64,000 bases of DNA from Sialis fuliginosa (Eukaryota; Arthropoda; Insecta; Megaloptera; Sialidae). A program made the position numbers and the translations under genes. Each line of letters starts with the position of its first letter. Positions within the stretch are counted from its first letter, which is position 1. The DNA is taken from positions 16,244,001 to 16,308,000 of the forward strand of contig OY540812.1 in assembly GCA_961205875.1 (NCBI GenBank). The letters run 5' to 3'. The notes beneath the pieces were generated by a model that saw only the letters and a program-made list of their open reading frames with translations, did not search any database and was not told the DNA's origin. Positions 1 through 64,000 of the stretch are shown here, piece after piece.

Positions 1-735
1 TATAATGTATTAATTACCCCTGCTCTAAGATCCCGATCAAATTAATGTTGATTTGACACCTCGCAGATAGTTTTAGCTTAGCTTTTGTTTTAAAAGTAAT
101 TTAAAATTTAATTTTATTCAAAAAAATTAATTTCTTAATTAAACCTTTTAATTATATGATTGGATATCCCTGTAGTAAAAAAGATTTATCATAAACTAAT
201 TTAACATTAATGAAGCGTTGCTAAACAAAATTAAAAATTCAAGGTTTCACTTTTAGCACTGTGAGACAACAATCGAGCGACACTTGTTAGATATTTGTTT
301 TAATCAAAAGTAATAATCATATATAATGTTGTTAGAAGAAAGTTTGTGGTTTCATCAGGTGTATATGTAAATTATACAACATTTGAAATAGTTTAAAAAA
401 ATTCCACTAACAACAGGTTAATTTAATGAATTATTACAAATTGATTAATTTCGGAAATGAAATATTAAAGTAATTAAATATATAAACAAATGTATGAATC
501 ATACATTACTGATTGATTAATTTGTATAAGTATCTACAATGTACATATAGGAATAAAAATACAACCAAATGTATTTATTCACACCTGCATTCAAATACCA
601 ACAAATTATCGACCACGAAAATATAATAGTTGAGAAATTGATGTTTTATATTTTTTTAAATTGACATTCATGCATGTCAGTCAGCGTTGTCCGGGCAAAT
701 ATACAAAAATTGAACCATAGTTGTATGAAATTATA

Positions 736-1208
736 AGGTACTGGCACCAGTTATGGCCGCTATACGAGCAAGGTTTACTGTTTTTGTGATTGACGGGTTT
801 CTTTTTTGTCATTCTCGTGAACTCATGTTACTAATAAAACAAGTTACTCTATTTAATCAATTTAATTACCAAAGTCTGCAAATAAAGTTTGTTTTTTTAA
901 ATTATAGCCTTTTTATTTTGTTTATGTTTTTTCTCCAGTAATTGATAAACAATGAAAAGCAGTTTCTATGATAATATAATAATTAATAATTATAAATTTT
1001 AGTAATAATTAGTTTAAATATCCACCATTTTGACACCTATTGGCCGATTGTCATCAAATCGCGCTGTAAGACAGTTAAATGTATATATATGGATTAATAT
1101 TCAGAAATGGTAGTAATCAAATATCAACAAAGACATGTTTCTAATTCAATACATTTAATTTAAAAATAGTCATTACTGGGGTCATATCCAAGACTGGTGC
1201 CAGTACCT
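736..1208. mobile_element. MITE with 16-bp perfect TIRs and TA target duplication
   Basis: A perfect 16-bp terminal inverted repeat, AGGTACTGGCACCAGT, lies at 736-751 and in inverted form at 1193-1208. Both ends are bordered by TA (734-735 and 1209-1210). Length is 473 bp with no coding capacity. TA duplication and short TIRs suggest a Tc1/mariner-type non-autonomous element, but no transposase is present to confirm the family. Confidence 0.7.
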
Positions 1209-1356
1209 TATATCATACATGAAATTTTTCTCCGACTTGCGTCACACTTGTCTTAACTGCTTCACATCTGGCATACGAGTATATGTTACTCATAAAAAAT
1301 ACTTTTATGAAAGTGTCACCCAAATCGATTCAGTATTTTCTAAGATTAGCGTTAAC

Positions 1357-1430
1357 CAGAACCGTAACTAGAGGCTTGGGGGCCCGGGGCAGGAAGTGAT
1401 CAAGTGGCCCCGGTGGTAGTTACGGTCCTG
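1357..1430. mobile_element. 74-bp hAT-type mini-element with perfect 8-bp TSD
   Basis: The element begins CAGAACCGTAACTA and ends TAGTTACGGTCCTG. It is flanked on both sides by GCGTTAAC (1349-1356 and 1431-1438), a perfect 8-bp duplication typical of hAT insertions. The interior is G/C-rich (GGGGGCCCGGGG). It belongs to the same family as the 151-bp copy at 57774-57924. Confidence 0.8.
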
Positions 1431-2470
1431 GCGTTAACAAACTTTTTCTCTGTATTATATTACTTCAGATTACTTTAGATTATCGTTCTATTTTCTGCAA
1501 GCTATTCTAAAAGAAAAATTAATTATTTTGTCGTATGAAAGGCCCATTTATCTATCATTTGTACTTTTGACCAAATGAATATTACATAAAATCTATAATA
1601 AAGTACCTATAAACAACTTTTTACCTTATTTTGTAATATCGGCAAAAACCATATCAAAATTTATAATACGTATTGTTAGATATACCTACGAGCAATAATA
1701 AATTATAAAGTAACAATATGTTGAATTGTATTTATGACTTCATTGTATTGTTTGTATAAAACATGTATTTTTATTTAACTACTATACAAAACCAGGTAAA
1801 AAATGGGAAATCTGAATATAAAAGAATTCATGAAATACATATGTTCTTGCTTTTGATATTACCTTACAAAACAAAAACATTAATACCTAGTATTAAAATA
1901 ATAATAATAGATTTAATAGATCAATAATACTTCTACAACACATAATTATTTTTTCAAAATACTAGCATAATTCACACATCAATTCAACACGTCTATTTTA
2001 CATATGTTCAAAAAACCTTTGACCGTTGAATGCATACACACTACACAAGCATGTATACATTTTAATCAAACTACAATCATGGCCCATGCATACGAGTTCA
2101 TGTTTCGAAGAGAAATTATCTTGGCGCAGATTGTCGTGTCACTTTCTTCTGTTGTAAGTTTGGATAGATGCTGTGATCACTTTCTTCATATCTCGCCTCT
2201 TAATAACGTGTGTTTTTGCAATTAACGTGAGATTATCTCCATCGTCCCTGTAAGATTAACCCGTGATGTCATTGATGACATTTGGATAACTTGATTTACA
2301 ATTAGTTAGATTTTTATAGATTAAAACGTATCAGACGTAACTTACAGCTAAGAGCTTAAGATATCACAAAAGCGACAATAATTATTTGATACATATAAGA
2401 AAAAATTATTAATATTATTTCAGTAATAATAATAATAATTTTTAAATAAGTAATTACATCTTTATAATAT

Positions 2471-3347
2471 ACTAGCTGGGCCCACGCGGCTTCGCTCGCG
2501 TGGACTACAAAATTATTGTTTAGGATTTAAAAAATATATAGTTGAATTAATTACAAACACGATTAGTTATTAATGTAATAAAAACCAAATAACACTTAAA
2601 TTACCTACCTAACAAAAACGAATCAGAATAAAAAGTAAAAATAATTTTTGTTCTATTTAAATTTAAAAGTTAATTATTGAAAACAAAATAAACAATTGAC
2701 AATCAATAGAATACCGGCCTGTTCTTCCCAGTGTGTTGGCATGTTCCCTCGCCGCTCCCCGCGCACGGTCACAATCGCGCGAACAATATGTTCTAATATG
2801 TATATTTCGATATTTTCTAAACTATACGACCAAATTGGATGCTGTAAATGGCAAATTATATCTACATTAAGTACTTATGACGATGAAATCATTTATTTTG
2901 ATAAGGATTAATGTTTTGCAGGTCATAAGTCCATGTAAACAGAACCCAAATATTTTATGTTTTCTTTGTAACATAAAAGCAGTCATTGTGACTTAAATAT
3001 AAAAGTTAGACATATCGTGTCGCTGACTTTATTGTAGAACTTTTGATTCTACACAATTCTTTAATACATTATTTTGTTCTATATTGAACGGTTTAGGCAG
3101 CGTATTACAAAACAGCGCGCCGACGGCAAAATTTTTTCCGACTTGATTTACTATTATCGTCACTACTTAGTTGTTATGTTACCTAACGTAAAAAAATATA
3201 GCCTATAACCTGGCCAGAGAATGTACCTATGAATTAAAAAAAAAACATGTAAATCGGATAAGTGGTTCTCGAGTGATAAGGTAACTAACGGACAGACAGA
3301 CAGACAGACAGACAGAGAGACGTTGAGCTTTATATATATTAAGGATG
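2471..3347 (+). repeat. Dispersed repeat, copy 1 (SINE-like, unclassified)
   Basis: It starts ACTAGCTGGGCCCACGCGG, with a hairpin CCACGCG...CGCGTGG, and ends with a (GACA)n run followed by GAGACGTTGAGC and a TATATATTAAGGATG tail. A second copy of almost the same length lies at 58522-59400. The two are nearly identical over roughly the last 520 bp and differ mainly in a short middle part (about 2690-2815 here). There is no coding capacity and no poly(A) tail. No target duplication was found, so its class (SINE, non-LTR tail or other) is open. Confidence 0.65.
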
Positions 3348-5787
3348 ATGATTTTGCGGTGATTTTCACGGGTGTCACCCTCAATGGGGTGACATCCGTG
3401 TAATATGTTAAAAAATAAAGCCTATTTACCAGGCAGTAAAATGTGTAAAAAAAAAATTTATAAGGGATGTGATAACTGATAACCAACCAATTTATTTTTT
3501 TTAAATAGACATTTTTCTGTCGTTAAAAAATTACAGAGAGGTGACACCCGCCTCATGTGTAAAAAATAAAACCTATTGACTTTTTTGGCGGGGGATGGGG
3601 TAACACTTTCCATTTCTGCCCGAGTGTCTGTCCGTCCGTCTGTCTGTCTGTGTATGTCATAGCCTTCCCATTCTCTCATTTATATACCTATTAATATGAA
3701 ATTTGGTATACGGACGTAGATTGATGACTAAAAAAACAGAAATGATGAGATTTTTGAAAAAATAATTTTTTAGATCCCCCTCCCATATACTGAAAAGTAC
3801 ACTCAAAATTATTTTTCTCACTTACCCCATTGAGTTTTAGGATCTTCTGATTTTAACCCTTCACGAGATATTTGCTTTCAAAGTCGTTATCAAAGCGTCC
3901 CCCCCCCTCCTCTAATTTCTAAAATATCGATCCAAAAAATCTTAAAAATTCGTGTGTAGTTTTTAATTAGTAATTTCAATGAAAATTATAACGAACACTA
4001 GCAAAAATAGTTTATGAATTTTTTTTTAATATAACTTAAGAGAATGTTAAACACGCACTTGGCCGATTTTATTTTATTATAATTTTAATTCAAGAAGAGT
4101 TGTCTTTATTTTACATATAACTATATGATAAAATATTTACAGCTTGTACCAGAACAGTTATAATTTAATATATTTTAAAATAGCTTTACTCAAAATATTA
4201 GGATGTCAATACCATTATTTTTGTTCAAAAATTTTGATTAGAGTTAAAGAAACGCTAATGTTTCAAAGGTCATCAACGGACAGGGTAACCGGTGATTGCA
4301 TGGAAAGTGAAAAAATTTTAACATAAACATTCTAATTCGAAATGTCACAGCAGCGAGCGGACGCACGGGAAAACGACTAGTATCGTGTTTATATTTTCAC
4401 TTTTTTACAAAATACCAAACATTCCAACATGTGCTTGTTCAATACTGATCAATGTTTTAATCCTATGTAATACCTATACAATTGTTTTTTTATATTCCGT
4501 ATTTATTATTATATCATTCTATAACTAAATTGTATAATTTTGTTTTAATATTTCATCATAGACGCCGATTCCGAAGCGGGTGAAATCAAATTGGTATCGA
4601 AGTACTTAATTTGTTTCTCAAAAAATATTAAACTGAATATATTAACTAATAAATTATAAAAATATACGTACCTGTTTGTTTATAAAGATCGTAACAGGCA
4701 TCAATTTTCTCAACTATGTGACTATACTTACAATATTACCAAAATCATCAAAAATAATCCATAATATATACTTATTACCATGTTATATACTTTTTACTGA
4801 TTTTTCAATCTCACTTTAGACGGTAAATTATGTAGACACGGTTTTGATTATACGAGTATATTAACTGTTAAATTTTAAAACAAAGTTCATACTATGGGCT
4901 CGCTGCGGAACTTACTTTAAGTATCTTTACAATACAATACAACAAAACAATTAGGCTACCATAATAAGTACGGCTGTAATTAGGCTAAATCAGGGCGCCT
5001 ACGTAAGGGTGGCCATTATTAATTTTAAAACAAATGTGTAAAAGGGGACCTTCAACTTATTAACACAAAGACGCGTCTGGAGGTAATCTCTAGAGCTTAA
5101 ATGCCTTCCCTGTTATCTTAGTAAATATATAAATTATTTTATATATAAAATAAAATTTCATTTTTCATTTTCTCAAAGTGCACCCCTGAACGAAAATCTA
5201 TTTTCTGCCGCTAACTTTAATTTAGAAAATAACAAAGGTATTTAATAAATATTATAATAATATATACATTGTACACAGTTATAGCACTATGACTGCTGCC
5301 AAATGCAAAATAATACATTATACAATATGTTACATACAATATCCAATAATAATAATAAACTCGAAATATTAAGATCCATTCCATGATTTAAAAATAGAAT
5401 AGTATTTGAAAATTTTTTTTTTCGTTTAAGCAGATGATAAATATTGATCAATCAGCAGCTAAAAATTACATTTTTAAATTGAAAAATGTTTATTTTCAAT
5501 CAATCAATTGTAGTAAAATTCTTGGAACAATCTCAAAATACCTACCTACTAAAATATTTAATAAATCTAAAAATAATTTTAAAAATAACATGCATTTTCC
5601 ATATGATTGGTACACGAAACATAGGCGCCAATTTTAGAGAGAAGAACAAAGATCCCCTTGATTAATTCAATTATAAGTAAAAATTCCAAACTTCTCTCGA
5701 AATGTATATTAATCGGCGCCTACGGCACGAAATTATTTTATTTACAAAAATATATTAAATATTAATAAAAATGTATATTTGTTACAG

Positions 5788-8342
5788 GAGTCAATCAAAG
5801 TCTTCATATCTTGCGTCATATCGGCGATTTAGCGGAAATATCGGTCCAGCCGAGGGCGATGGCAGCTACAAGCGAATGACATCTCCAGAGCTGGCATTAG
5901 ATTGTGCTACCCTTGAATGTGAACGTACCCCAGCCCACTGTCACACATTGTCATCTTCCGACTGCAATAATGGTGGACTGTTGCAACGGCTGGGTTTTGC
6001 TGAACTACGACGTGCTGCAGCACAACACAAGAAAGTTGTTAACAACAAGACAATGCCACCAGTCCCCAAATATAACTTACCTGATGTTCTACCTGCTGAA
6101 GCCAAAACTCAACCTCCTAGATCTCTATCATTATCTCCTGATACCTCGCCAAGTAATAGTTTAAAGAAAAAGCTCCATTCTATGTATCCTACATCACCTA
6201 CAAATCATTTGAAAATATCCCCAACATCACATGAAGCATATATACCTATTTCAAGATATACTCCACCTTCTTCACCATTGAAAACCTCTCCTACGTCTGA
6301 AAAGCCACCTGCAATATCACCCAGATATACTCCTCTAACATCATCGCCAACTTCATCAGTCCCACTGAATATTGGACACACCCCGACAACAAAACCTGCA
6401 CCCTCTTCTCTAGCTAACCCTGTGAAAACATCACCCACGTTACATGACATGGTCATTCTTCCATCCAAACATAATATCGGTAATAAACATCCAAACCAAT
6501 CTCCTAATGCTTCACCACGTAACGCAACGACACCTACTCAAGTTGTGTTTCCTCTGGTACGAAAACAAGAACAAAGTCCTGAAAATGATACAACCGATTT
6601 GCAAAGATCACCTAGTGATAAAAAATCACCCAAACATAGTTTTCGACGATCTCCAAAACGTGCTTCAAGAGGTTCTAAGCGTAGATTGTCAAGTCCACCT
6701 TCAGAAAAAGTCATATATGATAGTCAGGAAACTGAAAAAATTGAACCAGCAGTTACTGAAACTATACAAAGGCTTAGTTTGTCAAAAGATGCTGATACCA
6801 ATACGGTTATCTCTAGTAGTGACACCAATAAGCCTTTGGAAAATAGTAATGTAGAAAATATTAAAGATGATAATGGTGAAATGAAGAGTCCAACTTCATA
6901 TGTGGTCAGTCGAGGGATTGAAACAAATGATGATAGCTCATCACCTAAAGTCATTGAAAGCCTGCAACTTATCCAAAGGACAGAAGTAGTTTTAAGAGTA
7001 AATGCTTGTATGTTAGATGCAGCCTCGCAAACTGATTTAAATGTTGAAGATTCATGGAGTGGTCGACAACCTACACCAGAAGATCTTGAATGTGAAAGGT
7101 TATCAGCAGATCTTATTAAACAACTACCACCTACAGACCAACTCAAATGTATTTTAGGTGAATATTATACATTTTAACTTTCTGTTATTTATCTATGTAT
7201 CTATGCCAATAATGAAATATTTTTTACAGCACCATCCACTAATCATAAAAAATCATCAGACTATGTAAGTGATTTGTACAAACCAGAAGTAATTTCACGT
7301 TCAAGACCCACTCCTAGCAGTTCTCCATCCACATTTGTCTCCAAAAATTGCACAAATGGGTAAATACATTTTATTTAACTATAATTTAGCTTTTACATTT
7401 TTGAGGTATATTTATCAAATATTTATTTTTAGTGTATCAACTTCTACGACTATTTCTTGTACATCAAGTGATTCCCCTAGTCCTTTATCCCCAACGTCAA
7501 CATATTTTACGACGTCTGAGTCGAAAGCTAAGTTCCTGACAATTTATAAACGTGATGTTAAGCAACACAGTTCCTCAAATTTTACATCTACGTTACAAGA
7601 TGCAACTGATTTAAACAAGAAAAAGGTATGTCTTACAAATGTACAATAATTAATAACAAATAATTTATTATAAAATATTTTGCATAACTTAAATCACTTA
7701 TTTTAAAGGAGGAACTGGTAGAACGTCTAAGTAAGAAACTAGAGGTGTTACGCGGTGAGCAAGTGATTGTATCAGAAGAAGAACGTCTGAACGATTCTCT
7801 TGGAAACCGTGTTTGTGAACGATTGTCAGCCTCAGGCGGAGCCGCACCACATGAATTAGCAAAGTACCGACTACATGTAGAAGAAGTTGGTAAAATAACC
7901 AGCCTGTTGCTTGGTTTGTCAGGGAGACTTGCTCGAGCACATAATGCATTAACAGAGCTACCACCAGAACATTCTGATAAGGTTTGTATATTTTATGTTA
8001 AAATATTTTTACATATTTGTTGCCATATTTTATCCAGTAGCTAAAATGTTCAATTTTATAAATTTCATTTTACAGAAAACACTTGAAGCAAAACGCAACA
8101 AACTTGAAGAACAACTAAAAGAAGCGAAGCAATTGAAAAAGAGCATAGACAAACGCAGTACTTGTGTCTCAAATATATTGCGCAAATATCTTAATGGTGA
8201 TGAATATGAAGACTATGATCATTATATAAACATGAAGGCAAAGCTTATTGTCGATGCTCGTGAGATTGCTGATAAAATTGAACTGGGAGAGGAGCAATTA
8301 TTGGCACTTAAAGAAACATTATGTGAGATATCTAACACGTAA
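5788..8342 (+). CDS. shroom: Shroom, C-terminal part with ASD2 domain (5' exons missing)
   Basis: Shroom is an actin-binding scaffold that recruits Rho kinase and drives apical constriction. Exons read: 5788-7157, 7230-7359, 7433-7625, 7709-7981 and 8076-8342, all with GT-AG borders and matching phases, giving about 743 residues plus a split first codon. The first 600 or so residues are Ser/Thr/Pro-rich with many SP/TSP motifs and look disordered. The last 180 (7709 onward) form a Glu/Lys/Leu-rich coiled-coil region with EELVERLSKKLEVLRGEQ and LARAHNALTELP, which match the ASD2 (Rock-binding) domain I know from the family. The N-terminal exons lie upstream, so the gene is partial. A poly(A) signal is at 8427. 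Identification rests on ASD2; the Ser/Pro region alone would not be diagnostic. Confidence 0.85.
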
Positions 8343-8426
8343 TTATTGACTTTTGTTATAATCATTTGGTTTTTTTATATTGATAAACAAAAAATTATTG
8401 GTTCAAAAAGAATTGAAGATTATTGC

Positions 8427-8432
8427 AATAAA
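8427..8432 (+). terminator. Candidate poly(A) signal of Shroom
   Basis: AATAAA, 85 bases after the Shroom stop codon. It is the first match downstream, but AT-rich sequence gives many such hexamers. Confidence 0.4.
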
Positions 8433-9454
8433 TATAGTAGGTATTTATAAAAGAAATCTATAATGTATATATGAAATGCCTATTATTGCTTAAAACTCAA
8501 AATGAGTTGCTGGGTGCCTAGTCTTTATAATCTGTGCTTTTTCTTAATTAATAATGTGTAATGTAACTATAAACAAATATTCATTAGTTACTGAGACTGT
8601 ATGTGTGAATATTTTTAAATCACTGTCAAATAATCATCGATAGTTTTTATTTTATTTATTTTTCTTTTGTGAGAGTCAGTATCAAAATTTATTGACCTTT
8701 GGTTTTATATTAGTCAAAATATTTAACATTATATGGAAAATTTAAAATTGTTGTTTTTATTTTTCTCTTACCACTTGATAAATTATTTTTCAAGAGGTTA
8801 AGATGAAATATTGAATATTAGATTATTTAGCCAAATGAAAATGTTTAATTAAATTTGATTAATTATAAATTAATTATTTAAAAGTGATAAGATATTTAAA
8901 AATACATATAGATTATATTATATTTCCATAGACATTTATGATTTATATTTAAATACTTAATAATTATTACAATTTCATATAAGTAATTTTGTAAATTTTT
9001 AGCCATAAAATAAGCCATACTGGATATATTTTGATAATGTTTCAATGACTTAATTTTAAGTAGATAGAAATAACTTAATGATTACTTTATGCATGTAAAT
9101 ATAATTGTACTTAAGGTAATTTAAGATTATGAAAATACTGATTGATTTTTAAAATAATTAATAAAAAAATATAAGTACTTTTTAATCGAATAAAAATAAA
9201 ATATACACTACAAAATTTTTTTTAAATTTGTTTTAAGAAATCATTAATTATTTTAAAAATCTATAGTATACATAAAAATTTATCTAAAAATGTGATGGTC
9301 ATAAATTTATTAATACATCGTCCTATCAAAAGTATTTATGCATATATTATGTCAGTTAAAATTGTAAAATATGATGTAAAGTGAAAATATTAGGAATAGA
9401 TAGCCATTCTTTTTTGTATTTTGTATATACTAGTCTAGTGATGTATTTGTAAAA

Positions 9455-9540
9455 TCTTATAAATACATATATGTATATATGTGCATGTATGCATATAGCA
9501 TATGTGTATATGCATATACATATGTATGTATGTATACATT
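9455..9540. repeat. ATGT/ATAC-type simple repeat
   Basis: A tract alternating ATGT, GTAT, GCAT and ATAC units, including ATATGTATATATGTGCATG, with many overlapping short palindromes. Typical microsatellite decay; no further function visible. Confidence 0.7.
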
Positions 9541-10203
9541 CACAAACATAAATGGTGCTCTGGAAATGAACAATTATCGATTTTTTTCTTTTTATGATTA
9601 CACAATATGCTTATGTAATTGTTAGATTAGTCATTTTTCAAACTGTCATTTTATTGTAAAGCAGTGCATTTACCTGCTGGCAAGTAATAAAAAATATATA
9701 TTGATTTATTTATTGACTTTTATTCAAATTATTTTCAGTTTCAAAATTCAGCATGGTCCAAAGTTATATAGGTATATGTACAGTGTACAAATATTATAAA
9801 ACCAATGACGAATCCATAATTTTGTATCGGCACGATTTTTCAATACCAAAATCAGGAAAATAACTATGGAATCAACACTGTGTCCATCTGTCTGTTGCAG
9901 CCTTCTAACTACTAAGATGACTAGAATGTTAAGATTTGGCATAATTATAGTAAATAGTGAACCAATAATAAACATGAGTTATAAAAATAGAATTTTAAAT
10001 TCTTAGTAGGTACTTTTTTAGGGGGAAAAAGGATTACCAAAAACACTTTTTATTCAATCCTGGCGAATTGGATTTGAAATGAAAGTTGACAATAAATTTA
10101 AGGAATTTAAATATGTAAATGTATTATTGTTAAAATCTTTGTTTAACAAATTTTTTTCAAAATCATCAAATTATTTTGTCTTGCCAGTGGCATACATTCT
10201 ATA

Positions 10204-10978
10204 CCCTAACGGATTCGGGTACACGCGTATACTGTGTGTATACGCGCAGTATACACACAGTATATGGCGTGTAAACGCTGTATGCGCATAAAGTCTGTGT
10301 AACAACCGTGTAAACACCCGGTATACGGCGTGTGCTTGGGAAAATTATATACGCGCGTTACACTGTGTATAGTGCGGTATACACGCGATTCATACGCAGT
10401 AAACTCTGAGTAAACACTTGTGTTATACAGTGTTTACGCGTGTAAACACTGAGTAAAAACGCGGTAAAAACACAATGTACTGGGTATACCAAGAAGTTAT
10501 TCTTCGTGTAAATTCGGTGTATATGCGAAGTTTATACGCTATAAAAAACACAAACCGCAAGTTACCTCTCGCTAGGGAATCATGTTTGTGGTTTTTATAA
10601 AGGCTATAAATGTTACTTGTTTTTTTAAACGAAAAGTAGGGCTGTAAGTATAAATACTGTTAACATACACGGTTTATTCGACGTAATCACTGTGTAAATT
10701 CTATTAGTTACACGTCTACTACACGTATGAAAACGCGATACATTCGAATAATCACTGTGTAAACTGCGTGTAAATTCTATAAGTTACACGCGTTGAAAAC
10801 GCGATACATTCGGAATAATCACCGTGTAAACGGCGTGTATACATCGCATAAACGCCGTATAAAAAATTCCCAAGGACACGTCATATACACGGTGACTACA
10901 CCCCATAAAAGCGCAATAATCAGCGTGTATACTGCGTGTATACCGCGTGTAAACCGTGTATGATCAAAACCGTTAGGG
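10204..10978. mobile_element. TIR element with a dense GTGTA/GTATAC-motif interior
   Basis: The ends are CCCTAACGGATT (10204) and the inverse AACCGTTAGGG (to 10978), bordered by TA on each side (10202-10203 and 10979-10980). This suggests a TA-inserting MITE. The inverted symmetry is long but degenerate, with CTTGGGAA near 10336 answered by TTCCCAAG near 10868. The interior is much richer in G/C and CpG than its surroundings. It consists of degenerate GTGTAAAC, GTATAC and GCGTGTA words in both orientations, including a perfect 13-bp hairpin (ACTGTGTGTATAC, 5-base loop) at about 10230-10260. Two and a half tandem units of about 66 bp, each starting AATCACYGTGTAAA, lie at 10685-10850. No coding capacity. 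Confidence 0.65.
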
Positions 10979-11349
10979 TAATCAAAGGTGAACTACTTCA
11001 GGTTTAAAAAATATATAATAAATAGTTTATACATATGTTTATTACTTATCTTTATATACAGGTATAAAAATAACAAAAGTCACAATCCAAATAAATAAAT
11101 GAACACAAACAGTAACATACTGCAATTTTTTCCACCACATATCTATTTATGTGGCCCATCAACCTCAATATAACCAATCTAATTTTTTTAAATAACAGTC
11201 TGTTACTGTTTATATATGCATAAATAAAATCAATAAGTATTAAACAAAATTAACCTGTGATTACGTACTTACAATTTTTATTTCACTATAGTGATCATTC
11301 AGAAGCCAAAAAGTAAATAAATTAATAAAATCTATATTTTTATAAAATG

Positions 11350-11655
11350 TTAAGGGAGCAACCATTAATTACATAAGGATGATTTTTGTAAGATTTAATT
11401 ATTGTACTTAAAGATACATCAATTATTTTTATTATTTATATTGAACGCAATTTTAAGGGTCAATTACAATAGGAGACTACATTTTTTGTTTTTTCTAAAG
11501 AAAAACCGCACCAGAATACCAAAGAAATTAATATTTAATTAATCAATTAACATATAGCAGTAATATAATTTCAATTAAATCAAAAAAGCAAACTTACATA
11601 AATAACGCTTTGGTTGCCACCTCCCAAAGCCTTACATAATTAACGAACACTTTGT
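11350..11655. mobile_element. MITE of the GGAGCG/ATTAAT TIR family, copy A
   Basis: The left end, GGGAGCAACCATTAATTACAT then AAGGATGATTTT, is answered in inverted form by CCTTACATAATTAACGAACA near 11627-11650. The same arrangement occurs at 33766-34087. The right terminus is degenerate (CACTTTG), so the exact end and target duplication are not fixed. Confidence 0.55.
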
Positions 11656-12494
11656 TTCTTAACCTGGAGAATACCAGAAAAAAACTAGTTTTTTTGTGAA
11701 ATTTTAAAGAGTATAGAGACTAAAGTAAGAAACATGTGCACAAAAAAATGATGCAATATAATTTTAAGCAAAGAAAATATAGAATAAGCAATAAGAAACG
11801 GTAAAAGTTCAGTTAAATTTAAAAATATTTGATTGAAATAGGTGTTGCGAATGCAATACTGCAACAATGGTCTTATCCAGGTTAATAAGTTCCTATACTA
11901 ATCAAATATTTAGATATCAAAATTGATAAATCAACAGTCACATTAGCATCTGAATGATTCATATTATTATTATAAAAATTCAGATTGTTTTAAATTTTTA
12001 AATCTATTTTCCTTAAATTTATATCCGTGTCATTTTATGCTATAAAATAGATTTTACTCATAATTTTCTTTATTACAATAATATAGTAAAAATATTTAAA
12101 TTGAAAATTTTCTACTGAAATATTAACTTCATTACTAGAAAAATTTTAATATAAAATGTAGAATAAAATCATTTCTAAAGTAATGTTATTTTGAAAAATA
12201 TCTGAATAAAATTATTCACCTAATAAGTTTGCTATAAATTTATATACAGATTACTTTTCTACGTTCTAACATAGAAAAATATAAATTTTATTGTAATTAT
12301 TAATAATTTATTTATGAAATTTAAATGTACTTTTAAACTCATTGTTAGTTTTTTTATATATTTAGATTTTTAGATAAATTAATAATATTGTCTAAATTTT
12401 AAAATTATATTTTTTAATAAATAAACATATCTGTAATAAGAATACATCTAATATTACTGATAGACAGACAATCACAATATATAATTAATTGATA

Positions 12495-12664
12495 ATATAT
12501 GTGAGGAGGCGACTTCCAAAACCCGTTCGTTCCATTTTTTTAAATAATCAAGATGCAGTAGATTTTAAGAGAATGCCAAAAATTATTTCAAAATACACTG
12601 CATCTCGATTGTTTTTTAAAATGGAACGAATGAGTTTTGGAACTCACTCCTCATGTGTATATTG
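12495..12664. mobile_element. Foldback (long-hairpin) element
   Basis: An arm of about 60 bases (GGCGACTTCCAAAAC..GTTCGTTCCATTTT.., from about 12504) is repeated in inverted form (AAAATGGAACGAATGAG..TTTTGGAACTC.., to about 12650). The pair is separated by about 30 bases and the outer ends are also complementary (GTGAGGAG/CTCCTCAT). It would fold into a long, mostly paired hairpin. It carries no coding sequence and is probably a MITE. Confidence 0.6.
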
Positions 12665-13592
12665 TATATGTATGTATAAATAATAAATGGTACAATGAAT
12701 ATGCATAGAATACACACTTACATATAAAAAATGCTATATTGATAATTTTCTGCAATTGAAACATTTTTACCCATGTTTTTTTTTTATAAGATTATCAATA
12801 TTTCTTTTTTTTAGTAAACTGTTATAAAAGTATATTATACTAAATATTATATGATTCATAAATAATGGTTATACAACTGATAATAGAATTATTTTTATGA
12901 GATTCTAAAACCAATATATACAGGCTTACTGGGGCAATATTATTTTACTTATTGTTTCAGTTAATTTATATTTTTTTCTAGTTTTTAGTTTAATACAATG
13001 TTTGAAAAAAATGTGATTAATGTCGTGCCTTGTAGCCTATAGACCTATAAAGCTAATAATGTTAAGAGCTGACTGAGATGTCTCATGACGATTCATTTTA
13101 AAATATGATATTTATCAATTTATAATTGATTTTTAAAACCAAAAAGTAACAGTAGCTGCAAATTATAAAAAGGAATTAACTAAAAAGTTTTCTATTTCTC
13201 CTAGTTTGCTCTAACTTATTCATTTCCATATGTTATGGAAGATAAGAAATTGATTTTCTATTATAGTAAGCCAACATATATGTATTATACATAGTTCTTT
13301 CACATCAAAGATGATTATATCACAAAGTCTAATAACACAGTCATGACAGTCTCTTGTACTTTTAACATGACCTGCACATGCAATATGAGAAAATATGTAT
13401 AATAGTGAATGGTGCTAAAACAAATAATTAGCTTTCATGATTTGTTTTGAAAAGTTATCCAACTGTGATATCATACAATGTTGATGATTGTGGTCGAGTG
13501 AAAGAAATGATCAACATACTCTCATATCTTATATTACTTCATAAAGTAAGAATCAAAACCAAAAAGAAAATACATTCACAAACAAGTCGTAT

Positions 13593-14883
13593 TTATACAC
13601 GCAAAATTTCAAGAGATTTATTATAACATATAGCTATCCAATCTGGCTGCGTAGCTCCCCACTGTATTTGATTAACCTCCCCTTCGGCAGCCGTGTACGC
13701 AAGTATCGGATCTTCAATAGCTCTTGGCATTTGCTGAATATCCCATATAAGTGCTTGATGATCATCAGCAGCTGTACAGATGTGACAAGAAGAGTGTGGT
13801 GCCCAAGCTATTCCATTAACACACGCTCTGTGATTGTTTAGTCTTGCGACGGGTGTGCAGGGTACTCGGACATCAAGTATTATTACTTCACAAGCATCCA
13901 TCGCTACTGTGGCTAAATAATTGGGATCTTGTTTATTCCATGCGAGGCGTAATAAAGGCGTATGGGTAGGGTCCTAAAAAAAAATGTTTACAAATATATT
14001 TTTTATTATTGAAACAAATTATAATTATTACTAAGAACAAAGACACTTTCAGAGATATAATTACAAAAAATATTAACTTACCTCATAAATGATAGTCGAG
14101 TGTTCTAAATGTCTCAAATCAAACATTCTGACTGATCCATCGGCACCGACAGAAGCAAACATATCACGTCCACCTCCTGCACGTGAGAATGCTATATCAT
14201 ACACTTCTTTATCGTGAGCAATCAGCTGTGTCTTAACATGACCAGATACACAACCAGCCGTTCTTCCTAATATCTGACCTGTCTCAAGACCCCAAATTGT
14301 ACACGTTGTATCTATACTAGATGTTCCAACAAGGTTTGGATCTACTTCATTCCAATCAAAACTTGTAAGTGGTGCACAGAAATCTGAGTTTTTGTTATTG
14401 TTTAAAACACATTCCAAACGTGTTTCTGAATCCATTGCTCGCCATATGCGTAAATAATCACCACTATAATGATGAATAAAATTTAAATGACAATGATTTT
14501 ATCATGATTACACAAGATAAATTATTTACCTTGTAGCTAGTAAGTCTGGAAAGATTCCTTTACTATCTGGAATCCACATAATTTTAGTTGTAGGATATGG
14601 ATGGTCAAAGGTGCTTTTTGGTACAAACTCACTGCTATCTTCATCGAGTACAACAATTTGTACCTAAAAAAAATTTTTATTTGTTTAAAAGAACATTTTT
14701 AAATTATATGCTATTAATACATACCTTATTATTATACTCTTCTACAAAACTACCAAGAGCTAATCGAAATCTTTTATCTGGTCGAACAGACCAGTTCATA
14801 CTATGTAAAGGCCATGGAGCAACATACTTATAAATCTCTTTTCGTTTTCCTCCGACAACGCTTGATCCATGTGGAACAGACAT
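13593..14883 (-). CDS. DCAF7: DCAF7 / WDR68 WD40-repeat adaptor
   Basis: DCAF7 (WDR68; 'wings apart' in flies) is a conserved WD40 propeller that acts as a scaffold for DYRK1A/HIPK2 kinases and as a substrate receptor for DDB1-CUL4 ligases. Coding exons on the minus strand: 14725-14883, 14530-14663, 14082-14463 and 13593-13973, with clean phases, giving 351 residues against 342 in human. The protein opens [20 protein letters not shown] and continues with [20 protein letters not shown], which is characteristic of the family. WD motifs seen include [22 protein letters not shown] and [10 protein letters not shown]. No break or missing blade was noticed. It is head-to-head with TEX10, 665 bp apart, so a shared promoter region is likely. 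Confidence 0.95.
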
Positions 14884-15548
14884 CCTAAAATATTTTAATC
14901 AATATTAAATACATATTATTCTCTTTATAAAATAATTATATATTGAGAGTTCCATCAAAATATACCTGACAACTTAATAAATATATATTTTTTCTATTAT
15001 ATATTAAAATATTCACAGGAGTTAATTAATTAATGTATGCTTAGTTTACTTATATAATCAGCAATAACGATAAAGTTCTTAATAAAGAATACGAAATGAA
15101 AACAAACTCATAACCTACGCGGCGACATTCATCATAGAGAATGAAGATATATATACACTTAAGGGTGTTTACTATAGAATATTATCAATTATTATTAAAT
15201 TGTTTATTTCCAGTTTATAATAATATAAAAATACCTTCTCATTAATTTAAAAATATTATAAAAATGTAGAAATCATACAATGAAATATTTGTATGGTTTA
15301 CATACCTAAAAAAAACTTGTTTTATATTATTTTTTATATCCGTACTACATTAACTGAATAACACTCCAGTACATTTACTTTGTGACAATTGTCACATTTG
15401 CTCACTTGTGCATGCTTGTGCATTTACCATGTGCTTTAAAAATTTTGTGTGTGTGTAGTATTTATATTTTAAATATCAAATTGAAATAATGTGTAATTTA
15501 GTGAATTGTATTCTTTAATAAAGATAATAATAGTAATTGTTCCTTAAA
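14884..15548. promoter_or_regulatory. Divergent intergenic region DCAF7/TEX10
   Basis: 665 bp between two start codons facing away from each other. It must hold both 5' UTRs and promoters. No clear TATA or Inr motif can be called in this AT-rich sequence. A short GACAATTGTCAC palindrome-like motif lies near 15383. Confidence 0.5.
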
Positions 15549-18329
15549 ATGGCTAAAAATAATAAACATAAAAAGAAATTAAAATCAGAAAGATCAAAAG
15601 TTAAAATAAAAGCAAAGAAACTTGCAAAACCAACTAACATTACTGATACTAATTTCAAAGTAAAAAAAATTGTTATTCAAGAACAACTTAAAACACCACT
15701 GGAATGTGATATTCTTAGCAAGCGAAAGTTAAATATCAAGGTAAAAAATCTTTATTCGTATAACTGTAATATATGATCGTATAAAATATTTAATTTTAGG
15801 ACTTATTACGGCGCTTACAACATCATAATGTTTTATCTCGTAAAGATTCGTTATTAGAATTGAGGGAGTTAATACTTACTTACAAATCAATTGTAACATC
15901 AAATTTGAAATCTTTACTCGAAGGTTTATCACCATTAATACTTGATGAAGAAAAAACTATACGCAGAGAAACACTTAAAGTACTAATAACTCTAACTAAT
16001 GCTGTAAGTTCTTTAAAAATAGTGACTTTTATTGGTAATTTTTCATCAAAATAAATTACTATTTGCAGATTTCAATAAACCAACTATCACCTTTATTTGA
16101 TGTGCCTTGTTCATATCTTCGTTGTGCAATGACTCATATTGATGTAGCTATTAGAGAAGATAGCTTACTGTATCTTGATGTATTTTTGTCCGTATCTCCA
16201 ATGTTGGTGGCACAAAATGCTCATAATATATTTCCTGTATTCATTGGTCTAGTATCAGACCTAAGATCTGAATCAAAACCAGGTCGAATGCTTACTGTAA
16301 ACTTACAAAGCAAACAAACAATGGTAATGTTTTAAGCCCTTAGCATCGTACAAAAACGCTATAACGCTGTGTGCCGACCTTGAAAATCTGTTTCATGTTA
16401 TTTAATACGTAGTGTAACATGCCATCCATATTTAATAACACGAAACGTCACAGTGCTTTTGTAAGATGCCAAGTCTTTAGTGTTTCTTTTTTATATTAAA
16501 AACAAGAAAAAAATTCATATACAAAAAAGTTTAACTAAAATTGTAAATTATTCCATAGGTAAAATGGCGAATGAATGTCTTAGAACGACTATCATCAATT
16601 CTTTCTGCTATTTACAAAGGCGAAAAAGACAAACAAATAAATAACAACATTATAAATAAAAAGAACACTACACAACATCATTGGTATGAAAAAAATATTA
16701 CAATCTACAAATCAAATATTCTAGAACCTTTTGATGTGTTTGATGCTTTAAAAACAGCGAATGAAATTAATTATAATGAATATGCAGATATTATATTACC
16801 ACTACTTTTTGAGACTTGGCTAGAAGTTTGTCCGGAGAATCAACAGTTTCCAGCTAAAATTCATGGTACTATATAAATGAAATATTAGATGAATCTAAAC
16901 TTCTTAAATAAATAAATGTGTTTTTTTTTAGATATAAAACTACCAACAGAATCTTGGACTCTATTAAAACATATTATTGATATACTACATCTATTTTGGA
17001 ATTTAATAAATATATCAAATAATAATATAAATATATTTTCAAATAAATATAGACAAAAAATTATTAATCATTTCGTCAACCGATTTCCCTATCACAGATC
17101 AGATGTTCGTAATATGAGACAAAAAGATATATTAGCTGCAGATTCAAATTATGACACACTCTGTAAACGAGAAAACATTCTTGTTGTGTATTTGTATTTT
17201 TTATTTTCGAATAATATCCAAGGAGAAATTAATAATAATATTTTGAATTATTTGAAAGGTAAGTCAGGGAGTGCAATTGTAGCTAAATTGTACAAGTTAC
17301 ATTTATCTAAAATGTTCCAGAAGTCGTTTCATAAATAATTCTTAAACTTTGCTATTATTTTATATTTTGATGTAATCTATGTATATATTTAAAACTGTTT
17401 TAAATTTGTCACATTCTACTAATGCAAATAATGTTGAGTTGGATTTGTATTAAATAATATACAAATATTTTGTAAAACATGAAATAATGGTTTTTTAAAA
17501 GTATGGTGCCCTGCACAAAAGTTTAGAAAATCTAATACCCATTTTTTATAATTGTCAAAAGGATCAAGTGCTTGTACACTGGCGCCAAGAGTTCTTGCTA
17601 TATAAATGAATTAATTATATAATTATTTTTTTATTACAGATGCACTATTATCATGGGAAGCAAATGAGGAATTAGAGAAAATTTTATACTCAATATTAAA
17701 AACTATTTTTGAAAGAGATAATAAATATTGGAAACAAAATGAAAAAATATTATTAGATTGTCTCGATTCTCTCATTCGGTGTTATTATCACAAAAATTTC
17801 AGTGAATATTATCAGTCCAAAATATTAGCCTTAATTTGTGACGTTATTAACAAAAGAAAAATTAATGGGTAAATTTTTCATGATTTTACTTATTTATACT
17901 ATTTAAAAAATAATAAATTTATGTTGTTTCCTTTCGTAGATATGAAAAATTTTTATATGGACTTGTAGACAAATTACATTTGGCAAAAATTCCAAATGGA
18001 TTAATTGATGTTGTTATCGATTTATGTAAAAAACAAAACAATACAGTAAAAAAATCATTGAGCGATAAAGTGAGAAATATATTTGGTATGTTTTTATAAA
18101 CTCATTCCTACATATTTTATACATATATTTATTTATTTTTGTTGTAGATAACTTATATGTTAAACTAGATGACAGAAAAAAAATATTGCAGTTAATACAA
18201 ATTCTTTACTGGCTTCCTGGTATTCATCAAAATGAATTAGATCAAATAGAAAATCAAATAATAATGACAAAAGATAGTATTGTTAATCAAGCTTTTTGTG
18301 ATTGGAAAGCGTTTAAAAATAATACTTGA
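15549..18329 (+). CDS. TEX10: TEX10 / Ipi1-like ribosome biogenesis protein
   Basis: TEX10 is the animal counterpart of yeast Ipi1, a subunit of the Rix1/PELP1 complex needed for 60S maturation and rRNA processing in the nucleolus. Exons: 15549-15740, 15800-16003, 16069-16323, 16559-16865, 16932-17258, 17640-17868, 17940-18085 and 18148-18329. All phases match, giving 613 residues. The N-terminus is highly basic (MAKNNKHKKKLKSERSKVK), followed by the Ipi1 region LLRRLQHHNVLSRKDSLLEL, by IREDSLLYLDVFL, and by KWRMNVLERL. The C-terminal half is alpha-helical and Asn/Ile/Lys-rich, in line with local base composition, and shorter than human TEX10 (929 residues). The ATG at 15549 is the first methionine and fits the family start. 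A poly(A) signal follows at 18342. Confidence 0.88.
16339..16473. mobile_element. Short MITE in TEX10 intron 3
   Basis: CTTAGCATCGTACAAAAACG at 16339 is matched in inverted form by GTGCTTTTGTAAGATGCCAAG ending at 16473, with a few mismatches. Total length is about 135 bp, non-coding, and lies wholly within the intron. No target duplication was resolved. Confidence 0.5.
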
Positions 18330-18341
18330 TGAAAATATTTT

Positions 18342-18347
18342 AATAAA
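18342..18347 (+). terminator. Poly(A) signal of TEX10
   Basis: AATAAA, 13 bases after the stop codon. The close spacing implies a very short 3' UTR. Confidence 0.5.
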
Positions 18348-19009
18348 ATTTAATGTTTGGTAAATAACTGAGAATGATTTACTTATACATAAGCCCGGAA
18401 ATAATCCTAGACAGAATACTTCGATTCCTATTTAATGAAATAAGTAAAAATTATTTATTTCTTACTCTACAAAAAATTGTAGATTTTTCTATAAAAAAGT
18501 ATGAAAAATCAATATAATTACACCTTCAATAGTCACAGAACAATCATTCAAAAAGCACATTATAGCTTATAATCTCTTCTTTTTAATGTTTCTTGATTTA
18601 AATTCAGTCATTTTTTCAAAGCTGGATAACAATTAATCAAAGATGGAAAAGTTTTAAATATTTTTTACCATCTTACAATGTCACAGTTTTGTGTAAATTT
18701 TTTTTTATAACAATCTTATTTATTCTCATATCCATTATGGTTTCAGTTCAGTGCTATAAGGATTACTGAAGTTATATGGTATTTTATATATGATATTTCT
18801 TTAATTTTAAAATCAAACATTGCTCTTTACTCTGCATATGTCTATGATATACATCTTGACTTTGGCATTTCACTACAAATGAACTGGCCGCACAAATAAA
18901 CCAACCAAACACATTCTTTAAATAAAATACTTATATTCGCCACATTCTTTGTGCTGTTTTTTTAGTCTATAATATACATATAATAACATGTCCTTACTGA
19001 CTGATTCAT

Positions 19010-19629
19010 CATCGCCCAGCCGAAACCCCTAGTCCTAGAAACGTGAAATTTTAAGGGTGTCTTCCTTTTATGATGTAACCACCCACTAAGAAAGGATTTT
19101 TTGATAATCAACCCCTAAGGGGGTAAAAGTTTGTATGGGAAAAAATATTTTTTGGTCAGATTTACTTGAAACTTAAAATAAATGCTCTTCAATACAAACA
19201 ATGAAACACATATTTCAGCATTTTCCAAAATTCAACCCCTATAAAAGGTTGCAAGAGGGTAGAAAAATTTGTATGAGAATTTTTTTTTTTTTGTATTTGT
19301 TCGAATGAAACTGCACAAATAATCTACAAGAGAAATAACATTTTCGAAAATTCAACCCCTAAGGAATGGGGGGAGGTGTTAACTTTTTTAAATTTTGATA
19401 TATTTATCTATTTATCTACGTAACTGTTTATGACATTAAGGTAAATTTTGACAAAAAATTTCAAATTTCGACATTCAACCCCTAATAGCGTAAGAGGGGG
19501 ATGAGGGTGGATTTTTGATATGTTTATCTGCATAGCTGCTTAAGTTATAAAGCTGAATTCGAGCAAAACTCTTTTGGGCATTCAATCCCTAATGGCGGAG
19601 GTCGACATGGGGTTTGGTTTCTGTACTTT
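19010..19629. repeat. Degenerate array of ATTCAACCCCTAA-type units
   Basis: The motif CAACCCCTAAGG or a close variant recurs about every 105-120 bases (near 19110, 19235, 19355, 19478; a weaker AATCCCTAATGG near 19585). Between copies are similar G-rich stretches and TTTGTATGGGA-like words. This looks like a tandemly organised fragment of a dispersed transposon. Unit length and order are approximate. Confidence 0.5.
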
Positions 19630-19633
19630 TTAA

Positions 19634-20536
19634 CCTTTTAAGAACGGGAGTGGTCGAAATATCGACTATCCATAGGACAAAAAAATATTCGATGTTTTCC
19701 TACGTAATTTGATGCGCTGAATACGAAAAAAATAGTAAAAAAGATTCAGGGGGCACCCTTTATCTTGAAAATCGCATTTTCAGGTAAAATGTTTTTTTGC
19801 TATTTCAACCTGACAGTTAGCATACCTATTTTTTATGATGCACTGAATATGAAAAAAACAGTATTACGTCTCGCAAAAATCGTCTTCAGGTGAATATAAG
19901 GCCGAAAATTGAAATTGCCATTAGTTCCTACCAGCAGGTTAGCACTCGGTTGTTTTTTTCTTGTGGAGGATTTACTATTGTTATTATTACTATTATTATT
20001 ATTATTAATTGTTGTCCTGCAACATATCAATACATACATTACTCACACGAATACTCTACACAATCGTAAAGAATCCTCCATGTTGTATGTATTTGAAAAG
20101 CCTGCTTAACTAGACGCCTGTGCGCCTCATCGTTCACCGCTCACCCTCCAGGTGGTGACCCGTTTTTTACGAAACCGAGGCTTGCATTTGTGATCCATAT
20201 GGATATTTTTTCCATACTCAATGCATCACAAAACGTGGGCTCACCAATTTTGAAGCTAAAATAGCAACAACTATAAATTTGACCTTGAAATGCTATTTTT
20301 TGCCTCCAAAATTTTTTCCATAATTTTTTTCGGCACATCAAATTACGTAGGAAAACCCCCTTCAAATCGTCAAACTGAATTTTTTACTGTGAACTTTCTA
20401 TTACGGACGGGACTGGTCGATATATCGGCTGGCAACTTGATCGGGCACGCCACGTGAGAAATTAATTCATTTTATGTAAAAATTTTGTATAAATAAAAAG
20501 GTCGATTTCAACGTAAAAATCCCTGTCCTCTAAAGG
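19634..20536. mobile_element. Non-autonomous piggyBac-type element with TTAA ends
   Basis: TTAA (19630-19633 and 20537-20540) borders both ends. The left end CCTTTTAAGAACGGGAGTGG pairs imperfectly with the inverse right end CCCTGTCCTCTAAAGG. Inside, TTTTCCTACGTAATTTGATG (about 19696) is repeated in inverted form near 20334-20356. A subterminal GGTCGAAATATCGAC-type motif occurs twice in direct orientation (about 19652 and 20413). TTAA targets and CCTTT-type TIRs are piggyBac hallmarks. At 903 bp it encodes no transposase. Confidence 0.65.
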
Positions 20537-20729
20537 TTAACTAAGTTCCGAGATATTTATGATTTTGTGTAGGTAATAAATAAAAATAAATAATTATTTA
20601 ATATTTCATCACCTGTCACGTACCGAGGGTTGTAATTAGTTTCATTCAATCCGGCGGGAAAAATACTTCAGGGGAGGGGGTTTTAGGGGGAAAAACAACT
20701 ATACACTGAAAAAAAGTTTTAAGAATTGA

Positions 20730-20735
20730 TTTATT
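20730..20735 (-). terminator. Candidate poly(A) signal of LSM12
   Basis: TTTATT on the plus strand (AATAAA on the minus strand), about 200 bases past the LSM12 stop codon. Confidence 0.35.
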
Positions 20736-20931
20736 AGTCAATGGATGTAACTCGATCATCATTACTACATAATATAATTCAGATAATACATTCAAAATAA
20801 TAAATGAAGATAATTTTAGAAAAACAGAAACATAAATTTTATATAAAATTATACAAATGTACTCGTATATTATTATTTTGGAAATAACATTGTATTTTTT
20901 GGTACGAATACCAGTTTTATCTATCAATTTC

Positions 20932-23004
20932 CTACTGTTGTCCTAGAACTGGCTGTTTTAGGTTTGTTAAGCTAGAAATGCTTGAAGGAGATGATGAATT
21001 TCTAGCACTGGCTTGATCATTTAAGTGTTTCTCCACCTATCAAATAAAAAATAAACATATATTTTCTGTTTTAAATAATTTATGAGTTAGAAAGAATCTC
21101 CTATTATTTGTTTGTAACTTACTCTTATATTAACAGTCTTGCTCTAATATCTTTCATGTACCATTCTCAGTAACTTAGAGATAGATGTATTATATAAATT
21201 CATTTTATATTAATCACTACTTATGTGTACACTAAATGCTATAATTACAACTATGTAGTATGTTAAACAATATAATATTATGATATATAGACAGCTTCAT
21301 ATTAATCTGCTCAGACAAGACATTTAAGGGTTTATATTTTTTGAAAGACACTTACTACTTTTTTGATATAAGTATATTCCTTACTCGCTTCATTACCCCT
21401 TATATCTTTAACTCCATACGGAGGGCTAATAATAACATCCTCCTGCCAAACAACAATATCTGAACCTCGCCACGAAACCTAAAATATACATAAAGATTTA
21501 ATTCTTTTCATCTTATGTGCAAAAACATTTTTTCTAACAATTTTAACCCATGAAGATTACACTATGTAAACCACTTGATTTCACCACACAGTATTTTGGG
21601 ATCTAATGGACCAATTTTAAAGTTTTTTTTTGTAATCGATATGCCAGACAGTAAGGAAAATATATACATAGATGAGAAAATAATAAACTTTGCCACACTC
21701 AAAACAAGGAACAAAAAAATTTATCTGATATTGAATATGAATAAATATATAGTGACCATATTTCTCTTAATATATTACAGGTCAGGAGAGAGAAGGGGGA
21801 CCTAGGAGATTAACAAAATTGATTTTATAGTGTGGTAACTTCATTCTTTTTTTATCATTTGGTCACCCTACAAATTATATCATTGATAAATAATTAAAGT
21901 TACTTGAACTTTACTTTTGGAATGTGAAGCCTTAACTGATGTTATTACCAAACTGGGTTAGCATAACTTATATAACTTGCCCACATTTTTGCTCGGCTAC
22001 TTCAAACACTAAAATCGCTATGTAGTAGGAATACATAATTTTTTGGCCCACAATTTAGACCCTCCATTCTAGACGATTCGGAAATGATGCATATTCTCCA
22101 AACAGACTAGGTTAATGTAATCGAGTATGGTGTTCAAGTGTATAAAATTCTAGGTAGGTATACAATTTATATATTTTATATAATTTTAATATCTACATAC
22201 CTCTTTAATTGTTTTTGCAATCTGCATAAATAATTGTTGTCCTTCCTCGCTAACACCAGCGCTCAAAGCGCTTACTAACCTACGTTTCTCATCAACTTGA
22301 TTACGAACACGGGTGTTTAACTAAAATTTTTAATTTTTGTAAAACTAACATCTTAGATAAATTAAAAAGTAAATATTATTAAAGTACAATTTATGTGTAT
22401 ATATCAAATAATAAACAATGTTCAAATTACCCGTTGCAAATTAAGTGATAAGGGTGCCTCCGGTATGATATTACCTTCCTTTTTCACTTGAACATCGCTT
22501 ACTAGAGACAAATTAACAATATGTACATCGCTTAAGTTTATATTTCCACATGCAGATGGACATTCTGTGATACTCTTAAGGAATTTTATTATTTTTAATG
22601 TTAATGTTTTACAGTAGTCTATTATCTCTAATGTAAATGAAATGATAAACTATTGACAGACACAGTACGTTAAACCAGCCTTACCGTGTAATATGCACAA
22701 AGAAAACAATTATTGACATCAATACTAGAATACTCAGGTTTCAAGAACAGTTACCTTAAATATTACATTATTTTTCAGTGTGAATAGATTTATAATTTAA
22801 TGAAACAGAAATGTAAAAATAGGTTATAATTAGCTAACTAGATATGTAATTTGTGAAAAGGATACTTAAAATAAGCATTTTCGTTTGAGGATCAAATGCA
22901 ACAACTTCTCCCTCAATATCTTGATTGTAACATGTTTTACAAGTAACAACAGAGCCTAATGTAAAACAATCTCCAACCATTTGCTTACAACTTGAAGCAG
23001 CCAT
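20932..23004 (-). CDS. LSM12: LSM12 homolog (Sm-like + anticodon-binding-like domains)
   Basis: LSM12 is a small RNA-associated protein with an N-terminal Sm-like fold and a C-terminal AD domain. It is reported as a partner of Ataxin-2 in translation control. Exons on the minus strand: 22866-23004, 22431-22564, 22201-22320, 21356-21478 and 20932-21036, giving 206 residues (human 195). Key matches are GSVVTCKTCYNQDIEGEVVA, FDPQTKMLIL joined to KCPS, SAGVSEEGQQLFMQIAKTIK, EDVIISPPYGV and KKVVEKHLND. Intron 1 has a U12-type donor (GTATCCTTTT) and branch site; it must be spliced at 22564/22565 to restore the family sequence KCPS. The C-terminal tail is Ser-rich. The gene is head-to-head with BOD1L, 510 bp apart. 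Confidence 0.93.
22565..22865 (-). other. U12-type (minor spliceosome) intron of LSM12
   Basis: Read on the minus strand, the intron starts GTATCCTTTTC, matching the U12 donor consensus RTATCCTTT. It ends with a near-perfect U12 branch site, TTCCTTAAG, whose adenosine lies about 11-12 bases before the CAG acceptor. There is no polypyrimidine tract. Phase 1 joining gives the conserved KC/CPS junction, while the earlier AG dinucleotides in TTAAGAG would break the frame. Confidence 0.85.
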
Positions 23005-23514
23005 TGAAATATTATATTATCGTTTGACGTGTACCTAATATATCCGCGGAGTTTTACAAATATACTTTCTCTTTCTGATATGTTTTCAAATAATAGTAAT
23101 AGTTTTAAGTAATTTTCTTATTTCTGTTCTTTTTTTACAGTACAATATGAGAAATTGACAATGTTCACGCATGCGTGTTTAATGTGTTTGACATTGTTAA
23201 AGGTTAAACACCTTAAAGAATTCTTCAAAATTATTTTGCATACAAAATAAAATGCTATTTATAATTTTTTAATCATTTGCTATATCTTCAATATGCAATT
23301 AAATTGTGAACAATAAAAAATAATAGAAAAAATATTTATTTAATTAAAATCAAAATCAGCGCCATTGAAAGGACCACCAACACTATGAAATTAATACACT
23401 ATCAAATGTAAAATGCGAATAGTGACATTGGTGACATTTCTACACAAACAATAAAATTAAAAAACATCTTCAAATTATAGAAAAAGGATTTAAAGTGTTA
23501 ATAATATACACAAG
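23005..23514. promoter_or_regulatory. Divergent promoter region LSM12/BOD1L
   Basis: 510 bp between two opposed start codons holds both 5' UTRs and core promoters. It contains a CATGCGTG-type segment near 23170. No individual binding site can be supported. Confidence 0.5.
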
Positions 23515-26500
23515 ATGAATTTTGAACAAAGTACGCAATTTTTGCCTGGGGACCCACAGTTGGTCGATCATATAGTAGGTGAATTAAAATTTCAAGGTAT
23601 TTTTGATCAATTTCGACGAGAGTGCATTTCTGATGTTGACACAAAGCCTGCTTATCAAAATCTTCGTCAGAGAGTTGAAGGAAATGTATCAGGATTTTTG
23701 AACAAGCAGAAATGGAGTTCCGATCTTAATAAAAATCACTTAAGAGAAATGTTACGGCGCAACATTCAAGAGTATGTAATTTTACGAATGTTACGATACT
23801 AAATATGACTTGCTATTATTTTAATAATATTGGTTAATTAATCATTTTAGATCAGGGTACTTAGAAACAGGAGTTGAAAGGATTGTAGATCAAGTTGTAA
23901 ATCCAAAAATTAATACAGTATTTTATTCACAAGTTGAAGATGTAGTTTATAAATACTTAGGTATTAGTAAGCCCGAAAAAAGCAAATCACCAAAGTATTC
24001 ACTAACAATCAACACACTTGATTTACTACCAACTGATTTGGATCCCATTTCACCAGCATCTGATAAAAGTCACAATAAATCAGCAACAAAATTAGAAGAA
24101 AGTGTAGAATCAGAAAAGTTAGATGACAGTTTTAAAATGGATGAAGAGGAATCACCACCATTTGAGCCTTTAGATGATACTAAAGATTTTGTAATGCAGC
24201 AAGACGAAAATTCCATGGATTCAAATTTATCTGGTTTTTCAGATCTAACGAGTCATCATTCGAATCATAGTTGCGAAAATTTCAAAGTACAACCACCAGA
24301 TGTATCAAACCAAGATTCTCAACTATCAAGAGTTAGTTCTAATAGCAGATTGTCAATTATTACATCTGATAGCAAGTGTGAAAATAGTGCAAAATTATCT
24401 GAAGAAGACAATGCGTTACAAATTGACGAAAATCCTAATTCTCAATCTTTAGAAATTAAAGAAGAAGATGGAGTTAAGTCAGACGACAGTGATAATGTAG
24501 TAAATGGAAATGATAAAGTTGAATTTTCAGAAATTAAACAAGAACTAGAAGATTCTAAAGAAAAATTGCAAAATGATGCATCATCAGAAAATATTGAAAA
24601 CAAGTTATTGATTTCATGTAATGTTGAAAATAAAACAAGTAATGAATATCCAAAAGAATCTTTAAATAATTATGAAAAAATGGAAAAATCAAATGAATGT
24701 GCAGAAAAAGAAAACGATGTTGAAAAAAATACAGAAGATTTGAACACAAATTTAGAGAAAATTTGTGAAAAATCTATTGATAAAACTTTAGAGAAAATTG
24801 ACGAACAAGGTAGAGAAAAAGATTCTGATAAAATTAACAAAAAAACCGATGACTCCGATAAAACTAACAAAAAAGTCGATGAAAAGTATAACAGTAAATA
24901 TGATAATAGACGATCTGAAAAAAAAAAATATAGAGATGATAAGGATAAAAAAACTGACAAAAAAAATAAAGACAGGCGTAGTAGTAGTAGTCGTGATCAT
25001 GATAAAAATAGAGATAAACATGAATCCAGGAAAAGTAGAGATGAAAATAAAAGAAGCAGTGATGTACATAAATCTGAAAAAGATCAAAGTAAAGATAGAA
25101 AAAATGAAAAATCTAGACATGAAAGATCAAAATCTAATGATCATAAATCAAAAAATCGAGATAAAGATAAAAAAAGTAATGATAAAGAATATAAATCAAA
25201 AGAAGAAAAATCTAAAGATAAAGAGAGTTCTAACAAGAAATACAGAGATGATAAATATCACAGCAGCAGTTCAAAATACAATTCAAAAAAAGATTATGGT
25301 GAAAAAAATGATAAAGCTAAATCCAAGGATTTATCTAAAAGTTTATCAGAACATAAGTCAAAAACAAGCGAATCAAAAACAAAATCTGAAGAATCATCAG
25401 ATAACAAAGATTTATCTAAATACAAAAAAGAATCAGAAGGAAAGAAAGAAGATTCATCAAAAAGTAATTCTCATAAGTCGAGTCGCAATAACAAAGAATC
25501 AAAAAAAGAAATCAAAGACGATCATTTTAGCTCAAAAGAGAAAAATTCTGACGATCGGAGATCAACAGATAGAGATTCTAATGATGGTGGAACAAGTACT
25601 CGAAAACAAAATCCTTCTGGTAGTGGTCAATATCAGTCATCTGCCAAATCATCAAATGAAACCAGCCCAATCATATCGGGTAGTTCACGTTCCGGTGATT
25701 CTTCGAGTCAGTCTGATCACGTTATGTTTGTAGATTTATTCCAAACTAAATTAGGTACGTTTTATAAGCTTTCGTTATTTTGTATTGAATAAATATTGCA
25801 TGTTTTTCTAGATGAGGCAAATAAAATAATGAAATCTCCAAAGAAGATATCACATACTGAGAAAATGGAGCAAGACCATTTTACAAATTTATTAATACCT
25901 TCTCCTGAAAAAATTACAGATAAAACAAGTGATGATGAATGCACAATGAAAGATATACTAGTAAATTCAACTCAGAAAAGAAGTATAAGTGAAACAGATG
26001 TAACTGGTGAACCGATAAGTTTTAATGAAAAAAATGAAAGTTCTATTTCAATAAAGAAACCTCGATTTGCTTCAAATATTTTTGAAGCACGTAAACTTAT
26101 GAAAATACGAAAAAAGATGCACAAAATGGAACAAAAGAAACTAGAAGAGGTAAAAAACTAATGAAATTAATCAGTGAGATTTATGTTGGCTTGATTTCCT
26201 GGCTTCAGAAGTGATTTGTAAACAGACATTCTGAAGAAGACAGCCCTTTAAGTAAAGTAATTCAAAAACACCCAGCACTTTACTATCACACAAAATTTAA
26301 ATTAATCTTAAATGTTTATTATATTTGAAATAATATTGATTAATTCTTCAGTAGTTTTCTAAAGTAATTGTAAAAAACACTAGTCTATAAATGAATATTA
26401 TCGCCTAACTTTAAACAACAAATTTTGTAAATTGATATTTAATAAGTTTATTTACTTTGTTTTACAGAAACATTTAAAAGAAACCCAGTTATATAAGGAA

Positions 26501-27821
26501 ACTAATCCAGATTCAAGTTTAGTAGAAATCAATGTACCCAAAATTGTAGAAGAAATTATTAAATCTGAAGAATCTACACAACCAGATAAATGTGAATCTG
26601 CTGATGTAACCATTACTGATGAAACTACTAAAGATGAAAATTCAACAATAAATAAAGAAGAAGTGCCTGAAACTTTATCCGTTTCCGTAATAAGTAAAGA
26701 GCGATGGGATGCAATTGAAGCAAAATTAAATCAATCAAACTTGCTTAACATTGATTATGAGTCATATGGATATGATAATGAGACAACGCCTACTAAAAGT
26801 CCATCAAAAATTATTTATTCAGATGACGAAGAAGATTGTTTGTATTTCAATCCAAAATCTAGTCCAGCCACTGAAAGATATTTGAAACGTATAGCAACTT
26901 TACAAAAACTAGGTCCAGATGTTAGTGTGTCAAAAATGCTTTTAGAAGTGGAAAAAAATCAGGCAACTGATGCTAAAGTTGATAGGAGGTCACGTAAACC
27001 AAACACAAAATATTTAGCGGATTTTGATATTGAAACAGACGACATTGTCGAAACTAAACATGAAACAAAGTTATCTAAATCACTTAACAAAAAGAAAAAT
27101 GTTGATATTGATAATTCTGAAAATATTTCCAATGATAATAATAATGTGAAGACAGATATTCATTTAAAAAGTTAGTAAGAAACTGATAATTTGTTATAAA
27201 TATATTTGATATCATGTAGTAGTATTAATTAATATTTTTTATAACAGAAATTTCAAATGAAAAATCTACAATAAGTTCTGTAAGCCCATTGTCTTCCAAT
27301 AACGATTTAACTAAACAACGTCTAGCGATCAAACCAGTGAGGAGCGCTACTAAAAATCGCAAGAAAAAGAAATCTGAGCAGACTACAACTGGTAAATTAT
27401 ACTAACTTTAATAATCTGTTTTAGATTTTTATATATGTTTATTTTTAGCACTTGAAACAAGTTTAAATGAATCATTTTTTCTTCCACCAAGTCCTGAAAG
27501 TGATGTATCTGCTTCTTCAGCTGATCTTAAGACAACTGCAAATAAAAGAAAATTGTCAGATCCTGAAGTTGTTATGCCAAAACAGAATAAACCTGAAAGA
27601 GGTATAAATTTAATATTATATATGTTTTTATATACTTATAATTAATGTACTAAATAACAGATAAGAAATATATTTATTGACGTTTTTTATCAACAGCAAC
27701 ACGGTCTTCCAAGACAGCTACACAAAGATATTCAAGTGATGATCTATATAAACCAAGACCCTTATTTGCAAGCAGTAGACGATCGAGAGGATTATCTAGT
27801 AATTCAACAACATTAAAATAA
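23515..27821 (+). CDS. BOD1L: BOD1 / BOD1L1-type protein with N-terminal Shg1 domain
   Basis: Family members carry an N-terminal Shg1 (FAM44/BOD1) domain. They act with SET1/COMPASS H3K4 methyltransferase, in chromosome biorientation and in protection of stalled forks. Exons: 23515-23771, 23851-25754, 25812-26149, 26468-27170, 27248-27391, 27449-27601 and 27697-27821. All phases agree, giving 1,207 residues. Residues of about 10-120 carry the domain (DHIVGELKFQGIFDQFRREC, NLRQRVEGNVSGFL, ETGVERIVDQVV, VEDVVYKYLGI). The rest is disordered: an acidic Ser/Glu/Asp part, then a Lys/Asp/Arg/Ser-rich stretch (about 24840-25560), then SP-rich and basic C-terminal pieces. A length near 1,200 fits insect members rather than the roughly 3,000-residue vertebrate BOD1L1. 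Confidence 0.9.
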
Positions 27822-27861
27822 CTTATATGCCTTACAATAAGTTTACATATAATCAGTTATA

Positions 27862-27867
27862 AATAAA
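27862..27867 (+). terminator. Poly(A) signal of BOD1L
   Basis: AATAAA, 40 bases after the BOD1L stop codon. Confidence 0.45.
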
Positions 27868-28275
27868 ATATATTTGTTACATTAAGGATGTGTAAGGTGT
27901 CATTTTTTACACCTGTGTTTAGATTTATAAACAAACTGAACCAGCATATTTGAACTGGTTCAACTTGTTGAAAATGCCTGCAACGTAATTATTATTAATA
28001 ATTTAACATGTTGAATTATTAATTAATATTGCTGTATCTTCAAAAAATATCTACTTCATGAGGTATTTAAAATTTTGAAGTATTTTTGTTTTACGCAGTC
28101 CGCGTTTTTTATATATCGTAATCTTCTACCAGATTATTTTTAATAATTGAAAACATTCAAGTTAAATTGAGATATGGGTATATTTGGTAAAATGACATTA
28201 TTAAACGAGGTAATTAATAAAGAATGAATAATTTTTATAGTAATAAGTAATGCTATTAGCAATGTATATAATAAG

Positions 28276-28565
28276 TAGAGATTGGAAAAAAAGTTGTTAT
28301 TTTCAATGAAATAGTTACTAGTTGAATTTTTTTTCGGAAAATAGTTGGTAAAAATTTTTTTTTACGATTTAATAATAATTAGTGCAAACGAAGCAGTAAA
28401 AAGTGTCACAAATAGTTTAAAAATAGTTGGAAAGGTAGTTGCAAATAGTTGATTTCAAATTGTGTACAATCAAACTAGTTTTCTGAAAACGGTGGAGATA
28501 TGTAATAAAAATTACAATAAATGCATTTTTACGCAATAGTTGAAAAACTATTTATCCAATCTCTA
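28276..28565. mobile_element. hAT-type MITE with perfect 8-bp TSD
   Basis: The 11-bp perfect TIRs (TAGAGATTGGA and its inverse TCCAATCTCTA) are flanked by ATAATAAG on both sides (28268-28275 and 28566-28573). The 290-bp interior is full of AATAGTTG-like words and has no coding capacity. Confidence 0.82.
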
Positions 28566-28627
28566 ATAATAAGATATAAATAAATAATTTGATAATTAAA
28601 AATTTTTTTTAGATTTTTAATGGTGAA

Positions 28628-28752
28628 AAGTTGTTTGGATGGAAATTTGAACAAAGATAATTTGCCCGAATTTTTTTTTTAATTCAACTATCGTTGGTCA
28701 GGGCAATCTCTACGAGCCTAATCAAAAAAAAAACTTTCCATTTGAACAACTT
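28628..28752. repeat. Inverted-repeat segment, possible MITE
   Basis: AAGTTGTTTGGATGGAAA at 28628-28645 is matched in inverted form by TTTCCATTTGAACAACTT at 28735-28752, with three mismatches. The 89-base centre is non-coding. No target duplication was found. Confidence 0.45.
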
Positions 28753-29046
28753 TACTAAGCCCGTTAAAAGTATGTAGTTATTTTTGAGGAAGCACTCTTA
28801 AGAAATTTTATGAGTGCTGTTACATAAAATATCGGATTATATAGAATTTATTTTTGTAATGAAGATTATGTAATAAATTAACATATTTATATAAATTAAA
28901 ATACTAATACATTTGTTTTATTAGTAATTGGTCAGTAAATGTGTTAGACAAAGTGCCAATATATCTAGAATATCTTATATTGTGTTTTAAATTCTTTTTG
29001 AAATAATAGGTTTTTAAATTAAACTTATATTTCAATAAAATGTATA

Positions 29047-29052
29047 TTTATT
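29047..29052 (-). terminator. Poly(A) signal of LysRS
   Basis: TTTATT on the plus strand (AATAAA on the minus strand), about 47 bases beyond the LysRS stop codon. Confidence 0.45.
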
Positions 29053-29098
29053 AAGTAACAATAAATAGAGTTACACATTTAGCACAAAACTAAATCTA

Positions 29099-31508
29099 TT
29101 ATTGTTTTTCTTTATTTTCTTCTTCCTCCTCTCGATTCTTATTCGGATCATCTGGCTTCATTGCTGGAAACAGTAGCACTTCCTAAAAGATAAAAGATTT
29201 ATATAACGATAAATATGTTCATGCGGTCAATAATGTAACAAACATACCTTAATATTATTATTGTCGGTTAAAAACATTGTAAGTCTATCAATACCAAGTC
29301 CCCAACCAGCTGTCGGAGGTAAACCATACTCTAATGCTACACAAAAATTCTCATCAACCATTTGTGCTTCATCATCGCCAGCTGCTTTATCTTTAGCCTG
29401 TTGTTCAAACCTTTCTCTTTGTACAACTGGATCATTTAATTCTGTATAAGCATTACACAATTCTTTATGCATTACAAACAATTCAAACCTCTCTGTAAGA
29501 CCTTCGTGTGTTCTATGCCACTAAAAATAAAAATAATTCAATTTTTTGTTTGGTGGTAGTATTTTAATTATCAGGGTGTTAAAATATACGAAATTTTAAG
29601 AGCATACTGCTTAAAACTAAGTTTTATCATCATGGGTTTGTAAACCAATCCTTAGATATGAGTAGTCTAGAATTTTGGTAAATTAAATGAATTTATTGAA
29701 ATGAGGTATTTGGTCTATAGTTTTAAAATAACTTACTTTAGCTAAAGGACTCATAAACTGAGGATGATCTGTTATAAATGTTGGATTAAGAATTTTCTCC
29801 TCTAGAAACTCTCCAACAAGTTTGTCCAGCAACCTTGCAGCTGTTCTTGGAGGTGGACATTCAACATTGTGCTTAATGCATAAGTTATCTACGAACTGCG
29901 TTCCTGCAGAAGTCGCAAGTTCTGTTGCTGATGGAAATTTGATATTTAATTCTTTTTCAAGTGAAGGTATCATTGGAAGTCGTTTAAATGGTGGAGTAAA
30001 GTCTATATCTACAGCCTCTCCTTCTGGACCATCAGGATGGTACTGTATTTTATAAGTACCGTAAATGGTCTTTACCATACCTAAAGATAAGTAAATTAAT
30101 CGTTTGACAACAAGATAATATTATTAGTCAAATACCTGATATCATCTCTTCAGTTAATTGCATGAGATCATTGTAATCCGCATACGCCATATAAAATTCA
30201 CATGTTGTAAATTCAGGATTATGCGTCATGTCAATTCCTTCATTACGAAACAGCCTTCCTATTTCATAAACACGATCAATACCTCCAACTATCAACATCT
30301 TATGATACAGTTCAGGTGCTATCCGTAAAAATAGATCCATATTGAGTTCATTATGATGTGTGACAAAAGGTTTGGCACAAGCGCCACCTGCGATCATGTT
30401 CATTATTGGTGTTTCCACTTCAAGAAACCCGTGGCCATCCAAAAACTTACGCACATATGATATTATACGAGAACGAACATAAAAAATTTGCCGAACACGA
30501 TCATTGAGAATTAAATCAAGATAACGTTGCCTAAATCTTGTTTCTTTGTCCTTCAAACCAAAATGTAAGTGTGGTAACATGTGTAAGCATGGAGCAAGTA
30601 GAGTAATGCGTTTAGGGATGATTGAAAGTTCACCTTTTTTTGTTTTTCCTGGACGACCTATAAGAATTTATAATTTACAACATTAATATTTTCACTATCA
30701 CTTTACAATAAAATTTATTGAATTTTACTGACCTACACAGCCAACAATATCTCCCCGTCTAAGTTTCTCCAAATCCACTTGAAATGTTTCTTCAGATTCG
30801 AACATTTTAGCATTTGCCATTACTTGGAGTTTTACACCTTCACCTCTCAAATCATAAAATATTAATTTAGCTCCCGATTCACGTATAGCATGAATACGTC
30901 CTGAAACACTAACAATTTCATCTTCCAAAACTTGCCCGTCTGCAAGATTCCCATATTTCTCAAGAAAATCTTGTAATGATATTGATACATTAAATTTATG
31001 AGGATACGGATTTTGATTTGTTTGCTTCAATTGAGCAACAGCAAGTGATCTTAAGCGGAAAAATTCGTTAGGAGATATTTCCTCTTCTGTTTGTTTTTTA
31101 ACAGGTACTTCTTTTACAGGCGCCGCTGCTGCTTTATCGGCTTTCTCTTTGGCTTTTTGTTCAGTTTTCAAACGACGTTTCAGTTCACTATTTAAAAAAT
31201 AATATATATTTAAATTTACCTTCAATGTACCTAACTTCTATGTATTATTGCATCACCTCAAAATAAAAAAAGTTACCTTTTAGCGAAATTCCCACTATAT
31301 ACATATATTCCTCTACTATTAGACAAACTTATAGAACTTCTAACATATGTGATATTTTTTAAAAATCTTTTTAAATTTGCCATAATTTTAATTTACAAAA
31401 AAACCATAATACCGACAAAAAATATCTGAGGTAACCTCAATGAGCAGTTCCAAATTTTAACATTTAATTAGTAACATACCTCTTTGATATCTTCTCTGTA
31501 TCAGTCAT
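29099..31508 (-). CDS. KARS1: Lysyl-tRNA synthetase, class II (cytosolic isoform)
   Basis: It charges tRNA-Lys with lysine. Minus-strand exons: 31480-31508, 30733-31187, 30136-30657, 29737-30080, 29248-29520 and 29099-29182, giving 568 residues (human cytosolic form 597). The order is a Lys/Ala-rich N-terminal extension ([19 protein letters not shown]), the OB-fold anticodon-binding domain (about 60-165, with NPYPHKF and [16 protein letters not shown]), then the class II core. Motif 1 ends with ETP near 243, motif 2 is [19 protein letters not shown] near 298-316, and motif 3 is GLGIDR at 524-529. No catalytic residue appears lost. The cytosolic start ATG is at 31508. An alternative first exon at 31277-31383 would give the mitochondrial form. 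Confidence 0.97.
31277..31383 (-). CDS. KARS1: Alternative first coding exon: mitochondrial LysRS presequence
   Basis: Between the cytosolic first exon and the common exon 2, an ATG at 31383 opens 35 codons plus two bases and ends AAAAG followed by a GTAAC donor. This is the same phase, and the same final AG, as the cytosolic exon (AAGAG, then GTATG). Spliced to 31187 it reads in frame into SELKRRLK and gives a 594-residue protein. The encoded leader starts [17 protein letters not shown]. It has several Lys/Arg, many Ser, Tyr, Ile and Leu and no acidic residue, as expected of a mitochondrial presequence. In many animals one KARS gene makes both enzymes by such an exon choice. Confidence 0.85.
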
Positions 31509-32022
31509 TGTTAAATAAATAACTTAAAATTAGATTTAATAGTATATATTGCAAATTTTAATACAAATACTTTGAACACGTTTTCAAATTTTCAACTTCC
31601 TTATGAGTACAGTCGATATTTCAGTACATACTCAGAAAATAAAGGACGCCATTATGAGCCTCCAATCACACTCCAACGGGGCCTCCAACTCACTTATCTA
31701 TGAACTCACTCCAACTATATTCCAGTGCCTCCAATAACGCCAGTTTCATAAACAATTGTTAAAGTTAAAATTAAGACAATTCAATTTTTTAATAATAACA
31801 GCAGATGATTAATTGTAATTTGCAATTATACTTCTCATTCATAAAAGGCAATCATAATAATTATTAACAAATTTATTTTGTTCAATTTATTTACACTTAT
31901 ATAAACCCATGAATATAATTGTTATGCATATTATTATATGGTGACCATATTTTTCCCAAATTTTTATGATAACAAAAATATTTGCCAATTCTATTATAAT
32001 ATATAGACAATCGTTATAGAAC

Positions 32023-32430
32023 ACGAGGGGAGGCTGAAAAGTTAGTGGCCTGAGGTACTTCTCATTATCGTAATTGTTTGTGCTATGGGTATGGGTCACT
32101 AGTTGCACAACTCCTTTGAAGTATAAAGCCGATATAGCCTAAAAATCAGATAATTTGTCTAATTACACCTCAAGTAATTAAACGATATACGATACCATGT
32201 CTCAGTCATCGTCGCACATTACAAAAATGGAGCACTGCGTATTCAGTTCCTGACCAAAAACAGTAAAATGCCAAGAAAAGTTTTTAAGGCAATATCTGTT
32301 ATTTACAAAGATTTTATTGTACAGACAAAAAATGGAGCCAATTGATTTAACAAGAAAGAGAGAGCCAATTAAAGACGACCCTCATGCCCGATTGTCTACA
32401 GAGTCCACACTAGTAGGATATACTATGATT
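32023..32430 (+). pseudogene. Decayed mariner-type transposon, 5' end and transposase N-terminus
   Basis: GAGGGGAGGCTGAAAAGTTA near 32025 resembles mariner terminal repeats. About 200 bases later, broken frames read RIQFLTKNSK followed by KVFKAISVIYK, and then, after a frameshift, KREPIKDDPHARLSTEST. The second string is close to the N-terminal linker of mariner transposases (a DDPRxGRPST-type motif). Stops and a frame change make it non-functional. The catalytic region and the 3' end were not found. Confidence 0.6.
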
Positions 32431-32644
32431 GGAAAAGAATTAGAATATACATATTTAATATATTATTATTTATATAATAATATTAATATATATTACATTA
32501 GTCGAAAATATAGGTACATATACAGTGATGCAGCTAGAAGTGTGTTTCTATTTTTTTTAACTACTAAATATAATTTTTGTTTATTTACTTATTTTGGTTG
32601 TAAAGTTATAAAGTTATATTTTTATTAACAAAATTTTCGGGCTA

Positions 32645-32787
32645 TTGTCTACATTGTCGTATTTACTTAGTTGACATTTTGATTCTCATATCGTAGTCTT
32701 CTTCAGAAGCAGTTTCAGAAACACTTCTGAAGAAGACTCCGACATGATAGTTGAAACATCAAGTAGAAAATACTCCAACGTGGACAA
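32645..32787. repeat. Foldback hairpin with 64-65-base arms
   Basis: Arms 32645-32709 and 32724-32787 are inverted copies with some mismatches. They are perfect near the loop (GTCTTCTTCAGAAG against CTTCTGAAGAAGAC) and enclose a 14-base spacer. Non-coding; likely a MITE or a retroelement-derived palindrome. Confidence 0.6.
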
Positions 32788-32990
32788 CAGCCTGAAAATT
32801 GAGTTCACATAGACAACGGCCACGAAAAACTAAAGTAAAAAATACATAATGTATATTGACAAATTTGGGGGGTTCTGACCCCACCATGGGTGCACCATAT
32901 ATATATATTTCAATTTTGAAAATATATATCTACAATAACCTTTCAAAATATAGTACTAGTTGTACTATACATTTAGTCACCGATATATAG

Positions 32991-35900
32991 TTATGGATAA
33001 CATTTTGTTTGATCGGTAGGAACAAAAGAACTTGTAGTCATTTTCATATCTGCAAGGCTTTTTTTGATTTTGTTTAGTACTTCTTCTTTTGGAAATTGTT
33101 CTCTTGTAAAAATCCACATATATTCTGTAAAGTGGTAATTATATATATATAAATATTTGTGGTATATGTATTACAAACACATTTAAAATTTCTTTTATCA
33201 TACGTGTGTTAAAGAAATAACCATCTTTACAAGTCCATAAAACCAAATGAGAATTATAATCTACATCAATCACATTGTAAAATTTTTCTTCATTAGTTAA
33301 ACCGCTAACGTCTAAAATGGATGTAGCATTTCCATCTGAATCCAAAACTAATTTCGCAACTCCAAATATAGATTGTCTACGAGCCAATCTAAAAACACAA
33401 CAGTATTTTATCTATTTTGATCTTTTTATAAGTAAAAAATGTATGACGATCAATATATACTTACATCTCATTGTACCCTGTGCTATTCATTATCACTGAA
33501 TTATTTCCAGCTGGGGTAATAGTCAATTTGACACAATCTAAACTTGCTTGAAGTAAATGAAAATATTTTTCTTGTTCCCACCATATTCCTATGCTCTGAC
33601 GAACAAATTGAATTATAGATAAATTCTATCTATTTTTTTCTAATTACATGTATTTATGCTTTAAATTCTTATATTGGCATTGCGTTATAGTAGAAAATAA
33701 AATAAAATATGAAGCTTCAAATTTATTAAGGGCAGATAAATATATTTTTTTGTTCTTGTTCATATAAGGGAGCGTCCATTAATGACATAAGGATGATTTT
33801 CAAAATTTTTAACTTCCTCTGCCTCCCCCCATGTAAGGGTTTGTAAATATAAGGTGACACCCTTTCATTAGATTTGTTTTTTAATATACCTATTTATACA
33901 GGTAGCAAAGTAAATTGATTAAACAAATTTTAATTGACTTAATATATTATGAAAAAACAATTACAACAACCGGAACTGATTTTAATTAACATATTTTAAA
34001 ATAATTAATTGAAAAATACTTTACGTAAGTAACATTTTTGAACCCCCTCATCCCTGAAAACCTTACATGATTAATGAACGCTCCTTAAACAAAAACATAA
34101 TATGTGTGTACAGTACTGTACAGACAAAATGTAACGTATGAGTAAATTTCCTAAACTGTCGTAAGTCACAAAGTCATGACCATAACATTGTTATATATTG
34201 GTATAAATATGTAACTATATAAAATATATGTTATATCTAGACAATCCGCAGATTGACCAATCTCTTTGGTCAAAGCCTGAAATAGATTTAATTTTTGGCC
34301 TTTGAATGGTGTGTTTTTGTAGTCAATCCTAGTAGGGACTAAACCAGCTAGTCAAAGATAGAAATTAAAATAATCTAGATTTTAGTTTTACAGTTGAGTA
34401 GTAATTGTATAAGATAAAAATACCACCTACAAGAAAATTAAAGAAAAATGAGTAAGCAAAGTGTCGCAAGGTAACACGAAGGAGCTGTTTATAAAAAAAA
34501 TAAAAATGTTATAATTGGAAATCTTAATTTTTCTTATTTATTTTTCATATTAAAATTGATTAGGCAAGGCCTGAAGTATTTTTTTATCTATACATTACAT
34601 GCAGCTAAAGGCTGAAATATAAAATTGTCTCAAACTTTGACCAAGCACGGTCAATTTTCTGGATCGACCAGTCAAACTGAGGAATATAACCATGTGTCAG
34701 ACGTTGACCGTAATATATATAGATACTATCAGGCATAGCTAGAGTTTGTTGCGCCCAAGGCAAGAACTTGAATTAGTACCCCTTATCATTACTGCAGAAC
34801 TTTTTTTTGTTCATCATATAAGAGTCAACACCTCCTATGAGGTTATTTTTTCATTCCCCTCCGCATTGTGTCTCCCTTAGCCAGTGGCGTAACTAGGATT
34901 TTTTTGGGAGGGGGGGGGGGGCAAAATAAAAAAAAACGATTATTTTCAAATTAACTCTTTTTTCACTTTCATTTTAAAAAAGTTAGTCTGGTGCAACTAA
35001 ATATTCTTTGGATACCAAATTGACTATCCCTATATATTGATATTATATTTTTCTGTCTCTGAGTATTAATATAAACTATAAACTTATAATTATGTTCTGT
35101 GCTAAAAACTATACCTATATAAAGACATTTAAACATATTTTGTGTTAATATGTATTTAATAGAAAAGTGAAAGTATAATTATAACTATTTTTGTAATATA
35201 TATTATACTCAGATATTATGTACTTAATTGTGGTGGGATAAAATAATTTTAAGAAATAAAAACTATGACGTATGACGCGCGCTTCGTACATGTAGAGGTG
35301 CGGTTACATCAAGCACGCCGCGCCGCGCTGCGCTGCGCCGAGCAGTTCGGCGAAGCGCGGCGCGGCGCAAAACAAAAAATTGGGGATAGAGGGGATTTGT
35401 CAATCTACATTAGTGTTTTTGTAGGTTCCATGATTAGTTCGTCATGAATTGCGATACAACTGTTAATTAATTAAACATTCTCAAATACATTAATACCTTG
35501 ATCTGTACACATCGATTTCTTATTATACTTTAGAATGACACCAATCACTCATTTTGTCAACTACAATACTGCAATTCAAAATTTCAGTTAAAAATTCTAC
35601 AACCCGTTTAAACTGAACGCGCACGAACGTGCATTTTTCTTTGATGTACCGACTCCGAGCGGATCGTAAATGTACGCGTACGAACATGCGCGTTTGTGCG
35701 CATTCGTGCGCGGTTTACCGTTCAAATCAGACATTTTGCGTGTTCGGCGCAGTTCGGCGCAGCGCGGCGCGCTTGATGTAACCGCACCTTAGCATGTAGT
35801 TGTTAAAAAAATCCCGCCAAAATTTGGAAAGGCACTGATTTAAATGCATCAATATGCATATTTTCATATTTGTAATTAATTATATACCTATGTACAAGGT

Positions 35901-36333
35901 GGGGGAGATATGAATGAAAATGAGTATATAATGAATGTAATGAGTAATCTCAAATTTTAAATGATCACATTAATATTTCTGAAATAAGTATACAATCGTT
36001 TTTTCAAAATACAAATATTAATTAACCGTTATTTTAGTTTTTTAAATCTTAGTGGACCCGCAAGATGGCCAGGAAAAAAATAAAAGCGGATATACGTTGT
36101 AGATTTCCGGTTAATTTTAAAATTTAAATCGAAATAGCAAAAGAGGAAATATAATATAAATACGAATATGTTATTAAAAATAATTAGTTACTTACTTTTG
36201 TTAATTCAAAATTTTTAACGCCGTTTATTGTAGGGCAAGTACCTGGACCAGACACCTGCGCATTACATAATATATTATTCTGATTTAAAAATATTAAAAT
36301 GACTGCAAAATAATTTAATATTTTTACGAACAT
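32991..36333 (-). CDS. Secreted lipocalin, apolipoprotein D / Lazarillo-like
   Basis: Lipocalins bind small hydrophobic ligands in an eight-stranded barrel. Minus-strand exons: 36196-36333, 33465-33595, 33204-33388 and 32991-33124, giving 195 residues with all phases matching. A hydrophobic signal peptide (about 1-25) is followed by GPGTCPTINGVKNFELTK, the family's G-x-W motif (GIWWE, 49-53), NVIDVDYNSHLVLWTC and the strand-H region WIFTREQ. Four cysteines at 33, 67, 143 and 193 fit the two disulfides of the ApoD/Lazarillo group. Two N-glycosylation sequons (NNS, NST) lie near 77-85. Intron 1 is 2.6 kb and carries several MITEs. The exact orthologue is uncertain; a bilin-binding or lazarillo-type protein is equally possible. 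Confidence 0.82.
33766..34087. mobile_element. MITE of the GGAGCG/ATTAAT TIR family, copy B
   Basis: Left end AAGGGAGCGTCCATTAATGA then CATAAGGATG; right end CCTTACATGATTAATGAACG then CTCCTTAA. The ends are imperfect inverted repeats over about 27 bases, with TA at the borders. It is related to 11350-11655. The interior has the C-rich CCTCTGCCTCCCCCC and CCCCCTCATCCC patches often seen in such elements. Confidence 0.6.
34882..34921 (+). repeat. hAT-like terminus with G12 run
   Basis: CAGTGGCGTAACTAGG followed by T-rich sequence and an uninterrupted G12 (34910-34921). The first 16 bases look like a common hAT-type end. A matching opposite end and target duplication were not located, so it may be a fragment. 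Confidence 0.4.
35296..35791. mobile_element. MITE with GC-rich, GCGCCGC-repeated termini
   Basis: The 19-base perfect TIR, AGGTGCGGTTACATCAAGC, starts at 35296 and its inverse ends at 35789. Just inside each end are tandem GCGCCGC/GCGCTGC and GCAGTTCGGC units. Flanks ACATGTAG (35288-35295) and GCATGTAG (35792-35799) match in 7 of 8 bases after a two-base TA at the right end, suggesting an 8-bp duplication. GC content is far above the surroundings. The open frame at 35265-35447 is a by-product of this composition. Confidence 0.65.
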
Positions 36334-37581
36334 AGTTTTGTTTAAAACACGTATAATATACACAACAAATATATATTTATTTAAAAAATATGATTAAAAT
36401 ATATAGTTGGATATGTGTGTATATATATACAACTTTAGTACGTGCGTTGGTATATTAATGAACTTATTTGAATTATAATCGTTAATAAAATTTAGTAAAA
36501 TAAATATGTTTTATTACTGATATTAAGTTATGAATTAATGAACTGAATAAATACAGTACTGTGATACCTATAGAAATATCATATCATAAAGTATGAAGCA
36601 ATAATAAAATAAATTATATTATTATACCCTACAAAAATGTTTAGAAGCACTGCGATAAATCAAATAACGTCCGTCCCGGGCAAATGTATTCACGTCATCT
36701 ATGATGCAAGCTTCGTAGGGTGTTTCCAGAAAAAATATGATAACGTGAATTTTGAATACTATAATATGGAATTTTAGAAATACTTAATTAATGTAGCTTT
36801 AATACATACAAATTGAGTGTAGCATGTATATTCGTGTATTTATTAATTTTATAAAAATATACTATTCATTAATATTATTTATTTTTATATGTTGACAATT
36901 TAATGAGCATTGAAAAAATTGAAATCAGTCTGTATAAAAAAGTTAGTTAAGAAGTTAGTAGCGTCACGAATATTTGAATGATTTGAATAAAATTGAACTG
37001 ATTTAACCGTTTTGAGTTTCCCACTAAAATGAGGCCCTATACATGCACAGTTAATCTGTGTTCCGTCAGATGTCATGTCATATATTTGTGTTGTGAACAT
37101 AACCTGGTAGTAGAAAGAAAAGTGCTATTTTGTGATCGCATCGATAATATTTTACAAATGTGAATGTGTACGTTAATAAATACAATCAAAAGTTAACAAC
37201 GTTGTGTACATGTAGATGTTTATAATTAAGGGATAAATAGATGTGGACATCGACCTAAATATGAACTTGGTAAATATCATAATGTAAAATAAGACGCCAT
37301 TATGAATACTCCAAATGATAAGGTCAGAAGGAGTACTTTTAATTAATTTTATTTGTTTGACCAAGTAAAAAACAACTTGATACTAAAACAAATCATTGAT
37401 ATTGATATGTTTAAATAATTCATCACATATTTATTGTTTATTTTTTTATGCATCAATGTTGAATGACTCACTGAGAGGTCAATTTAGCTACATCTGGCTG
37501 AAGTGACCAATTTCAGTATTAAACAGAGCATCTATCCTTACTAAAAATGCTTTTTGTTTTTATTACAGTATTGACAATGCT
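36334..37581. promoter_or_regulatory. Divergent region between lipocalin and the giant-protein gene
   Basis: 1.25 kb between opposed coding starts. It should hold both promoters and a 5' non-coding exon of the downstream gene, since an acceptor (TTACAG) ends at 37568. No specific element could be called. Confidence 0.4.
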
Positions 37582-40500
37582 ATGGAGCCAACAATTAAAT
37601 GTAAGTATTTATTCTGTGTTATGAAATTTTGTAAATAACATATTAAATGGTTCTTGTAGCAAACAAATGGTTTCCGAGTAGTGTTAAATATATCAGGAAC
37701 CAATCGTTGACCTTAGAGAATTTCCAAAATGAGTGTCGAAGATTCGTTATTTGCAATAGAAGACCAGAGAGGGCCCATAATTTAGTTAGAAATTTGAATC
37801 AACGATTACTGTAAGTAAATTTTTAAATTAATTATTTTCTACGTTCTTTGTTTATGTATCAATGCAGATATATTTGTTTACATAGTTCCTGACTAAGATG
37901 TAGGTTCTATTTATGAAAAGTCAGTTATATACATATATGCAGTATATAAATATGCTGATGATATTTATAATATGTATACAATAAAGTACTACGGGTATTT
38001 TGCAGGGACTTGAACTTACCCGTAATGAGTTGCAAATAAGATTTTTGTAAAAACACCAAATCGACTGGCGCAAACCAGTTTGAACCAATTCACTATAAAT
38101 GCAGTTATTTTTGTGAAATTGCTCTATAGCAGTGTTTCCCAAACTATGTCTGCGGAACACTGTTGTTCTGTGGAAAGTGAATAAGTGTTTTGTGAAAAAT
38201 GATTCAAATTAATATTAACATGTTTAAAATTCATACCCTGATTTAAATTTACTTATTTATGTTATATATTACCTACTTACAAAATAACCAAGGCGTTCCA
38301 TTAAAATTTCAGGATTTATAAAGTGTTCTGTTGTAAGAAAAGTTTGGGAAATGCTGCTCTATAGTATCGTGAGCAGTATAAAAGTTTTTTATGGTGAAAT
38401 ATCTTTTTGTGGGGGCTCTAGGTAGCTTTTTTTATTTTGACATATATAAATAAGTGTATATGCACCAAAATTAATAACTGTCCAATAATTTTCGGGAGTG
38501 AAGCTAGGGGTTATTTTAGTTCAAAACGAGGACTCTGCTGCTACGAACCGTTTTTAAATACTAGACATTTGACTCACATTGTCACAATATCAACGTGTGT
38601 GTAATTTGCAGAAGGATAATTAACAAGTACCTTTTTTTATATTCTGTAAATTATAAATGGAAAACCAGAATCAAACTGGTTAAATCAGAGAAAATTAAAA
38701 ATATTTATATTTAATGTTCTGTGGGTCGAATTGAACCAGTGATTCCAAAATACAGTGGAACTTTATTATTGCCGGCATTGCTCTTATTCCTTTATTGTTA
38801 TTGTCCAGCTTCTAACATGATTATTGTCCAATTGTTTACCACTTTTTGATATTTTGTTAACCGATCATAGTAATGTTTGTCGCGCCCTAGTCTGCGCGTT
38901 TTACTCTTCATATAGAAGTGACAGTTCATACACGTATACGCTTGTCTCATTTTTATATGTATTCTACGCATATGTATTCGTATTGACTCTATACGAGTGA
39001 GGGGAAAAAACTTGGAGTGGGAAAAAATACAAGGACACAGTATTGAGGTATTGTTGCCTCGATTGATGGACAAAAAAAAATTTCAAACTGTGAACCAAAC
39101 ATGAACTGTTTTTTTTTTTTTTTGGCAAAAATTGTATAAATGGGCACCACTATAGTTCAGTTATACTTAAAAAGCTGGAAATTATTTTTGTAAATACTGT
39201 TTTTACAAACATTAAAAATAATAAAAATCGTATCTCTTGGTATTTTATAATAGGTGTCGTAAACAATTATTTAAGGAGGTCGGGTAGTCACTTTTGTGGG
39301 GAAGGCGGTGCGGGGATAGTCCTATGTTTTTACACAGTACACAGTGTTCGCTGTTGCCAACACTGCACAATGGCATTGCTGTTGCCATATACGCATTAGT
39401 TTCAAATATTAATTCATCATTCGACCTATTTTTCAAATTTCTTATGTTGTTTATTTAATAATGGTATGGTCAAATATGTCATTCTTGTTTAAATAATTAC
39501 AATATCTACTTTACAATATCCTTAATTTTCTTAAAAACGAGTTGGTCAAAAAAATTGAAATTTCAGTATCTCATTTTAAACAATTGTGTGAAATTTTAAC
39601 TTATTCCTACTGGTTTGACGTAACTACCTAACCTCCATAAACATAGTGTTTGTACATTTTTAATAATTTTTATTTATTTCTCTAGCAGCGGTTGGAGTTT
39701 CTTTGAAAAAATGAAACTACAAGATGAATTTGAAAAATTTATTGCTTATTTTTTTTATTTAATTATTTATATTAATCCAAGTTAATTTTTTTCTTTAATA
39801 TTTTATAAATATGCATAGTTCATATTTTGTTGTCAGAATCAGTTAAAAATTAGAATTTAAAATATTTCTATCTAGAAAAGCAAGGAAGAAGAATGAAGAT
39901 ATTTAGAAGAATGAAGAAAGAAGATTTTCAAAATTTTTTTTTTTTAATCAGAAAAACAATAAAAACATTAATTGCAAATTTCATATAATTTTTCCATTAC
40001 AATTTTCATATTTTTAATAAATTAATAATTACAAAATACTTTCAAACGTAATTTGTTTACATCATTTTGAAGATGTCATTAATAATTCGGTATATATTTT
40101 TGAAAAGAATATGAATAACAACAATAAATGCATTACAGAAATATAGAACAAGAAATTCAAGAAGGACTCTGGCAACCAACACAAGCAGTAAAAGATGCAG
40201 CACTTGATCAGATACATCAATTACTTGCTGATATTAATGAGCAATTTGAAAAAGAGGTAATGTTTATTGTAATTCTCTATACTAGTGGTGTCAAATGAAC
40301 ACAGCTCACCAAATTCAGTTTAAGAAGTCTGCGGACCGCAGAAAATAACATTTCAATTTTACATTTATATTTTTAAAAATTAATTTACAAAAATTAATAA
40401 AAGAATATATTAACATATTTTTTTTAAATCCCTATTATTTTAGTAAAATAATCAACTGCAAGTTTTGAGTTACGGGCCGCATTTTAGGTTCTATTGAACC

Positions 40501-43500
40501 GCATGTTTGGCACCACTGCTCTATACCATAATTACTTGAATTTAACAGGTAGCGGTAGCGGTGCGCAAACTGTATTCAGGTGAGGCCATGCGAGTTGCTA
40601 TCACAGATCGAACACATTCGGATTTAGTCGTGTCTTCCGAAAGGGCAGTTCTCTGCCGTACTGACTAAGTCAAATGTGTCTGATCTAAACATAAACTGTC
40701 ACTGGACTCACATGAATATAGCTCGTGCACCGCCACTGACAGGTAGTCATATTCTTTTGTGCTTTGGCTCGTCATGTTCCAATCACACGAAAGTAATGTT
40801 TTTTTGTAGTGAAATTGTGTTGATAGTTCAAAGTGGGCAGGAAAGCATATGGTATTTGACAGTGGTATGACGTCAGAAAATATGTTACATGTCAAAATAT
40901 TTTATCTCTATTGGTTTGTTTCAGTTTGTTGAATAGCAATACCACATGACTTTAAATGAGTTTTGGTAGGAAATTTTTCATTTGAACAGAAAAAAATTAT
41001 TTTTAGCGTTTTTTCGGCATTATTTTGGAAAAAAAAATGAAAGAAGTATCTATTATATACATACGTACAATTTTCAATATATTTTAAAATTTAGTCAAAT
41101 ACCCTATTAGTTCTACATAAAATTTATAAGAATATATGTATATCTAATATTAATATTTAAATTGCTGCAGATTTTTTTTTATATAAAATGCAGGTAACGT
41201 CACGTATAGCCGATTTTATACCTCCATTATCTCAGTAACAAAATAAACTACATAAAATCAGTTTCCAGATTTAAATTGTACATTTATCATGGATCATTTT
41301 AATGTGCAAAAAAAATGTGGAACTTATGTTTACACATCACTGCACGAGTGTCCAGCAAATTTTTTTCTATAATAATAGGATGAACCCAATAAATTATATT
41401 TCGGCAACTGCCACGCCGATTTGTTTGAAGTAATAAAACCCACAACAGTGTTTCCTCTTTGAAATTCATTTGTGCGTGATTTTGAATTTTTTTATTAATA
41501 TTTGTGATTGTTCTGTGGTTGTCTGCAGTCAATACTAACCACAAGCAATCACTAAAAGTGGTTTGCGTGTGGTCAATTCCGCTAACAGCACAACCACACA
41601 ATAACTAAATAATCTTAAATATGTGGTTATTATATTCATTGTATAATCAGTGCTAACAATGTAAAAATATATATTACCCATTCTGTATTAACATAATGAT
41701 GTAACGTTTCTTCAAAACAAAAGAGAGATGCAGTAGCGTTGGGATATATCTATATCATTTTTCTAAGAAGAATGAAATAGTTACACAATTTAAATAATGC
41801 ATCATTATATGGAAATGCAGTGAAATTTCTCAAACTGCCCACTTATTCCATACAACCCCATATATAAAATGACCAGTTAATATAATTCTTCCCAAATTCT
41901 TTTAGTAACTGTAGCGTAGTGACCAGAAGCAGTTTTAATGGTAGATAAAAAGGAATATAAATATATTTTAAATTAATACATTTAGGATATTAATTAATGA
42001 AATCAAATGCAACATTGTCTATATTAGTAAAGTATGACTTGTCCAACTCAATGTTGTTTACATTAGTAAGATGTGACTTAGTCCAATCCAACATTTAAGG
42101 AAACAACACTAGTAATTTTGTTTTTCATACAAATTTTTATATGGTCACTTTACACTTTCTTATGCTTTACATTACTGTTTAAAACTATTTAACCATGTGT
42201 TTTGAAGCAGTTAAGTTTTTAATTTTATCAAAATTAATTAAATTTATTTGCAGTTGCTGGAAACGGATAGATTACATGCTGAGTTGATGACAGATGCATT
42301 GGCGACTGCCGTCCAGCTTGAGCTGAGGTTCAATTCAGTTCGAGATAAAATGACGGAAGTCGCCAAACGAGCTCTCGTCTATCTGCACATCATGCTTGCT
42401 GGCAGGCCGAGACATATGATGACTACTCTGCTCAAAATCAAACTACCACCTAAGAGTGACAGAGAAGGGCACATAATCTATCATATATTTAAGTAAGTTT
42501 TTTCTTTTAAATTAAAAATCAATGTGCATTTGTAATTTATATTTTCATATTATTTCTAGAAAAATTCTATGGAATATAAAGGCATATGATTATGAAGCTG
42601 AATTATTTACTGTTGCTGCACTAGCGTACAAGCGATGGTTAAATTTAACTAAAGTTCTGATTAACCTTAACATCAGAGAGGAAAGCAAGAAACACTGGAG
42701 GGAGGTGTGCGATGAAATATATAATAGAGCCTTCACTCAGTTACCGTTCCTCAGTAATAATATTGCTGATTTAAGGTATTTATAAATTTTAATTTCTACC
42801 TAGTTTCAAAGAAATTTGGAGTGATAGCAAATATATGTATCCAATACTTTTTATCACTTATTTTAATGTAAAAAACCCAGACATCAATTTATTGGTCATC
42901 AAAAAATATATTTCCGGTGAAACTGGAAGTCAGATTAAAATAAAATACTTATAGCAGTTTTCATTAGGTCTGTTGATGAAAAAAACTTACCGAATATGAT
43001 ATTTTTTAAATGATTGCAATTTCTGGCATTATGGTTAGGATTTTTATTGTAAAAGTTTTATAATAAAAAATTTTTTTTATAATAAAACTAATAAAGAATA
43101 AATTTAAAAAAATAATAATAGCTATTTAATTTCATAGGTACCAGAGATGCTTTAGTCCTAAGTTAAATTTTCCTGTAAAAGATGTAAGGAAGGTTATAAT
43201 GAAAGCCAGTTATCCTGTTTCACAAGTTTATGAACTGATAATGAAAATAAACTTTAAGGAGAACCGGTTTATAAATAGCAAATTAAAACAGAATACCATA
43301 TCCACAGTAAGTATTTATTTACATTAAATTAAATCGTATAATACCAGCATTACAGCAATAAGATTGTAATTATATTTCTTTTTCAGACGCAGGACGTCCA
43401 CGCTAAAGTATCGAGGCCGGTTTCAGTTGCAACCGAAGTAATTTTCGTTTCTGATGATGAAGACGTTGTTATTATAGATGATGTACCTGAGACTTTGGAT

Positions 43501-46500
43501 TTAACAAGACATAGTGATAGTGAAATAAATGATAAGTTAAGTGCGCTGCCACCTGTGACTGTAAATTCATGTAAATCAAGTAGCAGTGGTAGTAAATTCA
43601 CTCAGGAGCAAACGTGTAGTGTTGATAGTGCAGCAAGATTGTCGAACATTTCAAATGTCAGCATAGAAAACCAAACTGTGGTAAAAACATTGAAAAGTTC
43701 TGAAGAAGATTGTGGTAAGGAAAGAAGATTGTCGTTAAAAGAAACTACCATTCATGATAATGAAGAAGAGTTAATTAATGATAATCTAGTGAATATTAAA
43801 GACCAAAATGTAGATGTTGCGGTTTTAGATAATTCTTTAGAACAAAATGCCAATTGTAATAAAGAAGAAGCTATAAATATTACTACAGAAATATTTGAAC
43901 ATAAAAGAACAGAAAAACATTTGTTAAATATTTCGTTAGAAGAAAAGAGCTTTAAATGTGAGAAAATTCTTATTAATGCAGATATTCTTAAAGACGAAAA
44001 ACAGAAAATTGTTTCAGACAAATCTAGATGTGTTACTACAGAAATATTTGAACATGAAAGAACTGAAGAACAGTTTTTAAATATTTCATTAGAAGAAACA
44101 AACTGTAATAGTGAGAAAATTCATAGTAAAAAAGAAAACATAGACGTTCTTAGAGAAGTAGAAGAGAAAATTGTATCAGACAAATCTATAAGTAATACTA
44201 CCGAAGTATTTGAACATAAAAAAACTGAAGAACAGTTGTTAAATATTTCGTTAGAAGAAACGAACTGTAATAGTGAGAAAATTCTTAGTAATACAGAAAA
44301 CATAGATGTTCATAGACAAGAAAAAGAAGAAGAAGAGAAAATTGTATCAGACCAATCTATAAGTGATACTACCGAAGTATTTGAACATAAAAGAACTGAA
44401 GAACAGTTGTTAAATATTTCGTTACAAGAAACGAACTGTAATAGTGAGAAAATTCTTAGTAATACAGAAATCATAGATGTTTGTAGACAAGAAAAACAAG
44501 AAGAAGAGAATATTGTATCAGACAAATTAAGAAGTGACACTACAGAAATATTTGAACATAAAAGAACAGAACAGTTCTTAAATATTTTGTTAGAAGAAAA
44601 GAGCAGTAATAGTGAGAAAATTCATAGTGACATTACAGAAAAGGTACATGTTCTTAGAGAAGAAGAAGGAAAAAGTATAACAGAAAGAACAATTTCTGTT
44701 GAAAAAGAAGATTTAAATCATCAAAATATTCAGGAGAGACTACTTAGTATTTCTTCAAATATAGATGAAGATAAAGAATCATGTTCAACTAAAAAATTGA
44801 AAGATTTAAATCATAGAAGAGAACAAAGATTATTTAATGTTGAAAAAAGAAATGAAACCAGTTTATTTAATTCTTCAAAAGAAAATAAAGAAGATTACAA
44901 TGAGAGATTATCACATGATTCTTTACAAGAAAGATTACAGAAAAATACTGAAGATGAGAGTAAAAATTGTAATTACAAAATAAACAGTTACAATGAAGAG
45001 ACTAATTTAAGGTTATCTGAATCGTTAACCGTTTATAAGAAAATTAATATATCTAAAGATTCTTCTGAGGAATTGGGAGATCACAACAATGAAAGATTAT
45101 TAAAAGATTCAGAAAGCACAGATAGATTATTTGCTGGTTTAGAAAAAACAGTTTGTAACAATAGCATAGAAACATCAATAGAAAATGTGACATCTCAAAA
45201 TTTTTCAAGTAATTTGTCAGAAAATATCCACAATGAGTTTTCTAAGAATTGCCAATTTCATACAACAGATCGTGATTTGATTTTTAAATATATGGATTCG
45301 ATTTCAGAAGAACTACAGACAAATGTACGTGTACTTAAGAATTCTAATTTATGTCAGACTGCTAACAACATAAATAATACAAACATAAAAGTTGACTCTA
45401 AACACCAGATAGACAATTTAATTGTTGAAGAATCAAGTATCATCATAGCTGAAGAACTTACAAAAAATGATACTGATGATGTTTCAAATGAAACCGATTA
45501 TGACTATGATCCAAGTATACTTCAGGTAGAATGGCAGAATACAGAACGTTCTGATACTATTGGTGAATGTGATGTTGAATTATTTTTACAAAAAAATAAT
45601 TTGCAAGTAGAGTTTTTAAGTAAAATTAGCTCTATTGCATTACAGCAGCCAAATAACATTGAAAATGAAGAAAACAATTTAACTATTGACAACGTAAAAG
45701 AATTACATAAAAGTGTTACTGCAATTGAATTAAATGAAATTAAATGTAACACAAGTACATCACAGAACGAATGTTCGAATGAATATGAATGTAATTCAAC
45801 AAATAATTCAGATATGAGTTATGTTGTATCTGAGCAAATGAATATTAATGTCGATAGCAACTCTGATATTAATGTTGAGAGTAATTCAGATATTTTTACA
45901 TCAAAGAAAATAAATGAAGATGGTAGTTTTCAAGAATATTTTCTCAAAAACAGAGTATCAAGTGAAGAGAAGTATAAAAATGATGAAAATGTAGTTACAG
46001 AGATAACCGATTCTAATAATGTGTACAGTGAAATTGTATCTACTTTTCAAGAAACACAAGAAAATTCTGTAACCAGAAAAAGTGAAACTTTACTACCAGA
46101 TATAGAAGAAGAAGTTATTACAATTGAAGTTCCAGAAGAAAATAACGAAGTAGAAATTACAACTCATTTTGAATGTCCAGAAGATGATGACGTATCTTCA
46201 AATGAAAATACAAATGATTTTGTCCGCATAGTTGAAGAATCAAACGTTGAAAGTACATCAGAAAAGTGCATAGAGAACTGTAACCGAATGGAAGAATTAA
46301 TTGAAACCATGAAAAATATCTCGATAAAAGATGTTAATAATGATTTAATACATTCAGGATGTACTGTTGAAAATTTAAATGAAAATAATGTAAATGTCAA
46401 TGTAATAGACATAGAGCAGCGTGAAGAAAGTAATAATGTATTGAATATTAATAAAAATGAAAGAAATACAGATGATTTAAATATAGAAACGAAAGATGAA

Positions 46501-49500
46501 AACTCATGGAAAGATAATGCACCAGAAATAATACAAGAGACAGGAAGAAACAAAACTACAATAGAAGTCACAGATATTTCTGAAGAAGTGGAAGAAAAGT
46601 CAGTGGACAAAAACATTTGCCGTTTCTTAACAAACACAATTATAACAGAAAAAGAAGAAGTTAGTGATGGCAATGAGAAAAACAAGATAATAGAAGAAAG
46701 ATTAAATTCAAAAGAAATATTCAAAAGTACAGATGATTGTGAAATTAAAGAAAATGTTATAACAGAAGGGTTAGATGAATATATTATTAATGAAAATTTA
46801 ATGGATGAATCAATAGAGGATAAAGGTGGAGGTAGAACGATGATAGATTTAATAGAAACAAACACAGTTGAAATTTGTAGTAATAAAAATATAGAAGTAG
46901 AAAATACTGAAGTAATAATAGTTACGGAAAATATAGAAATTAATAATGAAGTAAAATCAATTGAAAATGAACGTTCATTTGGTAACTTTAAAAAAGAATC
47001 TGATTTTACACTAAATAATATTTCAGAAAAACAAAATAACATTTCTGAATCTATCAATGCAAATATTCTAACTGTGAATTTGACAAAATCATCACCAAGT
47101 AATCATACCGAATATTCCGAAAGTAATTCAAAAGTTTCTATGCATTCACAAATAAACTGTGATTCATCACCAACAGAATCAGGGTATTTAAGTGACACAG
47201 ATTGTCCGAGAATTATTTCGGATACTGAAAGATACGAAGATGAATTTAAAGAAACCGATAAATCTTATTCGGGTTGTATATCAGAAACTTCAAACGACTT
47301 CAGTGTGAATAAAATATGTGGAAACACAGTCACAAAAAATGATTTTATGTTTGTTTTAGAGGAGAAAACATTAAACATATCTGATAAAAATAAAAATGTT
47401 ATCTGTAAAGGAAATAATTATTATTTGAAACAGGAAAATTTGGATAAAGAATGCAAAGAAAAATTTTCAGATGTCAATACAATCTTAACTTACGATACTC
47501 CAATAGATTTACATTGTTCAACTGTTGAAGAAACTGTTACAACTGACAATCCTATAGTGCATGATAATGATAATGTATATGAAAATAATATTTTTTCTGA
47601 CGAAAATTCTGTAAGTTCAACTGAAAAAGTCAAAAATGATGAAAATGTACATATTGTCAACGATGAAGACAACATTACTAAATTATCTGAAGATAATAAT
47701 AAAGATGAATTACAAGATGATAATATGAAATCTAAAGTCATGCATTTATTAGAAGGTGATCGTATTAATTCATCAAATAAAAAAAAGGATAAGTTATATT
47801 CAAATGAAAATTTATCCCCAACAACTGATAAGAAAATAATCCCTAACGTAAAACCAGAAAATAGTTTAAAAATCATACCAGAATTAAAATCAGAAAATAG
47901 TCTAGATATTCTTGCAAGTTGTGCAATAAAATGTATAGAAAAAAATCAAGATTCATTTAGTTGTGAAAGTTTTAATGAAACTCATGTTTGTATACAAGAA
48001 AATCAAACTGAAATTGGAGATTTATTGAATTCTACGGAAAAGATTATTGATAGTAAAGAAAAAAGTTATCAAGAAACAAAGAATGATTTAACAATAAACT
48101 GTTATAATGCAAAGAATTCATTAAAAACATTGGCCAGTAAAAAGTATTATGGCGATAACAAATATTCAACAAATGAAAATGATACGGATAAAAAATTAAA
48201 TCAAAATCAATCAAATTTAGAAGATAATTTAATGAACAATGATTATGTAATTAATTTAACTCCACCTTATTCTCATACTGATGTAATGCAAAAACCAGTT
48301 CAAAACAGTCTCTTGGCAATGATGCCAATTCTTGGTGTGCAAACTCCTCCTGATGTTAGTGAAGATAATTATATTAATGAAAAGGAAACCATAATCATTG
48401 CAACTGATAAATACGAATTAGTGTCAGATCCAGAAGATAGCGAAATAAATATCGACCAGAATAAAATAAAAAGAAAAATAACATCTGAAAATGTAATTGA
48501 TTTGAATACAGATAAAAAAAATAATTGTTTATCAGAAGTTACAATCAAATCCGAAGAAATAAGAAATAAGAAACATAAAAATCATGATCGAGGTGATAAA
48601 TATGAGAGGATTTCTAGAAAGAATGAAATCAAAGTTACTAGACCTAATGTAATTTTATCTAAAATGGATGTTTCTAAAAAAGAAAATAATCAAGAAATTA
48701 AAAATAAACACACAACAAAAATTAGTCACATTAATAATAAAAAACCACATAAAGAAAATAACATACATCAAATTAAAGAAAATAAATATTCATCAGATAA
48801 TAAGTTACAATATAGTGAAACTATTTCAGAAAATTTAAAAAGTGCTATTTTACATACAACCAAATCATGTAAACATTTTGACAAGTTAGAAAATAAAAAT
48901 ATGTTTGATGCAAAAAGTGTAGCCTGTGTAGAAAAAGCAAAAACATTAAATAATATGAACTCAAAACTAACATCAGAAAAGGTTTCAAAATATCAAGATA
49001 CAGAAAAGAAAATACAAAAATCAGAAGAACTTGTAATTGACACTAAATTAAATTCAAAACTCATTAAAGATAAATCAGAAAATTGTTATCTTGAGAAGAA
49101 AAAAGATAATGTGAAGGTATTTAAAACAACTGAAATACCAAAAATAGAACCAGTAGAAATAATAAATGTAGAAAAATATTCTCAATCTAAAGAAAAACAT
49201 GTAAAAACACATTTACAACATTTTGAAAATAATAAAGAAAAATCAGATGTTGTTCAAGACAATTTAAAAGAGTTAAGAAAATCGAAAAATCAAGTAAAAT
49301 ATAAAAACATTGTAGAAAAAGACCCACTGAGTCTTTCTTCTGAAGAATCTGAAAAATATGATGAATGTAAAAATGTAAATGAAAATAAATGTATTTTAAC
49401 ACAAAACAGGGATTATTCAAAATATAATGCCAGAAAAATAAATTGTAAATCTACCAAGAATAATAAAAGAGAAGATAAAAAGTACTCTTTAAACTTATCA

Positions 49501-52500
49501 TCAAATAAAGAATGTTCAGTAAAATTAGAAACCATAAATAAATCAGAAAAGAATCAAAGATTTAGAGAACCATATTTTATCGATCCTTCAAGGCTTTCTT
49601 CCGATGATACTGGGGAATTTTCTGATAATGATAATATAAAACGAAAAAAATTACCTGTTATTAAAATAAAAGTTGGAAAAAATACTCGACGAATTATTTC
49701 TAAGTTTGATAGAAATTCAGATGACTTTCATAGTGATCATGAGAAGAAAAAAATTAAATATGAAAATGTGAAGAAAATACGTAAAAAGAAAAAGAAGAGA
49801 TATCACAAAGATACAGAATTAAAAAAAACAGAAAGTATTATAATTAATCATTTAGAAAAACTGCGTAGAAAAGATAGAACTAGAAAATACAATTTATTAA
49901 CATCTGATGAACCTGAAATACAATCATTTTGTTTAAAAAATGAGTTAATTTCAATTAAAGAAGATAAAATTAATAAAAAATTAAAAGACAACCTATTAGA
50001 AAACAGTCAAACATTATCAAAATTAAATAAGAGTGATCAACAAATTATAAAATCAAATTCTGACAGTGATATTAGACAGAATACAAAGAAAAATATGCAC
50101 CTGGAAAAGTCTGTAGAAATTTTAAAAACACAAATAACAAATCCTGTAGAAAGTCTAAAGAAACATAAAAGTGAAGAAACAAGTACAGAAATCAAATTCA
50201 ATTCAAAGAATGCTAATGAAAAATATAATTCACCAGAAATATCTCAGAAATCTCTTTTTTTGTATAAAGATGATCAAAGTCTTGTTGAAGACCGTAAAAC
50301 TGTCACCTCTAAAGTTGTAGAAACTAAAAAGGATTCAGATAAACAATTAGTTTCAGAAAATAATGAGGTTAGTAAGAATATTATAGAAACCAAATGTGAA
50401 ATATCTATTAATACTAAAAAACAAGATGAAGTATTGAAGAATAGTAGTGAAACTTATATAGACCAGTGTTTGGAAAAAGTTAAAAAAATTAAACCAATGA
50501 AATTAACATCAGAAGTTAGTAACAATAAACCAGAAATTTTCAGGAAAAATAAAGATTCAAGACAAGTTGAATTAAATAATTTAAAATTGAATGAAGATAG
50601 TAATGAAATTTCACGCAAAAACAAAAAATATGATGTTCAAGATAATGTAGAAAAGAAAGAAGCATTAAAAGATAATTCTGAATCATGTAAAACTATAGAA
50701 AAAGTTCAAGAACTTTTAAATGATGGAAATCTGATGAAAAATGATAATGAATCAATTTGTCTTAAAAATGAAAACACAGGGATTTTAAAAACTGAACATA
50801 ATAAAAGATCACATTCAAAAAGAAGAAAAGAAACTGAAAATATTGATAAAATTGACAAAGAACTGAAAAAATCTAACGAATTTACTGAAAAATTAGGATT
50901 GTGTGCTCAATTTTCTGAAGATGTAAATTCAAAAATAAGTGATACTATAACACCTATACAAGAATTAAAACCATGTTCTTACATAAAGAAGACTTCTGAC
51001 AATTTAGGATCAAATTTAAGTTCTGATTTCAATACAGGTAATATTTCCGATTTACTAATTGATAAGAAGCAGTCAAGTGTGTTAGAAATAAATAATGAGC
51101 TTGATGTAAAAAATAAATTGATTTCATTTAAAGAAGATAAAATTATTATAAAATTAAAAGAAAACCAATTAGCAAGTCAAACTTTTTTGAAATCAAATAA
51201 GAATCAACAACAAATTATAAAATCTATTGATATTAGAAAGAATTCAAAGAAAAATGAATATTTGGAAGAGTCTGCTGATAAAGAAATATTAATTACGGAT
51301 GTAAAATTGTCAATAAATCATGTAGAAAGTCTTATGAAAGATAAAGATGTAGAACAATGTAAAGAAATCAAACACTGTTCAAAGAAAGCAATTGAAAAAT
51401 ATAATTCACCAGAAATATCTCAGAAATATATTTTGTGTAAAGAAGATCAAAATATTCTTGAAAATAGTAAAACTTTTACTACTAATATCAATTATTCAAA
51501 AAAGCATTTAGAAAACCAATTTGTTTCAGAAAATAATGAGATAAGTAAGAATAAAATCAAAACTAAATGTGAAATACCTAGTAATACCAAAAAACAAGAT
51601 AATATATTGATGAATAACCCTGAAAATTATACAGAAAAATGTTTGGAAAAAGTTAAAAAAATAAATCCTATCAAATTAACATTAGAAGTTGATAATGATA
51701 AACAAGAAATATCCAAGAAAAATATGGATTTAAGACAAATTGAATTAACTAATTTAAAACTTAATGAAGAGAGTAATGAGAGTTCATGTAAAAACAAAAA
51801 ATATGATATTCAAGATAATATAGAAAGGAAAGAAGAATTGAAAGTTAAATCTAAATTTTACAAAAATATAGAAACAATTCAAGAACTTTTGAATGATGAA
51901 CATCTTTTGAAAAACGATGATTTAATTTCTTTAAAAAATGAAAATTTAGAGGTTTTAAGAGCTGAACATGAGAAGACAACTGACTTGAAAAAAAGAAAAG
52001 AAACTGAAATTATTGATAACCAACTAAAAAAATGTAAGAAATCTACTGATGATAGTGTTGCACCTATAGAAAGTAAATTGAAATCATTTTCTTCTATAAA
52101 AGACAACATAGAACCAAATGTAATAAATTTAAATTCTGATTCCAATAAAGTTAATAGTTCTGATTTACCCATTGATAATAAACAATCAAATATTACATTA
52201 GAAAAAAATAAGGAGTTTGGTAATGAAATGAAAGAAGAATTGAACAAAAATAATTCATTGGAAAATATAGAAGAAAATATATCTTTAGAATCAAGAAACA
52301 TTCAGCAAACTTATGTTTGCATTAATTTGGAGGTAAATAGAAAAAGAAAATCATCAATTTCAACTGAAAACACAAATGTTAAACGTATAAAGCATGAACA
52401 CATTACCAAAACAGAAAAAACAAATAAATCAACTGTGAATAATATCATTATAAATTCAAATACATCAGCTTGCCTTTCTATGCCTATTTTAGATGATGAT

Positions 52501-53650
52501 TTTACAATAGATAGTAACACAAGTCAGTGTTCAAATGCATCACAAAATTATGAAAATTCAAATGTAACAAATAACGAAAATATATTTGAAACATTATCAT
52601 TGAAGCAAAGTAAAAAAAGTAAATCTAAGATTCCTAAAACTTACGAAGTGAGAAGTAAAAAAGAAATAAATAAAAGTAATACTGATTGTAATTCTGGTGA
52701 ACTAATTGGTAAAAGAAGAAAATCCTCTTTTGATTCTACTAATAGTAAAGAACTAACATCCAATCCAGATGTAGAGAAATTGGAATCAGTAGAAAGCATA
52801 AATGCAAATGTCAACCAAGAAGAGATATCTATTGAAATCGATTCAAAAAATGATTCATTGGAAAATATACCTCTAGAATTAAACTCAGACATAATAACAA
52901 AATACATAATAAAAAATGAATCCAAGAACAAATATGATCCTGTTTGGGCATCTACGAGTAGTGAAATTCCAAATTATGATGGGGAACAGTAAGTTGAAAA
53001 ATATTTGTTTTACTATTAATTGTAAGTAAATTTATTTTAGATTAATTAACGTTTCTGTTGTTTCTTTTAGGAATATTAATATTTTTGAAGTGAATAATGC
53101 TTCTGAGGCTAATCAGTTATCTGAACAAAATGTTGAAGAGCACATTGGATATGAACCCTATGCTACTAACATCGATTACGAACTGGAATTAAATTTGGAT
53201 GAAATTGTGGAGAAGAAGGTATGTATAATATAAAATATTGTTTAATTTACAAACATATAAATATTTAATTGTTTTTCTCATTAGGAATTTATAAATATTT
53301 TTGTAAAAATCATAATAGAAGTGCCTTAAAGTAAAAGGCATGTTTTATTTTTTTTAATTTAGATTTTATTTTCTTTTTAGAATGTAGTCAACATGCCAAC
53401 TGACATAAGTTTTGTACTGCAAGAAGAAAATGAAACAGTATTATCGATGGACATGATGGAGGATATACAGAGTTCTGTTATAAATTATGATGTAAATCCA
53501 AAGACCATTACATTTGATGAAATGTTGAAAACAGATGAAGAATTTGATACAGGGTTTATTGCTGAAAACATTAACAAAACCATTCTTAACAATCATAAAC
53601 AGAAATTTAATTCTATAAGAGGTTTTTCTTCAAATAATATGATTAGATGA
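37582..53650 (+). CDS. Giant Glu/Lys/Asn/Ser-rich protein of unknown function (~3,643 aa)
   Basis: Not recognised. Exons: 37582-37600, 37660-37810, 40139-40256, 42254-42492, 42560-42775, 43138-43306, 43387-52988, 53071-53218 and 53381-53650. All join in phase, giving 3,643 residues, of which one 9,602-bp exon supplies about 88%. Residues 1-304 are mostly helical and well mixed (CRRFVICNRRPERAHNLVRN, KRALVYLHIMLAGRPRHMM, AALAYKRWLNLTKVLINL) and look like the only folded part. Residues 322-336 (VIFVSDDEDVVIIDD) contain two hydrophobic cores beside acids, like SUMO-interacting motifs. The rest is low-complexity and highly charged, acidic first and then basic (RKKKKKRYHK near 2440). It contains 51-57-residue tandem repeats and a roughly 320-residue duplication. 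A nuclear scaffold is my inference. The start is provisional because the frame stays open up to the acceptor before ATG 37582. Confidence 0.8.
37811..40138. other. Intron 2 of the giant-protein gene
   Basis: 2.3 kb. It contains a hAT-type MITE (38130-38356). The remainder is AT-rich with isolated ACCAGTTTGAACCA-like words (38070-38095). Open frames here (for example 38798-39073, minus) show no protein character I recognise. Confidence 0.6.
38130..38356. mobile_element. hAT-type MITE with perfect 8-bp TSD
   Basis: The ends CAGTGTTTCCCAAACT and its inverse AGTTTGGGAAATGCTG are flanked by CTCTATAG on both sides (38122-38129 and 38357-38364). 227 bp, non-coding. CAGTGTTTCCCAA is a widespread hAT-type end. 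Confidence 0.85.
40283..40518. mobile_element. hAT-type MITE with perfect 8-bp TSD
   Basis: The left end TAGTGGTGTCAAA and inverse right end TTTGGCACCACTG are flanked by CTCTATAC on both sides (40275-40282 and 40519-40526). 236 bp, non-coding. The target duplication nearly equals that of the element at 38130. Confidence 0.83.
40553..40738. mobile_element. hAT-type foldback MITE with perfect 8-bp TSD
   Basis: Flanked by ACAGGTAG on both sides (40545-40552 and 40739-40746). Arms of about 80 bases (CGGTAGCGGTGCGCAAAC.. against ..GTGCACCGCCACTG) are inverted copies with scattered mismatches around a 35-base centre. The whole 186-bp element could fold into one hairpin. Confidence 0.82.
41299..41601 (-). 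pseudogene. Fragment resembling PIF/Harbinger transposase N-terminus
   Basis: A minus-strand open frame of 100 codons contains KEETLLWVLLLQTNRRGSC followed by YWVHPIIIEKNLLDTR. This resembles the N-terminal RRYWVHP-type segment of PIF/Harbinger transposases. The DDE catalytic part is absent and no TIR was found, so this is at most a relic. Resemblance is from memory of the family and is short. Confidence 0.4.
42010..42096. repeat. Diverged tandem duplication, two units of about 45 bp
   Basis: CAACATTGTCTATATTAGTA and AATGTTGTTTACATTAGTA each lead into a TGACTT-GTCCAA segment. A related segment occurs in inverted orientation near 17410-17450, downstream of TEX10 exon 5, so this is probably a dispersed repeat fragment. 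Confidence 0.45.
43885..44640 (+). repeat. Tandem coding repeats of 51-57 codons in the giant protein
   Basis: Five units start with ACA/ACC GAA at 43885, 44038, 44200, 44371 and 44542 (spacings 153, 162, 171, 171, all multiples of three). Each encodes TE[IV]FEHKRTEEQLLNIS followed by LEETNCNSEKI and an acidic spacer ending IVSDKS. They correspond to residues of about 471-720. Units 3 and 4 are the closest pair, suggesting recent unequal exchange. Confidence 0.9.
49945..52045 (+). repeat. Large in-frame duplication inside the giant exon
   Basis: Two segments of about 950 bp, offset by 1,173 bp (391 codons), encode matching series. These include LIS[IF]KEDKI, QQIIKS, EKYNSPEISQK, SENNE[VI]SKN, CLEKVKKI, LNNLKLNE/LTNLKLNE, CKNKKYDIQDN, IQELLND and KRKETE. 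They cover residues of about 2,491-2,810 and 2,882-3,195. Divergence is substantial, so the duplication is old, yet the order of motifs is kept. Confidence 0.88.
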
Positions 53651-56600
53651 CATAAACCCAAATCTTATTTACGTAACAGAAAATGTAAAGAACAAAAATC
53701 TAAAGATTCAACTGATAAATATTCAATTTATGAATTTAAATGAATCGTACCACTATCTAGAGAAATATGTTACTAAAGGTGGTCACAAATCTGAAAGTCA
53801 GGGCATTTTTGAAAGACCAGGAAAATTATCTAACAGTTAAAGAATATTAAAAAATACATTAAACTATTCTCACAATAATTTTTTTAACAGAAAATATTAC
53901 TGCATAAGTTATGGAATTTTCTCCACATATTTGTGACCATCTTGTATTTATTAGGGACTCAAATGGAACCAATTAGCATAAGTTATGAATTGGTTACTAA
54001 TTGCAAAGATAAACCGAAATTTAAACTGTTTGTTTCTTGCAGTTTGAGTCCTTAGTATTGAAATTAAAAATCCACTTTTATGAATTACACTTTATTTGAA
54101 ATATAAGAGTAAAATGAAGAAAATAATTTTAAGTAACCATATTTATCTTTTCTCATAGCTGTGATTTGAAAAAAATAATCTTGTTTAAATTAATATTTCT
54201 CAGGAATTAATTTATATTTGCATTTAATTAATGTATATATTGTAAACGCACGTTCTTAATTAAAATAAAAAATTATTTGAAATTTAAATATCATGATGTA
54301 TCAATTATACCAAACTTGTCATTTTAAAGGCAAAATTAATAAGGTTATTAAATGACAACTATACATTATACATTTAATCCTGCATTGCTAACTTCTGTAA
54401 TATTATGCCATTCATCGATATTTCGCATTTAAAACTAGCACCAACAGCCTCTAGGTTTGCTACTATGTCTTTTTGTCACAGAATGGCATGTTTTTTTCAA
54501 AAATGATTTTTTTTAATCTTCTAATACCAAGTGTAATTATTTATTTACCTTTTTTTATCGATATTTTAAGGGTCGAAAACTTGCATGCCTTAAAAATTTT
54601 CAAAAATAATATTGAAAACATTTGGGAGGGGAAATATATGGGTATGACTGTATGAGCGTTATTAGCGTTCCATTTTTAAGATCTTTACACATTATTTATA
54701 TTTCCGACCTTAATTTAGTAAATTTGGTAAGGAGTAAATTTTATTCTATCATTCTAGAATTGTATCTGTATTTGTGTACTCATACGAATTATCGAATTTT
54801 GTAATGGTTTATCATCTTATTTATTTTCATAGCAGATAAATGTGTATTTTTTTGATATGGTAAATATTCAAAGTATGTATTTCACTTGAGTATTGCATGT
54901 TAAATAATAATGCCTAGTTTTTAGCATGAAATAAATTAAATGATTTATGCGTGATACAAATTTACAGGTTGTGGGCTTTTTCAATATTTTGTTTGGAAAA
55001 ATTCACATTCACATAGAAGAAAAATTATATAACAGATCAAATTCTGTTTCATCAAAATATGTTTGTAAAAATTAACTGAAAAAATGAATCTGTATTATTA
55101 GAAATATGGTACTACAATAAAATACTATTATGTATGACGAGGAATAACAAAAATAAATTCGAACATTTAATAATCTTATAAATATTATAAAAGTTTTATT
55201 ATTTTTTTATGCATTGAGACATTCCTCTACATTACATAATCTTTATGTATGAATTAAAATTTTAAAAGTTCATGAAGGTGGATTTTTAATTTTTATTGTG
55301 TAAATCAAAAAACCTAAATTTAAATTTTGATTGCAATTAATTTGTCGATCCACAGTAAATTCAATAAAACCGTTTAATAGTTGATGTGTTATTGTCGTAA
55401 AGAAAGTTTTGATGGGTAAACAAATTATTTGTGTTTATAAGCATTGTTTGTTCTTTTATTAATAATGTATTGGCTATTAAATAGTGTTTTCTTCACTGCC
55501 TTTTTTATAATGTGGTTCACAATTTTTTATGCATGATAGATTGAATTAATTTAAAAATATTGCGTTATGAAAGTGTAAAGTTATAAAGAATGAGAACTGA
55601 TGTTTTATTATTTACAATATTCATTAGAAAAGTGTTTGTTAGTGACATTTGATTGCTTACAATTTTTAATATACATTAATGATAAATTTAAAGAATATAT
55701 GTTGTTTGTATGAAATTATTTAAGGGTATGTTAAAAACTTTGAAGTTTGCGTTTGCTTAAATAATTAAACTGCAAAATGTAAATAATAAAACGTGTATTA
55801 ACACTTAAATTTGAGCCGAAAATACATGCTGCACTTTTGTAGGATGAATGGTAGATGACTATATTTTATTTCGGGTGCTGAAGTCATGAAATAAATAGTT
55901 TTTATTTTAGTTTATTTGATATATTTGTAATTTTTATATTTTATATGTACTCCTAAAAAAAGTAATTATCAAAGTAATTAATAATTTATTGATAAAATTC
56001 TGTTCAATAGATGTATTGGTATATTAAGAAAAATTGCTCGAGACTATGTGCTCATATTTTTACTTAAATGAATCGTATAGAATTAATTATATATAATTAT
56101 ATTGTTATGTATAATTAATTGTTAGTGAGTGTATATTAATGGTTTTAGATTATTTTTTAGCCCTTTTAGTAATTTTATGATATGTGTCTATATATACATG
56201 TATCACTTTGTCTGTTAATTTTAGTCAAAATAATATTAAGAAAGCATTTGATATAGATTAAAAACGATCTCTCATAGTTTGTATTTTTTAAATGTTAATT
56301 AATTGAATTATTTATCGCATGACTAAGTACAATTTATTTTATAGATTTATAACAGTTTTTAAATATATTATATTCAGTGTTTGAATTGAATGTTTTATTA
56401 AGGTAAATGCTATTAAGATGTTTTTTTTTTAACAACGGCAGAAATAAATACATGTTGAGCACTGTTATACTTTTACTCATAACAGCAATAAAATAAAGGT
56501 TTTTATGTTTAAGTCATTTTACAATGACATAACATTAAAAATGATCTCTTATGCACCGTATAAAACATAAAGGGATACTCTTTCCTACTTTTATAAGTAT

Positions 56601-57010
56601 TAAACCCAGGCAAATAACACAACGTTGAAACATCGCCGCATCGACCCTGAGAATTTATACAGTGTAAATGAATGAGGCTTACACTTTAGCCAGCATCACA
56701 TTTTGATGCTGACTAAGGTGCCAGTCTTATTGAATTTCAAGGTCGATGTGACGTTTCAACGCTGTGATATTTGTCCAGGCTTTAAAAGATTAAATTTCTT
56801 AGTTATTTTTATCGCTATGTCATTGTATTGTTATTTTCTAATTATTTTTATTTATTTGTGTATACCTATATAATATAATCACAGTAGACTATTGTTGATT
56901 AAATAATTGTACAAATAATGTAACATAGAATTGTATATTAAGTATATAAATTGTACATATTTGTATATGATAAATTTGTAATAAAATATGTATATTATTT
57001 ATTATTAAAT
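53651..57010 (+). other. Downstream region / possible long 3' UTR of the giant-protein gene
   Basis: 3.4 kb of AT-rich sequence without a supported open frame. Candidate poly(A) signals lie at 54930-54935 and 56980-56985, with others between. It holds a MITE at 56603-56782. Which signal ends the transcript cannot be told from sequence. Confidence 0.45.
56603..56782. mobile_element. MITE with ~50-base inverted ends and TA borders
   Basis: AACCCAGGCAAATAACACA at the left is matched in inverted form by TGTGATATTTGTCCAGGCTT at the right. Complementarity continues through GTTGAAAC and ATCGACC for about 50 bases. TA flanks at 56601-56602 and 56783-56784. 180 bp, non-coding, foldback-like. Confidence 0.65.
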
Positions 57011-57285
57011 TGTTTAATTTTATGATAAAGAATACAAAATTTATTAGTTACCTACAAACATATTATAACATAATTAAGTTAATATTTTTATATGTTATAA
57101 TTTTCTCTGAATAAGTCTTATTTGTTGTTGTACTGAAGATTTGAATAAGCTTCTGAAGAAAATTATTTTTGATAACAAGGAACAACAAAAGGAAGTTTTA
57201 GATACCCAACTCGCTGAAATGGGGATCCTTAAATATGCATGAAAATCGCACCGCGTAACTTTTCGCGTAAAAAGAGACTCTACTG

Positions 57286-57440
57286 TATATCTAATCAAAT
57301 CCAATTTTTAATCTAATTAGATCTAATTCAACCTCGTGTATCCAATCAGGTCTACTTGGAGTTTATTTAGATATGATTAGATCCGATTTTATATCTTATA
57401 TTAATATATGATCTTATTATGATCTAATCAAAACCTATAT
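57286..57440. repeat. Cluster of GATTAGAT/ATCTAATC palindromic words
   Basis: Words such as TCTAATTAGATCTAATT and GATTAGATCCGATTT recur in both orientations over 150 bases. They may be a decayed palindromic element. No boundaries could be set. Confidence 0.4.
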
Positions 57441-57773
57441 TTCATGAACATTGGCTAGTAGTGCCGTAGCGTGGAGTCAGCGTTTACCCGACGAACTTTG
57501 AAAATAGCGCCCCCTGTAGTAATTGAAGACCCTTTTTTTTTAAATCTTGCCAACCCCAATTTTTCCGTTGCTGCGGAGACTCGCTGTACTCGGAGGCTTC
57601 GGGACACTGCTCCGGTGGTAGTTACGGCCGTTACGGCACTGTCGGTGTGGCGGCATTTCAAAATGCACCAATAACACATCGTTAAAATTGACCAAAGACT
57701 ATTATTACATTTCTAATTTTATGTCACAAATGTTATGAGTTATGACTTACTGTCGGTCATAGTAAGTCATAAG

Positions 57774-57924
57774 CAGGGCCGTAACTAGAAGCTCGGGGGC
57801 CCCGGGACAAGAGGTGACCGAGGGGCCCCGAAAAGAAAAAATTAAAGACTTTTTTTGCTCCTTATACAATTTTTCTTACTCCAATTTTTACGCTACAGGG
57901 GCCCCGGTGGTAGTTATGGCCCTG
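57774..57924. mobile_element. 151-bp hAT-type MITE, 8-bp TSD with one mismatch
   Basis: It begins CAGGGCCGTAACTAGAAGC and ends TAGTTATGGCCCTG, flanked by GTCATAAG (57766-57773) and GTCATAAC (57925-57932), 7 of 8 identical. Same family as 1357-1430, with a longer centre. A related half (GGTGGTAGTTACGGCC) lies just upstream at 57614. Confidence 0.8.
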
Positions 57925-57972
57925 GTCATAACGTCATAAGCGTCATAAGTAATCAAGATTACATAACATATA

Positions 57973-59564
57973 CAGGGTTGCCAGACGTCCCGCCTGGAGC
58001 GAGACAGTCCCGCTACAGGATAGCTTGTCCCGCGTCCCGTTCAATAATTCAAATGTCCCGCTTAAACATCATTCAACACCGTAATGACCGTAATGATTCT
58101 AGTACGCATGCGTTTGACCGGCTGAGCGTGCGCTACTTCAGCGCATTATTTGAATTTTTTGTCATAACTCAGGCGTCCATAAAACACAGATGTTTTTTAC
58201 ATCTTAAAATTATCAAACGAAATATACATTTGGCAAACATTTTATGATATATTAGGTAGAATCATAAATTTGCACTGCCCAGTCATAAAATTGTGTACAA
58301 TAAATCCTTCTAATAAAACGCACAGTATAATTTCAAAAAATCTCATAAAAAGTATAATTTAACAATAATTGTAGTATCTGTAATTATCTGTTTCCAAAAT
58401 TTTCTACAATAATGAACAGCATGCGTATTAAACATTAAATATTTGCGTTTACTAACTCATTGTGATTTTTTTTAATTCATCTTGATGGAATTAACTTACC
58501 ACAATATTTGTTTTATTATTTACTAGCTGGGCCCACGCGGCTTCGCTCGCGTAGACTACGGAATTATTGTTTAGGATTTTTGAAAAATATAGTTTAATTA
58601 ATTAAGTACAAACACGATTAGTTATTATTGTAATAATAATTTATTAATACCTAAATTACCTAACAAAAACGAATCAGAAGAAAAAAGTACAAATAATTTG
58701 TGTTCTGTTTAAATTTAAATGTTAATTATTGAAAACAAAATAAACACAAACGATCAGCCGAGGGACTCCGAATATCTACCGAGCGTACGCGAATCCAGTC
58801 TGATGTACTCGCTTCGATGCGGCACGACACCATACATTTAAGATATTATCTTTATAAATATATTTTAAGATATTTTCTAAACTATACGACCAAATTGGAT
58901 GCTGTAAATGGCAAACTATATCTACATTAAGTACTTATGACGATGAAATCATTTATTTCGATAAGGATTAATGTTTTGCAGGTCATAAGTCCATGTAAAC
59001 AAAACCCAAATATTTTATGTTTTCTTTGTAACATAAAAGCAGTCATTGTGGCTTAAATATAAAAGTTAGACATATGGTGTCGCGGACTTAATTGTAGAAC
59101 TTTTGATTCTACACAATTCTTTAATACATTATTTTGTTCTATATTGAACGGTTTAGGCAGCGTATTACAAAACAGCGCGCCGACGGCAAAATTTTTTCCG
59201 ACTTGATTTACTATTATCGTCACTGCTTTGTTGTTATGTTACCTAACGTAAAAAAATATAGCCTATAACCTGGCCAGAGAACGTACCTATGAATTAAAAA
59301 AAAAAACTCGTACATCGGATAAGTGGTTCTCGAGTGATAAGGTAACTAACGGACAGACAGACAGACAGAGAGACGTTGAGCTTTATATATATTAAGGATG
59401 TTAATGTGTTTAGAACTGTGATAATATGTTTATATATTATGTATGAATTTATTTGTATTGTAAAAAATAATTTTTTTTTTTCTGCAATCTAAAATTAATC
59501 CCCCCCCCCCCCCCCCCCCCGAGACTATGACCCGCCAGAGCATTTGAGAACTCTGGCAACCCTG
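57973..59564. mobile_element. hAT-type element with perfect TSD, hosting a nested repeat
   Basis: TIRs CAGGGTTGCCAGA (57973) and inverse TCTGGCAACCCTG (to 59564) are flanked by AACATATA on both sides (57965-57972 and 59565-59572). Total 1,592 bp, of which 58522-59400 is a separate dispersed repeat inserted inside, leaving about 710 bp of host element. A run of 21 C lies at 59500-59520. No transposase was recognised; the open frame at 57855-58247 crosses the element border and is not a gene. Confidence 0.85.
58522..59400 (+). repeat. Dispersed repeat, copy 2, nested in a hAT-type element
   Basis: Same start (ACTAGCTGGGCCCACGCGG), same (GACA)n tail and same end (TATATTAAGGATG) as the copy at 2471-3347. 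It differs by few substitutions over the 3' part and has a shorter (GACA)n run. The near identity indicates a recent spread. Confidence 0.7.
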
Positions 59565-60182
59565 AACATATAGGTAAATTTTGTTACGTAGCATGTTCTT
59601 CACATGTTACATAACAGTTTCGTTTGGTGTTCATTGGTGTCACAAAAGTGACTCAGCCTGTGATTTATGACATTATGTTCCCCAGAGTTCAACAGCATTT
59701 TTTAAAGTAATCTGGAAATTTCTGTTTTATCATCTTTTTCATAATCAAGAAGCATGGTGGAAAGATACAAGAAGTATAATTATGCCACCTATGCTCCCTT
59801 CGATATTTTTCATAGAAGTCCAACGGAAGTCGCGAAAATATTCAAAGTTGGTAATTATGATAGTTTGATTTAGTTAGTTTCGTATTGTAAGGTTGGGAAC
59901 GTTGGGAACTGCTGTCTTCTTCAGTTTTGTTGGTTATAAATATATGTCAATTAGATTGATAGTTTGCTTACAAATGTTAAGAAAATATTAATTTGATTAT
60001 TGTAGAAATAGTTTTTCAAAATGATTTTAATCATATTCGAGAATTTAAAAACCCAAAAATATCTTTACGAATGTGATATAAGCTGTAATCTACAAATTTT
60101 TTAAAACTATTAGTGTATTTTCTTGTAGATATGTTTTCTGGAAGAATATTAATTTCTCTCAAATAAATAAAATATGTGAATC

Positions 60183-63090
60183 ATGCAAGCTAAAAAACGT
60201 TATTTGCTTGTGTTTTTGTCGTGCGCATTCCTTGCGTACTGCTATTTTGGTGGATATCGTTTGAAAAGTAAAAATATAGAAATTGTTTTAGATAAATTGA
60301 ATTCGTATACTAATTCGAATTTCGATGAATTTGATTTTGAAGAGTGGAATATTAAAACACCTCCAGATGGTTTTGTCAAGAATTGTCGTATGGAAACCTG
60401 TTTTGATTTTACTCGATGTTCCAAAGATGATTTCAAAGTATATGTTTATCCAATTAATAACATAGATAGATTAGTACCTCCTACTATAAGTACTTCATAC
60501 CAAAAAATATTAAATGTTCTTTTTGAGTCACGCTACATCACGACCGATCCTACGAAAGCTTGTTTATTTGTACTTTCCATGGATACATTGGATCGTGATC
60601 CTCTGTCTGCCGATTATGTTCATAGCATTCCTGCAATGCTGCAACGACTGCCTCTCTGGAATAATGGCCTGAACCATGTAATTTTTAATCTATATTCTGG
60701 TACGTGGCCAGATTATGCAGAAGATAGTTTAGGTTTTGATCCAGGCTTAGCAATACTAGCAAAAGCAAGCATATCAAACAGTAAATTACGACCAGGATTT
60801 GATATAAGCATTCCTTTATTTCATAAAATGCACCCAGAAAAAGGTGGTGACGTTAATTTAGATCAAGGCAATAGATTTCCAGTTGATAAAAAGTTTCTGC
60901 TAGCTTTCAAAGGTAAAAGATACGTCCATGGAATTGGTTCTGAAACTCGCAATGCTTTGTATCACTTACATAATGATCATGATCTTGTGATGGTAACAAC
61001 TTGTCGTCATGGAAAAAGTTGGAAAGATCTAAAAGATGAAAGGTAAATTATTTTTTAAATTTTTGTTCAAAGGCACTAATTTTATTTGACTTATATTATT
61101 TTGAATGCAATAAGTGATTTGTTTTCTATTAGGTGTGATGAAGATAATTTAGAATATGATCGATATGATTATGAGCTATTATTACGCAACAGCACGTTTT
61201 GTCTTGTGCCCCGGGGTCGTCGACTTGGTTCATTTCGCTTTCTGGAAGCTTTACAAGCTGGATGTGTACCAGTTGTATTGTCAAATGACTGGGCGCTTCC
61301 ATTTGGCCAGGTAATAATTAGAAAAATAATAAAACAATAAATAGGTTGATTTTCACTTGAAGTAGGATCTGTCATATCATTTGAAAGTGCAAACTTGTTA
61401 CATCTACTGTTTCAAGATCATGATGAACAGACAGTGTACAATTTTACAGTCTGTTTAATAAGAACTTGTTAGGCACATCTAAAAAACTATTTACTTTAAA
61501 AAAAATTACACATACTACTTTATTAGAAAGTTCAATCATCACCATTGTTAATTATTGTTTGACATCCTTGAGGCATATTTTTCACAAAATCCTGGTTCAA
61601 ACTAAGGATTTTGTGGAAAATGCATGTTTGGGACTGCTTTTTAAAAAGCAGCCCTAAACATGCATCCTAATCGGGTCTGCAGGAGAAGTCTACTCATGGT
61701 GGTAGACCAAGTTAGTCAAACAGTACTTCGTGTCTACCTGCTTGCATATTTATTATTCTGTGCCTGTTTGTTTATAAGTTTTCAATATTACCGGTTTTTG
61801 AACAGATTGTAGGTGTAAATAGAAAACATTTAGTGAAAAGATTTTTTGTATAACTTCAGTTAAAATCAAACTTACCTATTTGCTCTTACATACTTATATT
61901 TATTAGTACTGTATTTACTACATTACAATTGTTTTTTATAGGTTTTAGACTGGAACAAAGCTGTTCTGTGGGCAGATGAACGCTTATTACTACAAGTTCC
62001 TGATATTGTAAGATCTATTAGTCAAGATGAAATATTTTCTCGTCGTCAACAAACTCAACTTCTTTGGGATCGATATTTTTCATCCATAGAGAAAATAATT
62101 TTCACAACATTAGAAATAATTCGTGAGCGAATCCCAGGTCAGAAAGTCCGCGACGGTTTGGTGTGGAACTCTCACCCTGGTGGACTGGTGACACTTCCGT
62201 ATTTTTCAGATTCGTGGCGTAATTATCCATTTTTTCTCAAAGACTTAGGCACAAATATAGGTGATAAATTCACTTGTGTTATATATTGCCAATTAGGTTT
62301 AACTATGACACAAACGTCCTCCTTATATAAATTAGTAAAGAATGTTTCTAAAAGTAAATACGTATCTAGAATAATAATTGTATGGTATAGCGAAAAACCG
62401 CCGCCACCTCGGAGTCGCTGGCCATTTATCCCACCGCACATACCTCTAAATATTCTTCGAGCTCATCAGTTGTCAAAAGTTAGACCCGGTATATCTTTGA
62501 GATTTTATTCTCACCCGTTGATTAAAACGGCAGGCGTGTTATCGTTAGACGAAGACTCTCTGTTAAGTACGGACGAAATAGATTTTGCATTCAGCGTGTG
62601 GCAAGAATTCCCAGAAAGAATTGTTGGTTATCCCGCAAGGTCACACTATTGGGATGATTCTAAAGGATCATGGGGGTATACGTCCAAGTGGACAAATGAA
62701 TATTCTATAGTGCTTACGGGGGCAGCGTTTTATCACAGATACTATAACGTCCTGTATTCAGACTGGTTGAATCCTTTGTTGCACAAAACAGTAGAGCAGA
62801 GTCAAAACTGTGAAGACATTCTTATGAATTTTCTTGTTAGTCATGTAACTCGTTTACCTCCTATTAAAGTAACACAACGTAAACAATATAAGGAATCGTC
62901 GGGAGCAAGGTCTCCCTGGAATGATCCTGATCACTTTGTTCAACGGCAAACTTGTCTCAATACTTTTGCTGCGGTGTTCGGGTACATGCCACTTGTACGT
63001 TCCAATTTAAGACTGGATCCTGTGCTTTTTAAAGATTCTGTTTCTAATCTTAGGAAGAAATATCGTAAAATAGAACTGATTGGAAGCTAG
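60183..63090 (+). CDS. EXT1: Exostosin-1 (tout-velu), heparan sulfate co-polymerase
   Basis: With EXT2, EXT1 elongates heparan sulfate chains in the Golgi by adding GlcA and GlcNAc. Exons: 60183-61042, 61133-61310 and 61942-63090, all in phase, giving 728 residues (human 746). A signal-anchor helix (about 6-24) fits a type II Golgi protein. The N-terminal GT47 (exostosin) domain spans roughly 85-345 and includes [42 protein letters not shown] and [10 protein letters not shown]. The GT64 domain (about 437-700) has the DXD motif DED at 549-551 in [12 protein letters not shown], then [50 protein letters not shown] and [10 protein letters not shown]. No disabling change seen. EXT2 is the nearest alternative, but the alignment favours EXT1. 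Confidence 0.96.
61311..61941 (+). other. EXT1 intron 2 with a 44-bp palindrome
   Basis: A 631-bp intron. Apart from the palindrome at 61621-61664, nothing was seen in it. Confidence 0.7.
61621..61664. repeat. 44-bp near-perfect palindrome without spacer
   Basis: The left half, TGCATGTTTGGGACTGCTTTTT, is the inverse of the right half apart from two mismatched pairs (G/T at the ninth, A/C at the thirteenth position). It would extrude as a cruciform or fold in RNA into a nearly unlooped hairpin. Confidence 0.8.
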
Positions 63091-63097
63091 TTAGTGC

Positions 63098-63103
63098 AAT
63101 AAA
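63098..63103 (+). terminator. Poly(A) signal of EXT1
   Basis: AATAAA a few bases after the EXT1 stop codon. Further candidates follow within 110 bases (for example AATAAA near 63199). Confidence 0.45.
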
Positions 63104-63266
63104 AAGATTGTAATTATACATATATTAATTTATACATAATGTTGAATGTAAATATAAAGTTTATTTGCTGTCGGTTTATTTTTACAGAAGTATTTTAAAT
63201 AAATATATATTATCCTTTTTGTGGGTATCTTATCTCTATATTATTATATATATATACACCTTAACC

Positions 63267-63416
63267 ACAAGAAACAATGTCACTCCCATGTGTTTCGACT
63301 TCATATGAAGTCCTCATCAGGAGCCTAATAGTTTCAGACTGAACTGAAACTATTAGGCTCCTGATTAGGACTTCTTGTGAAGTTAAAACATGTGTCGAGT
63401 GACATTGTTTTCTTGT
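63267..63416. mobile_element. Foldback element with ~71-base arms
   Basis: Arms 63267-63337 and 63344-63416 are inverted copies (ACAAGAAACAATGTCACTC.. against ..GAGTGACATTGTTTTCTTGT) around a 6-base centre. They are perfect for CTAATAGTTTCAG near the loop and have a few mismatches elsewhere. The left arm contains a secondary palindrome, GACTTCATATGAAGTC. Non-coding, 150 bp. Confidence 0.7.
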
Positions 63417-64000
63417 ATATATTTAGTTTAAGTGACTAAAAAACCACAGTTTCTCTGTTTTCAAGTAAAGATTTGTGCAGTGAGTTTTATAAATTTTGAT
63501 CTTTTTTTCTTGCTGTAGTTAATCAACAAATATATTTAAAAAATATTATTTACGATCTATTTCTTAAATTTCAACATTATAATAATTTATATAACACAAT
63601 CGTGATGACATGATACTAATATACTTTTACATATTTTATGTATGTTGAAAGGTTTTCTAATACATATTTTTAAAATACATTTATGTATTTATGTATTAAA
63701 TTCATCAGAACAAAAATTGTCATGGTATTATTATTGTATGAATTAAAAACATTCTTTATTTTTATTTATTTTGTTATGTTCAGACTAGCTGAGGGGGGAG
63801 CACCAAAAATTCCATATTAAAGTAACAGATTGTTTGTTGAATGTTTGGCGGGTCTGGACAAGGTATTAGAGTAATTAATTGTAAGAAACAAAAATTGTCC
63901 ATTACCAAAGAAATAAGCTTGCAGCAAAAAACATAAAAATATAAAATTTACATTGATATAAATTTTCTAGTGAAACTAATTTTGAATTTTATATATTCCT

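Follow-up and report, generated by a model that had tools for sequence, protein, structure and literature searches.

The stretch of Sialis fuliginosa DNA analysed here (64,000 nucleotides of contig OY540812.1, hereafter the window, lying in contig 4 of a genome searched as 392 Mb in 20 contigs) carries a gene of nine exons on its forward strand. Exon joins were rebuilt from splice signals, with all 8 introns GT-AG and in phase, and the spliced frame (37582-53650) of 10,932 nt comprises 3,643 codons and a stop, with 0 internal stops, in agreement with the nine in-phase exons that an original prediction had proposed for this DNA. The exons are as follows.

37582..37600, +, exon 1, coding part (MEPTIK); the exon itself runs from 37569, and its ATG is a possible start
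37660..37810, +, exon 2, splice-signal model
40139..40256, +, exon 3, splice-signal model
42254..42492, +, exon 4, a 79-residue fragment with predicted helices at 2-49 and 54-61
42560..42775, +, exon 5, holding with the end of exon 4 the highest density of W/F/Y/I/V/L/C/M (residues 171-210)
43138..43306, +, exon 6, where the head ends (residue 304)
43387..52988, +, exon 7, 9,602 nt, most of the probably disordered tail, from residue 305
53071..53218, +, exon 8, splice-signal model
53381..53650, +, exon 9, carrying the stop codon TGA

In its own frame exon 7 is free of stops, against 289, 562, 83, 207 and 269 in the five others, so the predicted 9.6-kb open exon is present. Given the stop rate of 6.9% in the introns of this gene, 3,200 codons would stay open by chance with a probability of about 1e-99; the corresponding figure for the remaining eight exons (441 codons), about 1e-14, is optimistic because exons get picked for openness. 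Judged by its open frame, the gene is real, and one gene model joining head and tail is supported. The ATG at 37582 is a possible start codon: exon 1 begins at 37569 after an acceptor, 13 bases 5' of the ATG, the frame is open that far, and the upstream donor with the best score lies at 37323.

Genome setting

Scanning one or two exons per gene gave domain matches for four neighbours in the window.

5759-8342, Apx/Shroom ASD2 domain
14073-14498, WD40 repeat
30128-30667, class II tRNA synthetase (D, K, N)
60180-63090, exostosin GT47 with GT64

A separate BOD1/Shg1 gene lies at 23494-27645 (+), with a PF05205 match at 23494-23802 (E 5e-16) followed by a 654-residue Ser/Lys/Asp/Glu-rich open frame (23828-25792) and further open frames. 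Upstream of the nine-exon gene lies a divergent gene (about 33000-36340, -) that, judged by eye, starts with a signal peptide at 36.2-36.3 kb or so and has the look of a lipocalin; the one exon compared with Pfam (33139-33411) gave no match. The GC-rich interval 35300-35780 shows apparent inverted copies at both ends by eye and may be a mobile element lying 5' of the nine-exon gene. Within intron 2, a repeat of about 124 bases (38238-38361) recurs at at least 39 further places with 80-86% identity, among 40 candidates scored.

The gene appears to be single copy, as far as searches of its own genome reach. The head as query returned exons 2-6 of its own gene and three weak matches (E 0.2, 0.8 and 1.0), two of which (L014 and L016, L015 being left out) lie in frames that by eye resemble a hAT-type transposase, and a 400-residue piece of the tail returned only itself at E 0.001. 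Runs of ten TTAGG units number 2,219 on one strand and 3,166 on the other, counted as overlapping places, and 0 for the reversed control; from what is established about telomeres, this repeat indicates an arthropod and most likely an insect.

The N-terminal head

The head (residues 1-304) differs from the tail in charge-hydropathy (+0.063 vs -0.116), helical moment (0.34 vs 0.20) and third-position GC (0.355 vs 0.163). AlphaFold, run on the 79 residues of exon 4 alone, placed helices at 2-49 and 54-61 (mean pLDDT 76, pTM 0.39), a model that is helical and silent on the fold. The original prediction took the first 304 residues to be folded; the first two of these head-tail differences and the exon 4 helix agree with this, but of the three 100-residue blocks of the head (charge-hydropathy -0.003, +0.175 and -0.017) two fall just on the disordered side.

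The same prediction had assigned the N-terminus to no family, and profile searches agree. No match exceeded the cut-off in Pfam (best E 0.027, another 0.053) or NCBIfam (best E 0.2), and nothing credible was found in PDB (E 0.4 in one search, no match in another). The best Pfam match, a Sas-6-like oligomerisation domain, covers 24 residues at 15.2 bits against a cut-off of 27. PADLOC found nothing on the head, exon 4 had no relative among plasmids and viral contigs, and exon 5 had none among prokaryote genomes. Within the libraries searched, the head thus appears to be without a relative.

An alternative is that the head comes from an established helical family (TFIIS N-terminal/LEDGF IBD, DAXX or another) and has diverged from it; the protein would then be an orthologue, with a long tail, of some nuclear factor already described, a kinship invisible to these searches. 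By eye, RLHAEL and MMTTLLKI of the head recall the LEDGF IBD, and a PAM250 alignment to that domain scored at a level reached by 11 of 400 shuffles, but the scores under BLOSUM45 and BLOSUM62 were reached by 79 and 106 of 400 (123 of 500 in another run). Models of TFIIS-N, LEDGF IBD and DAXX are absent among the head's Pfam matches listed up to E 10, a list from which HMMER filters drop most matches above about 0.1. In the insect's own genome, the single LEDGF match and all seven TFIIS-N matches up to E 10 (four over the cut-off) lie elsewhere than this gene. With hhalign, the score of the head against a small TFIIS-N/LEDGF-IBD profile was reached by 21 of 100 shuffles; the profile has six rows, one of which (L021) is a wrong-strand translation and therefore junk, and its member controls are not independent because the members sit in the profile. 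Stretches of human DAXX 55-392 (sequence checked against PDB) gave alignment scores reached by 123 to 285 of 400 shuffles, although pairwise tests of this kind, for IBD and DAXX alike, are insensitive to remote kinship. We consider the known-family alternative unlikely, yet the most serious of the competing readings.

Two specific assignments gained no support. TFIIS N-terminal (PF08711)/LEDGF IBD (PF11467) for residues 100-210 was dropped on the missing profile match, the own-genome searches, the hhalign result and the shuffled pairwise alignments. For DAXX, pairwise scores were at chance in the insensitive tests just described, and no Pfam match was listed.

Tail composition, duplication and constraint

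The tail (residues 305-3643) is rich in Glu, Asn, Lys and Ser, as first described. Compared with random codons of intron composition, Glu is raised 4.6-fold, Asp 2.5-fold, Lys 1.9-fold and Asn 1.8-fold, and Trp, Phe and Tyr fall to 0.1-0.28 of expectation; this surplus and deficit indicate that the composition is more than AT-rich drift. Third-position GC in the tail is close to the 0.161 measured for the long open frame of its BOD1-like neighbour. From composition, the roughly 3,340 residues of the tail are probably intrinsically disordered, and the expected lack of a recognised domain was confirmed by Pfam, which gave nothing above cut-off for exon 7, whole or in eight pieces (best E 0.049), or for exon 9.

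Net charge is -176 over residues 305-2000, +48 over 2001-2700, +4 over 2701-3400 and -28 over 3401-3643, and the cumulative charge ranges over 122, compared with a maximum of 83 in 1,000 shuffles. An order of charge along the chain, proposed originally as a switch from acidic to basic, is thus real beyond the shuffles, but its course is acidic, basic, neutral and again acidic, not a single switch.

Two stretches of the tail, both on the forward strand, are duplicated internally.

43882..44712, +, five tandem repeats (residues 470-746) with units of 51, 54, 57 and 57 and a fifth whose end was set at 58
49933..51081, +, tandem duplication, copy 1 (residues 2487-2869)
51106..52194, +, tandem duplication, copy 2 (residues 2878-3240), at a step of 391 residues

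The copies of the 391-residue step are 58.5% identical over 357 aligned codons, with Ks 0.38, Ka 0.24 and Ka/Ks 0.62 (bootstrap 0.46-0.86, 500 resamples), pointing to weak constraint. For the five repeats of about 57 residues, pooled pN is 0.163 and pS 0.165, and pairwise ratios range from 0.56 to 1.75 (6 of 10 above 1 and 4 of 10 between 0.56 and 0.74), so that no residue-level constraint is seen among them. Spacings in repeat families D1-D6 are all multiples of three. The in-phase spacings, the Ka/Ks and the near equality of pN and pS together suggest that these two stretches retain their frame, with a sequence that for the most part drifts. Constraint was measured in these two stretches of the tail only, and Ka/Ks between internal copies reports on the time after duplication, when redundant copies may be under relaxed constraint; the ratio may also be distorted by gene conversion.

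The strong selection originally predicted is therefore unsupported as worded: the open frame and the composition are kept, but in the two duplicated stretches constraint on the residues is weak to absent. The tail's exact sequence seems loosely kept, and its frame, charge order and composition kept; a precedent for selection on features of disordered regions rather than on their sequence is described in PMC6634968.

Short motifs

Of 20 motif patterns scanned, 18 had counts that 42 or more of 300 shuffles equalled or exceeded. The two rarer ones were a basic run at residues 2436-2442 (12 of 300) and SxIP, found twice where 0.6 are expected (29 of 300).

Drosophila HP2 (Su(var)2-HP2), which binds the HP1 chromoshadow domain, is a nuclear protein of very large size that is not known to contain a recognised folded domain. 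By that description it would resemble the protein here, from which it differs in that PxVxL-type motifs occur here at chance (4 vs 2.7 expected, 95 of 300 shuffles).

Lys/Glu-rich tails with tandem repeats are also known in cytoskeletal and centrosomal proteins, and the present protein might be of that or another non-nuclear repeat type. The two SxIP motifs and the weak Sas-6-like match would fit; the latter, however, is the 24-residue match below cut-off described above, and the basic cluster at 2436-2442 speaks against it. We regard a cytoskeletal or centrosomal role as improbable.

The original prediction further linked the protein to SUMO through a SIM-like motif, which lies a little past the head.

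43438..43482, +, VIFVSDDEDVVIIDD, SIM-like motif (residues 322-336) in exon 7

Its VVIIDD fits the ELM SIM pattern as quoted in PMC5098910, and VIFVSDDED does not because of its Phe. Under a stricter SIM pattern the tail holds one site, compared with 1.2 in shuffles (683 of 1,000), and ELM-type SIM cores number 26 where 25.9 are expected, both at chance. Among these 26 cores, 12 are followed by at least two Asp/Glu/Ser/Thr (5.4-5.8 expected), a count reached by 4 of 300 and 10 of 500 shuffles and, as a fraction of cores, by 5 of 500; no core precedes a basic pair (1.0 expected). Patches of this kind lie, among other places, near residues 1479, 1971, 2006 and 2283. The surplus is confined to the cut-off of two, since out of 300 shuffles 46, 269 and 143 matched or exceeded the counts at cut-offs of 1, 3 and 4. 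SUMO-acceptor consensus sites number 23 where 18.3 are expected (42 of 300). The named motif, taken alone, is therefore at chance, and what survives of the SUMO link is the array of SIM-like patches in the tail, a weak lead visible at one of four cut-offs.

These patches would be the core of a SUMO-reading chromatin scaffold, in which about a dozen of them bind SUMO-coated partners multivalently and the head serves as anchor. The 12 acid-flanked cores, the lack of any core followed by a basic pair and the motif placed directly past the head are in its favour, but the surplus at a single cut-off, the lone site under the stricter pattern and the acceptor count within reach of shuffles weigh against it, and we judge such a role rather unlikely. 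A fuller version is a longer shot still. In it, an uncatalogued helical head and a dozen acid-flanked patches make up a multivalent SUMO-reading chromatin scaffold found in arthropods alone, which would evolve through repeated in-frame duplication, with selection acting on charge and on how many motifs there are and not on sequence.

Interpretation

Two described proteins offer comparisons of layout. BOD1L1, a vertebrate protein of 3,042 residues, combines a helical N-terminal module that binds SETD1A with a very long C-terminal tail believed to be mostly disordered, and has roles in transcription and DNA repair (PMC12794331). The likeness here, a helical N-terminus with a very long, probably disordered tail (by its charge-hydropathy), is one of layout and not of family: Pfam found no Shg1 domain (PF05205) in the head or exon 7, and membership of the BOD1 family fails because that domain is missing from the head. 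The same paper describes BOD1L1 as restricted to vertebrates, with which the possibly long-tailed BOD1 gene at 23494-27645 in this arthropod would contrast.

GCNA also has an extended, repeat-rich disordered region that contains SIMs and conserves its general character, not its sequence (PMC5098910). The tail described here shares the length, the repeats and probably the priority of character over sequence, but it is mixed in charge, whereas mouse GCNA is strongly acidic (pI 4.17). Scans of the head, exon 7 and exon 9 gave no protease domain, zinc finger or HMG box above cut-off; a CIZ1-like zinc-finger match in Pfam (E 0.12) lies below it.

Our preferred reading, held with about even confidence, is that of a single-copy gene, probably of an insect, for a giant and probably nuclear scaffold, with a helical docking head and a disordered tail kept for its bulk properties and short motifs. 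Nuclear location, docking and multivalent partner binding are what we infer in it. The helical head of about 300 residues would dock on a partner or on chromatin, and the tail of about 3,340 residues would form an extended, charged tether that carries numerous patches of weak binding, acting through its length, its charge order and its short motifs (the acid-flanked hydrophobic patches and the basic cluster near residue 2436). The tail would grow by in-phase tandem duplication, with the sequence drifting and the frame and composition kept, as the two duplicated stretches suggest. A literature search returned nothing pointing to this gene, and absence from print is not claimed.

We take the gene to be real and unexplained, and not revolutionary. 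Its head would be an unassigned domain, and the tail may offer a clean natural case of what holds a 9.6-kb exon open while residues drift, in which the two internal copy sets would allow constraint on frame, charge and motifs to be measured apart from constraint on sequence.
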